This document shows positions 1 to 64,000 of a DNA stretch of 64,000 bases, one piece after another; position 1 is the stretch's first letter; each line of letters begins with the position of its first letter. The notes under the pieces were generated by a model. That model did not search any database. It worked only from the letters and a program-made list of their open reading frames with translations, and was not told where the DNA came from. The stretch is taken from the NCBI RefSeq assembly GCF_017068395.1, contig NZ_CP070619.1:1054001-1118000 (forward strand), read 5' to 3'. This DNA comes from Rhodococcus pseudokoreensis (GTDB lineage: Bacteria > Actinomycetota > Actinomycetes > Mycobacteriales > Mycobacteriaceae). The position numbers were made by a program, and so were the translations under genes.

Positions 1-1219
1 CGAAACCGCTGGTCCCCGGTTGTACGTAGACCGTGTCGGCGTTGTCGCCCGCGTCGTCCGCCTGGGCCAGTTCGACCGCGCGGGCGTCGCCGGGGATCGG
101 AAGGGTCCGGCCCGCGACCAGCGACAGTTCGGCCGCCGGACCGCTCGAGCCGGTCTCGTCCGGCGCACGGAGAGGCTTCCAGGTCAGGCAGCTCACGGGA
201 CTGTCGGAGGCATCGACGATCGTGGGTGCCGACTCGGGGAAACTGTCCACCGCAAGCTGTTCCACGGAGGGGATTCGCTTGGTGGCGTCCGGCGGGACGC
301 TCGACATCTCGGTCTCGCCGTGCGAGTCCGACAGGAAGATCAGGTTCGCGACGGCCGAGCTGATCTTCTGGATGCCGTCGCTAAGGACCACGTAGTGGGC
401 GGTCTCGGAGCCGATGAGCGCCGTGAACACCGATCCCACGACCTTGTCCTGCAACGGATACCGGGGGCTGCTCCCGGCCCCCGGAATGACGGGTGCCGTG
501 AGTGGCGGCACTTCGGGGATGGCGTTGATGAGACCCTTGCTCACCGGGCGCGGCCGGGCGCCTTCGAGGCCCAGCGCACGGGTGACAGCGGGGTCGTCCA
601 GGTCGACCCGAGCCCGCTTGCCGCCGTATATCAGGTACGCCGCGTCGGAAGTCGACGCGAGCAGTCCCTGATCTCCCGTGAGGGTCCCGCCACCGTTGGA
701 GGCCTCCGGCTGGCCGACGATGACCGATGTTGTGACGGAATGACTTCCGTCGGCTGCGATCGAATCGCACACGGTCCACGGTGTCTTCGCCGCGGGATCT
801 CCGGCCGGCAGTGCCGACGGCGCGCCGGGAATCCCGACGAGGGCACCGCGCGGGCGGGTGTCGAGTTCGGATTCCTTGACGATCACCGGATTCTCGGACT
901 TTCCGACGATGAGCCGTGCGGACGCGAGATTCAGGACGGGACGGAGTGTGTCGCCCATGACGACGAACATGGCGCCCGAATCCTTGCCGACGACGATCGA
1001 CGCGTCACCGATCTTGTCCTGCGGACGGAACAGCGCCAGCGCGGCGCACCCGGCGAGGCCGAGCGACGCGATCACGACCCCCACCGCGAGTGCGCGCGAC
1101 TGCGACCGCATGGGGTCGTGCAACATTCGGACGTCGCGGCGCACCAGGGCGTGCTCCATCCTTCTGACCAGAAAGCGATACCCGTTGACCTGCCACCGGG
1201 TAGTGGGTGTTACAGCCAT
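1..1219 (-). CDS. eccB: Type VII secretion protein EccB, 3' end missing
   Basis: Membrane-anchored core component of the ESX/type VII secretion machine; EccB family members carry one membrane segment and a large extracytoplasmic domain. The ATG lies at 1219 and the frame stays open for 406 codons to the left edge, so the C-terminus is outside the window (family members usually run to about 480-500 residues). The N-terminus has the family look: TTRWQVNGYRFLVRRMEHAL, then RRDVRMLHDPMRSQ, then one hydrophobic segment (about residues 45-65) before the outer domain. It diverges from eccE across 112 bp. EccB next to truA-rplQ-rpoA matches the neighbourhood of the ESX-4 locus in mycobacteria, so I read it as EccB4-like; the subtype is inferred from position. 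Confidence 0.9.
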   Translation of the reverse strand, partial: MAVTPTTRWQVNGYRFLVRRMEHALVRRDVRMLHDPMRSQSRALAVGVVIASLGLAGCAALALFRPQDKIGDASIVVGKDSGAMFVVMGDTLRPVLNLASARLIVGKSENPVIVKESELDTRPRGALVGIPGAPSALPAGDPAAKTPWTVCDSIAADGSHSVTTSVIVGQPEASNGGGTLTGDQGLLASTSDAAYLIYGGKRARVDLDDPAVTRALGLEGARPRPVSKGLINAIPEVPPLTAPVIPGAGSSPRYPLQDKVVGSVFTALIGSETAHYVVLSDGIQKISSAVANLIFLSDSHGETEMSSVPPDATKRIPSVEQLAVDSFPESAPTIVDASDSPVSCLTWKPLRAPDETGSSGPAAELSLVAGRTLPIPGDARAVELAQADDAGDNADTVYVQPGTSGF

Positions 1220-1331
1220 TGTTCCTCCCCCGTGCTGCACAGCGCTCGGGGTGACACAGTACAGTTCCATCGACAATCTTCACGGCGGACGGGTACGGGT
1301 CTGCTGGGTTCAGGTATTCGGGGGAGGAACC
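1220..1331. promoter_or_regulatory. eccB/eccE divergent intergenic region
   Basis: These 112 bp separate two divergent start codons and must hold the promoters for both. A strong ribosome-binding stretch, GGGGAGGAAC at 1321-1330, lies directly before the eccE ATG. On the eccB side a GGGGGAGGAAC-like sequence (complement of about 1220-1230) lies directly before its ATG. I could not place -10/-35 boxes with confidence. Confidence 0.5.
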
Positions 1332-2981
1332 ATGGACCGTTCACGTGTCACACGTCGGCCGTCGCCTCTTCGGTTTTCGGCGGCCGAGGTGATCATCGCG
1401 CAACTTCTGGGGGTGACCGGCGGGGTCGTGGCCTCGCTGTGCGGGCTGGTCTGGTGGGGCGCCGTCGCACTTGCCGTCGTCCTCGTCGTCGCCGCGCTCG
1501 TCCGGGTGGGCGGCTGGTCGAGCCTGGACTGGGCGCGGACGTATTGGCGGTACTGCACCGAACCCGGCCGGGCGGAGTCCCGCACCGTCGACTTCCAGGC
1601 GCCGACCGGTCAGTCCGTCGGGCTCCGCTGGGACGGGGGGAACGTGGTCGCCGTCGTCGAGGTCCTGCCTCCCGCGGGCAGTCTCACCCAGATCACCCGA
1701 GACGGCTTCCAGACGACGCACGAACTCCCCACCGACGCGCTCGCCGCGTGCCTCGTGCAGCACGACATTTCGCTGACCGGTATCGACATCGTCAGCCACG
1801 GTTATCGCGCCGCGGCGGGCACGCCGGCAACCGATGTGTACGACAGGCTGGTCGGCCCGCTCCCGGCGACGGCGACCCGGATGGTGTGGCTCGCCCTGCG
1901 ATTCGACGCCACCGAGAGCGTCGCGGCCGTGGCGCGGCGAGGCGGCGGTGAGGAAGGCGCTTCCCGCGCGATCACGATCGCGGCCGGCCGGGTCGTGCGC
2001 GCACTCGCCGATTCCGGCTGCCGCGCGCGGATTCTCACCGCCCCGGAGATCGACTCCGCCGCGCTGCAGATCAGCCGCGGCGTCGACCCGAAGACCTTCA
2101 CACAGACGTGGAAGCAGGCACCGCTGCCCGGAGTGTGCAACACCGGCTACGGCGTCGACCCGCGGTACCTGACGCGAGATCTGCTCGCGAAGCTGTGGGT
2201 CCCGTCGAGCCTCGGTACCACCGTGACGATCCGGCTCCGTCCCAGCGGGCACGACGGCCAGGTGAAGGTGGGTGCCGCCTGCCGGGTGACCACGCGGACG
2301 ATGCCCGAGCCGCTCGCAATTCCCGGGCTCGTCTCGATGCAGGGCAGGCACAAGGACGGGCTGCTGTCCAATCTCCCCGTCGCTATGCCGGACCTCGACG
2401 ACGTGATGCCCTTGACCGACATGTCCGTCGAGGATCTGCGCGGCCTGCAGTTGCCCCCGGCGGGATGCGGCCAGCTCATCGGCTCCGACGACTACGGCCA
2501 CGGAATCACCGCCCGCATCGCAGGTCCCGGCGTCGGCATGGTCTACGTGGCGGGCGAACTGTACCTCGCCCAGCAGCTCGTGTTCCGTGCCGTCGCGACA
2601 GGTGCCCGGGTGCTCATCCACACCGATCGGCCCGACGCGTGGTCGTCGTTGATCGACTCCATCGCCACACCTGACCGGTTGCGCATCGCAGGTCACAACC
2701 CGCAGTCCGACAACAGGTTCAACACGGTGGTGTTCGACGGCGTCAACGCGCTGCCGCCCCGCGCCGGCGTCACGGCGATCTACCTGTACGGGGAGCCGAG
2801 TCAGTGGCCCGGCGCCGAACCGGACCTGTCGATCGTCCAGCCGAATGCGCTGGGCGACCGGATTCTTCTGTCGACGGGAGGGACGAGCATCGAACTGATG
2901 CTGGTGACGATCTCGTCCGAGACGGCGTTCATCGGCCGCCCGCGCGCGGTGGAGGAGTACTCGCCCGCCTACCAGTACTAG
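1332..2981 (+). CDS. eccE: Type VII secretion protein EccE
   Basis: EccE is a peripheral membrane component of the ESX translocon. The product is 549 residues from the ATG at 1332, chosen because GGGGAGGAAC precedes it; the longer open frame upstream overlaps eccB antisense and lacks family similarity. Two adjacent hydrophobic segments near residues 18-60 (VIIAQLLGVTGGVVASLCGL and WWGAVALAVVLVVAALVRVG) match the usual EccE topology, followed by a cytoplasmic domain with TRDGFQTTHELPTDALAACL. An eccE gene beside an ESX-4-type eccB is notable: M. tuberculosis ESX-4 lacks eccE, while ancestral ESX-4 loci in other actinobacteria keep it (family knowledge). Confidence 0.85.
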   Translation: MDRSRVTRRPSPLRFSAAEVIIAQLLGVTGGVVASLCGLVWWGAVALAVVLVVAALVRVGGWSSLDWARTYWRYCTEPGRAESRTVDFQAPTGQSVGLRWDGGNVVAVVEVLPPAGSLTQITRDGFQTTHELPTDALAACLVQHDISLTGIDIVSHGYRAAAGTPATDVYDRLVGPLPATATRMVWLALRFDATESVAAVARRGGGEEGASRAITIAAGRVVRALADSGCRARILTAPEIDSAALQISRGVDPKTFTQTWKQAPLPGVCNTGYGVDPRYLTRDLLAKLWVPSSLGTTVTIRLRPSGHDGQVKVGAACRVTTRTMPEPLAIPGLVSMQGRHKDGLLSNLPVAMPDLDDVMPLTDMSVEDLRGLQLPPAGCGQLIGSDDYGHGITARIAGPGVGMVYVAGELYLAQQLVFRAVATGARVLIHTDRPDAWSSLIDSIATPDRLRIAGHNPQSDNRFNTVVFDGVNALPPRAGVTAIYLYGEPSQWPGAEPDLSIVQPNALGDRILLSTGGTSIELMLVTISSETAFIGRPRAVEEYSPAYQY

Positions 2982-3544
2982 CCGGGGTACGGCGTGGTCT
3001 CGCGCTGAACCCGGACCGCGTCGGCCCACCACACCAGTTGTGCCAGCATGCGGTCCGCCGAGTCGATGGCGGCGCCGTCGGTGGTCTGCCCCTGGTCGTC
3101 GAATCTCTTGCGCACCCGGTGGAAGCTCACGCTCTGCCGGACCGACACCATGTGGAGTTCCGCTACAACCTGACGTAGCTGCTCGGTTGCCCGGAGCCCG
3201 CCTGCCAGTCCGCCGTACGACACGAAACCGATGGGCTTCGAGCGCCATTCGTGTTTGAGACTGTCGAACGCGGTCTTCAGTGCCGCAGGGTAGCCGTGGT
3301 TGTACTCGGAGGTGACGGCCACGAATCCGTCGGCTCGGCCCACCCGCTCACGGAATTCGTCGGTCACCGTGGATTCGTCGAAATCCTGCGGCAACGGCGT
3401 GTCGGCGAGGTCGATGACCCCCACGTCCAGTCCCGGGTAGGCGCGCGCACGTTCGGCGAACCAGCCGGCGACGACGGGAGCGATCCGGCCGACCCTGACG
3501 GACCCGATGATGATCTCGATCCGGACTGGCGCGACTGCGGTCAT
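2978..3544 (-). CDS. NADPH-dependent FMN reductase family protein
   Basis: A 188-residue flavodoxin-like oxidoreductase that probably reduces FMN or a quinone/azo/nitro substrate with NAD(P)H. The start MTAVAPVRIEIIIGSVRVGR holds the first strand and the flavin phosphate loop (GSVRVGRIAP). TSEYNHGYPAALKTAFDSL is the conserved flavin-binding and dimer motif, and PIGFVSYGGLAGGLRATEQL follows it. The start at 3544 is preceded by AAGGAGC; the longer open frame upstream overlaps truA in another frame and is spurious. Its 3' end overlaps the 3' end of eccE by 4 bases (convergent). The physiological substrate cannot be told from sequence. Confidence 0.85.
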   Translation of the reverse strand: MTAVAPVRIEIIIGSVRVGRIAPVVAGWFAERARAYPGLDVGVIDLADTPLPQDFDESTVTDEFRERVGRADGFVAVTSEYNHGYPAALKTAFDSLKHEWRSKPIGFVSYGGLAGGLRATEQLRQVVAELHMVSVRQSVSFHRVRKRFDDQGQTTDGAAIDSADRMLAQLVWWADAVRVQRETTPYPG

Positions 3545-3593
3545 GAACACGCTCCTTCTTTCCGGGGCAATCCTGGAGGTCGATGATCGGGCT

Positions 3594-4487
3594 TCAGTCG
3601 CCGCAGCAGCCGCCGGGCACGGTCCGAACGTCCCGGGTGATCTGGTTGCGTGCCGCCAGATCCGCGTCTTCGGGGTAGTCGACCCGCACCAGGGACAGTC
3701 CGTGCGCGGGGGCCACCAGAATCGAACTCGACCGCGACTTCTCGCGGAGGAGACCCTCGATCCAGCCCAGATCGCGCCTGCCCTCCCCCACGGCGAGAAC
3801 CGCACCGACGAGACTGCGCACCATCGACCAGCAGAACGCGTCGGCGCTGACGAAGGCGGTGAACACGTCGCCGTCGCGTTCCCAATCGAAACGCTGCAGA
3901 TCGCGGACCGTGGTGGCGCCTTCCCGGCGTTTGCAGAACGCCGCGAAGTCGTGCAACCCCAGCAGCGTCGCGGACGCCGAGCGCATGAGTTCGAGGTCGA
4001 GGACCTTCGGATACGACACGGTGTCCCGGGCTCGGAGCGGGTCGGCACCGTAGACCGCCGATGTCAGGCGGTACTCGTAGTGCCTCCGCATCGCGGAAAA
4101 CCGTGCATCGAAGTGTTCGGGCGCGAAGGAGATGTGCTTGATCCGCACATCTTTCGGCAGAAACCGCGCGAGCCTGCGGACCAGCCGGGACGGGTCTTCC
4201 GGCAGGGCGTCGACCGGAACGTCGACGTGCGCGACCTGACCGTTGGCGTGGACGCCGGCGTCGGTCCGCCCCGCCACGGTGAGCTGCAACGGCGTGCGCA
4301 GGACGGCGCCGAGCTTCTCCTCGATCTCCCCGCACACGGTGCGCAGGCCGTTCTGGCGGGCCCACCCGGAGAAGTCCGTTCCGTCGTATGCGATATCCAG
4401 GCGCAAGCGGCGGGTCTCATACGAAACGGGCCCGCCGTCCCTCGGGGGGACGACGGGCTCGTTCGATTCAGCGTGTGCCGAAACCAA
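3594..4487 (-). CDS. truA: tRNA pseudouridine synthase A
   Basis: Makes pseudouridine at positions 38-40 of the tRNA anticodon arm. The 297-residue product has [18 protein letters not shown] near the N-terminus and the catalytic aspartate motif [19 protein letters not shown], then [15 protein letters not shown] and [19 protein letters not shown] core segments (here [21 protein letters not shown]), all typical of TruA. The start is a TTG at 4487, six bases after the rplQ stop; the Shine-Dalgarno AAGGA lies inside the last rplQ codons, so the two are translationally coupled. It is the last gene of the alpha operon, the same order as in mycobacteria. Confidence 0.93.
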
Positions 4488-4492
4488 GTGGA

Positions 4493-5062
4493 CTAGTCCT
4501 TCTTGGCCTCTTCGGCCTCGGGAGCGTCGGCCGCGGTGGCGGACTCGTCCTCGATGGCCTCGACGACGGCGTCAGCGTTCTCGACCTCGGCGTCCGTTGC
4601 CTCGGCCTCGACGGCCTCGACGACGTTCTCCTCGGCGGGAGCAGCAGCCGGCGCATCCTTCGACGCCTTCACGCGACGAGCGCGGTCGGCCTCGGAGGTG
4701 ACGGTCTTCTCCTTGACGAGCTCGATGATCGCCATCGGCGCGTTGTCGCCCTTACGGGGGACCGTCTTGATGATGCGGGTGTAGCCGCCGTCACGATCGG
4801 CGTAGAACGGGCCGATCTCCGCGAACAGGGTGTGCACGACATCCTTGTTGCGGATGACCTTCAGAACCTCGCGACGGTGAGCCAGGGTCCCGGCCTTGGC
4901 GTGCGTGACGAGCTTCTCGGCGTACGGGCGCAGGGCCTTGGCCTTGGACTCCGTGGTGGTGATGCGGCCGTGCTCGAAGAGCGCGGTAGCCAGATTGGCG
5001 AAGATCGCCTTCTGGTGCGAAGCCGACCCGCCGAAGCGGGCACCCTTCTTGGGCTTGGGCAT
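4493..5062 (-). CDS. rplQ: 50S ribosomal protein L17
   Basis: L17 lines the peptide exit region of the large subunit. The conserved body spans about residues 1-118 ([20 protein letters not shown], then [19 protein letters not shown]). The product is 189 residues because of a roughly 70-residue acidic Ala/Glu-rich tail (about 130-189), longer than the 120-residue bacterial core but common in actinobacteria. The ATG at 5062 follows rpoA by 27 bp in the alpha operon, and truA starts 6 bp after its stop. Confidence 0.97.
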
Positions 5063-5089
5063 GATGATCTCCTAGTAAAGGACCGTGAG

Positions 5090-6151
5090 CTACAGCTGTT
5101 CGGTCTCGGCGTAGTCCTCGGTGCCCTCGGCATCACCGAAGGAACCGGCGTCCGTGTCGCTCCACGTTCCGGTGGCGGCGTCGTAGCCGGCAACGGTGGT
5201 GGGATCGAAGGACGCGGGGCTGTCCTTGAGGGCCAGGCCGAGCGAATGCAGCTTGACCTTCACCTCGTCGATGGACTTCTGTCCGAAGTTGCGGATGTCG
5301 AGCAGATCGGACTCGGTACGGCCGACAAGCTCACCGACGGTGTGAACACCCTCGCGCTTGAGGCAGTTGTAGGAACGGACCGTCAGGTCCAGGTCCTCGA
5401 TGGGCAGTCCGAACGAAGCAATGTGATCGGCCTCGGCGGGCGAGGGTCCGATCTCGATGCCTTCTGCTTCGACGTTCAGCTCACGGGCCAGGCCGAAGAG
5501 CTCAACCAGGGTCTTGCCCGCAGAAGCGAGCGCGTCCCGAGCGGTGATGGAGTTCTTGGTTTCCACATCGAGCACGAGCCGATCGAAGTCGGTGCGCTGC
5601 TCGACGCGGGTGGCCTCCACCTTGTAGGTGACCTTGAGCACCGGCGAGTAGATCGAGTCGACCGGGATACGGCCGATCTCGGCGCCGGACGCCTTGTTCT
5701 GGACGGCGGGGACGTAGCCGCGACCGCGCTCGACGACGAGCTCGATCTCCAGCTTTCCCTTGTCGTTCAGGGTGGCGATGTGCAGATCCGGGTTGTTCAC
5801 GGTGACGCCGGCCGGGGGCACGATGTCGCCTGCGGTCACAGCGCCGGGGCCCTGCTTGCGGACGTACATGGTGACCGGCTCGTCCTCTTCGGAGCTCACG
5901 ACGAGGCCCTTGAGGTTCAGGATGACGTCGGTGACGTCTTCCTTCACACCGGGAACTGTGGTGAACTCGTGCAGAACGCCGTCGATGCGGATGCTGGTGA
6001 CAGCAGCGCCGGGAATCGACGAGAGCAGCGTGCGGCGGAGCGAATTGCCGAGGGTGTACCCGAAGCCTGGCTCGAGGGGCTCGATGACGAACTTCGAGCG
6101 GTTGTCAGCGATGACCTCTTCGGTCAGCGTGGGTCGCTGAGAAATGAGCAT
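5090..6151 (-). CDS. rpoA: DNA-directed RNA polymerase alpha subunit
   Basis: The alpha subunit nucleates RNA polymerase assembly and touches upstream promoter DNA and activators. The 353-residue product starts [20 protein letters not shown] and has the dimerisation core [20 protein letters not shown]. The C-terminal domain includes [20 protein letters not shown] and [20 protein letters not shown] (about 255-310), followed by the acidic tail usual in actinobacteria. The ATG at 6151 has GGAGGAAATCC before it. It is separated from rpsD by a 116-bp gap holding a 19-bp perfect hairpin, so rpoA-rplQ-truA may be partly uncoupled from the upstream genes. Confidence 0.98.
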
Positions 6152-6195
6152 TGGATTTCCTCCTGTACGGGCGTCCGCTATTTGACGCCCACGAT

Positions 6196-6256
6196 GGGAA
6201 AGGCACTTCGTGCCCGTGCGCCTTTCCGGTAGTCGGAACTACCGGAAAGGCGCACG
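6196..6256 (-). terminator. 19-bp perfect hairpin plus nested alternative hairpin, rpsD-rpoA gap
   Basis: Arms 6215-6233 and 6238-6256 are perfectly complementary around a 4-base loop (6234-6237). Just downstream in the sense of transcription, GGCAC 6202-6206 and GTGCC 6210-6214 form a second small hairpin. GGAAAGGC at 6197-6204 repeats part of the big stem and can pair instead with 6220-6227. Two mutually exclusive folds are therefore possible, an attenuator-like layout. No long U-run follows, so termination, processing or mRNA stabilisation are all possible. Confidence 0.6.
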
Positions 6257-6267
6257 AGCCGTCAGGC

Positions 6268-6873
6268 CTACTTCGAGTAGTACTCGACGATGAGCTGTTC
6301 CTGCAGAGGAACGTCGATCTGCGCACGCTCGGGAAGCTGGTGAACCAGAACCCGGAGACGTCCACCGACAACCTGCAGCCAACCCGGGATCGGGCGATCG
6401 CCCTGGGTCTCGCGCGCAACCTGGAAGGGAAGCGTGGACAGCGACTTGTCCTTGACATCGATGATGTCGTACTGGGAGACGCGGTAGCTGGGGATGTCGA
6501 CCTTCTTGTTGTTCACGAGAAGGTGACCGTGCGTGACCAGCTGACGGGCCTGGCGGCGGGTGCGTGCCAGTCCGGCGCGGTACACGACGTTGTCGAGACG
6601 CGACTCCAGGATGCGGAGCAGGTTCTCACCGGTCTTACCGGGGCGGTTGTTCGCCTCCTTGTAGTACAGGCGGAACTGCTTCTCCATGACGCCGTAGGTG
6701 AAGCGAGCCTTCTGCTTCTCCTGCAGCTGGAGCAGGTACTCGCTCTCCTTGATCCGCGCGCGGCCGTGCTGGCCCGGCGGGTAGGGACGACGCTCGAACG
6801 CCTGGTCGCCTCCAACGAGGTCGACGCGCAGACGACGCGACTTGCGGGTGATGGGTCCGGTATAACGTGCCAT
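6268..6873 (-). CDS. rpsD: 30S ribosomal protein S4
   Basis: Primary 16S rRNA-binding protein that starts small-subunit assembly. The 201-residue product starts MARYTGPITRKSRRLRVDL and has the S4 RNA-binding fold LESRLDNVVYRAGLARTRRQ and ARQLVTHGHLLVNNKKVDIP. It has no cysteines, so it is the zinc-free form. It follows rpsK after 22 bp and is followed by the long hairpin before rpoA. In other bacteria S4 can repress its own operon; nothing here proves this. Confidence 0.98.
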   Translation of the reverse strand: MARYTGPITRKSRRLRVDLVGGDQAFERRPYPPGQHGRARIKESEYLLQLQEKQKARFTYGVMEKQFRLYYKEANNRPGKTGENLLRILESRLDNVVYRAGLARTRRQARQLVTHGHLLVNNKKVDIPSYRVSQYDIIDVKDKSLSTLPFQVARETQGDRPIPGWLQVVGGRLRVLVHQLPERAQIDVPLQEQLIVEYYSK

Positions 6874-6895
6874 TTTTTTCTACCTATCCTTCCCG

Positions 6896-7309
6896 CTAGA
6901 CCCGACGCCGCTTGGGCGGACGGCAGCCGTTGTGCGGCTGGGGGGTGACATCGGAAATGGTGCCGACCTCGAGGCCTGCAGCCTGAAGCGAGCGGATCGC
7001 GGTCTCACGGCCGGAGCCGGGGCCCTTGACGAAGACGTCGACCTTCTTGACACCGTGCTCCTGCGCCTTGCGGGCTGCATTCTCTGCGGCCAGCTGGGCG
7101 GCGAACGGGGTCGACTTACGCGAACCCTTGAAGCCGACGTGTCCCGAGGACGCCCAGGAAATCACGTTTCCGGCGGGGTCCGTGATGGACACGATGGTGT
7201 TGTTGAACGTGCTCTTGATGTGAGCGGCGCCGTGCGGGACGTTCTTCTTGTCCCTGCGACGCGCCTTCTGGGTCTTCTTCGGACCGGTGCTACGTGACTT
7301 GGGGGGCAT
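6896..7309 (-). CDS. rpsK: 30S ribosomal protein S11
   Basis: Platform protein of the small subunit that contacts mRNA in the E/P region. The 137 residues include [20 protein letters not shown], then [20 protein letters not shown] and the C-terminal [18 protein letters not shown] signature. Its ATG overlaps the rpsM stop by one base (7309), a translational coupling typical of this operon. Confidence 0.98.
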
Positions 7310-7683
7310 TACTTCGCCTTCTTCTTGCCTGCAATGGTGCGCTTCGGACCCTTACGGGTACGGGCGTTGGTCTTGGTGCGCTGACCACGCACGGGCAGAC
7401 CACGACGGTGGCGCAGGCCCTGGTAGCAGCCGATCTCGATCTTGCGTCGGATGTCGGCCTGGACCTCGCGGCGAAGGTCACCCTCGACCTTCAGCGACTC
7501 CTCGATGTACTCGCGGAGCTTGGCCAGATCCTCGTCCGAGAGATCCTTGCTCCGCAGATCCGGGCTGACGCCGGTGGCGTCCAGGATCTCCTTGGAGCGG
7601 GTACGGCCGATGCCGTAGATGTAAGTAAGTGCGATCTCCATCCGCTTTTCACGGGGAAGATCGACACCTGCGAGACGTGCCAT
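7309..7683 (-). CDS. rpsM: 30S ribosomal protein S13
   Basis: Head protein of the small subunit that bridges to the large subunit and contacts P-site tRNA. The 124-residue product begins [20 protein letters not shown] and carries [20 protein letters not shown] near the basic C-terminus. It is the first gene after a 221-bp gap below rpmJ and is coupled to rpsK. Confidence 0.98.
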
Positions 7684-7904
7684 GTCGGCATTTCCTATCG
7701 GTGTGCGGAGGTCTGCTCCCAGTCCATCCCCTGTGCCTCTTCAAACGTCGGCGGTCTCGCGACCGACAATGCTTCAACTAACTCAGTGGGGCCCCGGCCT
7801 CCGTGCCGGGGGTGAACCAGTACCTGCTCGAGAGCCGTGAGTACTGGCTGGTGCTGGGAGGTCATCTTTGCTTGTTGCCAAGCAGATCCTCGAAAAGCGG
7901 AGAT
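7684..7904 (-). promoter_or_regulatory. rpmJ-rpsM gap with small inverted repeats
   Basis: A 221-bp gap, unusually long for this operon. CCCCGGC 7792-7798 pairs with GCCGGGG 7805-7811 across 6 bases, and CCAGTAC 7817-7823 pairs with GTACTGG 7841-7847. On the minus-strand transcript these lie downstream of rpmJ, so they could end the infA-rpmJ unit or lead into rpsM. No promoter boxes could be fixed. Confidence 0.35.
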
Positions 7905-8018
7905 CTAGCCCTGACGCTGCTTGTGGCGCAGGTTCTCGCAGATCACCATGACCCGGCCGTTACGACGGATCACCTTGCACTTTTCGCAGATCTTCTTGAC
8001 GCTCGGCTGAACCTTCAC
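7905..8018 (-). CDS. rpmJ: 50S ribosomal protein L36
   Basis: A 37-residue protein starting [20 protein letters not shown] from a GTG at 8018, with an AGGAG ribosome-binding site about 10 bases upstream. Cys11, Cys14, Cys27 and His32 make it the zinc-binding form of L36. It sits between infA and rpsM as in mycobacteria. This is the expected full length. Confidence 0.95.
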
Positions 8019-8105
8019 GTCTTCTGATCTCCTGTTTTGTGGCAGCCCACTACGCAGATCCGCAGCGGACGTACTTCTCCCCGACCTGGTCGGGCGGGGA
8101 AGCTT

Positions 8106-8327
8106 TTACTTGTACCGGTAAACGATGCGTCCGCGCGACAAGTCGTAGGGCGACAGCTCCACGACAACGCGATCTTCCGGGAGGATGCGAATGTAGTGCT
8201 GACGCATCTTTCCGCTGATGTGGGCGAGAACCTTGTGGCCGTTCTCGAGCTCAATGCGGAACATCGCATTGGGCAGCGGCTCGACTACTCGTCCCTCGAC
8301 CTCGATGGCCCCGTCTTTCTTAGCCAT
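8106..8327 (-). CDS. infA: Translation initiation factor IF-1
   Basis: A 73-residue OB-fold protein that occupies the ribosomal A site during initiation. The sequence starts [20 protein letters not shown] and includes [20 protein letters not shown] and the C-terminal [15 protein letters not shown], nearly invariant in the family. GGAGGAT precedes the ATG at 8327. It is the first gene of the infA-rpmJ unit and diverges from dtd. Confidence 0.98.
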
Positions 8328-8594
8328 ATCCTCCGCGATCCATGTGGTTTGGCGTGCTTATTGCATCTGTTTCCGTTACCGTGGCGCCCAATGGGATCTT
8401 CACCGGCCGAAACATGAACAATCCGGATCGAATCCGGCACTGGGCACGCAGACAACCGGCACGCATAGCGCACCGTTGATCCATGTTACGGGAAATTGCT
8501 CACCAGGCCAAATGCGGTCCCCGGAGGACCCGCCCGCCCGGCGAGAATTCCGCTTCCGAACCCCACCGGTCACGACTCTCGAAGGATGGTGTGC
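8328..8594. promoter_or_regulatory. infA/dtd divergent intergenic region
   Basis: A 267-bp gap between divergent genes, so it should carry both promoters. GGAGGAT before infA and GAAGGA (8581-8586) before dtd are visible ribosome-binding sites. I see no clear -10/-35 pair, no strong hairpin and no small gene. Confidence 0.4.
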
Positions 8595-9032
8595 GTGCGC
8601 GCCCTGGTACAGCGAGTGACGTCCGCGTCGGTCCGAGTGGACGGCGACGAGGTGGGACGGATCACTCCCCCGGCCGGCGGCCACGGGCTGCTCGTCCTGG
8701 TCGGCGTCACCCATACGGACGACTCGGCGAAGGCGGCGCTGCTCGCTAAGAAGGTGTGGACCATGCGCATCCTGGAGAACGAGCAGTCCGCTGCCGACCT
8801 CGACGCCCCGGTGCTCGTCGCCAGTCAGTTCACGCTGATGGCGGACACCCGGCGGGGCAGGCGCCCGTCCTGGTCCGCCGCGGCGCCGAGGCCCGTGGCG
8901 GAACCACTGGTGGACGAGTTCACCGGCGCCCTCCGCGAGCTGGGCGCAACCGTCGAGACGGGCGTGTTCGGCGAACACATGGAGATCAGCCTCGTCAACG
9001 ACGGCCCGGTGACGCTGCTGATCGACGTGTAG
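8595..9032 (+). CDS. dtd: D-aminoacyl-tRNA deacylase
   Basis: Hydrolyses D-amino acids (and mischarged glycine) from tRNA to keep translation homochiral. From the GTG at 8595 the product is 145 residues, the usual family length, beginning [20 protein letters not shown]; the upstream ATG at 8586 would add three residues and sits inside the GAAGGA ribosome-binding site. Diagnostic motifs are [20 protein letters not shown] (the SQFTL active-site motif) and [16 protein letters not shown] (the NDGPVT C-terminal motif). It stands alone on the plus strand amid the ribosomal supercluster. Confidence 0.93.
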
Positions 9033-9052
9033 CCCGCACCCGCGGGCGGCCG

Positions 9053-9850
9053 CTACTCCGGACGCAGGGTCAGGATGCGCGGTCCGTCCTCGGTGACGGC
9101 GACCGTGTGCTCCCAATGCGCCGCACGGGTGCCGTCCGTGGTGACGACGGTCCAATCATCCTCGAGGACAACCGTATCCGTGGTACCGAGGGTCAGCATC
9201 GGCTCGATCGCCAGAACGGAACCGACCACCAGTTGAGGCCCCTTGCCGGGGGCTCCCTCGTTGGCGAGGAACGGCTCCATGTGCATTTCCCGGCCGATGC
9301 CGTGACCGCCGTAGCCGTCGACGATGCCGTACTTGCGGTCGTGCGCGACCTCGGCGGCGCGGGTGCCGAGTTCGATGGCGTGCGAGATGTCGGTGAGCCG
9401 GTTGCCGGGCAGCATGGCCGCGATCCCCGCCTCCATCGACAGCCGGGTGGCCTCGCTGAGCTGCTGGTCCGCTTCGATGATGTCGCCGACACCGAACGTC
9501 CACGCGGAGTCGCCGTGCCAGCCGTCGAGAATGGCGCCGCAGTCGATGGAGACGAGGTCTCCCTCGGCGAGAATGTCTTCTGCCGAGGGAATCCCGTGCA
9601 CCACGCGATCGTTCACTGACGAACAGATCGACCCGCTGAACCCGTGGTAGCCCTTGAACGACGGCACGGCGCCGGCGCCACGGATGACCGACTCGGCCAC
9701 CTCGTCGAGTTCGAGCGTGCTCACACCCGGCTTCGCCGCTTCGCGGACCGCGACGAGAGCCGCACCGACGATGGCACCGGCGGCCGCCATCGCGTCCAGC
9801 TCGCCCGCGGTCCGGAACGGAACGACCTTGCGCTTACGCCCGAAGCCCAT
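9053..9850 (-). CDS. map: Methionine aminopeptidase type I
   Basis: Removes the initiator methionine from nascent proteins. The 265-residue product carries all five metal ligands: Asp103 (SIDCGA), Asp114 (WHGDSA), His183 ([12 protein letters not shown]), Glu216 (LAIEPML) and Glu248 (HWEHTVAV), with spacing almost identical to the E. coli enzyme. There is no long N-terminal SH3-like zinc extension. Its ATG overlaps the adk stop by one base, giving secY-adk-map as a coupled unit. Confidence 0.95.
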
Positions 9851-10395
9851 TACTTACCCAGCGCTGCCAGTGCGCGAGCGTTGACCTCGTCGACCTCACC
9901 GAGGGCGTCGACGGTCACCAGCTGCTCCTTGTAGTGATCGAGCAGCGGCGCGGTCTCCTCGCGGTACACCCGGAGCCGGTTGCGGATGACGTCTTCCTTG
10001 TCGTCGGCGCGGCCACGGGCCAGCATCCGCTCGACCACGACGTCCTCGTCGACGATGAACGACAGCACGGCGTCGAGCTTGGTGTTCAGCTCGGCCAGGA
10101 TCGCCTCGAGCGCCTGAGCCTGGTCGACGGTCCGGGGGAAACCGTCGAGGAGGAACCCGTTGGCGGCATCCGGCTCGCCGACGCGGGCCTTCACCATGTT
10201 GTTGGTGATCTCGCTGGGAACCAGGTCCCCGGCGTCCAGGTACTTCTTCGCCTCGAGGCCGAGAGGGGTGGCCTGGCCGATGTTCGCGCGGAACAGGTCG
10301 CCCGTGGAGATGTGCGGGACGCCGAGCTTCTCGGACAGGATCGCGGCCTGGGTGCCCTTGCCTGCACCGGGAGGACCAAGGAGGACAAGTCTCAC
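9850..10395 (-). CDS. adk: Adenylate kinase
   Basis: Interconverts ATP+AMP and 2 ADP. The 181-residue product has the P-loop [11 protein letters not shown] (about 7-17), the AMP site [10 protein letters not shown] and [18 protein letters not shown]. It has the short lid typical of actinobacterial forms, without the cysteine zinc cluster. Its ATG overlaps the secY stop by four bases. Confidence 0.97.
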
Positions 10396-11705
10396 TTGAG
10401 GAACCCTTCGTAGTTACGTTGCATCAATTGACTTTCGATCTGCTTGACCGTGTCCAGGGCGACGCTGACGAGAATCAGCACGGCCGCACCACCGAAGATG
10501 CTGCTGGAGGTCTGGCTTCCGGACAGGAAGAAGTGGGGCAGCACCGCGATCAGGCCGAGGTAGATCGAGCCGGGAACGGTGATGCGGTTGAGCACGTAAT
10601 TCAGGTAGTCCGCGGTGGGGCGACCCGGGCGGATACCGGGGATGAAGCCGCCGAACTTCTTCATCTCGTCCGCGCGCTCTTCCGGATTGAACGTGATCGC
10701 GACGTAGAAGAACACGAAGAACACGATCAGCGCGAAGTAGATGACGATGTACACCGGGTTGTTCGGATTCACCAGGTATTCGTTGATGATCCGCTGCCAC
10801 CAGCTGGGGTCGGCGGCCGACGTGGCGCCGGTGAGCTGCGCGATGAGGTTCGGCAGGTACAGCAGCGACGACGCGAAGATGACCGGGATGATGCCGGCCT
10901 GGTTGACCTTGAGCGGCAGGTACGTCGACGAACCGCCGTACATCTTGCGGCCGACCATGCGCTTGGCGTACTGCACCGGGATGCGCCGCTGGCCCTGCTC
11001 GACGAAGACCACGCCGGCGATGATGGCGAGCGCCGCGACGCAGATGATCGCGAAGATCAGTCCACCGCGGCTGTCCAGGATGGCCTTGCCCTCGGACGGC
11101 AGGCGGGACGCGATACCCGAGAAGATCAGCAGCGACATGCCGTTGCCGACACCGCGCTCGGTGATGACCTCGCCGAACCACATGACGAGTGCAGCACCCG
11201 CGGTCATGACCAGCACGATGATCACGAGACCGAAGATGCTCTTGTCGGCGATGATCTCTTCCTGACATCCCTGCAGCAGCTGGCCGCGGGACGCGAGCGC
11301 CACGATGCCGGTGGCCTGCAGGATCGCCAGGGCGATCGACAGATAGCGCGTGTACTGCGTCATCTTCGCCTGGCCGGACTGGCCTTCCTTCCGGAGTTCC
11401 TCGAACTTCGGAATGACGACCGTCAACAGCTGGACGATGATGCTGGCCGTGATGTACGGCATGATGCCGATCGCGAAGATCGACAGCTGCAGCAGTGCAC
11501 CGCCGGAAAACAGGTTGATCAGCGAGTAGATGCCCGCGGTATCGCCGCCCGACAGCTGATCGACACACGATCGGACGTTGGCGTAGTCCACGCCCGGCGA
11601 CGGGATCACGGCACCGATGCGATACAGCGCAACGAGACCGAGCGCGATGAGGATCTTCCGCCTCAGGTCCGGGGTCCTGAGGGCCGAGACGAAGGCGGAA
11701 AGCAA
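10392..11705 (-). CDS. secY: Preprotein translocase subunit SecY
   Basis: Channel of the general secretion system in the cytoplasmic membrane. From a TTG at 11705 the protein is 437 residues, starting [20 protein letters not shown] like mycobacterial SecY; AGGAGG lies just upstream of that TTG, while the longer upstream extension has no family similarity. Ten hydrophobic helices are visible, with the plug region [20 protein letters not shown] and the cytosolic loop [20 protein letters not shown]. It overlaps adk by four bases. Confidence 0.96.
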
Positions 11706-11764
11706 AGATCCTCCTGGCACGACGGTGGGGAGACGAAGTCGTAAGCAGACTTGTCCGTGAATGA

Positions 11765-11794
11765 ACTCTAGAACTCTAACAGTGGCAACTGAAC
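11765..11794 (-). promoter_or_regulatory. Possible secY promoter
   Basis: On the minus strand TAGAGT (11770-11765) fits the actinobacterial TANNNT -10 pattern and lies 18 bases after TTCAGT (11794-11789) as a weak -35. Start of transcription would fall about 50 bases before the secY TTG. It lies just beyond the rplO-secY hairpin, where a restart promoter would be useful. Tentative. Confidence 0.3.
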
Positions 11795-11838
11795 GCACAG
11801 TTGGGCGACCTGCGGCAGTGCTGCCCGTACAGCCGCAA

Positions 11839-11875
11839 ATGGCCGCAGTACAGCGCGGGGCTGTACTGCGGCCAT
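11839..11875 (-). terminator. 16-bp perfect hairpin between rplO and secY
   Basis: Arms 11839-11854 and 11860-11875 are perfectly complementary around a 5-base loop. It lies 21 bases after the rplO stop and the minus-strand transcript continues with UUUGCGG, so a short U-run follows. It probably ends or attenuates the spc operon before secY-adk-map. Confidence 0.65.
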
Positions 11876-11896
11876 CTACTGGCTAGCGGTGATAGC

Positions 11897-12340
11897 TCAC
11901 AGCTCGGTGGCGGTACCACCGGCAGCAGCGATCTTCTCCTTGGCGGAGCCGGTGAACTTGTCGACCGTCACCTGGACGGCGACAGTCAGGTCGCCGTCGC
12001 CGAGAACCTTGACGAGCTGGTTCTTGCGAACGGCACCCTTGGCAACGAGGTCCTCGACCGTGACCTGTCCACCCTCGGGGAACAGACGGGCGATGTCGCC
12101 GACGTTGACGACCTGGTACTCGGTGCGGAACGGGTTGGTGAAGCCCTTGAGCTTGGGCAGACGCATGTGCAGCGGCATCTGTCCACCCTCGAAGGCGGCG
12201 GGCACATTCTTGCGGGCCTTGGTGCCCTTCGTGCCGCGGCCTGCGGTCTTGCCGCGCTTGCCGCCCTCACCACGACCGACGCGGATCTTGTCGGACTTGG
12301 CTCCCGGCGCGGGGCGCAGGTGATGCAGTTTGATGGTCAT
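11897..12340 (-). CDS. rplO: 50S ribosomal protein L15
   Basis: Late-assembly protein of the large subunit. The 147-residue product begins [20 protein letters not shown] and has the glycine-rich [20 protein letters not shown] stretch that threads into 23S rRNA, then [20 protein letters not shown]. It starts two bases after rpmD and is followed by the 16-bp hairpin before secY. Confidence 0.97.
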
Positions 12341-12342
12341 GG

Positions 12343-12522
12343 TTAGACCTCCTCAACTGTGACGAGGTGGCGCACCACGTTGATCAGACCGCGGTTCTGC
12401 GCATTGTCCTCGCGGACAACCGTCTGACGGATGCCCTTCAAGCCGAGGGTGCGCAGCGAGTTCCGCTGGTTCTGCTTGGTACCGATGGTGCTCTTGATCT
12501 GAGTGACCTTGAGTTCGGCCAT
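12343..12522 (-). CDS. rpmD: 50S ribosomal protein L30
   Basis: A 59-residue protein starting [20 protein letters not shown], with [20 protein letters not shown] and the C-terminal [16 protein letters not shown], all standard L30 features. The ATG at 12522 overlaps the rpsE stop by one base, and rplO follows after two bases. Confidence 0.95.
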
Positions 12523-13178
12523 TACTTCACGCTCCCAGCCTGTGCGCGCGCACGCAGCATGCCGGCGGGGGCAACGTCCTCGAGGGCGAGACCGCGGCGA
12601 GCGGCAACTTCCTCGGGGCGCTGCAGGCCCTTGAGCGCAGCGACGGTCGCATGCACAACATTGATGGCGTTGTCGCTACCGAGCGACTTCGACAGAATGT
12701 CGTGGATGCCGGCGCATTCCAGCACGGCACGCACCGCGCCACCGGCGATGACACCGGTACCGGGGCTTGCCGGACGCAGCATGACGACGCCCGCTGCGGC
12801 CTCACCCTGAATCGGGTGCGTGATGGTGCTGCCGATCATCGGAACGCGGAAGAAGCTCTTGCGAGCCTCCTCGACGCCCTTCTGGATGGCCGCAGGAACT
12901 TCCTTGGCCTTGCCGTAGCCGACGCCGACCAGTCCGTTGCCGTCGCCCACGATCACCAGAGCGGTGAAGCTGAAGCGACGACCACCCTTGACCACCTTCG
13001 ACACGCGGTTGATCGTGACGACGCGCTCGATGTGGTTCGACTTCTCGGCCGACTGTCCGCCGCGACGATCGTCGCGACCGCCACCACGACGGTCGCCGCC
13101 GCCGCGGTTGTCCCCGGTGTTGGGGCCATTCTGTCCGGCGGGTCCGCTTCCGCCGTCACGCCTCTGACGTCCCGGCAT
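12522..13178 (-). CDS. rpsE: 30S ribosomal protein S5
   Basis: S5 sits at the mRNA entry side and affects decoding accuracy. The 218-residue product has a roughly 48-residue Gly/Arg/Asp-rich N-terminal extension ([17 protein letters not shown]) before the conserved core [20 protein letters not shown] and the dsRBD-like [20 protein letters not shown] and [20 protein letters not shown]. The extension is actinobacterial in style and is the only unusual part. Confidence 0.96.
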
Positions 13179-13215
13179 CAGGCTGTCCTTCCGTTCATGT
13201 ACTCGGTCTTGGTCA

Positions 13216-13623
13216 TCAGAACTTCAACCCGCCTTCGCGAGCTGCGTCCGCAAGGGCCGCGATGCGACCGTGGTAGCCGTGTCCGCCGTGGTCGAACACG
13301 ACGGTCTCGACACCGGCTGCCTTCGCGCGCTCGGCGATCAGCTGACCGACCTTCGCACTGAGGGCCTTCTTGTCGCCGTCCGCTGCACGCACGTCGGCCT
13401 CGGTGGTCGACGCCGCAGCCAGGGTGTGGCCTGCGAGGTCGTCCACGAGCTGGACGTGGATGTGGCGCGAGGACCGGTTGACGACCAGGCGGGGACGCTC
13501 GGGCGTGCCGGAGACCTTCTTGCGGAGACGGAAGTGACGACGCACCTTCGACAGGCGACGCTTCGTGGACGCATCCTTGCCGAGCGGAATCCGCTTGGCT
13601 TTCTGGTTTGCAGTCTGGCTCAT
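13216..13623 (-). CDS. rplR: 50S ribosomal protein L18
   Basis: 5S rRNA-binding protein of the central protuberance. The ATG at 13623, one base after the rplF stop, gives 135 residues beginning [20 protein letters not shown]; the longer open frame upstream lies antiparallel to rplF codons and is spurious. [20 protein letters not shown] and the C-terminal [20 protein letters not shown] are typical. Confidence 0.96.
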
Positions 13624-13624
13624 A

Positions 13625-14164
13625 TCACTTACCCGTCTTTCCGACCTTGCGGCGGATCTGCTCACCCTCGTAACGCACGCCCTTGCCCTTGTACGGGTCC
13701 GGACGACGGAGACGACGGATGTTGGCCGAGATCTGCCCGACCTTCTGCTTGTCGATGCCCGACACCGAGAACCTGGTGGGCGACTCGACCGCGAAGGTGA
13801 TGCCTTCCGGAGCCTCGATCGGGACCGGGTGGCTGTAGCCGAGTGCGAACTCGAGGTCCTTGCCCTTGAGCGCGACGCGGTAACCGACGCCGTGAATCTC
13901 CATCTTGGTGGTGTAACCGTCGGTGACACCGGTGATGAGGTTCTGAACCAGGGTGCGAGACAGACCGTGCAGCGCGCGGCTGCGACGCTCGTCGTCCGGA
14001 CGGGTCACGCTGAGCGTGCCGTCGTCGTTCTTCGCAATGGCAATCGGCTCGGAGATCGTCAGGGCCAGCGAGCCCTTGGGTCCCTTGACCGTGACGTCCT
14101 GGCCGTCGATCGAGACGTCGACGCCGCCGGGGACGGTGACGGGAATCTTTCCAATACGCGACAT
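13625..14164 (-). CDS. rplF: 50S ribosomal protein L6
   Basis: L6 lies near the GTPase centre. The 179-residue product begins [20 protein letters not shown] and has the two repeated L6 folds (about 1-80 and 85-175) and the C-terminal [20 protein letters not shown] signature. It overlaps neither neighbour but is one base from rplR. Confidence 0.97.
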
Positions 14165-14178
14165 TGTGGTGGCCTCCC

Positions 14179-14577
14179 TTACCAGACGTAGGCGAGGACT
14201 TCCCCGCCCACTCCTTGATTGGCCGCCTGGCGATCGGTGAGCAGGCCGGTGGACGTGGAAATGATCGCCACGCCGAGGCCGCCCAGAACCTTGGGCAGGT
14301 TGGTGGACTTCGCGTACACACGCAGACCCGGCTTGGAGACGCGGCGCACGCCGGCGAGGCTGCGCTCACGGCTCGGGCCGTACTTCAGGTCGACGATGAG
14401 GGTCTTGCCGACCTCGGCGTCTTCGGTGCGGTAGTCGGCGATGTAACCCTCGCGCTTGAGGATCTCGGCGATGTTCGCCTTGATCTTCGAGTGGGGCAAC
14501 TTCACCTCATCGTGGTACGCCGTGTTGGCGTTGCGCAGACGCGTCAAGAAGTCTGCGATGGGGTCGGTCATGGTCAT
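14179..14577 (-). CDS. rpsH: 30S ribosomal protein S8
   Basis: Binds the central domain of 16S rRNA; in E. coli it is the repressor of the spc operon. The ATG at 14577 gives [20 protein letters not shown] and 132 residues, the same as mycobacterial S8; a start 24 bases upstream would add eight residues not found in the family. The C-terminus [20 protein letters not shown] is diagnostic. Confidence 0.95.
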
Positions 14578-14691
14578 GAGGTTGACCTCTACCTTTCTCA
14601 CAACGGTTCCCTCTGCCGTTTCCGGCGCAGGCCTATCGCGAAGTAGGTCTTACGTTTCCCGGTCCGAGGTTACGAACCGGAAGTCTGTGGG

Positions 14692-14726
14692 GGTGACGCC
14701 GTCGCCGTTGCGGCGACGGCGTCACC
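14692..14726 (-). terminator. 15-bp perfect hairpin between rpsZ and rpsH
   Basis: Arms 14692-14706 and 14712-14726 pair perfectly around a 5-base loop, starting three bases after the rpsZ stop on the minus-strand transcript. There is no U-run. Because the operon continues with rpsH, partial termination, RNA processing or a protein-binding leader are all possible. Confidence 0.5.
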
Positions 14727-14729
14727 GGC

Positions 14730-14915
14730 TCACCAGGAGCTCTTGTGAACGCCGGGCAGCTCGCCGGCGTGCGCCATCTCACGGACGCAGATTCGGCACA
14801 GGCCGAACTTGCGGAACACCGAGTGCGGACGGCCGCAGCGCTGGCAGCGGGTGTAGGCGCGCACCGCGAACTTGGGCTTCTTGTTGGCCTTGTTGACCAA
14901 TGCCTTCTTAGCCAT
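14730..14915 (-). CDS. rpsZ: 30S ribosomal protein S14, zinc type
   Basis: A 61-residue S14 of the zinc-binding class, with Cys24, Cys27, Cys40 and Cys43 in [20 protein letters not shown]. The zinc-free paralogue that replaces it under zinc limitation is not in this window. It follows rplE after four bases and is followed by a strong hairpin before rpsH. Confidence 0.96.
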
Positions 14916-14919
14916 TAGC

Positions 14920-15486
14920 TCAGTTCTCCTTGAACGGGAAGCCGAGGTGCTTCAGCAGGGCACGGCCTTCTTCGTTGTTGGTCGCGGTGGTCACCACGGT
15001 GATGTCCATGCCGCGCGGGCGGTCGATCTTGTCCACGTCGATCTCGTGGAACATCGACTGCTCGTTCAGGCCGAACGTGTAGTTGCCGTTGCCGTCGAAC
15101 TGGTTGCCCGACAGGCCGCGGAAGTCCCTGATGCGGGGAAGCGCGACGGACACGAGACGGTCCAGGAACTCCCACATGCGGTCGCCACGCAGCGTGACGC
15201 GGGCACCGATCGGCATTCCCTCGCGGAGCTTGAACTGCGCGATGGACTTGCGTGCCTTGCGGATCTCGGGCTTCTGACCGGTGATCAGAGCGAGATCGTT
15301 GACGGCACCGTTGATCAGCTTGGCGTCGCGCGCGGCGTCACCGACACCCATGTTGACGACGACCTTGACGACGCCGGGGATCTGCATCACGTTGGCGTAG
15401 TCGAACTCGGTGTTCAGCGCAGCCTTGATCTCCTCGCGGTAGCGAGTCTTCAGGCGCGGCTGGATCTTGTTCTCAGTGGAGGTCAT
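14920..15486 (-). CDS. rplE: 50S ribosomal protein L5
   Basis: 5S rRNA-binding protein that contacts P-site tRNA. The 188-residue product has [20 protein letters not shown] near the N-terminus, [20 protein letters not shown] in the middle and [20 protein letters not shown] near the end. It starts one base after rplX. Confidence 0.97.
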
Positions 15487-15487
15487 G

Positions 15488-15808
15488 TCAGATGTCCTTC
15501 CCGTTCTTCCGGGAAATCCGAACGCGCTTGCCGGACTCTTCGTCGGTCCGGTAGCCCACGCGAGTGGGGTTGCCGTCCGAGTCGACGACCGCGACGTTGG
15601 AAACGTGGATCGGGGCTTCCTGCGTGACGATGCCGCCGGAGGAAGCTCCGCGCTCGTTCGCGGAAACCGCGGTGTGCTTCTTGATGCGGTTCACGCCTTC
15701 GACGAGGACCTTGTTGGTCGCGGGGTAGGCCTGGATGACCTTGCCCTTCGCGCCCTTGTCCTTGCCGGCGATGACCAGCACGGTGTCACCCTTGTGCACC
15801 TTCATCAC
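15488..15808 (-). CDS. rplX: 50S ribosomal protein L24
   Basis: Early assembly protein with a KOW motif: [20 protein letters not shown]. The 106 residues also carry the standard [20 protein letters not shown]. Its ATG overlaps the rplN stop by four bases. Confidence 0.97.
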
Positions 15809-16173
15809 AGCACCTCCGGGGCGAGCGAGACGATCTTCATGAACTTCTTCTCACGCAGCTCGCGGCCGACGGGGCCGAAGATGCGGGTGCCACGGGGATC
15901 GTTGTCCGGCTTGATGAGGACGGCGGCGTTCTCGTCGAACTTGATGTACGACCCGTCCGGACGGCGGCGTTCCTTGGTGGTGCGGACGATGACGGCCTTG
16001 ACGACCTCGCCCTTCTTGATGTTTCCACCCGGGATGGCGTCCTTGACGGTGGCGACGATGATGTCACCGATCCCGGCGTAGCGGCGAGACGAACCACCGA
16101 GAACGCGGATGCAGAGAATCTCCTTGGCACCCGTGTTGTCGGCGACGCGCAGCCGCGACTCCTGCTGAATCAC
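15805..16173 (-). CDS. rplN: 50S ribosomal protein L14
   Basis: L14 forms an inter-subunit bridge. The 122-residue product begins [20 protein letters not shown] and contains [20 protein letters not shown]. It is the first gene of the spc-type unit: a 170-bp gap with a hairpin separates it from rpsQ, so a promoter upstream of 16173 is expected. AAGGAGAAG lies just before the ATG. Confidence 0.97.
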
Positions 16174-16277
16174 TTACTTCTCCTTGACCTGGACTGTTGC
16201 ACGGCAGATTTCCGACCCGACGTGCGCGGTCTGCACCCGTGCCCTGCGAGAGGGGCCGCCCGGGTGGGCGGCACAAC

Positions 16278-16316
16278 GGTGGGGTTGCCGTGCGTCTGCC
16301 GCAAGGCAACCCCACC
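16278..16316 (-). terminator. 12-bp hairpin at the end of the S10 operon
   Basis: Arms 16278-16289 and 16305-16316 pair perfectly around a 15-base loop, 27 bases after the rpsQ stop. No U-run follows. The spot matches the S10/spc boundary, where mycobacterial genomes also break the gene order. Likely a terminator, with the spc promoter lying in 16174-16277. Confidence 0.55.
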
Positions 16317-16343
16317 ATCGTACTGGATGCATTATTCGGTTTC

Positions 16344-16625
16344 TTACTTGGCCTTCTCGAGGACCTCGACGAGACGCCAGTGCTTGGTCGCGGACAGCGG
16401 ACGGGTCTCCATCAGCTGCACGCGGTCACCGATGCCTGCGACGCCGTTCTCGTCGTGCGCCTTCACCTTGCTGGTGCGCCGGATGATCTTGCCGTAGAGC
16501 GGGTGCTTGACCCGGTCCTCGAGCTCGACCACGATCGTCTTCTCCATCTTGTCGGAGACGACGTATCCGGTGCGGACCTTACGGCTGCCGCGCTCTTCAG
16601 TGCTCACTGCTTTTTCCTCACTCAT
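16344..16625 (-). CDS. rpsQ: 30S ribosomal protein S17
   Basis: OB-fold assembly protein of the small subunit. The 93-residue product has a short acidic N-terminus ([20 protein letters not shown]), then [20 protein letters not shown] and [18 protein letters not shown] end (here [20 protein letters not shown]). It overlaps rpmC by four bases and closes the S10 operon. Confidence 0.97.
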
Positions 16626-16857
16626 GCCGCGTCACCTGCGTCCGGACCGACGGCCAGCCCGAGCTCACGCTCACGCAGAACGGTGTAGATGCGCGCGATC
16701 TCGTGACGAACGGTACGCAGTCGACGGTTGTTGTCCATCTGACCCGTGGCCATCTGGAAACGAAGGTTGAACAGCTCTTCCTTCGACTCACGAAGCCGGG
16801 TGACCAGCTCTTCTTCGGTGAGCTCGCGGAGCTCTGCGGCTGGGGTTCCAGTAGCCA

Positions 16858-16858
<1 letters not shown>
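16622..16858 (-). CDS. rpmC: 50S ribosomal protein L29
   Basis: A two-helix protein near the exit tunnel. The ATG at 16858, overlapping the rplP stop by one base, gives 78 residues: [20 protein letters not shown], then [20 protein letters not shown]. The longer frame starting 39 bases upstream lies within rplP and is unlikely to be used. Confidence 0.95.
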
Positions 16859-17274
<416 letters not shown>

Positions 17275-17277
17275 GCG

Positions 17278-18484
<1,207 letters not shown>

Positions 18485-18488
<4 letters not shown>

Positions 18489-18766
18489 CGCCTCTTCGCC
18501 TTCCGATCATCCTTGATGTGACCCTTGAACGTGCGGGTCGGTGCAAACTCTCCGAGCTTGTGTCCGACCATCGAGTCGGAAACGAACACGGGGACGTGCT
18601 TGCGGCCGTCGTGAACCGCAAACGTGTGGCCGATGAAGTCCGGGATGATCGTGGAACGACGGGACCAGGTCTTGATGACCTGCTTGGTTCCCTTTTCGTT
18701 CTGCACGTCCACCTTCGCGAGGAGGTGGTCATCGACGAACGGGCCCTTCTTGAGGCTGCGTGGCAT
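18485..18766 (-). CDS. rpsS: 30S ribosomal protein S19
   Basis: Head protein that pairs with S13. The 93-residue product begins [20 protein letters not shown] and ends with [20 protein letters not shown], both standard. It follows rplB after 13 bases. Confidence 0.97.
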
Positions 18767-18779
18767 CCTTCACTCCCTC

Positions 18780-19616
<837 letters not shown>

Positions 19617-19655
19617 GAGTCTTCTCGTCCTCTATGTCTCGTCAAGTCCCGGCGC

Positions 19656-19961
19656 TTACGCGACCGGTCCTCCGAAGATCTCGATGGGCTTGCTGTCGGC
19701 CGAGAGGGTCACGAGCGCGCGCTTGGTGTCCTTGCGCTTGCCGTAACCGAACCGGGTCCGCTTGCGCTTGCCCTGACGGTTGGCGGTGTTGACGCTGGTC
19801 ACGGTGACGCCGAAGATCTTCTCGACGGCAATCTTGATCTGCGTCTTGTTCGAGTCCGGGTGCACCAGGAAGGTGTAGGTGCCTTCCTCGATCAGTCCGT
19901 AGGACTTCTCGGAGATGACCGGGGCGAGCAGGATGTCGCGGGGATCGGCGATGGTGCTCAC
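19656..19961 (-). CDS. rplW: 50S ribosomal protein L23
   Basis: L23 is the docking point for trigger factor and SRP at the tunnel exit. The 101-residue product contains [40 protein letters not shown] and [20 protein letters not shown]. It overlaps rplD by four bases. Confidence 0.97.
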
Positions 19962-20647
19962 TTGCCCTCCTCCTTGTTCTCTTCCTGGGCGGTCTCGGCG
20001 GGCCCGTGGATGAACGCGTTGAGCGCCTCGACGCTGAACACGACGTCATCGCTGTTGAGCACGTCGTAGGTGTTGAGCTGGTCGGGTGCAATGGGGTGCA
20101 CGCCGTCCAGGTTCTGCACGCTCTTCCAGGCCGCGATGTCCGCGCGCCCGACGACGAGCAGGACCTTCTTGCGATCCGAGATCTCGCCGAGGAAGGTGCG
20201 GGCGGACTTCGTGGACGGAGTCTGACCGGCGACCAGTTCGGTGATCACGTGGATGCGCTCGTTGCGGGCCCGGTCGGAGAGGGCTCCGCGCAGTGCGGCG
20301 GCCTTCATCTTCTTGGGGGTCCGCTGGCTGTAGTCGCGCGGCTGCGGGCCGTGGACGGTGCCACCACCGGCGAACTGCGGTGCACGGGTCGAGCCCTGAC
20401 GGGCGCGGCCGGTGCCCTTCTGGCGGTACGGCTTCTTGCCACCGCCGCGAACCTCGCCGCGGGTCTTGGTGGAGTGGGTGCCCTGACGTGCAGCGGCGAG
20501 CTGCGCGACGACAACCTGGTGGAGAAGCGCGATGTTGGCAGGCGCGTCGAAGATCTCCGCGGGGAGATCGACGGTGCCGTTGGTCTTGCCGCCGGCGACC
20601 TTGACGTCCAGCGTCAGCTTGGTCGTCGATGTCTCGGTGCTGGTCAT
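19958..20647 (-). CDS. rplD: 50S ribosomal protein L4
   Basis: L4 lines the exit tunnel and in E. coli represses the S10 operon. The 229-residue product has [20 protein letters not shown] and [20 protein letters not shown], the tunnel loop. A short Glu/Lys-rich tail (about 217-229) ends it. It overlaps rplC by four bases. Confidence 0.97.
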
Positions 20648-21300
20648 GCTCGTGCACCACCCTTCACTGCACTCTTGACGATCACGAGGCCACCCTTGCG
20701 GCCGGGGATCGCACCCTTGATCAGCAGCAGGCCGTTCTCGGCGTCCACCTTGTGAACGGAGAGGTTCTGCGTCGTGATGCGGTCGCTACCCATGCGGCCG
20801 GACATGCGCATGCCCTTGAACACGCGGCCCGGAGTGGCGCAACCACCGATGGAACCGGGGCGACGGTGAACGGCCTGCGCACCGTGCGATGCACCCTGAC
20901 CGGAGAAGCCGTGGCGCTTCATGGTTCCGGCGAAGCCCTTACCCTTGCTGGTTCCGGTGACGTCGACGTAAGCGCCGTCCTCGAAGACCTCGGCGGTAAG
21001 TTCCTGGCCGACCTCGTACTCCGAGGTGTCGGCAACGCGGAGCTCCACAACGTGGCGGCGCGGGGTGACGCCGGCCTTGGCGAACTGGCCGGAAGTCGGC
21101 TTGTTCACCTTGCGCGGGTCGATGGCGCCGAACGCGAGCTGCACGGCGCTGTAGCCGTCACGCTCTTCGGTACGAATCTGGGTCACGACGTTCGGTCCGG
21201 CCTTCACGACGGTGACCGGAACGACCCGGTTGTTCTCGTCGAAGACCTGGGTCATGCCGAGCTTGGTGCCCAGGATTCCCTTGATCTTGGTATCAGTCAT
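20644..21300 (-). CDS. rplC: 50S ribosomal protein L3
   Basis: L3 is an early assembly protein near the peptidyl transferase centre. I chose the ATG at 21300 (218 residues, [20 protein letters not shown]), which fits the family length and has GGAG about 10 bases upstream. A GTG at 21324, overlapping the rpsJ stop, would add eight residues and is the alternative. [20 protein letters not shown] and [20 protein letters not shown] are diagnostic. Confidence 0.95.
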
Positions 21301-21320
21301 TGTTTTTGTCTCCGCCGCGC

Positions 21321-21626
21321 TCACTGAATGTTGACGTCGACGCTGGCCGGAAGGTCGATGCGCATGAGCGCGTCAACCGTCTTGGGCGTCGGGTCGAGGA
21401 TGTCGATAAGCCGCTTGTGAGTACGCATCTCGAAGTGCTCGCGCGAGTCCTTGTACTTGTGCGGCGAGCGGATGACGCAGTACACGTTCTTTTCGGTCGG
21501 CAACGGCACGGGTCCAACGACGCGGGCCCCGGTACGGGTCACCGTCTCGACGATCTTGCGCGCTGACGCGTCGATCGCCTCATGGTCGTAGGCCTTGAGC
21601 CTGATGCGGATCTTCTGTCCCGCCAC
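21321..21626 (-). CDS. rpsJ: 30S ribosomal protein S10
   Basis: S10 works in the ribosome and as the NusE transcription factor. The GTG at 21626 gives 101 residues, [20 protein letters not shown], the standard start, with AAGGAC as ribosome-binding site; the upstream extension has no similarity. [20 protein letters not shown] and the C-terminal [17 protein letters not shown] are typical. It is the first gene of the S10 operon. Confidence 0.96.
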
Positions 21627-22091
21627 GCTTAGTGTCCTTTTCTTGCCGCGTTTCGTAGTCCCACCCGAGTCGGGCCGAACTACCTCGTCTGCACAGTCCC
21701 TTACCTGGGCCGCAACTGTCCGAACGCTAGGCGACCGGGACACACCCGATCCGCTGCCGCTGTTCATCTGTCATGGTTCTCCGGTACACGCGGTCGGGCG
21801 TGTCGCCCTCCCACTCATTCTCCGACCCGCAACTTTTCAGCTCTTCGGGCCGGGAACGCGTACCGGATGCACTCAATGCGAGTGCCAGTAGGTACTGCTT
21901 CCGTCTTGCATGTGGCCGCGAGCAGGTCATTCGATCTACACCGCGACGTTTCACCCCACCTGTTTCGGGCCGCAAACGATCGCGTCCCAGACAAGGCAAC
22001 CCGACCAGTATGCCGTACCGGGCAGGAGAGATCAAACCGGGCTCGATCACTCTCGCCGGTCCCCGAACTTACTTTCAAGTAATATCGGAGC
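21627..22091. promoter_or_regulatory. S10 operon leader and divergent upstream region
   Basis: A 465-bp gap without a credible gene; open frames here lack ribosome-binding sites and family similarity. It must hold the promoter and leader of the minus-strand S10 operon and, at its right end, the promoter of the plus-strand hotdog gene. TAGCGT on the minus strand (21729-21724) fits a TANNNT -10 box but has no convincing -35. No L4-binding hairpin could be recognised by eye. Confidence 0.4.
22069..22091 (+). promoter_or_regulatory. Leaderless promoter with palindrome before the hotdog gene
   Basis: TAATAT at 22080-22085 fits the TANNNT -10 box and ends six bases before the ATG at 22092, the spacing expected if transcription starts at the A of the start codon. 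A 14-bp palindrome, TTACTT-TC-AAGTAA (22069-22082), overlaps the -10 box and could be an operator. The CGGAG at 22086-22090 is too near the ATG to serve as a ribosome-binding site. Confidence 0.5.
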
Positions 22092-22568
22092 ATGACACCC
22101 TCGAGCCCCACTTACGCCGCCTGGCAGAAGCTCCCCGACAACGCGCTCGGACACGCGTTGTTCTCCGTCGGCGTGTGCATCCGCGTCCCCTACTTCGGCT
22201 CGGTGCTCCCCCGCGTCGTCGAGATGCGGCCGGGCCGCTGCGAGGTGCGGGCGCCGAAGTGGTGGGGCGTCCGCAATCACCTCGGCACGTTCCATGCGAT
22301 CGCCGCGTGCAACCTCGCCGAGGCCGCCATGGGCATGCTGTCCGAGGCGACCGTGCCGCCGACGCACCGGTGGATCCCGAAGTCGATGACCGTCGACTAC
22401 CTCGCCAAGGCGAACGGTCCGCTGCGTGCCGTCGCGGAACTGACGGAACTGCCGGACTTCGGCGCGATGGCTGCGGGCACCGACGTGGTCGTGCCGGTGC
22501 GCATCTTCGACCGCCGTGGGGCCGAGGTGGTCCACGCCGACATCACGACGTGGGTCACCCCCAAGTAG
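22092..22568 (+). CDS. Hotdog-fold DUF4442 / PaaI-like thioesterase family protein
   Basis: A 158-residue hotdog-fold protein of the DUF4442/YiiD-C class, related to acyl-CoA thioesterases. Visible features are the helix-start WQKLPDNALGHALFSVGVCI, the ligand-loop stretch KWWGVRNHLGTFHAIAACNL with the conserved N-H-x-G-T-x-H-A motif, then AEAAMGMLSEATVPPTHRWI. Catalytic activity and substrate are not clear; fatty-acyl thioesters are a guess from the fold. It stands alone and appears to be translated from a leaderless mRNA. Confidence 0.75.
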   Translation: MTPSSPTYAAWQKLPDNALGHALFSVGVCIRVPYFGSVLPRVVEMRPGRCEVRAPKWWGVRNHLGTFHAIAACNLAEAAMGMLSEATVPPTHRWIPKSMTVDYLAKANGPLRAVAELTELPDFGAMAAGTDVVVPVRIFDRRGAEVVHADITTWVTPK

Positions 22569-22914
22569 TACGGACAGAAGAAGCAGCTGGGACGGCCGCC
22601 GACCGCGTCGGGCGCGACGCCGCGGGGACGCGAAAGGCGCATGTCGAAGCTCACATTCGGTCCGGCGGCCGCGGCGGCGACTCGAATTGCCCTGTGGCAC
22701 TTCCCCGGAGCCGGAACGTCGCGGCGCAGCAGGAGCTTCGGGCGGGGCGGGATCGGTTGCACCGTGGTCGCCGGGGTCGAAGTGGTACAGACGTCCGGCA
22801 TTTATCGCGAGCGTGTCTCTACCCGTTACACAAGATTTCCGTCCGTGTTCCGAGGGCGGGGAGGTCTTCGCCGGTCTGCTCTGATCGCCCTCTTCGCGTG
22901 ACATACTCGAGGAC
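22569..22914. other. Intergenic stretch, nothing recognised
   Basis: A 346-bp gap between the hotdog gene and the ABC exporter. Open frames on both strands are extensions or shadows without ribosome-binding sites or recognisable motifs. The right end must carry the exporter promoter; CGAGGA at about 22909 is its ribosome-binding site, and CATACT just before it is a weak -10 candidate. Confidence 0.4.
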
Positions 22915-23883
22915 ATGCCAGCACCTGACACCGCCGTTCTTGTCGAGGGAATCGAGAAATCCTTCGGTGACGTAGCAGCGTTGCGGGGTGTGAGCTTCGA
23001 GGTGCCCCGCGGCACGGTGCTGGGCATCCTGGGCCCCAACGGCGCAGGGAAGACCACCACCGTCAACGTGCTGTCGACCCTGCTGCGCCCCGATGCGGGC
23101 CGCGCATTCGTCGCCGGACACGACGTGGTCGAGGAGGCTGCCGACGTCCGTCGCAGCATCATGATGACGGGTCAGTACGCCGCGCTGGACGAGTCGCTGA
23201 CCGGGCGCGAGAATCTCGTGCTGTTCGGCCGGCTCATGGGCCTGCCCAAGGCGTCCGCGAAATCGCGCGCCGAGGATCTGCTGACGCAGTTCGATCTGCT
23301 CGACGCGGGTGACCGGAAGGTGTCCGGGTATTCGGGCGGTATGCGCCGGCGCGTCGACATCGCCTGTGGCCTCGTGATCCGTCCCGAGGTCGTGTTCCTC
23401 GACGAGCCGACGACCGGCCTCGACCCCCGCAGCCGCCAGGGCGTGTGGTCCCTCGTGTCCGCGCTCAAGGAACAGGGCATCACGATCCTGCTGACGACGC
23501 AGTACCTCGAGGAGGCCGACCTCCTCAGTGACAACATCGTCGTGATCGACAAGGGCACCGTGATCGCCGAGGGCACGGCAGACGAGTTGAAGGCCCGGAC
23601 CGGCGGAAGCTACTGCGAGGTCGTCCCGGTCAGCCTCGACGACCTGCCACGCGTCCGGGAGATCCTCACGAGCCTGTGCCCACCCGGCCGGGTCATCGAG
23701 GAAGGCACCGACCGGCTGTCGATTCCCGCCGAGCACGGCGCCCAGACCCTCGCCGAGGTTCTGCGCCGACTCGACCTCGCCGGCGTCACGCTCGCCGACA
23801 TCGCCCTGCGGCGCCCGTCCCTCGACGACGTGTTTCTCTCACTCACCGGCCACGTCCGCGTCGACGAGAGCCTGCCGTCGTGA
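22915..23883 (+). CDS. DrrA-type ABC transporter ATP-binding protein
   Basis: ATPase of a multidrug/lipid-type exporter (daunorubicin-resistance DrrA family). The 322 residues hold the Walker A GPNGAGKTTT (about 40-49), the signature YSGGMRRRVDIA (about 141-152), Walker B VVFLDEPTTGLDPRSRQGVW and the switch region TTQYLEEADLLSD. The C-terminal domain (about 220-322) is typical of the DrrA group and ends with RRPSLDDVFLSLTGH. Its stop overlaps the next gene's GTG. Substrate unknown. Confidence 0.92.
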   Translation: MPAPDTAVLVEGIEKSFGDVAALRGVSFEVPRGTVLGILGPNGAGKTTTVNVLSTLLRPDAGRAFVAGHDVVEEAADVRRSIMMTGQYAALDESLTGRENLVLFGRLMGLPKASAKSRAEDLLTQFDLLDAGDRKVSGYSGGMRRRVDIACGLVIRPEVVFLDEPTTGLDPRSRQGVWSLVSALKEQGITILLTTQYLEEADLLSDNIVVIDKGTVIAEGTADELKARTGGSYCEVVPVSLDDLPRVREILTSLCPPGRVIEEGTDRLSIPAEHGAQTLAEVLRRLDLAGVTLADIALRRPSLDDVFLSLTGHVRVDESLPS

Positions 23884-24695
23884 CGGCGCCCGCCCAGCTC
23901 GGATTCGAGCGCACCCTCGAAGGCAAGCACCGGCGGCCGCATCCGTCGAGCGTCCAGCAGTGGATTGCGCTGTCCCAGCGGAATCTGCACACGATGTGGG
24001 TGTTCGGTCAGTTCTTCATCGCAGTGCTGGCGCCGTTGATCTTCACCATCGGGTTCTATCTGCCGCTGCGTCTGGTGATGAAGTTCCAGGGCATCGATTA
24101 CGCGCAGTTCGTCATGCCGATCATCGTCCTGCAGGCCATGGCGTTCACCGCGATCTCGGCGGCACACCGCGCGGCCACCGAGGCGTCGAACGGCATGAAT
24201 TCCCGGTTCCAGACGATGCCGGTCAAGGCGGCGGTCCCGCTGACGGCGCGCATGACCGCGTGCCTCGTGCACTCGACGATCTCACTCGTCGCCGCGATCG
24301 GCTACGGATACGCGATCGGCTTCCGGTTCTCCGGCGGACTCGGGCTGACCGCGGCGTTCTGCGGGCTGGCGATGCTGATCGGGTTCACGCTCACGACGGG
24401 CGCCGACGCCCTCGGCACTCTCACCCGCAGCCCCGAGGTCACCAGTCAGGCGCTCACGCTCCCCCAGCTGATTCTCGGCATGTTCTCCTCCGGTTTCGTT
24501 CCGGTGACACAGTTCCCCGAGTGGGCGCAGGGCTTCGTGCGCAATCAGCCCATCTCGCAGTTCTCCACGTCCATGCGTGCCATGACGGACGGCACGATCA
24601 CGTTCCACCAACTGACACCCACTCTGCTGTGGTGCGGCGGGCTGGCGCTGGTCTTCATTCCGTTGTCGATCTGGTCGAATGTGAGGCGCGGATGA
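23880..24695 (+). CDS. ABC-2 type transporter permease, first copy
   Basis: A 271-residue membrane protein of the DrrB/ABC-2 family that forms the exporter channel with the next gene. The GTG at 23880 overlaps the ATPase stop (GTGA); the longer open frame lies within the ATPase gene. Six hydrophobic segments are visible, including VFGQFFIAVLAPLIFTIGFY and FCGLAMLIGFTLTTGADALG, and the ABC-2 motif FSSGFVPVTQFPEWAQGFVR-NQPIS near residue 200-225. Confidence 0.9.
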   Translation: MTAPAQLGFERTLEGKHRRPHPSSVQQWIALSQRNLHTMWVFGQFFIAVLAPLIFTIGFYLPLRLVMKFQGIDYAQFVMPIIVLQAMAFTAISAAHRAATEASNGMNSRFQTMPVKAAVPLTARMTACLVHSTISLVAAIGYGYAIGFRFSGGLGLTAAFCGLAMLIGFTLTTGADALGTLTRSPEVTSQALTLPQLILGMFSSGFVPVTQFPEWAQGFVRNQPISQFSTSMRAMTDGTITFHQLTPTLLWCGGLALVFIPLSIWSNVRRG

Positions 24696-25540
24696 CCACC
24701 GAGTACCGATCCGACACGCCGGCGACGGTGACGTTTCCCGAGGTGATCGAACCCCACGCGGAGAACTCCCTCGCCGCGCTGTTCTCGCACAGCCTGCTGC
24801 AGACCAAGCGCCTTCTGCTTCGCTGGGCCCGAGACCCGTACACGATGCTGCAGGCGATCGTGTACCCGTCGCTGATGCTGCTGATGTTCTGGGCGGTGCT
24901 CGGAATCTCGATCACCAAGGCCACCGGCGTCAACAGCGTTTTCGGGACCGTTCCGATGATCACGCTCGTCGGCGCGATGTTCGGTTCCATCGCGGGCGGC
25001 CTGTCGTTGAAGAAGGAATGGGCGGACGGGCTCCTGAGCCGGTTCTGGGTGCTGCCCGTGCACCGCGCGTCGGGCCTGCTCAGCCGTCTCATGGCCGAGT
25101 CCGTGCGGATCGTGCTCACCACCGTGCTGATCATCGCGGTCGGCTTCGCCATCGGATTCCGTTTCAACCAGGGCATTCTCGCCGGCATCGCGCTGATGCT
25201 GCTCCCGCTGCTGTTCGGGGTGAGTTTCGCGACGATGGTGACGGCCCTTGCCGTCAACGCGGCGAAGGCGCCGCTCGTCGAAATCCTGTCGCTGCTGTGC
25301 ACTCTGCTGCTGTTCTTCAACTCCGGATTCGTGCCCACCGGCGCCTACCCCACATGGCTCCAGCCGTTCGTGGAGAATCAGCCGATGTCCTGCGCGATCG
25401 ACGCGATGAAGGGACTGTCGATGGGCGGTCCCGTCGCGGAACCTCTGCTGAAGACGATCGCGTGGTCGGTGGCCGGGTTGCTGATCTTCACCTACCCCGC
25501 CGTGCGCGGCTACCGCCGGGCCGCGGGCACCCCGGCGTAG
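24692..25540 (+). CDS. ABC-2 type transporter permease, second copy
   Basis: A 282-residue ABC-2 permease, paralogous to the preceding one, starting at the ATG that overlaps its stop (ATGA). Features include WARDPYTMLQAIVYPSLMLL and the signature NSGFVPTGAYPTWLQPFVEN-QPMS. Two different permeases with one ATPase suggest a heterodimeric channel. It converges on mceF. Confidence 0.9.
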   Translation: MTTEYRSDTPATVTFPEVIEPHAENSLAALFSHSLLQTKRLLLRWARDPYTMLQAIVYPSLMLLMFWAVLGISITKATGVNSVFGTVPMITLVGAMFGSIAGGLSLKKEWADGLLSRFWVLPVHRASGLLSRLMAESVRIVLTTVLIIAVGFAIGFRFNQGILAGIALMLLPLLFGVSFATMVTALAVNAAKAPLVEILSLLCTLLLFFNSGFVPTGAYPTWLQPFVENQPMSCAIDAMKGLSMGGPVAEPLLKTIAWSVAGLLIFTYPAVRGYRRAAGTPA

Positions 25541-25595
25541 CACCCGCCCTCGCATCGTGCGGGTTCAGAAGACTCTCCTCGGCTCGTGCACGGAT

Positions 25596-26783
25596 CTAGC
25601 GTGGGGTGTGCCCCGTCAGCGGGGGTTCGATGACCAGCGGATCGTCCGCTGCGGGTGGTCCGTAGACACCGCCGTTCCTGGTCGCGTTCTCCTGCCCGAG
25701 GTCGTCGGGCCGTGGGACGTTCACGGCGCCGCGCTGCTCGAGGTACTGCTGCGACTGGCAGGTCCAGTCCAGGGCAGGCTGAGTCGGTTCCGCGTCGGTC
25801 ACCAGACGGCGGGGTGCGTCGTACACGCACATCGGCCCTTGCGTTCCGACGAGGAGCAGGTCGGCGAGCCCACCCTTCTCGATCGACGCGATCTTCGGTA
25901 GAGCGCCGGGCATGATGGTCAGGCCGTACTCGAGGGAGGACGTCCGGTCGCCGACGATCTCGGTGGGGAGAACCAGATTCGCCATCAGGGCGCCCAGGGA
26001 GTCACGATTACCGGACAGCAGTGCGTCGAGGCTCGCCATCGTCTGCGGCGACCGTCCGAGCAGGTCCACGAGCGCGGAGTCGTGGGCGCGCAACTGTTCG
26101 AGCACGCTGCGGGCAGTGCTCGCCGATTCGGGGAGGGCCGCGGTGAGGCCGTCCACCGTGTCCAGGAGCGGCAAGCCCTTGTTCACGATGGTCGACAGTG
26201 CGTCGGTGCGGGTTTCGAGGGTCCGGGCGATCTCGGCGGAACCGTCGAGCATGTTCTGCAGGTCGGGTCCCGCGCCGCCGAAGGCGGTGCCGAACGTGTC
26301 CGCGAGCGAGGACAGGGCGGTGACGTCCATCGAGTTCACGAGGTCCGTGGTCTGGACGAGCGTCGCGTCGAGCGATCGCGGAATCCCCTCCTGCGGGACG
26401 TCGATGAGGTCCCCGTCGGCGAGGTACGGCGGGTCCGCGCTGTCGGGCATGATGTCGAGCGCCTGGATTCCGATCGCGTTCTCGGTGGTGATCTTCGCGG
26501 TCGACCCGGCGGACACCTGCGTGCCGGGATGCAGTTCGATGCCGAGGACGATGCCCGTCCCCTCCTCGTTCACGTCGACGGAGCTGATCCTTCCCACCCC
26601 GACTCCCCGGTAGTTGACGGATGCGCCCTGTGCGAGACCGGCGGCGTGGTCGAGGCGGGCGGTCAGGTGAATGGGGTCTCCGAACGTGTCCGGGCCGGTG
26701 ACGTACCGCAGCCCGAACAGGATCGCGGCGACCGAGATGACGAGGAACAGCACCAGCTGCGCCACGACGTGGCGTGTCATCAT
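25596..26783 (-). CDS. mceF: MceF family substrate-binding protein
   Basis: Last of six Mce proteins of a lipid importer. The 395 residues start with a membrane anchor (about 7-28, VAQLVLFLVISVAAILFGLR), then the MCE domain (about 37-115: VNYRGVGVGRISSVDVNEEG) and a long helical region. The C-terminal stretch with GPMCVYDAPRRLVTDAEPTQ and two cysteines is typical of MceF. Its ATG overlaps the mceE stop. Mce proteins form a periplasmic hexameric tunnel for hydrophobic molecules. Confidence 0.92.
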   Translation of the reverse strand: MMTRHVVAQLVLFLVISVAAILFGLRYVTGPDTFGDPIHLTARLDHAAGLAQGASVNYRGVGVGRISSVDVNEEGTGIVLGIELHPGTQVSAGSTAKITTENAIGIQALDIMPDSADPPYLADGDLIDVPQEGIPRSLDATLVQTTDLVNSMDVTALSSLADTFGTAFGGAGPDLQNMLDGSAEIARTLETRTDALSTIVNKGLPLLDTVDGLTAALPESASTARSVLEQLRAHDSALVDLLGRSPQTMASLDALLSGNRDSLGALMANLVLPTEIVGDRTSSLEYGLTIMPGALPKIASIEKGGLADLLLVGTQGPMCVYDAPRRLVTDAEPTQPALDWTCQSQQYLEQRGAVNVPRPDDLGQENATRNGGVYGPPAADDPLVIEPPLTGHTPR

Positions 26784-27829
26784 CGGACGCCTCCGCCGAG
26801 TACCTCGGGCAGCGTGCGGGCTTCCGGCACCGAGAGCGGGGCCGAGCCGGTGAGCAGTTTCGCGATGACGGCGGTGACGTCGAACGTGCCGTCGAAGGTC
26901 GTGTAGTCACCGGGTGTGGCCGCGGCGAATCCGCCGAGGAACGTCGCCACCGAGTTCAGGGTGGGGGCGAGTTCCGACTCGAAGCCGTCGAGAGCGGCGA
27001 GCACGGTCCCGGCGTCGCCGATCTCGGTCGACAGTGCGGATCCGGCACTGCCGAGGACGCGTTCCGCCTCGCGGCTGAGCCGGGACGCCTCCCCCATCAG
27101 TGCGGTGATCTGATCTCGTTGCGACACCAGGAGATCCACCACCGGCGCCAGGTCGGTCATCGCCCGGTCGAGGACCGGTTGGCCCGCGGCGAGTTCCGCC
27201 GCGAACGCGTTGGACGCCACCATCGCCCGGTCGAGTTCGTCCCGGTGGTCGTCGACGACGCCCAGCGTGTCGTTCAGCATGTCCACCAGTTCCCGGATCT
27301 TGTCGGAGCGTCCGGTGAAGGCGACGGTCAATTCGTTCATGATGGCGTGTATTTGATCGATGCCGCTGCCGTTGAGCACCGTGGCCAGCGCAGCCAGTCC
27401 GCTCTCGATGTCGGGGCCGCGCGACGTCTGCGACAGCGGGAGCACGTCGCCCTCGCTCATCGGTCCGCCCGCCGCGTCGGCGACGTCGAGTCGGATGAAG
27501 GGATTGCCGAGGGCCGTGGGCAATTCGATGCGTGCCGTCGCGTCCCGCGGAATCGGGACGTCGTCGCGGATCCGCATCTCGACGTTTGCGGTGAAATCCC
27601 GGGTCGACACGTCCGAGACACGGCCCACCACCTCCTGTCCCACCCGGACCTCGGCGCCGGGCACGACGCGGTCGACGCCGTCGAACTGCGCGGTGATCTC
27701 GTAGGACGGACCGTCCGGTGAGCGGCCCACCGACAGTTCTTGCAGGCTCAGCGAACAACCGGCGGCCGGCAGCGTCGCGCCGACGATCAGCGCCGCCGTC
27801 AGGGAGGTCGTTCTCGTGCGGATCGTCAT
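26780..27829 (-). CDS. mceE: MceE family lipoprotein (LprK-like)
   Basis: A 349-residue Mce protein that is the lipoprotein member of the set: the signal MTIRTRTTSLTAALIVGATL ends with the lipobox LPAAGC, Cys25 being lipidated. The MCE domain follows (about 42-120: GVDRVVPGAEVRVGQEVVGR), then a long helical region with SGIDQIHAIMNELTVAFTGR. It overlaps its neighbours by four bases on both sides. Confidence 0.93.
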   Translation of the reverse strand: MTIRTRTTSLTAALIVGATLPAAGCSLSLQELSVGRSPDGPSYEITAQFDGVDRVVPGAEVRVGQEVVGRVSDVSTRDFTANVEMRIRDDVPIPRDATARIELPTALGNPFIRLDVADAAGGPMSEGDVLPLSQTSRGPDIESGLAALATVLNGSGIDQIHAIMNELTVAFTGRSDKIRELVDMLNDTLGVVDDHRDELDRAMVASNAFAAELAAGQPVLDRAMTDLAPVVDLLVSQRDQITALMGEASRLSREAERVLGSAGSALSTEIGDAGTVLAALDGFESELAPTLNSVATFLGGFAAATPGDYTTFDGTFDVTAVIAKLLTGSAPLSVPEARTLPEVLGGGVR

Positions 27830-28917
27830 CGTCCTCCGACCATGAGTTCGCGCAGCCCGAACGGGTCGGACATGCTGGGCGGAAACTGAATCGGGTTGGT
27901 GATTCCCGCTCCGCGGCAGAGGATCGGATCCACCACCGCGCAGAGCGGGGACGTCGGCTCGGCCTGCGCCAGGTTGGTGGAGATGTTCAACCGGATGCGG
28001 GCACGCTGGTCGGGCGTGACCGCGCGCTGGATGTTGTCGATCAGCAACGGCACCAGGTCCATGATCTCGGCGAGGTCGGTGTCGTGTTTCTGCAGCACTT
28101 CGCTCACCCCCGCCAGATCGTCGATGCCGGCGGCGATGTCGCCGCCCCGGGCGGACACGAGTTGGTCGATCTGATTCAGCAACGCGGACAGCTGGTTCAC
28201 CGTGTCGCCGATCGCGAACTGCTGCCCGGCGAATTCGTCTCCGATGGCGGTGAGTGAACCCGCGAGGGAGTCGACCTGCGCCTGACGTGCCGAGATCGCG
28301 TTGACGAGTATCTCGAGGTTGTCGACGAGCGCACCGACGTCCGCGCTGTTACCCGCGATCACAGAACTCGCCTGCGACAGTGTGCGGATGGCGTCGTTCA
28401 TCGCGGGACCGAGCCCGTCCGTGGACGCAGCGGCTGCCGAGATCGCGGCGCCGGCGTCGCCGCCGTCGGGGCCGAGTGTCTTGACCACGGTGTCGACGCT
28501 GTCCATCAGCTGGTCCCAGGTGATGGGCGAATGACTGCGTTCGGGAGGAATGGTCTGCCCGCTCTCCAGCACCGGACCGCCGGTGTACGCGGGACCGAGT
28601 TCGACGAAGCGCTCCCCGATCGCGGAGGACACCAGCACGTACGCGTTCGCGTCGGCGGGCACCACGACGTCGGACGCGATCGACATCGTGACCATCACCG
28701 TCGCACCTCGCGGTTCGACGGACTCGACGGTGCCGACGGGCACGCCGAGCACAGTCACCTCGGTGCCGGGGAACACGCCGTTGACGTAGGCGAACTCGGA
28801 ATGGACCACGGTGGAAGAGGTGCGGAAGATGAGCAGCCACCCGGCCACGACGATCGCCGTCACGAGGGCGAGTACGCCGCCGATCCCGGCGATCCGGCGT
28901 GCGGTGCCCGCGTTCAC
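27826..28917 (-). CDS. mceD: MceD family protein
   Basis: A 363-residue Mce protein. The GTG at 28917 overlaps the mceC stop (GTGA); the much longer open frame upstream runs through mceC in another frame and is spurious. An N-terminal anchor (GIGGVLALVTAIVVAGWLLI) precedes the MCE domain with GVFPGTEVTVLGVPVGTVES. The helical part and the C-terminal SDPFGLRELMVGGR match MceD-type proteins. Confidence 0.92.
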   Translation of the reverse strand: MNAGTARRIAGIGGVLALVTAIVVAGWLLIFRTSSTVVHSEFAYVNGVFPGTEVTVLGVPVGTVESVEPRGATVMVTMSIASDVVVPADANAYVLVSSAIGERFVELGPAYTGGPVLESGQTIPPERSHSPITWDQLMDSVDTVVKTLGPDGGDAGAAISAAAASTDGLGPAMNDAIRTLSQASSVIAGNSADVGALVDNLEILVNAISARQAQVDSLAGSLTAIGDEFAGQQFAIGDTVNQLSALLNQIDQLVSARGGDIAAGIDDLAGVSEVLQKHDTDLAEIMDLVPLLIDNIQRAVTPDQRARIRLNISTNLAQAEPTSPLCAVVDPILCRGAGITNPIQFPPSMSDPFGLRELMVGGR

Positions 28918-29954
28918 GAGCACCCCGTGATCAGTCCGACGACGCAGAGCAGGTTGTCGGCGATCACAGCCGACGGCGCCGACACGTCGGCCCAGTCGCC
29001 GTTGCCGGTCGCGTTGACGAGCGCCCTCGCGGCCGGCGCACCCGTGGTGAGCAGTGCGTCGAGGTTGGTGAGGTTCGCGTCGAGTCGTTCCGTCACCTGC
29101 CGCGCGTTCGCGAGCAGTGCGTCGAGTTCGGCGGTGTTCTCCCCCAGGAACTGGGACGCCTGCGCGATGAGAGCCCGGAGATCGTCGACCATCCGGTGGA
29201 TGGCTTCGCGCCGGGTGGCGAGTGTGGTCATCACGACGTCGGCGTTGCCGAGCAGGGTGGTGAGCTGATCCTGCTGACCGACCAGCACGTCGGTGAGGGT
29301 TCGTGAGCTGTCGAGCAGTTGCGTGACCTGATCCGCGTTCTTCGCCAGGATCGCGGACGCCGCACTCACCCCCGACAGCGCCTCCCGGTTGAGTGTCGCG
29401 TCCTGTGGCACCGTGTCCGTCACCACGGTGAGCATCTTCTGCAGTCCGCCGAGGTCGAGGTCGTCCGCCGCCTCGATCGCGGACGAGCCGATGTCGTCGA
29501 GCGAGTACGGAACGCTGGTGCGGCTCAGGGGAATCACCCCGTCGTCGCCCAGGTCGCCGGGCCCCGACGGTGACACGTCCAGGTACCGCTTGCCGAGGAT
29601 GGTCGACAGCTTGACGCCTGCGGACGTCGTCGACCCGAGGTGACGCGCGCCGTCGAGCCGGAAGTGCACGACCACGTGATCGCCTGCCAGGTCCACCGCG
29701 GTCACCCGGCCTGCGGGCACCCCGGCGACGTACACGTAGTCGGAATCGGTCAGGCCCGCGGCGTTCGCGAGTTCGGCGGTGTAGCCGTCGGTTCGCACAC
29801 TGAAACTCATGCGCGGGATCACGAGAACCAGAGCCAGCGCCAGCGTCGCGGCCAGGATTCCCACGATGCCGACGATCAACGGGTTGACGGGCCGCACCCG
29901 CTGGTTGCCGGCCAGCGCGTCCCAGACGTCGCGCGCCTTCGCGGTGACACTCAT
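28914..29954 (-). CDS. mceC: MceC family protein
   Basis: A 346-residue Mce protein. The ATG at 29954 overlaps the mceB stop and gives MSVTAKARDVWDALAGNQRV; the N-terminal extension from a start 72 bases upstream lies within mceB. A membrane anchor (about 23-45) is followed by an MCE domain with DSDYVYVAGVPAGRVTAVDL and STILGKRYLDVSPSGPGDLG. It ends VVGLITGCS, a short Cys-containing end common in this subfamily. Confidence 0.92.
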   Translation of the reverse strand: MSVTAKARDVWDALAGNQRVRPVNPLIVGIVGILAATLALALVLVIPRMSFSVRTDGYTAELANAAGLTDSDYVYVAGVPAGRVTAVDLAGDHVVVHFRLDGARHLGSTTSAGVKLSTILGKRYLDVSPSGPGDLGDDGVIPLSRTSVPYSLDDIGSSAIEAADDLDLGGLQKMLTVVTDTVPQDATLNREALSGVSAASAILAKNADQVTQLLDSSRTLTDVLVGQQDQLTTLLGNADVVMTTLATRREAIHRMVDDLRALIAQASQFLGENTAELDALLANARQVTERLDANLTNLDALLTTGAPAARALVNATGNGDWADVSAPSAVIADNLLCVVGLITGCS

Positions 29955-30970
29955 TGGCAGTACCTCGAATGCAGGTCGGGACCGAGGGCACCTTCGCGGC
30001 CGTCGACGTTGACGATGAAGGTGCACAGGTAGATGTTGAGCCAGGAACCGTAGGAGCCCGAGCGGTCGACGGACGAGAAGAACTGCGGCATGGCCACCAT
30101 CAGGTGATCGAATTCCGGGTCGGCACCGACCATCGCCCCCGTCAGAGATTCGAGTCGGTTCACCGTGCGTCCGAGTTCCGGAACCCGCCCGTCCACGATC
30201 TGCAGCGCCGAGCGGCTCACCGCCGCACTCTGATCGAGAGTGTCCATGAGAACCTCGTTGTTCTCGGCGAGCATCCCGGTGAACTGGGTGAGGCTGTCGA
30301 CGAGGTGCGACAGTTCCGGGCCGCGGGCCGCCGCCGTTCCCACCACCACCTCGAGGTTCGCGATGAGATCACCGATCAGCTGATCGTGATTCGCGAGGTT
30401 GCCGGTGACGTCCGCGACCCTGCGCAGCAGCGTTTCCATGCTCGTCTTCCGGCCGTCGAACACGGCGACGACCTCGGTGGCGAGTTCGTTGACCTGCTTC
30501 GGGTCGATCGCGTCGAACAGTGGCTTGAATCCGTTGAAGAGACTGGTGAGATCGAGTGCGGGCGACGTCCGGTCGAGCGGAATCGTGTCGCCCTCCGCGA
30601 GGGTGCCCTCGTCGCCCGGCGACCCGGCCGCGAGATCGAGATACCGGATCCCGAGCAGGTCGCCGTACCGGATCGCGACGGTCGTGTCGGCGGGCAGAGT
30701 CTGATCGCGCTGTACCTCGAAATTCACCAGGGCGGTTGCGCTTCCGGCATCACCGTCGACGATGTCGACCGAAGCCACCCGTCCCACCCGCACACCGGCG
30801 ATGGTGACGTCGCTGCCGGGAGTCACCCCCTGGGCGTCGGTGAACAACGCCTTGTAGGCGACGGTCGGTCCCTCCACCGGCACCCGCAGTGTGTTCACCA
30901 CGAGCACCGCGGAGAGAATGCCGAAGACGGCGAAGACCGCCAGTTTGATTGCCGAGTTCCGGACGCTCAT
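29951..30970 (-). CDS. mceB: MceB family protein
   Basis: A 339-residue Mce protein with an N-terminal anchor (IKLAVFAVFGILSAVLVVNT), the MCE domain (VTPGSDVTIAGVRVGRVASV and YGDLLGIRYLDLAAGSPGDE), a helical domain and a C-terminal GSYGSWLNIYLCTFIVNVDG typical of MceB proteins. Both ends overlap neighbours by four bases. Confidence 0.93.
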   Translation of the reverse strand: MSVRNSAIKLAVFAVFGILSAVLVVNTLRVPVEGPTVAYKALFTDAQGVTPGSDVTIAGVRVGRVASVDIVDGDAGSATALVNFEVQRDQTLPADTTVAIRYGDLLGIRYLDLAAGSPGDEGTLAEGDTIPLDRTSPALDLTSLFNGFKPLFDAIDPKQVNELATEVVAVFDGRKTSMETLLRRVADVTGNLANHDQLIGDLIANLEVVVGTAAARGPELSHLVDSLTQFTGMLAENNEVLMDTLDQSAAVSRSALQIVDGRVPELGRTVNRLESLTGAMVGADPEFDHLMVAMPQFFSSVDRSGSYGSWLNIYLCTFIVNVDGREGALGPDLHSRYCQ

Positions 30971-32019
30971 CCTCCGCCACCGTCCCCGCAGTTCGGTCCG
31001 TTCAGGCCGGGGTACCGCGGGCAGTCGGACGAGGTGTAGGGCCGCGGGTTGGACAGGTCGGCGGCGACCCGCACCGCGAACTTGCCGGTGGAGAAGACCG
31101 CGGCGCCGGCCTCACCGAACGGACCCGCCTCGTCCAGGGTCGCCCGCAGCAGGTCGGACTTGCTGGCCATGGTGCCCAGGGTCGGTGAGACGTTCAGTGC
31201 CACCGCGATCATGTCGTCCGCGTTCTGCTCCAGGACGTCGCCGGTATTCCTCGACACGACGAGGGAGGCGGCGAGGAAACCCGTGAAGCTGTCGGTGTTC
31301 TCGACGAGAGTGTTGGACAGTGACACCGCCGCGTCCATGGTCGCGAGGACGTCGGGTGCAGCCGTCGCCAGCTGTTCGCTGATCCGTGCGATCTGCGGCG
31401 CGCGCTCCGCGACGGAGTCGACGAGAGGCGCGGTCGACTGCGCCACCGTGTGGAGGCTGTCGATGGTCTGCCCCAATTGTTCACCGCGCCCGCGCAACGC
31501 GTCGGCGACCGCGCTCAGCGCGGCCTGCATCTGCTCGGGCTTCACCCGGGACACCAGGTCGTAGACCTTCGAATACAGGTCGTACATCTGGACGGTCTCG
31601 GCCGACGTGTCGGGTTGCAGCCGGGCACCGGCCTCGAGCCGCGCTCCGCCGGTTCCCGCGGTGGACACCAGCTCGACGGTCTGGTCGCCGAACAACGTGC
31701 GGGGCACCACCCGCACCTGGACGGACGCCGGGATGTGCTGCATCTGTTCGGGACGGAGACTGATGTCCATGCCCGTCTCGTCCTGTCCGGGGTCGACGCT
31801 CGACACGGTGCCGACCGTCGCGCCCTTGTACGACACCGTGGTGTGCGCCTTCACCGCACCGGCGTCCGCCGGAAGCGTCGCCGTCACCACGGGGTCGGTG
31901 ACGATCGCCCCGGTGCCGAAACCGACCAGCAGCGCCGATCCGAGCACCAGGACCGCCACTCCGATCACGCCCCGCACCGCGAGGGCGCCGTTGCCCGGAC
32001 CTCCCGGGCGACCGCGCAT
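30967..32019 (-). CDS. mceA: MceA family protein
   Basis: The first Mce protein, 350 residues. The ATG at 32019 overlaps the stop of the second yrbE gene by one base; the longer open frame upstream runs antiparallel through that gene. The anchor VRGVIGVAVLVLGSALLVGF is followed by the MCE domain (VKAHTTVSYKGATVGTVSSV and RVVPRTLFGDQTVELVSTAG), a helical domain, and a Pro/Gly-rich end with SSDCPRYPGLNGPNCGDG. Confidence 0.92.
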   Translation of the reverse strand: MRGRPGGPGNGALAVRGVIGVAVLVLGSALLVGFGTGAIVTDPVVTATLPADAGAVKAHTTVSYKGATVGTVSSVDPGQDETGMDISLRPEQMQHIPASVQVRVVPRTLFGDQTVELVSTAGTGGARLEAGARLQPDTSAETVQMYDLYSKVYDLVSRVKPEQMQAALSAVADALRGRGEQLGQTIDSLHTVAQSTAPLVDSVAERAPQIARISEQLATAAPDVLATMDAAVSLSNTLVENTDSFTGFLAASLVVSRNTGDVLEQNADDMIAVALNVSPTLGTMASKSDLLRATLDEAGPFGEAGAAVFSTGKFAVRVAADLSNPRPYTSSDCPRYPGLNGPNCGDGGGG

Positions 32020-32879
32020 CACGGCAACCCCAGGGCCGGGGCGGACGGGACGAGGCCCCACAGCGTGAGGGTCAGCAGCAGATCGACGATGCCGATGGCG
32101 AGGATGCTGGTGCGCAACGCACGCCCGGCCGCCCGGCCGACGCCCTCGGGCCCGCCGTACGCGTGGTACCCGTACGAGCAGTGCACGAGCGCGATGATCG
32201 TCGCGAACACGATCGCCTTCACGAACGAGTACGCGACGTCGGTGGGGGTGAGCATGAGATGGAAGTAATAGTCGTAGGTTCCGGCCGACTGCCCGCTGAA
32301 CGTGACGATCACCAGCCGCGAAGCCAGGTAGGACGACAGCAGCCCCACGACGTACAGCGGCACCACACAGATCAGGCACGAGACCAGCCTGGTGCTCGCG
32401 AGGAACGGCAGCGACGGGATCGCCATCGCGTCCAGCGCGCTGATCTCCTCCGAGATGCGCATGGCGCCGAGCTGTGCGGTGAACCCCGTGCCGACCTTCG
32501 CGGCGAGCGCGATGCTGGCGATCACGGGCGCGAGTTCACGGGTGTTGAGGATCGCGGACAAGAGCCCGGACAGCGAACCCATGCCGAGCAGGTCCAGTCC
32601 GCGCAACCCCTCGATGCCCACCTGCGTCGCCGCGACCGCGGACATCGCGAAGACGACGCCGATCGCTCCCCCGCCGGCGAGCAGGGTCGCACCACCGAAA
32701 CTGATGTCGCCGATCTGCCGCATGACGTGCCGCCAGTACTTCACGACCGCGAGGGGAACTCCGGCGATCACGCTGCCGTAGAACGTGAATTCCCGGCCCA
32801 GTCCCGTCATCAGCCCGAGGGGCTGACGGACCCTGGCCCGCACCCAGTGCGCTGCGGGCCATCGGGTACTCACGACCAT
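32019..32879 (-). CDS. yrbEB: YrbE/MlaE-type ABC permease, second of pair
   Basis: Permease subunit of the Mce lipid importer. The ATG at 32879 overlaps the stop of the first permease (TGATG) and gives 286 residues starting MVVSTRWPAAHWVRARVRQP. Five to six membrane segments and the MlaE-type core NTRELAPVIASIALAAKVGT-GFTAQLGAMRISEEISALDAM are visible. The partner ATPase (MceG) is not encoded in this window, as expected: it is usually unlinked. Confidence 0.93.
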   Translation of the reverse strand: MVVSTRWPAAHWVRARVRQPLGLMTGLGREFTFYGSVIAGVPLAVVKYWRHVMRQIGDISFGGATLLAGGGAIGVVFAMSAVAATQVGIEGLRGLDLLGMGSLSGLLSAILNTRELAPVIASIALAAKVGTGFTAQLGAMRISEEISALDAMAIPSLPFLASTRLVSCLICVVPLYVVGLLSSYLASRLVIVTFSGQSAGTYDYYFHLMLTPTDVAYSFVKAIVFATIIALVHCSYGYHAYGGPEGVGRAAGRALRTSILAIGIVDLLLTLTLWGLVPSAPALGLP

Positions 32880-33688
32880 CAGTAACCACCTACGGGGACG
32901 ACGAGAACGGAATAGAGCTGACTGAGCACGGTATTGACGATGAACACGAGGATGAAGGCCAGCACCACGGCCTCGTTGACGGCGTCGGCGACACCGCTGG
33001 GTCCGCCCTTCGCGTGCAGGCCCTTGAAACTGGCGACGAGCGCCGACGTCACCGCGAACGCCATCGACTTGACGAGGGCGACCACGAAGTCCGACAGCCG
33101 CGTGTACTGGGACAGTGCCGCGAGAAAGCTTCCCGCCGAACTGTTCTGGACGACCACCTGGAACAGGAAGCACGCCGATACTCCGACGGCGGTGACCATG
33201 GCGCAGAGTGCGACGCCGACGAGCACCGCCGCGAGCACCCGCGGAACCACGAGCCGTTCGATCACATCGAGTCCGAGGACCTCCATGGCCTCGACCTCTT
33301 CGCGGATCGTGCGGGAGCCGAGGTCCGCGCAGATCGCGGATCCGCCGACCCCGGCCAGCATCAGCGCACAGACCAGCGCGGACGCCTGCCCGACGATCAC
33401 GAACCCGACGACCGCCCCCGTGTACCCCTCGGCGCCGAGCTGACCGGCGAGGCTGCCGATCGTGACGGCGATGAGGACTCCGATGGGGATCATCAGCAGC
33501 AGGGCAGGCGCCGACGTGACCGAGGCGATCCGCCACGCCTGGTCCAGCAGTTCCCGCCAGGCCAGTTTGCGCCGCACCAGAACTCGTACGGCGGCCACCG
33601 TGGTCGCGATCGAGAACCCGATGAGCGCACCGACTTCGTTGGCGAAATGGCTGACGGGCCCTTTTGCGGGTGGCAGCTGGAATGTCAC
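32879..33688 (-). CDS. yrbEA: YrbE/MlaE-type ABC permease, first of pair
   Basis: The 269-residue partner of the next permease. The MlaE core is seen in ALMLAGVGGSAICADLGSRT-IREEVEAMEVLGLDVIERLV, and NEVGALIGFSIATTVAAVRV precedes it. It follows fadD after 66 bp and opens the tightly coupled yrbE-mce block, in which every junction overlaps by 1-4 bases. Confidence 0.93.
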   Translation of the reverse strand: MTFQLPPAKGPVSHFANEVGALIGFSIATTVAAVRVLVRRKLAWRELLDQAWRIASVTSAPALLLMIPIGVLIAVTIGSLAGQLGAEGYTGAVVGFVIVGQASALVCALMLAGVGGSAICADLGSRTIREEVEAMEVLGLDVIERLVVPRVLAAVLVGVALCAMVTAVGVSACFLFQVVVQNSSAGSFLAALSQYTRLSDFVVALVKSMAFAVTSALVASFKGLHAKGGPSGVADAVNEAVVLAFILVFIVNTVLSQLYSVLVVPVGGY

Positions 33689-33754
33689 GCGGTCCTCCCC
33701 CGGTGCCGGTCACCCACGATCGGTGACCGGCGTCGAGCAGTATGGGAATCGGGG

Positions 33755-35347
33755 TCAGACGACCGCGACGTCGTTCGCGCCGTGGGCTTTTCGAAGCTCA
33801 CCCTTGACGACCTTCCCGCTGGCGTTCCGCGGGAGGGCGTCGACGACGACGACGTCCTTCGGATGCTTGTACCGGGCCAGCTTGTCTTCGAGCCACGCGG
33901 CGAGTTCGTCGACCGTCAGATCGTCTCCGTCGTCGTCGAGCGCCACGATCGCGACGGGCACCTCGGTCCACTTGGGGTGGGGCCTGCCGACCACGGCGGC
34001 CTCGCGGATCCTCGGATGCCCGAACAGGACGTTCTCCACCTCGGCGCAATAGATGTTCTCGCCGCCGGAGATGATCATGTCCTTCTTGCGATCCACCACG
34101 TAGACGAAGCCTTCCTCGTCCTGCCGCACCAGGTCGCCCGAGTGGAACCACCCGCCGGCGAACGCGTCCGCCGTCGCGGCCGGGTTCTGCCAGTAACCCT
34201 GCATCATGGTCGGGCCGCGGTACACGATCTCGCCGACGGTGCCGGGGGCGACGTCGTTCATCTCGTCGTCGACGATCCGCGTCTGGATGGTCGGGACCGG
34301 CTTGCCCACCGAGCCCAGCTTGCGGATCGCGTCGTCGCCGTCGAGCACGCACGTGATCGGGGACATCTCGGTCTGCCCGAACACCGCCACGACGAGAGCC
34401 TTCGGGAACGTCTCCGCCATGGCGCGCAGCACGGTGTCCGATGCGGGTGCGGCGCCCCAGCTGATGACGCGGAGCGCGAGGTTACGGCCCGCGGCGGTGG
34501 GATCGGCGCAGACTGCCTGCCACTGCACCGGAACGAGGAACACCGTGGTGATGCGCTCGCGCTCCCACACGTCGAGCATCTCGGTGGGGTCGAACGCCTT
34601 GAGGGGGTGGATCACGGTGGTGGCGCCGAGCATCAGCATCGGGGCCACCGAACCGAGAGCGGCGACGTGGAACACCGGGGACGCGAGGAACCCGACGTCG
34701 TCGCCCCTGTCGTAGCGCATCGCCCGGATGCAGGTGATGGACTGCCCGACCATGTTCGAGTGCGACAGCACCGCACCCTTGGGCGTTCCGGTGGTGCCGG
34801 AGGTGTAGAGGATGAGCGACGGGGTGCCCTCCGGCAGGTCGACGGGGGCGAAGGCCGGACCGCCTTCCGCGACGAGGTCCTCGTAACCGAGAGCGTCGCC
34901 CTCGGTGTCCGCGCCCATCACGATCGCGAGGCCGAGATCGGGAACATCCTGCCGCACAGCGGAAACGAGGGGTGCCAGCGCGGGCTCGGTGAAGACGGCT
35001 CGGGCACCCGAATCCCGGGCGATGAAGGCCACCTCGGGCGGTGTCAGGCGGAAGTTGACCGGGACCGCGATCGCGCCGAGCGCGTTGATCGCGAGCACCG
35101 CCTCGAAGAATTCGGTGCGGTTGAGCGTGAGCAGCAGGACGCGGTCGCCGAAGTTCACCCCGCGCCGGGAGAGCGCGCCCGCAAGGGCTTGCGAGCGCTC
35201 GTGCAGTTCGCGCCACGACGTGCTCTGCCCGAGATGGCGGAACGCGGGATGGTCGGGCTTCGTCTGCGCGTGGGTGGCAACCCAGTTGTTCCAGTGGTTG
35301 CGGCGGGATTGCAGTGGCTGCGTGAGCGGCTCGCTACGTGATGACAT
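33755..35347 (-). CDS. fadD: Fatty acyl-CoA synthetase, FadD5-like by context
   Basis: Activates a fatty or other carboxylic acid to its CoA thioester through an acyl-adenylate. The ATG at 35347 gives 530 residues, MSSRSEPLTQPLQSRRNHWN. Adenylate-forming motifs: ILYTSGTTGTPKGAVLSHSN (P-loop-like), VVAVFGQTEMSPITC, YWQNPAATADAFAGGWFHSG, DRKKDMIISGGENIYCAEVE and the catalytic-lysine end PRNASGKVVKGELRK. A fadD directly before yrbE-mce mirrors the mce1 operon of M. tuberculosis (fadD5). Substrate not known; fatty acids carried by the Mce system are plausible. Confidence 0.9.
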   Translation of the reverse strand: MSSRSEPLTQPLQSRRNHWNNWVATHAQTKPDHPAFRHLGQSTSWRELHERSQALAGALSRRGVNFGDRVLLLTLNRTEFFEAVLAINALGAIAVPVNFRLTPPEVAFIARDSGARAVFTEPALAPLVSAVRQDVPDLGLAIVMGADTEGDALGYEDLVAEGGPAFAPVDLPEGTPSLILYTSGTTGTPKGAVLSHSNMVGQSITCIRAMRYDRGDDVGFLASPVFHVAALGSVAPMLMLGATTVIHPLKAFDPTEMLDVWERERITTVFLVPVQWQAVCADPTAAGRNLALRVISWGAAPASDTVLRAMAETFPKALVVAVFGQTEMSPITCVLDGDDAIRKLGSVGKPVPTIQTRIVDDEMNDVAPGTVGEIVYRGPTMMQGYWQNPAATADAFAGGWFHSGDLVRQDEEGFVYVVDRKKDMIISGGENIYCAEVENVLFGHPRIREAAVVGRPHPKWTEVPVAIVALDDDGDDLTVDELAAWLEDKLARYKHPKDVVVVDALPRNASGKVVKGELRKAHGANDVAVV

Positions 35348-35463
35348 GTGGTGGTGGTCCCTTCGCTGTACTCGAGTTCGCCCCTCGGGCCCCACACGGA
35401 GGCTGTGACGAGTATTACAGATGTCGACGTCGATCGGAACAGTCTTGTTAACCGCAATTCGCA

Positions 35464-36282
35464 TCAGCTTCGAAAGTTCGGAGCACGTTTCGTGAGCATC
35501 GCCGCGACCCCTTCGGCGAAGTCCGGCGACTGGAGCAATTCGGTCTGGCCGGCCTTCTCGCGGCCCAGCGCCGGGTCCAGTTCCGCCAGCGTGGTCGCGG
35601 TGAGAGCCTGCTTGGTCAGCGCGAGAGCCCGCCTCGGACCACGTGCCAGCCTCGCCGCGACGGCGTCGACGTGGGCCGCGAGGTCGTCGGCCGCGAGCAC
35701 ACCGGCGATCAGGCCCTCGTCCGCCGCCCGATCGGCGGGCAGCCGTTCGCCGAGCAGCGCCATCCGGGTGGCCCTGGCCCTGCCGATCGAGGCGGCGATC
35801 AACGCACTGGATCCGCCGTCGGGCATGAGCCCGACGTTGACGAACGCGAGGAGCAGGTACGCGTCCTCGGCGGCGTACGTCAGGTCCGCCGCCAGGGCGA
35901 TGGACGCCCCGACCCCGACAGCCGCGCCACCCACCTGGGCGATCACCGGGATCGGGAGGTCGACGATCGCGCGGATCACGCGATTGGCGGAATCCATCAC
36001 CACCTCCGGCGACGCCGCCCGGCCGCCCGCGGTGGCCGCCGCCGCGAGATCCGCGCCGGTGCAGAATGCCGCGCCCGCACCCGAGAGGACGACGACGCGG
36101 ACGGCGGGATCCGCCGCCGCGCCTTCGAGCACGTCGCCGAGTGCGGTCATGTGAGCCAGATCGAGCGCATTCATCCGGCCGGGCCGATCGATCGTGATCC
36201 GGAGGATCCCGCCGTCCACGACCACCCGGAGACCGCCGGCTGCGACGGCGGGGATGGTCGACAGTTGCCGTGGTGCACTCAT
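35464..36282 (-). CDS. echA: Enoyl-CoA hydratase/isomerase family protein
   Basis: A 272-residue crotonase-fold protein, presumably acting on acyl-CoA made by fadD. The ATG at 36282 (CGGAGG 12 bases upstream) is preferred over a start 75 bases further up. The CoA-binding and oxyanion region is VVVLSGAGAAFCTGADLAAA and IPVIAQVGGAAVGVGASIAL; AFVNVGLMPDGGSSALIAAS follows, with the position often held by catalytic Glu unclear by eye. It is the first gene of the echA-fadD-yrbE-mce set, with a 116-bp gap before fadD. Confidence 0.88.
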   Translation of the reverse strand: MSAPRQLSTIPAVAAGGLRVVVDGGILRITIDRPGRMNALDLAHMTALGDVLEGAAADPAVRVVVLSGAGAAFCTGADLAAAATAGGRAASPEVVMDSANRVIRAIVDLPIPVIAQVGGAAVGVGASIALAADLTYAAEDAYLLLAFVNVGLMPDGGSSALIAASIGRARATRMALLGERLPADRAADEGLIAGVLAADDLAAHVDAVAARLARGPRRALALTKQALTATTLAELDPALGREKAGQTELLQSPDFAEGVAAMLTKRAPNFRS

Positions 36283-36563
36283 GAAGCCAGTTACCTCCGA
36301 GGGAATCGACCTGCGAGGCCGGGAAAGGCGGGGCGGTGGAAGAAGCCATCGCCGCACGCGAATTGCTGTTAACTTATTGGTGTCGTTCGGTGCGTGTCAA
36401 TACCTCTCGGAACACATTTCGCACTGTCTTGCTGGTGATTCATCGAGACGCCGGGCGAACACCCCGGTGCGCGGGGACCATCCGAGGCTCATCGGCGCGG
36501 GAGTCTCGGTTAAGATGACCGGCAGAGGAACTGGCAGACGACTGCCCACTACTGGAGGTGACC
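36283..36563. promoter_or_regulatory. echA/tandem-TetR divergent promoter region
   Basis: A 281-bp gap between divergent genes. TAAGAT at 36511-36516 fits a TANNNT -10 box for the regulator, giving a 5' leader of about 40 bases, and GGAGG at 36554-36558 is its ribosome-binding site. The AT-rich stretch 36361-36385 (AATTGCTGTTAACTTATTGG) is the best candidate for the echA promoter side. Operator sites for the divergent regulator are expected here but none is clear by eye. Confidence 0.45.
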
Positions 36564-37793
36564 GTGGCCCGGACCAGCACGGCGGCCGGTGCCGCCACCG
36601 ACCGGCCGATCCGCCGCCGCCCCAAGAATCGCAAGGCCCAGATCGCGAACGTCGCAGCCGAAGCCTTCAGCGAGCGCGGCTACCATGCGGTCGGTGTCGA
36701 CGAGATCGCCGCCACCATCGGCATTTCCGGTCCCGCCCTGTACCGGCACTATCCCAACAAGTACGCCCTGTTCGTCCACGCCGCGACGACGACGGCCGAC
36801 GCGCTCCAGGCCACCGCGGACGGCGCACTCGACGGCGTCGCCGAACGCGAACCCGGCGACCGCCTCGAACACCTGATCGCCGCCCTCGTCGCCAACAGCA
36901 TCGAGAACCGTAAGATCGCCGGACTCTACCGCTGGGAGGGCCGGTACCTCGAGGCCGAGGACCGTAAGCGGATTCGCGCCGTCTTCGTGCACGTCACGCA
37001 GTGCGTGGCCGCGCCGCTGCGCGAGATCCGCCCCGAACTCACGGCCGTCGACGCGACGACGCTGGGGGCGTCGACGCTGAGCGTGATCGGCAGCATCAGC
37101 GCACACCGGACCACCCTCGCCACCCGCCGACTCGACACGCTCCTGAAGTCGGCATGCGGGTCGATCCTGAACGCGACGCTCCCGCCCGCCGTCCCGAACG
37201 CGGGCAGGGCCGCCGCCGGCACGGTGCGAGGACTGGCCGTGACGTCCAAGCGCGAATTGCTGATCAACGAGGCCGTCAAGATCTTCGACCGGCACGGCTA
37301 CCACGACTCGAGCATCGAGGAGATCGGCGCCGCCGCGGGCATCAACGCGTCGAGCGTGTACCGCCACTTCCCCAGCAAGGCAGACCTTCTGGCGGCGGTG
37401 TTCTACCGCGCGTCCGACCGGCTGGCCGTGGCCACGTCGGCGGCTCTGTCCACCGCCACCGACCCCGAGGACGCCCTCCGCAAGCTCGCCGAATCGTACC
37501 TGGAACTGTCGTTCGGGAACCCGGAAGTGCTGTCGGTCTACTTCGCGGAGATCGGGAACCTCCCGAAGAACGAGCGGACCAACCTCCGTAACGTGCAGCG
37601 CCTCCACGTCGAGGAATGGGTCCACCTGGTGACCGCCGTGCGGTCCGAACTCTCGGCGCCCGAGGCACGGTTCCTCGTGCACGCGGCGCTCGGACTGGTG
37701 CTCGACATCGGCCGACTGGTCCATTTCGACACCCGCGAGGAGTCGCGTGCCCGTCTCCACACCCTGATGACGGCCGTTCTGCTGGGTCACTGA
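36564..37793 (+). CDS. Transcriptional regulator with two TetR DNA-binding domains
   Basis: A 409-residue protein with two complete TetR-type helix-turn-helix units: about 25-70 (RKAQIANVAAEAFSERGYHA then ISGPALYRHYPNKYALF) and about 230-275 (RELLINEAVKIFDRHGYHDS then INASSVYRHFPSKADLL), each followed by a ligand-type helical region. Ordinary TetR proteins are about 200 residues with one such unit, so this is a tandem fusion. The GTG at 36564 is five bases after GGAGG; a GTG at 36558 lies within it. Divergent placement suggests it controls the echA-fadD-mce operon, with acyl-CoA as a possible effector (inference). Confidence 0.9.
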   Translation: MARTSTAAGAATDRPIRRRPKNRKAQIANVAAEAFSERGYHAVGVDEIAATIGISGPALYRHYPNKYALFVHAATTTADALQATADGALDGVAEREPGDRLEHLIAALVANSIENRKIAGLYRWEGRYLEAEDRKRIRAVFVHVTQCVAAPLREIRPELTAVDATTLGASTLSVIGSISAHRTTLATRRLDTLLKSACGSILNATLPPAVPNAGRAAAGTVRGLAVTSKRELLINEAVKIFDRHGYHDSSIEEIGAAAGINASSVYRHFPSKADLLAAVFYRASDRLAVATSAALSTATDPEDALRKLAESYLELSFGNPEVLSVYFAEIGNLPKNERTNLRNVQRLHVEEWVHLVTAVRSELSAPEARFLVHAALGLVLDIGRLVHFDTREESRARLHTLMTAVLLGH

Positions 37794-37846
37794 GCCCGGC
37801 CCGGGCGGTGACACTGAGCCCGGCCCGGGCGGTGACACTGAGCCCG
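37791..37846 (+). repeat. 24-bp direct repeat, two copies plus a fragment
   Basis: Identical 24-bp units occupy 37791-37814 and 37815-37838, and the first 8 bases recur at 37839-37846. The first unit starts with the stop codon of the tandem TetR gene. Each unit contains the palindrome GCCCGGCCCGGGC minus an end base, so it can fold. A local duplication is the simplest explanation. Confidence 0.8.
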
Positions 37847-37847
37847 C

Positions 37848-37872
37848 GTCCCTGGGCGAATCGCCCAGGGAC
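37848..37872. terminator. Bidirectional hairpin between converging genes
   Basis: Arms 37848-37859 and 37861-37872 form a perfect inverted repeat around one base (10 pairs with a 5-base loop when folded). It lies between the converging tandem-TetR gene and the MpaB-like gene and probably serves both. No U-run. Confidence 0.6.
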
Positions 37873-37878
37873 CAGTTC

Positions 37879-38793
37879 TCATGCGGCCCGTCGGCGATAT
37901 CCCTTTTGCTTGTCGTTGTCCGCGCCGAGGTCGCGCGGGCTGTAGCCCACCGGGTATCCGGGGTAGGTCCGGTTGCGCGGATCGCGGGCGGCCTTGGATT
38001 CGCGGCGTGGCGGCAGGAGGCGCACGAACCGGGCCCGGATCCGCAGCGCACGTCGGGACGCGCCCTGCAACCAGTGCGGCGCTGCGGGAAATCCGAACGC
38101 CGCCAGCATCATCGGGTCGAGGAGGGCGTAGACCCCCTGCGCGACGAGCGGGCGTAGCGGCGCCGGAAACCAGGAGCAGAACAGATTCAGCGTGTAGGTG
38201 CCGACCCGATGGTTGTCGTCGGTGTACCGGAAGTGTGTCCGCTCGTACTCGGCCTTGAACCGGTAGAAGTCCTCGAAGGTCTCGGGTATGTTCCTGATCC
38301 CCATGCGAACCCCCACCTGACGGTAGAAGTGGAAGCACGCGAGACGCTCGTTCGGGGTGAGCCGCCGCCACCCGAAGCGGTCGATCCAGTCGATCGGCTC
38401 GTAGATGAACGTGGTCAGCACGTACAGCATGTCGTCGTTGTCGATGTCGTACTTACCGTGCATGCGGTTCACGACGCGCAGCGACTCGATGCCGCGTTCG
38501 GAGTCGTAGCCGTGCTCGACGAGTTCGGCCATCAGCAACGCGGTGTCGTCGTACCGCTTCTGCGGTCGCTTCTCGAACTCACCGGTGCGCTGCAGCAGTT
38601 CCGAAATCGTGGGGACGCAATACGTTCGGAACAACGCGAACTCGAGGGACCGCTGGTAGTCCCACGGAAACTCGAAGCCGGCCGTGATGCGGTGGATCTC
38701 CTGGTGGTCCCGGACCGGGTCGAGTTCCTCGATCCGGCGCTGCCAGCCGTGTCTGCCCCGCGGAACCCCGCCCGGCGTGGTCTTCGTCAGCAT
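37879..38793 (-). CDS. MpaB/DUF2236 family oxygenase-like protein
   Basis: A 304-residue protein of the DUF2236 family (fungal MpaB, bacterial latex-clearing-protein relatives; some members bind b-type haem and cleave or oxidise hydrophobic substrates). Features: RITAGFEFPWDYQRSLEFAL, the conserved MHGKYDIDNDDMLYVLTTFI-like middle, LTPNERLACFHFYRQVGVRM and the long basic C-terminus. The ATG at 38793 follows GGGAGGG; a TTG at 38811 is the alternative. It follows the aldehyde dehydrogenase gene after 18 bp, so the two may act on one substrate. Function is not established by sequence. Confidence 0.75.
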   Translation of the reverse strand: MLTKTTPGGVPRGRHGWQRRIEELDPVRDHQEIHRITAGFEFPWDYQRSLEFALFRTYCVPTISELLQRTGEFEKRPQKRYDDTALLMAELVEHGYDSERGIESLRVVNRMHGKYDIDNDDMLYVLTTFIYEPIDWIDRFGWRRLTPNERLACFHFYRQVGVRMGIRNIPETFEDFYRFKAEYERTHFRYTDDNHRVGTYTLNLFCSWFPAPLRPLVAQGVYALLDPMMLAAFGFPAAPHWLQGASRRALRIRARFVRLLPPRRESKAARDPRNRTYPGYPVGYSPRDLGADNDKQKGYRRRAA

Positions 38794-38811
38794 GTGAATA
38801 CCCTCCCGCAA

Positions 38812-40353
38812 TCAGCGTCCGTGCCGGTTCTTCAACATCCATGCGGAAATCTTCATGTCCCGCGACTTGCGCTGCATGGTCAGCAGATTCAGCGGCGCCG
38901 CGAACTTCTGCCGGGCGATGGACTTGACCCGGCTGAATTCCCGCAGCCCGTCCGCCCCGTGAATGCGACCGAAGCCCGAGTCTCCGACACCGCCGAACGG
39001 CAACGCCGCGACACCGGCGAATCCGAGCACCGACCCGATCGTCACGACGCCTGCCCTGAGCTTCTCGGCGGCCTGCATCGCCTTGGTCGCGTCCTTGGTG
39101 AAGATGGACGCGCCGAGACCGAACGTGGTGCCGTTGGCCTTCGCGACCGCCTCGTCGAGACTCGCGACCTTGTTGACGACGACCGTGGGGCCGAACGTCT
39201 CCTCGCGGATCGCGGTGCTGTCCTCGGGAACGCCGGTCAGCACGATGGGCCCGACATACCCGTCCGCGATGGAGTCGAGTCCGCCGACCACGGCGGATCC
39301 GCCCTTGTCGAGTGCGTCCTGGACGTGGCTGCGGACCACGTCGGACTGGCTGGTCATCGTCATGGGTCCGTACGCCGCATCCCGCGGTCCCGGACGTAGA
39401 ACCGTCGACTTCTCGGCGATCAGCCGGACGAATTCGTCGTAGACGGAGTCGACGACGTAGATGCGCTCGACGCCCGCGCACGTCTGTCCGGCGTTGCCCA
39501 TCGCCCCGAACACGGCGAAACCGGCCGCCTCGTCCAGGTTCGCGTCGGCGTCGACGAGCATGGCGTCCTTACCTCCCGCCTCGACGACCAGCGGGGTGAG
39601 CGTTTCGGCGCAGGCGGCCATGACCCGCTTGCCGGTGGCGGCGGACCCGGTGAAGGCGACCTTGTCGACGCCGGCTGAGACGAGGGCGGAACCGGTCGAC
39701 CCGTCGCCGGTGACCACCTGCAGGACAGGCTGATTGGGGATGAGCGCCTTCCACTTGTCGGCGAGCCACACCGCGACCCCGGGGGTCAGCTCACTGGGCT
39801 TGAAGACGACGGTGTTGCCCGCTGCGAGCGCGTAGGAGATGGAGCCCATCGGCGTGTAGACGGGGTAGTTCCACGGCCCGATCACACCGACCACACCCAT
39901 CGGCTCGTACCCGACGCTGCTGGCCTGGTTCGCGCTGACCAGACCGGACGGCACCTTGCGCCGCTTCAGGACCTTGCCCGCGTTCTTCGCGGCCCAGTCG
40001 AGGTGCTCGATGGCGAGCATCACCTCCAGGAGCGCGTCGTCGTAGGGCTTGCCGGTCTCGGCCGCAACGAGCGCGGCGAGTTGCTCACCGTCCCGTGCCA
40101 TCGACTTCTTCCAGTCCAGGAGCCACTGCTTGCGGCCGTCGAAGCCGAGGGCGTTCCACCACTGCGCGGCGGACCGGGCCGCGTCGACGGCGGCGCGCAC
40201 CTCCCTCTCCCCCTGGATCGGGTACTCGGCGAGGACGGTGCCGTCGCGCGGGTCCAGGGACGCGAAAGTCCTCGGCGCCGGATCCGCCGGCCCTGTCGGG
40301 GCCGTGGGCTGCGTGCCGGCACTCGTCTCGGTCGTCTCCGCCTGCTGTGGCAT
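38812..40353 (-). CDS. NAD(P)-dependent aldehyde dehydrogenase
   Basis: Oxidises an aldehyde to the acid. The 513-residue product has Asn162 in GPWNYPVYTPMGSISYALAA, Glu258 in LVVEAGGKD and catalytic Cys292 in GNAGQTCAGVERIY, the complete ALDH triad. The C-terminal ALPFGGVGDSGFGRIHGADG is the oligomerisation motif. About 30 N-terminal residues are low-complexity. It diverges from an acyl-CoA dehydrogenase across operator-like palindromes and precedes the MpaB-like gene. Long-chain or terpenoid aldehydes are possible substrates; the sequence does not decide. Confidence 0.92.
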   Translation of the reverse strand: MPQQAETTETSAGTQPTAPTGPADPAPRTFASLDPRDGTVLAEYPIQGEREVRAAVDAARSAAQWWNALGFDGRKQWLLDWKKSMARDGEQLAALVAAETGKPYDDALLEVMLAIEHLDWAAKNAGKVLKRRKVPSGLVSANQASSVGYEPMGVVGVIGPWNYPVYTPMGSISYALAAGNTVVFKPSELTPGVAVWLADKWKALIPNQPVLQVVTGDGSTGSALVSAGVDKVAFTGSAATGKRVMAACAETLTPLVVEAGGKDAMLVDADANLDEAAGFAVFGAMGNAGQTCAGVERIYVVDSVYDEFVRLIAEKSTVLRPGPRDAAYGPMTMTSQSDVVRSHVQDALDKGGSAVVGGLDSIADGYVGPIVLTGVPEDSTAIREETFGPTVVVNKVASLDEAVAKANGTTFGLGASIFTKDATKAMQAAEKLRAGVVTIGSVLGFAGVAALPFGGVGDSGFGRIHGADGLREFSRVKSIARQKFAAPLNLLTMQRKSRDMKISAWMLKNRHGR

Positions 40354-40373
40354 GGTCGATATCCTCCCTTGAG

Positions 40374-40418
40374 ATCACATCAAATATATGTGATGTGATG
40401 TAATGTAGTGGACATCAC
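40374..40418. promoter_or_regulatory. Two operator-like inverted repeats, aldehyde/acyl-CoA dehydrogenase gap
   Basis: ATCACAT 40374-40380 pairs with ATGTGAT 40388-40394 (7-base spacer), and GTGATGT 40395-40401 pairs with ACATCAC 40412-40418 (10-base spacer). All four half-sites are variants of one element, ATGTGAT/GTGATGT. The block is AT-rich against a GC-rich background, lies 20 bases upstream of the aldehyde dehydrogenase ATG, and fits binding by a dimeric regulator such as the nearby GntR protein. Confidence 0.6.
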
Positions 40419-40510
40419 AGTATGCGGCTGACCCCATCGCGGCAAGCCCCACACAGTCACCCCGGCCGGCCTGTTCGCCGGCCCCATCACCCACGAGGAG
40501 TTCCCCGGAC

Positions 40511-41653
40511 ATGAGCGTCGAATTCACCAGTGAACAGAAGGACTTCGCGGCGGCGATCGCCGATTTCTGCAAGCGCGAGAGCGGCACCCGCGAGCAGCGC
40601 GACAGGCTGACGAATCACGGCGAGCACAACCACAATCAGGACCTCTACGAGAAGATGGCGAAGCTGGGCTGGCTGGGCATCACCATCCCCGAGGAGTACG
40701 ACGGCTCGGCCGCGAGCCACGTCGACATGTGCATCCTGCTCGAGGAAGCCGCCAAGGGCATGGCGCCCATCGGCGGAATCGGGCCCACCTTGATCACGGG
40801 CGGCGCGTACGCGAAGTTCGGCACCGACGCACAGAAGGACGTCGTGCTGCGCGGCATCGTGGCCGGCCGGTCGCAGTCCATCTCGATGTCCGAGCCGGAG
40901 GCCGGTTCCGACGTCGGCAACCTCAGCACCCGCGCGGAGAAGACCGCCGACGGCTGGGTGATCAACGGCCAGAAGACATGGTGCTCCAACGCGCACTTCG
41001 CCGACAACATCCTGCTCGTGGCCCGCACCGGGCGCGGCGACGGCAAACACGAAGGCCTCACGATGTTCCACGTCCCCGCGGATACCGCCGGACTGAAGAT
41101 CAGCGGCATCGACACGATGGGCGGCAAGGAGGTCAACGACCTCTACTTCACCGACTGCGTCCTCCCCGAGGACGCGGTGGTCGGCGACGTCGGCAACGGC
41201 TGGCGCCAGCTGATGACCGGACTGAACTTCGAACGCCTCATCCTCGCCGCCATGATGCTCGGCACCGCGCAGCGCGCGTTCGCCGACACCCTCGATTTCG
41301 TCACCCAGCGCAAGCAGTTCGGGCGTCCCGTCGGATCGTTCCAGGCGCTACGCCACCGCATCGCCGATCTGGCGATGGAGATCGAGTGCTGCAAACTGCT
41401 CGTGTACAGCGTCGCCAAGGACGTCGACGCGAACCCCGGCAAGATGCTGGCCCGCGAAGCGTCGATGGCCAAGCTGAAGGTCACCGAGACGGCGAAGAAG
41501 GTCGCGCTCGAGGGCATGCAGATGATGGGCGGATACGGCTACGCCACCGAGTTCGACATGGAGAAGCACGTCCGCTCCACCATCGTCTCGAGCATCTACG
41601 GCGGTACCAACGAGATTCAGCGCGACATCATCGGCAAGACCTACGGTTTGTAA
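40511..41653 (+). CDS. Acyl-CoA dehydrogenase
   Basis: FAD enzyme that introduces the alpha-beta double bond in acyl-CoA. The 380 residues hold ISMSEPEAGSDVGNLSTRAE (first family signature), the flavin/substrate stretch WVINGQKTWCSNAHFADNIL and the C-terminal QMMGGYGYATEFDMEKHVRS and IYGGTNEIQRDIIGKTYG. GAGGAG precedes the ATG. It is followed after 47 bp by a GntR regulator. Substrate chain unknown. Confidence 0.92.
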   Translation: MSVEFTSEQKDFAAAIADFCKRESGTREQRDRLTNHGEHNHNQDLYEKMAKLGWLGITIPEEYDGSAASHVDMCILLEEAAKGMAPIGGIGPTLITGGAYAKFGTDAQKDVVLRGIVAGRSQSISMSEPEAGSDVGNLSTRAEKTADGWVINGQKTWCSNAHFADNILLVARTGRGDGKHEGLTMFHVPADTAGLKISGIDTMGGKEVNDLYFTDCVLPEDAVVGDVGNGWRQLMTGLNFERLILAAMMLGTAQRAFADTLDFVTQRKQFGRPVGSFQALRHRIADLAMEIECCKLLVYSVAKDVDANPGKMLAREASMAKLKVTETAKKVALEGMQMMGGYGYATEFDMEKHVRSTIVSSIYGGTNEIQRDIIGKTYGL

Positions 41654-41700
41654 ACATCCACTGCGGTTTATGCTGGTTTGCCGCATCGAAGGAGTTCTCC

Positions 41701-42396
41701 ATGGCATCGCCCTCCGTGTCACGATCCCCAGCGGGCCGCACCCTGCGCCGCCGACCCCAGTTGTCGGACGACGTCGCCGTGCACGTCCGCAACCTGATCA
41801 TGTCCGGGGGCGTTCGCCCGGGTGACTTCATCCGCCTCGACGAGACCGCGGCGGACCTCGGGGTCAGCGTCACACCCGTCCGCGAGGCGCTGCTGACCCT
41901 GCGCGGCGAGGGGCTCGTCGAACTGGTTCCCCACCGCGGCTACGTGGTCGCCCCGCTCAGCCGGGACGACATCCACGACCTCTTCTGGCTACAGGGCCAG
42001 ATCGCCGAGGAACTCGCGGTCCGCGCGACGCGGTCCGTCACCCCGGAGGTCGTCGAGGAGCTGACCGCGATCAACGAGAAGCTGCGGCGGGCCGTCGAGG
42101 ACGGCGAGGGCGACCGCATCGAGGATCTCGAGTTCTCGTTCCACCGGGTCATCAACCACCTCGCCGACGCGAGCAAGCTGTCGTGGTTCCTGCTCAGCGC
42201 CACCCGGTACACGCCGGTGCAGTTCTATTCGTCCGATCCGGCCTGGGGCGAGTCGGCGGTCGCAAGCCACCGGCGCCTCATCGCCGCGCTCGCCGACGGG
42301 AAGGCCGACGTGGTCGGCGCCGAGAACAAGGCCCACTTCATCGACGGCGCCCAGCGACTGGTCGCACATCTCGACGAGGTCGGCATCTGGGACTGA
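41701..42396 (+). CDS. GntR family regulator, FCD subgroup
   Basis: A 231-residue repressor/activator. The winged helix (about 22-90) includes VRPGDFIRLDETAADLGVSV-TPVREALLTLRGEGLVEL, and an all-helical FCD effector domain follows (ELAVRATRSVTPEVVEELTA, FHRVINHLADASKL, SHRRLIAALADGKADV). AAGGAG precedes the ATG; the long open frame upstream is out of register with the acyl-CoA dehydrogenase and spurious. It probably binds the repeats upstream of the two dehydrogenase genes (inference). Confidence 0.88.
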   Translation: MASPSVSRSPAGRTLRRRPQLSDDVAVHVRNLIMSGGVRPGDFIRLDETAADLGVSVTPVREALLTLRGEGLVELVPHRGYVVAPLSRDDIHDLFWLQGQIAEELAVRATRSVTPEVVEELTAINEKLRRAVEDGEGDRIEDLEFSFHRVINHLADASKLSWFLLSATRYTPVQFYSSDPAWGESAVASHRRLIAALADGKADVVGAENKAHFIDGAQRLVAHLDEVGIWD

Positions 42397-42423
42397 CCGG
42401 CACCGCCGAGCACCCGCGCCGGG

Positions 42424-43359
42424 TCAGCACGGTGCGGGGTTGCGGTCTCCGTAGGCGGGGTCCAGCGCCCGCTGGATGATGTACACGGCCCGCGCATCAG
42501 TGGTCAGCTGGCCGTGGTCTGCGGTGTTCGTCTCGCAGCCGTCCTGAAGCCAGATGTTGTGCACGGTGGCCCACGGGCCTGCCGTCAGGAACGTGTTCTC
42601 CGGAGGGGTCGACACGGTGTCGCTGCGACTGGCGACCACGGTGTAGTCGATACCCGGGTCGGTGTCGCCGGCCGCGTTGAGGAGCTGCAGGAAGGGCGAG
42701 CCCACCATCTGCTGGATGTAGGACGGCCCGACCGCGACACCGGCGAGCGTCGTGACCGGCACACCCAGTGCCTGCGCGATCGCACCGAGCGACTGGACGT
42801 CCCCGAAGCTGGTGCCGTGGTTGGTGGCGCCGAGCGTGACGAGCGAGTGCACCTTGTTCAGCGCGGGGTTCGCCCGGTCCGCGCCGCCTTCGAATCTCAG
42901 GTACTGGCGGGACACCGTGCCGCCGAGCGAATGCCCGATCATGTCGACCTGCGGAGCGCCGGTGGCCGTGCGGACCAGCTCGACGAACCCGGCGAGCTGC
43001 CGGGCGGACTCCTCGATGTCGGCGCCGCCGAACATGCGCATCATGTTGCCCTTGGTCAAACCGGCGGCCTGTCCGTAGTTGAGGGCGAACACGCAGTAGC
43101 CGTCCGCACTGAGCGCCGGAGCCAGGTCCTTCCACGTCCCCACCATGCCGGTCCAGGTGCCGTGCACCAGCACGACGGGACGGGGATGCGCCGCGGACGG
43201 CTTACAGTTCCAGTCGTTGGCCCCGGGAAGCACGGACGGATCGACCACGGGCGCGGGTTCCGCTTCCACGGGATCCGCTGCCGCCGGTGCCGCACTGCAC
43301 AGCATCACGATGCCTGCCAGCACGAACAACAAAGCCCTAGTGGCCGACGATATACGCAT
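42424..43359 (-). CDS. Secreted alpha/beta-hydrolase lipase
   Basis: A 311-residue exported lipase of the actinobacterial/bacterial true-lipase type. A signal peptide (about 1-28, ending APAAADP) starts it. VVLVHGTWTGMVGTWKDLAP gives the oxyanion-hole HG motif, IGHSLGGTVSRQYLRF the nucleophile Ser144, and late residues DADHG-like context (TNTADHGQLTTDARAVY) the likely catalytic His. Several cysteines suggest disulfides. It probably hydrolyses triacylglycerol outside the membrane; it converges on the GntR gene. Confidence 0.88.
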   Translation of the reverse strand: MRISSATRALLFVLAGIVMLCSAAPAAADPVEAEPAPVVDPSVLPGANDWNCKPSAAHPRPVVLVHGTWTGMVGTWKDLAPALSADGYCVFALNYGQAAGLTKGNMMRMFGGADIEESARQLAGFVELVRTATGAPQVDMIGHSLGGTVSRQYLRFEGGADRANPALNKVHSLVTLGATNHGTSFGDVQSLGAIAQALGVPVTTLAGVAVGPSYIQQMVGSPFLQLLNAAGDTDPGIDYTVVASRSDTVSTPPENTFLTAGPWATVHNIWLQDGCETNTADHGQLTTDARAVYIIQRALDPAYGDRNPAPC

Positions 43360-43590
43360 ATTCCTCGTATCCTGAGTGTGCGGAAATAGACTTCAGGTTA
43401 CGTTAGCCAACCGTCCATCAAAGTCTCAACCTGAGATCGAGACTCCCGGGGGTGATAGCCCACCAGGTTCGTTTTCGGCCGATCGACCACGGCCCTCCCG
43501 GCCATCCGGAAGGCTCATGGAAACGAACCACCAACGACACACGATAGTCGGGATGAGAAAGCTACTGCCGATCGAGTGAGTGGGGCGATT
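43360..43590. promoter_or_regulatory. Lipase / p-aminophenylalanine operon divergent region with inverted repeats
   Basis: A gap of about 230 bp holding both promoters. TCAGGTT 43393-43399 pairs with AACCTGA 43428-43434, AGTCTC 43422-43427 with GAGACT 43439-43444, and GGTTCGTTT 43466-43474 with AAACGAACC 43521-43529. These are candidate regulator sites or leader folds. No clear -10/-35 boxes. Confidence 0.4.
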
Positions 43591-44040
43591 ATGTACTTCT
43601 CCGTAGAACAGCGGAACGGCGACGATTCCGGAGAGCATTCTGACGCCTCGGCGCAGCACGCACTCGAGAGTCTGCGCGTGGAACTCGACGCCGTCGACGC
43701 GACCCTGCTCGAGACGGTCCGGCAGCGTTTGGAAGTGTGCCTGCGGATCGGCGAACTGAAGCGCCGCGAGCACATCGCCATGATGCAGCCCGGACGGATC
43801 CACATCGTCCACGAACGGGCGCGTCAGTACGCCGACAGCCATTCCCTGTCCCCGGAGTTCTTCGACTCGCTCTACGACCTCCTCATCGCCGAGACGTGCC
43901 GGCTCGAGGACCTCGTGATCAATGCGGAGTCCGTCGACGAGGCCCCCCGCCGGGGCGGCAGCCACAACGGCAGCCACAACCACGCCGGCAACCACCAGGT
44001 TCGCCACAGTTCCGTGCCGTCTGCGAATGTCGAGTCGTGA
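43591..44040 (+). CDS. papB: Chorismate-mutase-type (AroQ) enzyme, PapB-like
   Basis: Probable 4-amino-4-deoxychorismate mutase, turning ADC into 4-amino-4-deoxyprephenate. The AroQ fold spans about residues 22-108: LRVELDAVDATLLETVRQRL, then RIGELKRREHIAMMQPGRIH-IVHERA and LYDLLIAETCRLED, the arginine/lysine-rich site expected for chorismate-type substrates. The tail (about 125-149) is rich in His, Gly, Ser and Asn (GGSHNGSHNHAGNHQVRH), unusual for the family and possibly metal-binding. The ATG at 43591 is taken; a GTG at 43576 would add five residues. It overlaps the next gene by one base. PapB rather than plain chorismate mutase is inferred from the partners. Confidence 0.8.
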   Translation: MYFSVEQRNGDDSGEHSDASAQHALESLRVELDAVDATLLETVRQRLEVCLRIGELKRREHIAMMQPGRIHIVHERARQYADSHSLSPEFFDSLYDLLIAETCRLEDLVINAESVDEAPRRGGSHNGSHNHAGNHQVRHSSVPSANVES

Positions 44041-46112
44041 TGAGTACCCGGACGCTGCTGGTCGACAATTACGACTCCTTCACCTACAACCTGTTCACCC
44101 TGCTGGCCGAGGTGAACGGCGAACCGCCCACCGTCGTGCACAACGACGTGGAGTGGAGTTCGATCCCCTGGTCCGACTTCGACAACATCGTCATCTCCCC
44201 CGGGCCCGGCCGGCCGGACCGCAAACGCGACTTCGGGATCAGCGCCCGCATCATCAGGGAGACCGAACTCCCGGTGCTCGGCGTCTGTCTCGGTCACCAG
44301 GGACTGTGCCAGCTGTTCGGCGGCAACGTGGTACTCGCGCCCGAACCGATGCACGGCCGCGTGTCGCTCGTCGACCACGACGGTTCCGAACTCTTCGCGG
44401 GCATTCCGTCACCGTTCCCCACGGTCCGCTACCACTCGCTGATCGTCGAGGATCTCCCCGGCGATCTCGAGGCCACCGCCTGGACGGCCGACGGTCTCCT
44501 GATGGGCGTCCGGCACCGCACGCGTCCGCTGTGGGGCGTCCAGTTCCACCCCGAATCGATCAGCACCGCGTTCGGCCACGAACTGCTCGCGAACTTCCGC
44601 GACCTCACGCAGACGCATTCCGGGACACCCACGCACGGATCCCTGCTCAGAATCCCGATCCCCCACGCGCCGTACGTGGTCCAGCAGGTGCGCGTCGACC
44701 ACGAAGTCGACCCCCGCACCACGTTCGAGGATCTGTTCGCGTCCGGACCCAACGCGTTCTGGCTCGACGGGACGTCGGCGTCGGAACCGACTTCGCGATT
44801 CACGATCATGGGCAACTGTTCCGGCCCGCGCGCCGAATACATCACGTACGACGTCAGCGAGGCGATCGTCCGGATCACGCGGGAGGGGTTGCCGGTCGAA
44901 CAGGTGCACGCACCGTTCTTCGACTACCTCGAACGGCAACTGCAGGCACGGTCGGTGCCGGGTCTCCCGGGTGTGCCGTTCGGCCTCGGCTACGTGGGGT
45001 ACCTCGGCTACGAACTGAAGGCCGAGACCGGTGGCACCGCGGCGCACAAGTCCCCCACCCCGGATGCCGCACTGGTGTTCGCGGACCGCGCCGTGGTCAT
45101 CGATCATTCGAACGAGCGCACGTACGCGCTGTGCCTGAGCGATCACCAGGACGATCCGGAGTTGCGCCGCTGGCTCGACGAGATGGAAGCGGCGCTGCAC
45201 CGGCTGGCCGAGCCGGACCACCCGACGACCGCGGTGCCGCCGATCCGGAAACCGGAGGCCGCCGAACTCGCCCTGCGTCACGACCACGACAAGTACCTCG
45301 ACCACATCGCGACGTCGCTCGGTGAGATCCGGACCGGCGAATCCTACGAGGTCTGTCTGACCAACATGGCGACGGTGGACCAGTCGATCAATCCGCTGCA
45401 CACGTTCGAACTGCTCCGCTCCATCAGTCCCACGCCGTACAGCGCCTACCTTCAGTTCGCCGGGCTGTCCGTTCTCAGTGCCTCCCCCGAGCGGTTCCTG
45501 AGGATCGGCGCGGACCGGGTGGTCGAGTCCAAACCGATCAAGGGGACGCGTCCGCGCGGCGCCACCCCCGCCAAGGATGCGGCGCTGCGGCAGGACCTGC
45601 TCGACAGCGAGAAGGATCGCGCCGAGAACCTGATGATCGTCGATCTGACGCGCAACGACCTGGCCCGGGTGTGCGTTCCCGGCTCGGTGCACGTTCCGAA
45701 GCTGTTCGACGTCGAAACGTACGCGGCCGTGCATCAACTCGTCTCGACCGTGCGCGGAACCCTCAGCGCCGACGCCTCCGTCGTCGAGTGTGTCCGTGCC
45801 GCCTTCCCCGGCGGATCGATGACGGGCGCCCCGAAGATCCGGACCATGGAGATCATCGACCGGCTCGAGTCCGGGCCGCGCGGTGTGTATTCCGGTTCGA
45901 TCGGCTACTTCTCCCTGACGGGGACGGCCGACCTGTCCATCGTCATCCGCACGATCGTCGCCACCGACACCGAGGTGACATTCGGCATCGGCGGTGCGAT
46001 CACGGCGCTGTCGGACCCGGAGGAGGAGTTCGACGAGGCAATGGTCAAGGCCGCCACCATGTTGCGGGCGCTGTCCGTGACAGCAGACCGGCCGAACGAG
46101 ATCGGGCAGTGA
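44040..46112 (+). CDS. papA: Fused aminodeoxychorismate synthase (PabA-PabB)
   Basis: Makes 4-amino-4-deoxychorismate from chorismate and glutamine. The 690-residue protein joins a glutamine amidotransferase (about 1-190: SPGPGRPD, catalytic Cys83 in GVCLGHQ, His170 and Glu172 in QFHPES) to a chorismate-binding synthase (about 230-690: ESYEVCLTNMA, ESKPIKGTRPRG, RNDLARVC, PGGSMTGAPKIRTMEIIDRL). Lys501 in PIKGT is the ADC synthase residue; anthranilate synthases have Ala there, so this is not TrpEG. The order amidotransferase-synthase matches PabAB fusions of chloramphenicol and pristinamycin loci. Start and stop overlap both neighbours. Confidence 0.92.
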   Translation: MSTRTLLVDNYDSFTYNLFTLLAEVNGEPPTVVHNDVEWSSIPWSDFDNIVISPGPGRPDRKRDFGISARIIRETELPVLGVCLGHQGLCQLFGGNVVLAPEPMHGRVSLVDHDGSELFAGIPSPFPTVRYHSLIVEDLPGDLEATAWTADGLLMGVRHRTRPLWGVQFHPESISTAFGHELLANFRDLTQTHSGTPTHGSLLRIPIPHAPYVVQQVRVDHEVDPRTTFEDLFASGPNAFWLDGTSASEPTSRFTIMGNCSGPRAEYITYDVSEAIVRITREGLPVEQVHAPFFDYLERQLQARSVPGLPGVPFGLGYVGYLGYELKAETGGTAAHKSPTPDAALVFADRAVVIDHSNERTYALCLSDHQDDPELRRWLDEMEAALHRLAEPDHPTTAVPPIRKPEAAELALRHDHDKYLDHIATSLGEIRTGESYEVCLTNMATVDQSINPLHTFELLRSISPTPYSAYLQFAGLSVLSASPERFLRIGADRVVESKPIKGTRPRGATPAKDAALRQDLLDSEKDRAENLMIVDLTRNDLARVCVPGSVHVPKLFDVETYAAVHQLVSTVRGTLSADASVVECVRAAFPGGSMTGAPKIRTMEIIDRLESGPRGVYSGSIGYFSLTGTADLSIVIRTIVATDTEVTFGIGGAITALSDPEEEFDEAMVKAATMLRALSVTADRPNEIGQ

Positions 46113-47029
46113 ACGTTCCGGCCGCATCCGCCAGGACCGTCGCGTTGATCGGCGGTTCGGGCGATGTCGGCCGGATGCTCGCCGATCGGCTCCGCGCCGC
46201 CGGAAACACCGTGCGCACCGTCGACATCCGGTTCACCGACCGGTCCGACGCGGATCAGGTCAAGGGCGACGTCACCGACCCGTCGCCGGAACTGCGGGCG
46301 GTGGTGCAGGCCGCCGATGCGGTGATCCTTGCGATACCCGAAAGCGTGGCGCTGGAGTCGATTCCGTTCCTCGTCGCGGAGTTGCCCGAGCACGCGCTGC
46401 TGGTCGACACGCTGTCCGTGAAATCGCGATTCGATGCGGCCCTGCGGGAGAGCGCACTGCGGGGCGGCGCGGTGGGCATCAACCCGATGTTCGCCCCGTC
46501 CCTCGGACCGGAGGGCCGCCCTGTCGCGGCCGTGACCTACCGGGACGGCCCCGGGGTCGAGTGGTTCCTGTCGGCCCTGTCCGGCTGGGGATCTTCGGTG
46601 GTCCGTCTGGACGCCGAACACCACGACCGGCTCACGGCAGCGACCCAGGCACTGACGCACGCCGGCGTCCTCGCCTTCGGCCTCGCTCTCGCGGACCTCG
46701 GTGTCGACGGCGGCGAACTCACCGCGGTGGCCACCCCACCGCATCTCGTCTCACTCGCGCTTCTCGCACGGGTCGGCAGCGGCGTCCCCGAGGTCTACCG
46801 GGACATCCAGGCCGGCAATCCCTTCGCCGGCGACGCCCGGCGCGCGCTCGCCGCCGCGCTCACCACCCTCACCGACACCGTCGAGCAGGGCTCAGACGAC
46901 GATTTCGCCGCGCTCATGTCCCGCGCGACGTCCCCGCTCGGCGACCGGATCGAACCCCTCGCCCGGCTGTGCGCCGACCTCTTCACCGATCTCGTTCACC
47001 GACGGCCGCGGAACGGAGATACGTCATGA
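46109..47029 (+). CDS. papC: Prephenate-dehydrogenase-type enzyme, PapC-like
   Basis: Probable 4-amino-4-deoxyprephenate dehydrogenase, giving p-aminophenylpyruvate. The 306-residue product starts with a Rossmann fold (VALIGGSGDVGRMLADRLRA, about 11-30), then VILAIPESVALESIPFLVAE and VDTLSVKSRF (TyrA-like), GINPMFAPSLGPEGRPVA and AEHHDRLTAATQALTHAGVL. The GTG at 46109 overlaps the papA stop, and its own stop overlaps the next ATG. No transaminase follows; a housekeeping aromatic aminotransferase would complete p-aminophenylalanine. Confidence 0.85.
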   Translation: MNVPAASARTVALIGGSGDVGRMLADRLRAAGNTVRTVDIRFTDRSDADQVKGDVTDPSPELRAVVQAADAVILAIPESVALESIPFLVAELPEHALLVDTLSVKSRFDAALRESALRGGAVGINPMFAPSLGPEGRPVAAVTYRDGPGVEWFLSALSGWGSSVVRLDAEHHDRLTAATQALTHAGVLAFGLALADLGVDGGELTAVATPPHLVSLALLARVGSGVPEVYRDIQAGNPFAGDARRALAAALTTLTDTVEQGSDDDFAALMSRATSPLGDRIEPLARLCADLFTDLVHRRPRNGDTS

Positions 47030-47985
47030 CGACCCAGAACATTCCCTCGCTCCCGGAGTACGACCCGTCCGATCCTGTGGAGAGTGCCGTCGTGACGCGG
47101 CTCGCGCGCAACTGGGGGCAGCGAGCGACCGTGAAGAAGCCGGAACCGGACCTCGACGCGCTGTTCGACCTCGGCAAGCAGGACTACCCGGACGAGTTGC
47201 TGCCGTTCGCCGATCACGACCGGTTCCTCCGGATGGGTAAGGAGCAACGGAACCAGCTGCGGGCGTGGGCGTGGATCGCGTTCAACAAGAACGTCATGGA
47301 CATCGAGCAGTACGTGGTCAATCCCGGGTTCGACCTCGTCGCGCACGACGCCCTGGACACCGGTCTCGGTGACACGTTCGCCGTGGCCGTCCACCAGGCG
47401 ATGGTGGACGAGCAGTACCACACCCTCATGCACCTGAACGCGAGCGCGGTCACCCGTCGGCAACGCGGTTGGGCGATGCCGAACAATGCCCTGCCCGACG
47501 TCCTGACGTTGCGCCGCCAGCGCGCGGCGACGGCCGAGGCCGCCGACCCGAGACAGCGGGCGATCACGACGTTCGCCTTCATGACGGTGGCGGAGATCTC
47601 GATCAGCTCCTACCTCGACCTGATCTCCGAGAACGACGTCATCCAGCCGGTCAACCGGGCGACGGTCCGGCTGCACAATCGCGACGAGTACTGTCACGCC
47701 TCCATCGCCGACGACATCGCGGCTGTCGTCTACGACACCCTGAACCCCGGCGACCGGCGGCTGTTCCTCGACGGGCTCGTCGACGCGATGACCGCCTTCA
47801 GCAGCAACGACTACTCGACGTGGCACACCATCGTCGACATCCTGGACCTCGACGGCGGTCAGGCGATGATCGACGACGCCGAACACGACACCCGCCGATC
47901 CGCGCTCGTCCAGGATTTCGGTGGCATCCACAAACTGTGCAAGCACCTCGGGGTCGCGGGCGAGATGTCCTACGAGTGGGCCTGA
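47026..47985 (+). CDS. AurF/CmlI-type di-iron arylamine N-oxygenase
   Basis: A 319-residue non-haem di-iron oxygenase of the AurF family, whose members turn aryl amines into hydroxylamine, nitroso or nitro groups. All seven expected metal ligands are present with the right spacing: Glu94 (MDIEQY), Glu129 and His132 (VDEQYHTLMH), Glu190 (TVAEIS), His217, Glu221 and His224 (LHNRDEYCHA). This matches AurF Glu101, Glu136, His139, Glu196, His223, Glu227, His230, with a constant offset of 6-7. The ATG overlaps the papC stop, so it belongs to the p-aminophenylalanine operon and probably acts on that amino acid, a derivative, or the NRPS-bound form. Confidence 0.88.
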   Translation: MTTQNIPSLPEYDPSDPVESAVVTRLARNWGQRATVKKPEPDLDALFDLGKQDYPDELLPFADHDRFLRMGKEQRNQLRAWAWIAFNKNVMDIEQYVVNPGFDLVAHDALDTGLGDTFAVAVHQAMVDEQYHTLMHLNASAVTRRQRGWAMPNNALPDVLTLRRQRAATAEAADPRQRAITTFAFMTVAEISISSYLDLISENDVIQPVNRATVRLHNRDEYCHASIADDIAAVVYDTLNPGDRRLFLDGLVDAMTAFSSNDYSTWHTIVDILDLDGGQAMIDDAEHDTRRSALVQDFGGIHKLCKHLGVAGEMSYEWA

Positions 47986-48037
47986 CTCCGCGAGGAGGCT
48001 GACTCTCGCAGGGTTCGCCCGCGCCGACCCCTGCCGA

Positions 48038-48523
48038 TCAGCTCGTCATGCTGGCGAACATCCCTGGCTCGTAGGTACCTGCCGGGTTGCGCACGATCAC
48101 GTTGATCCGATTGGCGGCGTTGATCAGGGCGACCAGGCAGACCAGGGCCGCGATCTGGTCGTCGTCGTAGTGCTTGCGCACCTGGTCCCAGGTGTCGTCG
48201 GATACGCCGTGGTGAGCGTCGGCGAGCCGGGTTCCCTCCTCCGCGAGCGCGAGCGCGGCACGCTCCGCCTCGGTGAATACGGTGGCCTCGCGCCACGCGG
48301 CGACCAGGTTGAGCCGAACCGGGGTTTCGCCGGCGACCGCGGCATCCTTCGTGTGCATGTCGGTGCAGAAGCCGCAGCCGTTGATCTGGCTGGCCCGGAT
48401 CTCGACCAGCGTCCGGGTGGCCTTCGGCAGCGGTGACTGGTCGATCGCCAGGGCGGCGCCCGCGAACCGCTTGCCGAACTTCAGGGCGATCTCGTTGGCG
48501 AACAGATTGAATCGAGCGTCCAT
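48038..48523 (-). CDS. Carboxymuconolactone decarboxylase / AhpD-like protein
   Basis: A 161-residue AhpD-fold protein. NGCGFCTDMHTKDA holds Cys50-x-x-Cys53 and His57, the thiol-peroxidase/disulfide-reductase type site; LALAEEGTRLADA and LVCLVALINAANRINVIVRN complete the fold. Pairing of such a gene with an ECF41 sigma factor is a known conserved arrangement, in which this protein is the main target gene. Its ATG lies about 50 bases from a sigma-type promoter. It likely handles a reactive or oxidised small molecule; not proven. Confidence 0.88.
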   Translation of the reverse strand: MDARFNLFANEIALKFGKRFAGAALAIDQSPLPKATRTLVEIRASQINGCGFCTDMHTKDAAVAGETPVRLNLVAAWREATVFTEAERAALALAEEGTRLADAHHGVSDDTWDQVRKHYDDDQIAALVCLVALINAANRINVIVRNPAGTYEPGMFASMTS

Positions 48524-48571
48524 GACTTCGTCCTCACTCGTGGTGTCGTGTGCTGCACTGAACGAACATGA

Positions 48572-48641
48572 GATGCCGGCCGCCCGATTTCCGTGACAAC
48601 CGCTCCCGTCCGGTTGTCACAGAACGGCGGGTTCCGGTGTC
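48572..48641. promoter_or_regulatory. Divergent ECF41-type promoters in a 10-bp inverted repeat
   Basis: GTGACAACCG 48593-48602 and CGGTTGTCAC 48611-48620 form a perfect inverted repeat. Towards the sigma gene, TGTCACA (48615-48621) is followed after 16 bases by TGTC (48638-48641). Towards the AhpD-like gene, TGTCACG (48598-48592) is followed after 16 bases by CATC (48575-48572). The published ECF41 promoter is TGTCACA-N16-CGTC, so each is one or two bases off. This suggests autoregulation plus control of the partner gene. Confidence 0.65.
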
Positions 48642-48679
48642 TGGTGTGTGACACCGTCGAGAACGAAGAGGAGCCACCC

Positions 48680-49615
48680 ATGGCCGGCACGTCGCAGACC
48701 ACACCCGACGATCTGGGCGGGAGCAGGGATGCTCGTTCGGATCCCGCCACCGAGGCGTTCGTCACCCACCGCAACCTGCTGTTCACCGTCGCCTACGAGA
48801 TGCTCGGCTCGGCCGCCGACGCGGAGGACATCCTGCAGGAGACCTGGCTGCGGTGGGCGGGCGTCGATCTGGGCACGGTGCGGAATCAGCGGGCATATCT
48901 GGTGCGAATCACCACCCGCCAGGCGCTGGTCCGGCTGCGCACACTCGGCAGGCGCAGGGAGTCCTACGTCGGCCCCTGGCTACCGGAGCCGTTGCTGACC
49001 GCGCCCGACGTGGCGGAGGACGTCGAGTTGGCCGACAGCGTCTCGATGGCGATGATGCTGGTGCTGGAGACGCTCGCACCCACCGAGCGGGCCGTGTTCG
49101 TGCTGCGTGAGGTATTCGATCTGGAGTACGGGGAGATCGCGGCCGCCGTCGACAAGAGCACGGACGCCGTCCGTCAGATCGCGCACCGGGCGCGGACCCA
49201 CGTCGCGGCGCGCCGGCCGCGGGGCGTCGTCACGCCGGCCGAGTCCCGGGATGCTCTCGACGCGTTCAAACGGGCGCTCGAGACGGGCGACCTGCAGAGC
49301 CTGCTCGACCAGCTGGCACCGGACGTCGTCCTCCTCGGTGACGGCGGCGGAGTCAAGCAGGCCGTGCTGCGACCCATCGTCGGGGCCGACAAGGTGGGCC
49401 GCCTGCTGGCGGCCGGCCTGCCCCGGATCGGCGGCGAGGTGTCGGTCGAACCCGTGCAGATGAACGGCTCCCCCGCACTGATCGTCCGGCTCGACGGGGA
49501 GATCGACGACGTCGTGGCCGTGCGGATGGACGACGGCCTGATCACCGGGCTCTACATCGTGCGCAACCCCGAGAAGCTGTCGCGGGTCGAGCAGGAAACC
49601 GCGGTGAGCCGCTGA
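48680..49615 (+). CDS. ECF sigma factor, group ECF41, with fused SnoaL-like domain
   Basis: A 311-residue extracytoplasmic-function sigma factor. Regions: sigma2 (about 25-90, LLFTVAYEMLGSAADAEDIL-QETWLRWAGVD), linker with the ECF41 hallmark YVGPWLPEP (WLPEP at 100-104), sigma4 (about 125-190, LAPTERAVFVLREVFDLEYG-EIAAAVDKSTDAVRQIAHRA). A C-terminal NTF2/SnoaL-like domain holds LLGDGGG and IVRNPEKLSR, variants of the DGGGR and NPDKL motifs that control this group in place of an anti-sigma factor. The ATG at 48680 has AGGAG upstream. It converges on the NRPS. Confidence 0.92.
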   Translation: MAGTSQTTPDDLGGSRDARSDPATEAFVTHRNLLFTVAYEMLGSAADAEDILQETWLRWAGVDLGTVRNQRAYLVRITTRQALVRLRTLGRRRESYVGPWLPEPLLTAPDVAEDVELADSVSMAMMLVLETLAPTERAVFVLREVFDLEYGEIAAAVDKSTDAVRQIAHRARTHVAARRPRGVVTPAESRDALDAFKRALETGDLQSLLDQLAPDVVLLGDGGGVKQAVLRPIVGADKVGRLLAAGLPRIGGEVSVEPVQMNGSPALIVRLDGEIDDVVAVRMDDGLITGLYIVRNPEKLSRVEQETAVSR

Positions 49616-49638
49616 GGCGGACCCCCTGAACCGACGAT

Positions 49639-49677
49639 GCCCGCGGCGGGAAGGCGCGGAGCCTTCCCACCACGGGC
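49639..49677 (-). terminator. 17-bp hairpin at the 3' end of the NRPS
   Basis: Arms 49639-49655 and 49661-49677 around a 5-base loop. On the minus-strand RNA all 17 positions pair, two of them as G-U; on the plus-strand RNA those two are C-A mismatches. The structure is therefore better suited to terminate the NRPS transcript than the sigma transcript. No U-run. Confidence 0.6.
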
Positions 49678-49686
49678 GCTCGGAAA

Positions 49687-52600
49687 TCAGTGCCCGGACC
49701 GCTCCTCGGCCTGAGCCACGAGCGCGGTGAGCGCCTCCACCCAGAACTGCCCGAACCGGTCCACTTCCGGTGCCGAGAGGATGCCGGGAGGGAACGACAT
49801 GAACGCCGACAACTGCAGGCCCTCAGCAGTTTCCGAGATCACCGACTGGATGTCGAGAACGGCCTGGGCAGGCATCGCACTCTTCTCGAATCCACCCGTG
49901 ACGGGCGATTCGAAGTCGGGCAGCCAGTCGAGTCCGCGGACCGCCTCGGGAACCTCGGCGGCGCTGACGCGTCCGATGTAGTTGAACACGATCTGCGGTT
50001 CCGGCCACTTCCTCATCACCGACGACGTGTCGGGGTTGAGGTACCGCAGCAGTCCGTATCCGATTCCCCGGTCCGGGATTGCACTCAGCTGATCCCGCAC
50101 CGCGCGCACGGCGTCCGCGGCACCCGCCCCGCCCCGCAGAGCGTCGGCGATGTCGACCCCGGCGAGATCGAGCCGTGCCGGGTACATCGTGGTGAACCAG
50201 CCGACCGTCCGCGACAGATCCGCACCCGGCACCGCGGACTCTTCACGTCCGTGACCCTCGAGTGTGACCACCGTCGACGAGGCCTCGACTCCGCGGTCGC
50301 GCCGCCATGCGGCCACCGCCAACGCGAGGGCTGCCGCGAGGACGTCGCCGATCTCACCGTCGAGCGCACCGGGCGTTCCGCCCAGCAACGCCTCGGTGAC
50401 CGGTGCCGGCACGTCCACCCGGGTCCGTTCCAGCGTGCCGACCACATCGGTGCGCAGGTCCAGCTCACGCGACCCCAGCAGCGGATCCGGACCGGTCAGC
50501 ATCCGTTCCCACACCGCGAGTTCGGCCACCCGCTCCGGTGTCGCCGCCGCCTCGAGCAGACCGTCGGTCCACCGCCGCAGCGACGTTCCGACCGGCTCGA
50601 GCGACGGCGTCGTGCCTGCGGCGATCTGGGCGCCTGCGGTCGCGAAGTCCGGCACCAGGATCCGCCACGACACGGAGTCGATGACGAGGTGGTGCGGCAC
50701 GACGAGGAGCCGTCCGCGCCGATCCGACTCGGTGGGGTCGAACCAGACGAACTGGAGCATCGACCCGGTGCGCGGATCGAGACGATCCAGCGCCGTGTCG
50801 AATGCCGCACCCGCCACCGCGTCGAACTCCGGCGAACCGGGCTCGGCGCCTGCCTCGATCTCCACCCGCTGCAGGGTGGCGTCGATGTCGACGCTGCCCG
50901 TGGGCGCGATCTCGAGCGCGTCCCCGGCACCGCCCGTGACCAGTGTCGACCGCAGCACGTCGTGCTGGTCGACCACAGCGGTGATCGTCGCGACGACCTG
51001 CTCGCGTTCGATCCCGGCCGGGAGTGTCAGCAACAACGGCATGACGAATCGGTCGAAGTCACCGCCGCGCTCGACCATCTTGCGGGCGACCGGGGTGAGC
51101 GGCACCGTTCCGACGCCGCCCCCCTCGTACTCCGCCAGTACCGCCGCCGCGGACTCACCCGAATCGGCCACTGCTGCCAGTTCGGCAACGGTGCGCCGCT
51201 CGAACACATCCCGCGCGGTGAAGTGGATACCGGCCGAACGGGCCCGCGCCACCAGCTGGATGGACACGATGCTGTCGCCGCCGAGTTCGAAGAACGAGTC
51301 GTCGATGCCGACACTCTCCCGGCCGAGCAGCTCCCCGAACACGGTCGCGAGGGCCCGTTCGGTGTCGGTGCGCGGCGCGCGGAACTCCGCCGCCGACGCG
51401 AAGTCCGGCACCGGCAGCGCGCGCCGGTCGAGCTTGCCGCTGGTGCCCAGCGGAAGCTCCGCGAGAACCATCACGGAATCCGGGATCATGTACTCGGGCA
51501 ACGATTCCGCGACGAACGCATTCAGCGCCGCCTGGTCGATGGCCGCGTCGGGCCTCGGCACGACGTAGGCGACGAGCCGCGCGCCCACCTCACTGTTGTG
51601 CACGATCACCGCTGCCTGCGCCACGTCGGCGTGCCGAGCGAACGCCTCCTCGACCTCGCCGAGCTCGATGCGCAGGCCGCGCACCTTCACCTGGAAGTCG
51701 GTGCGGCCCACGAACTCGAGGACACCGCTCTCGTTCCACCGGACGAGGTCACCGGTGCGATACATCCGCACACCCGGATCGCCGAACGGATTCGCGACGA
51801 ACCGTTCCGCACTCAGCGCGGCGCTGTTGACGTAGCCTCGCGCGAGTTGCGCGCCGTCGAGGTACAGCTCGCCGGGCACACCGACCGGCGCCGGGTTCAG
51901 GTGGGCGTCGAGCACGTAGGCCCGGGTGTTCCAGGCGGGCGAACCGATCGGCGCGATCGTCGCCGTCCCCGACCGCTCCACCACGTGGGCCGTCGAGTTG
52001 ATGGTCACCTCGGTGGGGCCGTACAGGTTCACCAGCTCCGCGGAGCCGAGTCCCGCGACCCGCTCGGCCGCCGACTGCGGCAGCGGCTCACCGCCCGCGA
52101 ACACGAGACGCAGCGAACCGCACCCGTCGGCGGTCGCGGCGTCGAGGAACATGGTGAGCACGGACGGGACGAACTGGATCACCGTCACCGACTCGGTGTC
52201 GACCGTCGCGGCCATGTACTCGGGATCGCGATGACCGTCCGGCGACGCCATCACGAGGGTTCCGCCGACCACCAACGGCAGGAACAGCTCCCACACGGAC
52301 GCGTCGAACGTGAACGGCGTCTTCTGCAGCACCACGTCCTGCGCGTCGATGCCGTAGACGTCGCCCATCCACGCCAGCTGGTTGGCCAGCGCCGAGTGCG
52401 GAATCGCCACACCCTTCGGCCGTCCCGTCGAACCCGACGTGTACAGCGCGTACGCCAGGTTGTCCGGGCGCAGGTCGCCGAGCCGTTCGGTGTCCTCGAT
52501 CGGACCGTCGCCGTACCCGGACAGGTCGAAGTCCTCGACCAGGTACACCGGGACCTCCACATCGAGGTTCGCGATGTCGTCGGCCGAACTCAGCACGCAG

Positions 52601-55600
52601 GCCGGCGTGGCGCTGTCCACCACGTACGACGTCCGGTCGGCCGGATGCTCGGGGTCGATCGGCACGTACGCGCCGCCCGCCGCGTGGACGGCGTAGAGGC
52701 TGGTCAGCATGTCGAGCGAGCGCCGCATCGCGATGCCCACCACGGTGTCCGGTCCCACGCCCATCGTCATCAGGTGCCGCGCCAGGCGGTTGACCCGCGC
52801 GTCGAACTCGGCGTAGGTGAGCCGCACGTGGTCGGCCACCACGGCGGTCCGATCGGGTGTGCGCGCAACCTGGGCACCGAACATCGACACCACGGATTCT
52901 TCCGCGACGTCGCGGCGGGAATCGTTCCATCCGGACAGGACGAGGTCGCGCTCGTCCTGCGTGAGCAGGTCCAGATCGCCTACCAGAGTAGAACTTCCGG
53001 CCGCGATGGTCTGCAGGATCCGGTTCAGCCGGGAACCGAGACGTCCGACGGTGTCGGCGCCGAACACGTCCGGAAGGTACTTCAGGACGAGTTGCAGTTC
53101 GCTGTCCGACTGCGCCAGCAGGCTCAGCGGGTAGTGCGAGGCGTCGCTGATCTGCACCCCGGCGACCCGGAGGCCGTCGATGTCGCTGTCCTCGGTGAGT
53201 CCCGCCCGGTCGACGGGGTACGACTCGAACACCGTCAACGTGTCGAACAGCCCGCCGATACCGGCGATCTGCTGGATCTCGGGGAGACCGATGTGGTGGT
53301 GGTCGAACAGAGCGGACTGTTCCGCCTGCAACCGTTCGAGCAACCCGAGGATCGACTCGCGGGGATCGACCCGCACCCGGATCGGGATGGTGTTGATGAA
53401 CAGACCCACCATCGACTCGATGCCCGCGACCTCCGGTGGGCGACCCGACACGGTGGCGCCGAAGACGACGTCGTCGGACGCGGTCATCCGGGCCAGCAGC
53501 AGACCCCACGCCGCCTGGACGATCGTGTTCATCGTCAGGCCGCGATCCCGCGCGATGCGCGCCAGGTTCTCGCTCACCACCTCGCCGAGATGCAGCGCGA
53601 TCTCGGCGGGCTCGGGACGGTCCTCACCGGGCGGCGCCGGGGCGAGGACGGTCGGCCCGTCCAGCCCGGCCAGTGCGTGCGCCCAGGCGCTGCGCGAGGC
53701 GTTGGCGTCGCGTTCGGACAGCCAGCTGAGGAAGTCACGGTAGCCGCGGACCCGCGGCAGCACCGAGCCGTCTCCGCGGGTCGCGTACAGCACCAGCAGA
53801 TCCTTCATCAGCAACGGCATCGACCATCCGTCGAGCAGGATGTGGTGGTTGCTGATGGAGAACCGGTAGCTGCTCTCCCCCGTGCGGATCAGCAGGAACC
53901 GCATGAGAGGCGGACGGCCCATGTCGAACCGCGCCGAACGGTGTTCGCTCAGAACCGAACCGATCCGCTCCTCACGGTCGGCCTCGGACAGCGCCGACAG
54001 GTCGAGCTCTTCCCACGGCAGTGCGACGTGGTCGACGACCACCTGGACCGCGGTCCCCGAATCGTCGGGGACGAACGCGGTGCGCAGGTTCGCGTGCCGC
54101 GCGATCAACGCTTCCGCCGCGCCGCGGAGGCGGCCGGTGTCGACGACGCCCCGGAAGTCGAGCACCACCTGAGCGGTGTAGACGTCCACCGCGTCCTCGG
54201 CGAGAACGGAATGGAAGAACATTCCGGACTGCAGCGGAGCCAGCGGCCACACGTCGGTCGCGGCGGGGTAGCGCCGTTCGAGCGCCTCGAGGTCGTCCTG
54301 CGTCACGGTCACGAGCGGGACGTCGGACGGCGTGAGACCGCCGCTCTTCGGCCCGGACGCATGCTCGGCGAGCGCGGTCGCCGCGGCGTGCCACAGCTCC
54401 GCGAACTCCCACACGTCCGCCTCGTCGAGAATCTCGGTGGCGAAGGCGATCTTGGCCTCGATCTGGGGGCCGGACGCCGTCTCCGACGTCACCGCGTTGA
54501 TGCTGAGCACCGCAGGCGCCACCATCTCGTCGTCCATGGCGCCGCCGAACTCACCGGAGTCGCTGTCGGGAATCCAGCCGAGATCCCGGATCTCGGCGGG
54601 CAGATCCACCGAACCCGCCCGGCCGAGGTAGTTGAACCCGATCTGCGGCGTCGGCAGCGACGCCAGAGCCGGAGCCGTCTCGTCGTTGAGGTAGCGCAGC
54701 AGGCCGTAGCCGATGCCCTTGTCGGGCACGGCCAGCAACTGTTCCTTGACTGCCTTCAACGCAGACCCCGCCGAGGTGCCGCCGTCGAACGCGTCGGCGA
54801 GATCGGCCCGCGAGACGTCCAGCCGCACCGGGTACAGGCTGGTGAACCAGCCCACCGTGCGCGCGAGGTCGGCACCGGGAACGGTCGACTCTTCGCGGCC
54901 GTGTCCCTCCAGGTTGATCAGCACCGACCGATCCGTGGTGCCGCCGCGGAGTTCACGCCAGCGCGATACCGCGAGGGCGAGCGCCGCGAGCAGGCCGTCG
55001 TTGACGCCACCGTTCACGGACTGCGGAATCGTGGTCAGCAGCGCCTGCGTCACCTGCGTCGAGAACGTCATGCTCAGGCGGTCGGTCCGGGCGATCACGT
55101 CGCGTTCCGGATCGAACGCGCGCCGCCCGATCAGCGGATCGGTTCCCGCGAGCATGCCGCGCCAGAAGTCGAGTTCGGCCACGCGGTGCGGAGACTTCGC
55201 CTCCTCCGCGAGTCCGTGCGCCCACGCCCGGACGGAGGATCCGACCGGTTCGAGCTGCGCGGGCGCTCCCGCCATGATCTGCGAACCTGCGGTCGCGAAG
55301 TCCGGCAACAGCACTCGCCACGACACCCCGTCGACGACGAGGTGGTGCGCAAGCACCAGCAGGCGTCCGCTCTGACCCGGCAACGACTCCGCGGGCGCGA
55401 ACCACACGAACTGCGTCATCCGGCCCGACGCCGGATCGAGGCGGTCCGCGGCACGACTGAGAGCCGCGCGGGCCAGCCGCTCGAACTCGTCGGTGCCCGG
55501 CTTGTCGGTGAACTCGATCTGCTCGATCAGGTCGTCCGCGTCGAACGCCCGTCGAACGGAGAGCGCCTCGAACGACCAGTCGTCCCCGGCCCGCGTGAGC

Positions 55601-58600
55601 CGGGAGCGGAGGATGTCGTGGCGCGCCAGGATCGCGTCCACCGTGTCCGCCAGCTGATCTCGTGTGACGGCGGGCGGGGTGGTCAGCAGGACGGCCTGCG
55701 AGAACTTCTCGAACGTTCCTGCCGTCTCCACCAGCCAGTGCGCGATCGGGGTGAGCGGCATCGTTCCGACGCCGCCGCCCGGCAACTCCTCGAGCTTCAC
55801 CGAGTCGACCTCGGTGGCCCAGGCGGCCACCTCGGCCAGCGCCGCCACGGTCTTGCGTTCGAAGACGTCTCGCGCGGTGAACAGCACCCCGGCGTTCTTC
55901 GCCCGGGTCGTCAGCTGGATGGACACGATGCTGTCGCCGCCGAGCGCGAAGAACGAGTCGTCGACGCTGACCCGGTCGACGCCGAGAACCTGCGCGAAGA
56001 CGTCGGCGATGGCCTTCTCCATCGGCGTGGACGGCGCGGTGTAATCACTGGCGACCGACACGAACTGCGGCTCGGGAAGTGCCTTGCGGTCGAGCTTGCC
56101 CGCGGGTGTCAGCGGAACCGAGTCGATGGCCATGATCGACGACGGAACCATGTACCCGGGCAGGGTCTCGGAGACGAACGCCGACAGTTCGGCGACGTCG
56201 ATCGACGCACCCGCTGCGGGCATGACGTACGACACCAGCACGGTCTGCCCGGTGTGCTCGCGGTGGTGGCCGAGCGTGACCGCGAAGTCGACACTCGGGT
56301 GCCTGCCGAGTTCGGCGTCGATCTCGCCGAGTTCGATGCGGAATCCGCGGACCTTCACCTGGAAGTCGGAACGGCCGACGTAGTCGAGGACGAGGTCGCC
56401 CGTCTCGTCGTCGTGCACCCAGCGGACGACGTCGCCGGTGCGGTAGAGCCGCTCACCGGGACCGCCGAACGGGTTGGCGACGAATCGCTCCGCCGTCAGG
56501 GCGAACCGGTTGTGGTAGCCGCGGGCCACACTCGGACCCGCGACGTACAGCTCACCCGCGACACCCACCGGGACCGGCGTGAGACGGGAATCGAGAACGA
56601 CCACGTCGACGCCCCGGGTGGGACCGCCGATGGTGACGGGCCGATCCGCGTTCATCGGGTTGCTCGACGTACTCCAGATCGTCGCCTCGGACGGGCCGTA
56701 CAGGTTGAACATGCGCCTGCCCGGTGCCCACTTCTGCATGAGCTCCGGCGGGCACGCCTCGCCGGCCACCGACAGCACCTCGATGCCTTCCAACCCGGCC
56801 GGGTCCACCGTCGTGAGCGCGGCGGGTGTGATGAAGGCGTGCGTGACCTTCTGCTTCTTCAGCAACCGCGCGAGTTCGTCTCCGCCGTACACGACGCCGG
56901 ACGCGATGACCATCGTCGACGCGGCGGCCACTGCGTGCAGCAACTCGAAGACCGATGCGTCGAAACTGGGCGAGGCGAAGTGCAGCACCCGCGACTGCGG
57001 GGTGACCCGGAGCCGCTCGACCTGCTCGGTCGTGACGTTCGCCAGGCCCGTGTGGGTGACGACGACGCCCTTGGGCAGGCCCGTCGATCCCGACGTGTAG
57101 ATCACGTACGCGGCGTCGTCGACCCGGGTCGGCCGGATGCGGTCCTCGTCGGTGACGGCCTCGTTCGACACGGACGCGCACGCGTCGTCCATCTCGTCCG
57201 CACCGAGCACCAGCCAGCGCACGGTGTCCGGGAGCTCTGCGACGTGGGCGCCGGTGGTGAGACCGATCTCCACGCGAGAGTCCGTGACCATGTGCATGAT
57301 CCGGTCGAACGGGTAGCTCGGGTCGACCGGGACGAACGCCGCCCCGGTCTTCGCGACCGCCCAGATGGAGAGGATCGATTCGACGGAGCGTGTCAGCGCG
57401 AGTGCCACGAAGTCGTCGGCCCCGATGCCCCTGCCGATGAGAACGCGGGCGAGACGGTTCGAGCGCTCGTCGAGTTCGCGGTAGGTGACCTGTTCGTCGC
57501 CGCACACGACGGCGACGGCGTCGGGGTTCACTGCCGCGGCGGCGCCGAGGATGCCCGACAGCAGCTCGGGTGCGGCGGTGTCCGCGCCCCGCACCGGGGC
57601 GAGCACGGCGTGCTCGTTCTCGCTGAGGACGTCGATGTCGCCGATCAGCACGGACGCGTCGGCGGTGATCGCCTCGAGGATGCGCTGGAAACGGAACGCG
57701 AACGACGCGATGGTGCGCTCGTCGAACAGATCCGTCGCGTAGGTGAACACGCCGCGCATCGGCCCGTCACCGTCCGCGCCTGCCGCGTCGGCGAGCGTGA
57801 GCTGCAGATCGAACTTCGCGGCGCTGATCCCACCGTCGAGTCCCTCGACCGTCAGCCCGGGCAGTTCGAGGTGCGCCTGCTCGATGTTCTGGAACGCGAG
57901 AGCCACCTGGAACAGCGGCGAGAACGCGGTCGAGCGTTCCGGCTGCAGGATCTCGACGAGCCGCTCGAACGGCACGTCGGTATGCGTGAACGCACCGAGG
58001 TCGTGCTGACGCACCTGTGCGAGGAGGTCGGCGAACGTCGCGTCGACGTCGACCTGCGCGCGCAGCACCAACGTGTTGACGAACATGCCGACCAGGTCGT
58101 CGAGTGCGGCCTCGCCGCGGCCCTCGATCGCGGTGCCCACCGCGATGTCGTCCGTGGCGCTCAGCCGCGCGAGCAGCACCGACAGCGCCGCGTGCGCGAC
58201 CATGAACAGCGACGCGTTGTGCTCGCGGGCCAGCGCCCCCAGCCGGTCGCGCAGTTCCGCGTCGATCTCGAAATCGAAGTTGGCGCCGCGCATCGACTGT
58301 GCGGGCGGCCGCGGCCGGTCCGTCGGCAACGGCAGCACGTCCGGCAGACCGCTCAGCGTGGTCCGCCAGTAGTCGATCTGCTGGGTGGCCAGCGAATCCG
58401 GGGCGTTCTCGTCACCGAGCAACTCGTGCTGCCAGAGCGAGAAGTCCGCGTACTGGACGTCGAGCGGCGCCCAGGCGGGTTCCGAGCCGGCGGCGCGGGC
58501 GCTGTAGGCGATCACCACGTCGCGTGCCAGCGGTGCCGTCGAGGCGCCGTCGGACGAGATGTGGTGGACGACGATGACCAGCACGTGCTGTTCGGCGTCG

Positions 58601-61600
58601 ATCCGCAGGAGGCGGGCCCGGACCGGGACCGCCGTCGCGACGTCGAATCCGGCGGTGACGAGGGAGATCACGCGTTCGCGCAGCACGGTCTCGTCGGCGA
58701 CGTCCTCGACGTCGAGGGCCGTGAAACTCCGGGCCCGCGACAGCACGACCTGGCCCGGTCCGTCACCGGTGTCGGGGTAGGTGGTGCGCAGCGTCTCGTG
58801 CCGCTCGACGACGTCGCCGAGTGCCTGCTCGAGCGCGGCGACGTCGAGGTGGCCGGTCAGCCTGATCGCCAGCGGAATGTTGTACGCCGCCGACGCGGTG
58901 TCGAACTGGTTGATGAACCACATGCGGGACTGCGCCGGGGACAGCGGAATCCGGGTGGGACGCGGCTGCGGCACCAGCGCCGGCCGGTTCGCACCCGCCG
59001 AATCGGACTGCTCGGCGCGAGCCGCCAGCGCGATCACGGTCGGCGCCTCGAACAGCTCCCGCACACCGATCGACGTGTCGAGGGCTGCGTTGAGCCGGGC
59101 GACCACGCGGGTCGCGACCAGCGAGTTGCCACCGAGGTCGAAGAAGCTCGTGTCGGCGCTGACCCGCTCGTGACCGAGGACGTCCGCGAAGACTCCCGCC
59201 ACGATTTCCTCGACCGGGGTGCGCGGAGCCCGGTAATGGTCCGCGGCGCCGCCGAACTCGGGCTCGGGAAGGGCCTTGCGGTCGAGCTTGCCGTTGATGT
59301 TCAGCGGCAGCTCGTCGAGCGCGATGAGCGCGGACGGCACCATGTACCCGGGTACCGACCTACCCGCGAACGCGAGGACGTCGGCGTCGTCGACGAAACC
59401 GCCCCGCTCCGGCACGGAGTAATCGCGTGCCTCCGGCACGGAGTCACCGCGCGCCTCCGGCACGACGTAACCGACGAGGCGGTCGCCGGTGTGCCGGTCG
59501 CTGTGCACCACCACGACGGCCTGCGCGACCGCCGGGTGCGCGACGAGGGCACGCTCGATCTCGCCGAGTTCGATGCGGAAACCGCGGACCTTCACCTGGA
59601 AGTCGCTGCGGCCGACGTAGTCGAGGTTGCCGTCGCGGTTCCACCGGACGAGGTCGCCGGTGCGGTACATCCGCGCTCCGGCCTCGCCGAACGGGCTGGC
59701 GACGAATCGTTCCGCGGTGAGGTCGTGGCGGCCGAAGTACCCGCGCGCCAACTGCTCGCCCGCGAGATAGAGCTCACCTGTGACGCCGGCGGGAACGGGG
59801 TGCAGACGCGAATCGAGAACGTAGGTCTGCGTGTTCCATTCGGGCCTGCCGATCGGGACCGAGCCGTCGCGCTCGTCGCCGCACCGGTAGTGGGTGACGC
59901 TGACGGCGGCCTCGGTGGGGCCGTACAGGTTGAAGATGTCCGCGTCGCTGACGTCCCGGAACCGGAGCACCGTGTCGGCGGGCAGGGCCTCACCGATGCA
60001 CAGCACACGCTGCAACGACGCCAGCTGCGCCGGTTCTGCCACCGCGACGAACGCCGACAGCAGCGAGGGCACGAAGTGCACCGTCGACACCTGCTGCTCG
60101 GCGACGAGTGCGGCCAGGTACGACGGGTCGCGGTGACCGTCCGGCGCGGCGACGACGAGCCGTGCGCCGGCGGTCAGCGCCCACCAGAACTCCCACACTG
60201 ACAGGTCGAACGTGGCCGCCGTCTTGAGCAGCACCGAGTCCTCGGCGGTGAGCGGGTATTCCGACTGCTTCCACCGCAACTGGTTCGCGATCGCAGCGTG
60301 CGCGATCGCGACGCCCTTCGGCCGGCCGGTGGATCCGGACGTGTAGATCACGTACGCGGCGTTCTCCGGCCGCAGCGGTGCGGTCCGCTCCGCGTCGGTC
60401 AGCGGAGCCGGGTCGACATCGCCGAGGTCCAGTTCGTCGAGCAGGAGGTAGTCGACATTGCCGGGCAGTCCCCCGACGACGTCGCGGGTCGCCAGGACAC
60501 AGACGGGTTGCGCGCTCTCCAGCACGTACGCGGTGCGCTCGGCCGGATGGTCCGGGTCGATCGGCAGGTATGCGCCGCCCGCCGCGGCGATCGCGTACAT
60601 GCCGACCAGCAGGTCCACCGAACGCGGAATGGCCAGGCCCACCACGGTTTCCGGGCCGACACCGCGGCCCGCGAGATGCCGGGCCAAGCGGTTCACCCGC
60701 GCCGAGAACTCGGCGTACGTGAGCGATTCGCCGTCGAACACGAGAGCGGTGACGTCCGGGTTCTCCGCGACGGCGGCCGCGAACATGTCCGCCAGCGTCG
60801 TCGCCGGCAGGGCCTGCGCGGTGTCGTTCCATCCGGACACCACGAGTGCGCGCTCGTCGCTGCCTGCGAGCGGCAGGTCGCCGACCGCGGTCCGCGGCGA
60901 ATCCACCGCGGCGACCAGAACGCGGCGGAACATGTCCGCGAAGCGCTGGACGGTGGCGGCGTCGAACAGGTCGGTGGCGAACGTGAACACACCCGACATC
61001 TGCTCACCCTCGGGGCTGTCCCCCAGGATCAGATGCAGATCGAACTGCGCGGTGTCGCCCTCGACGTCGAGCGGCGCGACGGTGAGGTCGGGCAGTTCCA
61101 GCTCGGCCTTCGTCGTGTTCTGGAACGAGTAGCCCACCTGGAAGATCGGGTGGTGCGCCATCGAGCGTGCCGGGTTCAGGACCTCGACGAGGCGCTCGAA
61201 CGGGACGTCGGCGTGCGAGAACGCCTCGAGGTCGGCCTCGCGGGCACGATCGAGGATCTCGTCGAATGTCTGCCGTCCGTCGACCTGCACCCGCAGTGCG
61301 AGGGTGTTGACGAACATGCCGACGACGTCGTCGAGTTCGCGCTCGCCGCGGCCGGCGATCGGGGTGCCCACCGCGATGTCCTCGGTGCCGGACAGTCGGC
61401 TGAGCAGCACCGCGAACGCGGCGTGCACGGCCATGAACACGCTGGCGTTGTGCCTGCGGGCCAGTGCGGCCAGCCCGCGGTGCACCTCGGCGTCGACGGT
61501 GAAATCGATCCGCGACCCGCGCAGCGACTGCACGGGCGGGCGCGGCCGGTCCACCGGCAGTTCGAGGAGGTCGGGCACGCCCGCGAGGGTCTTCGTCCAG

Positions 61601-64000
61601 AAGCCCAGCTGGGCGGCGATCAGGCTGTCCGGGTCGTCCTCGCTGCCGAGGAGTTCCCGCTGCCAGATCGCGTAGTCCGCGTACTGCACCGGAAGCGGCG
61701 CGAAGCCGGGTTCCCGGCCTGCCGCCCGGGATGCGTACGCCACCATGACGTCACGCACGAACGGGGCGGTGGATTCGCCGTCGGTCGACACGTGGTGCAC
61801 GACGAGTGCCAGCACGTAGTCCTTCGGGCCGACCTCGAACAGTCGCACCCGGATCGGCGGCACATCGGCGGTGACGTCGAATCCGGTGGACACCATCGCC
61901 GTCAACTGCTCGCGCAGTTCGGTCTCGGTGACCGGAACGGGTGCGACATCGATCGGCGCCTGCGCGGCCGGGAGGATCACCTGGTGCGGGCCGTCGGCCG
62001 AATCCGGGTAGATCGTGCGGAGCGACTCGTGCCGCTCCAGCACGTCGAACACCGCGGACTGCAGTGCGTCGACGTCCAGCGCGCCGGTCAACCGGACCGC
62101 GAGCGGGATGTTGTAGGCGGGCGAGTCCGGGTCGAAGCGGTTGATGAACCACATCCGGGACTGCGCCAGCGACAGCGGGACGAAGGCAGACCTCTCCCGT
62201 GGTGCGAGGACGGGCCGTGGCCGGACGTTCTCGTCCGGGGTGGCGATGCGGGCGGCCAGGCCCGCGACCGTCGGAGCCTCGAACAGTTGCCGCACGCCGA
62301 TGCGGAGGCCGAAGACCTGTCCGGCCCGCGACACGACCCGAGTGGCGCTCAGCGAGTTTCCGCCGAGGTCGAAGAAGCTGTCGTCGACGCTGACCTGCTC
62401 GAGTCCGAGCACGTCGGCGAAGATGCCTGCGATCGTCTCTTCGGCGGGTGTCGTCGGGGCACGGAACTCCGCACCCGCGGACACGAACTCGGGCTCGGGC
62501 AGGCGCGCCCGGTCCAGCTTGCCGATGCCGGTCAGCGGGATCTCGTCGAGAACGATCACGACGGACGGCACCATGTACGGCGGAAGCGTTTCGCCGACAA
62601 CCGACTTCAGCGATTCCGGATCGATCGCCGCGCCGTCGGCGGGCAGGACGTACGACACGAGGGTCGTCAGTCCGGCGGGGTTCTCGCGACCCACGGTCAC
62701 CGCGAACTCGATGTCCGGCTGGGCGGTCAGGGCGGCGTCGATCTCGCCGAGTTCGACGCGGAACCCGCGGACCTTGACCTGGAAGTCGGACCGGCCGACG
62801 TACTCCACCCGATGTCCGTCCGCCCAGCGCACGACGTCGCCGGTGCGGTACATGCGGGCGCCGGGCTCGCCGAACGGGTTGGCCACGAACCGTTCCGCCG
62901 TGACGGACGGACGGTTGTGGTAGCCGCGGGTCACCGACGGACCACAGATGTACAGCTCCCCGGGCACGCCCTCCGGCACCGGACGCAACCGCGAATCGAG
63001 TATGAGCGATTCGACGCCACGCAGCGGCGAGCCGATCGTGACGCGTTCACCGGCCACCATCGGTTCGGTGATGGTGACGATGACCGTGGTCTCGGTGGGA
63101 CCGTACGCGTTGCGCATCTCGCGGCCGGGAGCCCACCGCGCCACGAGTTCCGGCGTGCAGGTGTCGCCGCCGACCACGACGGACGTGACGGAGTCGAGGC
63201 CGTCGGGGTCGACCGTCATCAGCGCGGTCGGCGTCATGACGACGTTGTTGACCTGTTCGCGGCGGATCAGGTCGGCGAGTTCGTCGCCGCCGTAGACGTC
63301 CGCGGGCGAGATCACCAGGGTGGCGCCCGCGCTGAACGCGGCGAGCATCTCCCCGACCGACGTGTCGAAGCTCGGCGACGCCACGTGCAGGAACCGGGAA
63401 TCCGGTGACACGACGTAGTGCTCGCGCACCTCGCGGGTGAGGTTGGCCAGACCGCGGTGGGTGACCACCACGCCCTTCGGCTTGCCTGTCGAACCCGACG
63501 TGTAGATGAGGTACGCGGGGTGATCGACCGTCAGCGCGCGGCGCAGATCGGCGTCCTCCACCGCGACCGCACTGCGGGCAGCGATCTCCTCGGTGGCTTC
63601 CGTCTCGTCGAGGACGATCCACGGCACCGTGTCGGGCAGGTCGGTGTGGTGGCGGGCGACCGTCAGTCCGAGGACCGCTCCCGAATCGGACAGCATCTCG
63701 CCGATCCGCTCGAACGGAAGCTTCGGATCGACGGGCAGGTAGGCGCCGCCGGCCTTGGCGATCGACCAGATCGCGAGGATGGATTCGACGGAGCGCGTGA
63801 TCGCCAGCGCGACATAGTTCTCCGGCCCGACACCTCGATCGATCAGGACGCGCGCCAGCCGGTTCGACTGCTCGTCGAGTTCGCGGTACGTGAGCTGACG
63901 GCCCTCGAAGGACACCGCGACCGACTCCGGCGAGATCTCGACGCCCGAACGCAGAAGTTCCGGCAGCGTGCTCGGCTCGACCGACTTCGGCCCGCGGACC
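49687..64000 (-). CDS. Giant nonribosomal peptide synthetase, last four modules, 5' end missing
   Basis: The frame is open through the right edge, so the start lies outside; at least 4770 residues are visible. Order, N to C: A1-T1 (64000-62260), C2-A2-T2 (62200-59030), C3-A3-T3-E3 (58960-54360), C4-A4-T4-E4 (54290-49740). Carrier serines sit in LGGNSL (T1, T2) or LGGDSI (T3, T4, the form before E). C2 and C3 are LCL-like (AQSRMWFIN); C4, after E3, is DCL-like (HHILLDGWS). Both E domains keep [20 protein letters not shown] and FNYxGR; E4 has HHLVIDS where DG is usual. Pocket residues (GrsA numbering) read by eye: A1 DTGVVGAVIK, A2 DLWHLILVSK, A3 DAFFSALIWK, A4 DAWQFGLINK. There is no thioesterase, reductase or MbtH in view. 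Confidence 0.95.
59407..59478 (-). repeat. In-frame 24-bp tandem repeat inside A2
   Basis: Three adjoining 24-bp units (59407-59430, 59431-59454, 59455-59478), the last one diverged, encode [22 protein letters not shown] between the A8 and A10 motifs of the second adenylation domain. The other three A domains lack it. It adds two or so eight-residue units to a surface linker in the C-terminal subdomain and is likely a slippage product. Confidence 0.8.

Follow-up and report, generated by a model that had tools for sequence, protein, structure and literature searches.

What would a rhodococcus make with four coupled genes resembling those for p-aminophenylalanine (PAPA) and arylamine N-oxygenation, and which pathway would consume the output? 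We analyzed a 64,000-nucleotide stretch of Rhodococcus pseudokoreensis DNA (hereafter the window), for which a preliminary description had proposed such an operon, and confirmed that the four genes are real, with the order and families described. The operon and its neighbors are, in window coordinates, as follows:

43591..44040, + strand: mutase (CM), 149 aa, ATG start; candidate 4-amino-4-deoxychorismate mutase, CmlD/PapB-like, chorismate mutase type II family
44040..46112, + strand: PabAB, a PabA-PabB fusion, 690 aa, ATG start; 4-amino-4-deoxychorismate (ADC) synthase by family models
46109..47029, + strand: PapC, 306 aa, GTG start; PapC/CmlC-like 4-amino-4-deoxyprephenate dehydrogenase
47026..47985, + strand: CmlI-like oxygenase, 319 aa, ATG start; predicted CmlI-type di-iron arylamine N-oxygenase
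48038..48523, - strand: AhpD/CMD-type protein (PF02627), between operon and NRPS
48593..49615, + strand: sigma-70 family (ECF-like) factor (Sigma70_r2/r4_2), between operon and NRPS
49687..64000, - strand: C-terminal part of a giant NRPS, a candidate consumer; the ORF continues past the window end

Successive genes overlap by 1 base (mutase/PabAB), 4 bases (PabAB/PapC) and 4 bases (PapC/CmlI-like), in agreement with the 1- to 4-base overlaps claimed earlier, and the enzyme identities were likewise borne out (CM_2/TIGR01803, TIGR00553, PDH_N/PDH_C and PF11583). The mutase matched CM_2 (1.3e-15 in a Pfam-type profile search) and exceeded the TIGR01803 cut-off (81.5 against 73.35 bits), a model that defines a subfamily and is not proof of substrate; the chloramphenicol-type mutase of locus L264 matches it too (88.7 bits). 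PabAB contains the GATase, Anth_synt_I_N and Chorismate_bind domains and scored 364.7 bits with the TIGR00553 pabB model (cut-off 328.4). The ADC-specific lysine attributed to the fusion was found: the stretch VESKPIKGTRPRG, checked with the ADC-synthase lysine motif PIKGT of PabAB, is present, and PIKGT occurs in all 61 four-gene loci. The closest solved chain was 8hx6, "ADC synthase", at 829 bits over the full length, whereas E. coli-type PabB chains reached 209 bits; 8hx6 is also matched, at 1512 bits, by the PabAB of chloramphenicol-type cluster L263. PapC matched PDH_N and PDH_C just over their cut-offs, and it sits inside the operon, joined by 4-base overlaps, as expected for a PAPA gene set.

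The oxygenase belongs to the AurF family (PF11583, 8.7e-50, 169.9 bits against a cut-off of 29.6) and fell far below the cut-off of the AurF-proper model NF045603 (172.1 against 620 bits). It is nearer to chain 5hyg than to AurF itself, as it scored 264 bits with the former (residues 18-318) and 152 bits with the latter (3chh). Chain 5hyg carries only the label "Uncharacterized protein" in the PDB, and we take it to be CmlI, an assignment with which the 699 bits of the CmlI from chloramphenicol-type cluster L263 agree. Seven di-iron ligand positions, whose identities we assume to carry over from AurF, did not vary in any of the 131 homologues exceeding 250 aa. Three further AurF-family proteins are encoded in the window's genome.

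The same four enzyme types make up cmlB, cmlC, cmlD and cmlI of the chloramphenicol cluster in S. venezuelae, which form the core of that pathway (PMC4249514). Against the chloramphenicol loci of S. omiyaensis (L263), Micromonospora matsumotoense (L264) and Saccharothrix sp. (L265), identity was 57-59% for PabAB, 46-52% for PapC, 46-51% for the mutase (over 89-104 positions) and 43-44% for CmlI. Gene order and coupling differ from those of the chloramphenicol clusters, however, and the Rhodococcus operon has large multimodular NRPSs nearby, whereas the chloramphenicol cluster has one A-T-reductase protein. Obafluorin similarly involves a PAPA-derived precursor and a di-iron N-oxygenase, ObaC, which acts on that precursor and reportedly shares just 19% identity with the oxygenase of the chloramphenicol pathway (PMC5490192). 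The pairing of pap genes with an arylamine N-oxygenase is thus not a new combination; the enzymes are known and their arrangement is new.

The operon is present in 27 of 28 Rhodococcus genomes, the sole miss being a genome 75% complete, and occurs in related genera as well. All four genes were found in 61 of 133 oxygenase-bearing loci, three of the 61 being of the chloramphenicol type; since they keep an identical order in 58 loci outside such clusters, the arrangement is not due to chance (several genomes entered these locus counts twice). For the tree, 20 loci were left out as duplicates of genomes already included, and no viral contig scanned with PabAB gave a match. This spread, together with the corynecins reported from Rhodococcus (below), does not fit the earlier statement that no described product with such a layout and kind of NRPS was known in Rhodococcus-like bacteria. 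The interpretation given there is partly supported, and its predicted output, an N-oxidised p-aminophenyl unit, is likely.

We consider it fairly probable that the operon represents a precursor module of the chloramphenicol type, near-core in rhodococci, which supplies p-aminophenylpyruvate or PAPA, N-oxygenated for an NRPS peptide. The sequences show the genes with their order and motifs, their conservation and neighborhoods, and that no second ADC synthase was found in the window's genome; the reactions, the NRPS and module involved, and how far the product is oxidised are all inferred. PabAB would convert chorismate to ADC, the mutase would turn ADC into 4-amino-4-deoxyprephenate, and PapC would oxidise the latter to p-aminophenylpyruvate, from which a general aminotransferase could form PAPA. 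The CmlI-type enzyme is predicted to oxidise the aryl amine to a hydroxylamino, nitroso or nitro group, with either the small molecule or a peptide that contains PAPA as its substrate, and the output would go to a large NRPS. For the window's clade, the most likely consumer would be the adjacent 11.3-kaa nine-module NRPS and/or a distant 9-kaa NRPS with a thioesterase (TE), the type that may serve in other genera, where it adjoins the operon. PabAB is predicted to double as the ADC source for folate.

This double role raises the question of whether the operon serves primary metabolism. The window's genome encodes four PF00425 proteins, namely, TrpE, PabAB and two isochorismate synthases, and PabAB was the only ADC-synthase-type protein found among these four matches in this one genome. 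Since no other ADC synthase was found there, folate probably depends on PabAB, which would probably serve it besides the PAPA route, and the apparently single enzyme ties a secondary pathway to folate. Being the sole ADC synthase found could by itself explain the conservation of PabAB, and the operon is retained in genomes without a neighboring NRPS; both would suit an operon devoted chiefly to folate and aromatic amino acids, with PabAB leading to p-aminobenzoate, the mutase and PapC to tyrosine, and the oxygenase acting like AurF on p-aminobenzoate. We judge such a role unlikely. The mutase exceeds the TIGR01803 cut-off, as the chloramphenicol-type mutase does, and falls below those of the chorismate mutase equivalog models that it matched, PapC is under the cut-off of every prephenate dehydrogenase model matched, and the oxygenase is far from the AurF model as noted. 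Folate synthesis requires no mutase, PapC or oxygenase, and yet all three are conserved with PabAB. An operon serving only folate had been named as grounds for rejecting the PAPA interpretation; PabAB probably serves folate as well.

The giant NRPS ORF beside the operon reaches position 1137556 (G000:C6) and encodes 11,289 aa, with nine modules by motif and an E-type terminal domain; no Thioesterase match was found in its C-terminal 4,742 aa. Its orthologue adjoins the operon in R. tibetensis, a Rhodococcus MAG and R. rhodnii (84, 69 and 53%, respectively, over ~1,500 residues). The two genes between operon and NRPS were dropped as probably not parts of the system: among the 52 stretches searched, the AhpD gene was found only in L051 and the sigma factor only in L050 and L051. 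A large NRPS gene lies near the operon in 28 of 36 neighborhoods (27 within 7.1 kb and one at 15.4 kb). These 36 were drawn from the 47 genomes whose locus had been retrieved; the remaining 11 include 7 in which the 11.3-kaa NRPS type lies inside the 20-kb stretch.

The 11.3-kaa NRPS is convergent with and downstream of the operon in the opacus-type clade and divergent, 449 bp off and on the opposite side, in R. rhodnii. For the 9-kaa type, g10 and g22 have the convergent arrangement and g16 the divergent one. The window's clade also has a 9-kaa NRPS with a TE, distant from the operon. In the fascians clade, the mutase and PabAB have split off to a separate locus in seven of seven genomes, and in all seven a TE relative starts 0.75-0.80 kb from the split-off PabAB. 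The one fascians-clade NRPS read (G159, last 4,461 aa) is collinear, at 55-62%, with NRPSs that adjoin the complete operon in three further genera. Matched to the G159 NRPS, fragments of the 11.3-kaa NRPS from the window reached 53-54%, little below the supposed orthologues. That TE was detected at E<=1e-90 in 71 of 301 family genomes, 69 of which also have a CmlI-like gene, itself found in 96 of the 301 (a hand tally, uncorrected for relatedness). At this threshold the TE is missing in 27 of the 96 CmlI-positive genomes, and it occurs without a CmlI-like gene in one genome of g25 and one of g16.

The NRPS partners vary by clade and NRPSs are very common, with 46-75 condensation domains per genome in four genomes, so proximity to the operon could be due to chance. 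In erythropolis-type loci, fascians-type loci and G014, the S10 ribosomal block is close to the operon (ribosomal proteins were recognized by Pfam in the window and by eye in other loci) while the adjoining NRPSs differ, and no NRPS was found within about 26-30 kb on both sides of the operon in five genomes (G007, which is R. marinonascens, G014, G025, G068 and G294), nor near it in G002, G022 and G138, where one side was short. These patterns would be expected if the product were a free small molecule, such as p-nitrophenylalanine, p-nitrophenylpyruvate or a derivative, made independently of NRPSs, with the neighbors merely reflecting an NRPS-rich locus near the S10 operon. We regard this as unlikely, as two NRPS families retain closeness to the operon in both orientations and the mutase and PabAB of all seven fascians-clade genomes adjoin an NRPS thioesterase at a locus of their own. 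The same two observations support supply of a precursor to an NRPS, and a link of the operon to the adjacent NRPS is plausible.

A chloramphenicol-like end product is another candidate. Corynecins, which are chloramphenicol-like and carry a nitrophenyl group, have been reported in Rhodococcus sp. H-CA8f, and antiSMASH calls a corynecin cluster in R. erythropolis strains (PMC10819586, PMC9557007). The corynecin cluster comes from the same genus group, and a compound with a nitrophenyl group would call for the same precursor and an N-oxygenation. The operon could thus make corynecins, with hydroxylation, reduction and N-acylation converting PAPA to p-nitrophenylserinol antibiotics, as happens for chloramphenicol: in ten erythropolis-type genomes its CmlI-like gene is their single one (E<=1e-40), and the corynecin region of strain PFS1.20, at ~108 kb, would be of a size to hold the operon and nearby NRPS genes. 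The PFS1.20 table, on the other hand, places a distinct "chloramphenicol" region on a different contig, and CmlA_N (PF18456) was found in none of 28 Rhodococcus genomes, against matches in 5 of 394 class genomes. As a weaker test, none of 11 genomes gave a CmlP-like protein at E<=1e-70, counting the best 78 of 89-248 candidates per genome and with no genome known to hold CmlP among them; two CmlPs of different genera showed a pairwise match of 61%. With CmlA and CmlP not found, the chloramphenicol continuation seems to be missing in rhodococci, and we think corynecins an improbable product of the operon. A CmlA-guided hunt for chloramphenicol clusters found pap genes in 0 of 6 fetched stretches, and they are present in L263, L264 and L265. 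We found no paper joining corynecin and cmlI in the open-licence literature. How nitrophenyl products such as corynecins arise in Rhodococcus, with CmlA absent and CmlP not found, is a testable question.

For the NRPS peptide that we favor as the destination, we compared adenylation (A) domains and module organization. The NRPS that adjoins the operon in g10 and g22 has seven modules and a TE, with a module 2 code that is presumably of the Ser type and a module 5 code presumably of the Thr type. An NRPS of the humimycin architecture is stated to differ in modules 1, 3, 4, 6 and 7 (PMC5550956). The g10/g22 NRPS fits that statement, whereas the window's adjacent NRPS, whose nine modules end in an E-type domain with no TE found, does not share the seven-module layout with TE. 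Searches of the open-licence literature found no paper linking Rhodococcus, aminodeoxychorismate and nonribosomal peptide, nor one joining Rhodococcus, chorismate mutase, N-oxygenase and NRPS; two papers mention Rhodococcus together with aminophenylalanine and nonribosomal peptide. We suggest, tentatively and with more doubt than belief, that giant Rhodococcus peptides, including the products of humimycin-type NRPSs, made to date by synthesis based on amino acid predictions, hold an N-oxidised PAPA-derived residue in most rhodococci, and that the same operon is the sole gate to folate, with vitamin and peptide competing for one ADC synthase. If true, a nitro- or hydroxylamino-aryl building block would be a standing feature of rhodococcal peptides that A-domain prediction has missed, and the way in which these peptides should be synthesised and sought would change.

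The 244 A-domain segments for which we extracted codes include three CmlPs and some duplicates of one domain. The three CmlPs share the pocket DA[ST]M[EQ][CA]AVC, and no A domain of the neighboring NRPSs has it; among the printed codes, none outside the three CmlPs was similar. A CmlP-like PAPA-activating code was found in 0 of the 9 codes of the window's adjacent NRPS, where another pocket could still accept PAPA. The commonest codes (DALFVG...), common to several neighboring NRPSs, at first seemed promising but were dropped as PAPA markers because they also occur in NRPSs far from the operon. Five of the codes returned no mention in the open-licence literature. Terminal-module codes ending in Gln (DAFFAAGIQ, as in the 9-kaa NRPS, DAYFAGGIQ and DAFFAGGIQ) are common to the operon-linked NRPS-TE family, and to take them as marking a PAPA-specific A domain would be no more than a guess.

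The preliminary description had proposed a four-gene coupled operon for p-aminophenylalanine formation and arylamine N-oxygenation. The genes and their overlaps were confirmed, and each identity was backed by both Pfam and NCBIfam:

43591-44040, mutase (CM)
44040-46112, PabAB
46109-47029, PapC
47026-47985, CmlI-like oxygenase

Successive genes overlap by 1, 4 and 4 bases. PabAB carries the PIKGT lysine, and its best solved relative was 8hx6, a full-length fused "4-amino-4-deoxychorismate synthase" (829 bits vs. 209 bits for stand-alone PabB), which scored 1512 bits against the PabAB of a chloramphenicol-type cluster. The solved chain nearest to the oxygenase was 5hyg (264 bits vs. 152 bits for AurF), labeled "Uncharacterized protein" in the PDB and presumably CmlI; it scored 699 bits against the CmlI of the same cluster. 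Seven di-iron ligand positions, whose identities we take to be those of AurF, showed no variation across 131 aligned oxygenase homologues.

Of 28 genomes of the genus, 27 have the oxygenase gene (E<=1e-40), among them all 24 of the 24 good ones. As the neighborhoods from all 26 other oxygenase-positive genomes contained the four genes together, the complete operon is present, with the window, in 27 of the 28. The sole genome lacking a match is 75% complete, and in G016, a 74% complete genome, the match was split into pieces. Among named relatives, the oxygenase of R. koreensis was the closest (97%), and those of R. wratislaviensis, R. opacus and R. jostii were 92-93% identical to that of the window, which spans C6:1054001-1118000 in a 9.87-Mb genome. 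Across the 301 genomes of the wider family, the oxygenase was found in 96 (E<=1e-60). Other genera supplied 20 loci, of which 17 contained all four genes and three, from the fascians clade, PapC and CmlI only; all 7 of the 7 genomes of this clade that were checked have mutase and PabAB at a separate locus.

The combination of pap genes with an N-oxygenase is already known. CmlI, CmlP, CmlA, PabAB, PapC and mutase occur together in chloramphenicol-type clusters of Streptomyces omiyaensis, Micromonospora matsumotoense and a Saccharothrix, whose proteins are 43-59% identical to those of the window, and the S. venezuelae annotation assigns the three precursor activities to cmlD, cmlC and cmlB and N-oxygenation to cmlI (PMC4249514). 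The earlier interpretation is partly supported, with the chemistry being of a known kind. The chloramphenicol continuation seems to be missing from the Rhodococcus setting: the CmlA_N profile, which matches 5 of 394 class genomes, had no match in the 28 genus genomes in a search whose internal control was empty, and no CmlP-like protein was found in 11 genomes, a set without a known CmlP carrier and with only 78 candidates scored per genome (control pair compared separately). A tree was built from 112 oxygenases after removal of 20 duplicates and was rooted by us on the chloramphenicol enzymes. In it, the oxygenases from operons and split operons clustered (support 1.0) with 16 sequences that have no PapC nearby and come from Streptomyces, Nocardia and other actinobacteria. 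The larger groups around them left out the chloramphenicol oxygenases (0.999), while monophyly of the operon and split-operon oxygenases alone received a support of only 0.165.

The window's minus-strand NRPS gene, followed past the window end, is a single ORF of 11,289 aa (window 49687-64000; 1103687-1137556 on the contig; L005/L006). By motif, it has nine modules (C-A-T-E, six C-A-T, C-A-T-E and C-A-T-E), ending in an epimerization-type domain; no thioesterase (TE) was seen in this motif-based reading, which leaves release or hand-over unexplained. Modules 3 and 5 contain an additional ~105-130 aa between C and A, resembling by eye a partial A-domain N terminus. At code positions that we take from GrsA numbering, the three CmlPs read DASMECAVC, DATMQCAVC and DATMQAAVC; no similar code was among the nine of the window NRPS, and none of its modules could be matched to the substrate. 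It may be loaded in already oxidized form, or the oxygenase may act on a released product, as CmlI does.

Giant NRPSs adjoin the operon repeatedly, in changing arrangements. Orthologues of the 11,289-aa protein were found beside it: that of R. tibetensis is 84% identical over 1,499 residues, that of a Rhodococcus MAG 69%, and that of R. rhodnii, whose aligned stretch contains one stop codon, 53%. The R. rhodnii gene lies on the opposite side, divergent and 449 bp off. In two other genera (g10 and g22), the neighbor is another, convergent NRPS of ~9,000 aa with a TE; a third (g16, genome G042) has a divergent relative read as two ORFs, and a 7.4-kaa version occurs in g27 and G020. All 7 of the 7 fascians-clade genomes have a relative of this TE that begins, by coordinates, 0.75-0.80 kb from their relocated PabAB. 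One such NRPS (G159), read over its last 4,461 aa, was collinear with those of g10, g22 and g16 at 55-62%, vs. 53-54% for fragments of the window NRPS, so that collinearity more than identity sets it apart from the window type. In the window's own genome, the closest relative of the TE (69%) lies 7.5 Mb distant within a 9,007-aa NRPS (last 3,240 aa read).

Among 36 neighborhoods surveyed (of 47 genomes with a fetched locus), which are not phylogenetically independent, 28 contained an NRPS gene, which lay within 7.1 kb in 27 of them and at 15.4 kb in one. None was found in the retrieved stretches of the other eight, with ~26-30 kb on both sides in R. marinonascens, G014, G025, G068 and G294 and one side short in G002, G022 and G138. 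The first three have no adjoining NRPS, yet encode the TE elsewhere (62-71% identity). Genomes of this kind are very rich in NRPS genes; four of them had 46-75 condensation domains each. By hand tally, 71 of the family's 301 genomes have the TE (E<=1e-90) and 69 of these also a CmlI-like gene, while at that threshold the TE is absent from 27 of 96 CmlI-positive genomes; as the pattern follows genera, this co-occurrence is weak evidence.

Corynecins have been reported from Rhodococcus sp. H-CA8f, and their cluster has been called in R. erythropolis strains (PMC10819586, PMC9557007). In strain PFS1.20, a corynecin cluster extends over ~108 kb, and another contig carries a separate region listed as "chloramphenicol" (PMC13163003). 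As ten erythropolis-type genomes each have one CmlI-like gene, that of the operon, one of the called regions probably takes it in; with no CmlA found, the route to a nitrophenylserinol is unexplained.

The search for chorismate-binding proteins in the window's genome yielded only four: PabAB of the operon, TrpE and two isochorismate synthases. No ADC synthase other than PabAB was thus found there, and folate synthesis probably relies on PabAB; this can account for the retention of PabAB but not for that of mutase, PapC and oxygenase. Genus-wide conservation, the NRPS linkage, the missing continuation and the apparently single ADC synthase set the operon apart and make it a variant worth testing.

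Other oxygenase genes were observed. In six Streptomyces loci (L214, L222, L225, L232, L235 and L236), a CmlI-like gene (51-58%) has a PabAB-type synthase gene immediately after it, with neither PapC nor mutase found there; they are perhaps p-aminobenzoate-derived nitroaryl clusters. A second CmlI-like gene (47-49% identical) is present in some Rhodococcus genomes (L044-L049, L246, L249 and L250), where the 20-kb stretches retrieved contained no pap genes, and similar genes occur in Mycobacterium-type genomes. The window's genome encodes three more AurF-family proteins (G000:C6:2506556, 6413486 and 2311749; L001-L003), scoring 326-335 bits with PF11583 vs. 170 for the operon enzyme.

The S10 ribosomal protein operon (window ~16.3-21.8 kb; L3, L4 and S3 by Pfam) lies ~22 kb from the pap operon, with an mce/MlaD-type transport gene set (25596-33688, minus strand; MlaE permease gene at 32882-33688) between them. 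In erythropolis- and fascians-type loci (L064, L193 and L213), the S10 operon adjoins the pap genes, beside a DUF4442 gene; it is a fixed landmark against which the pap operon seems to have moved.
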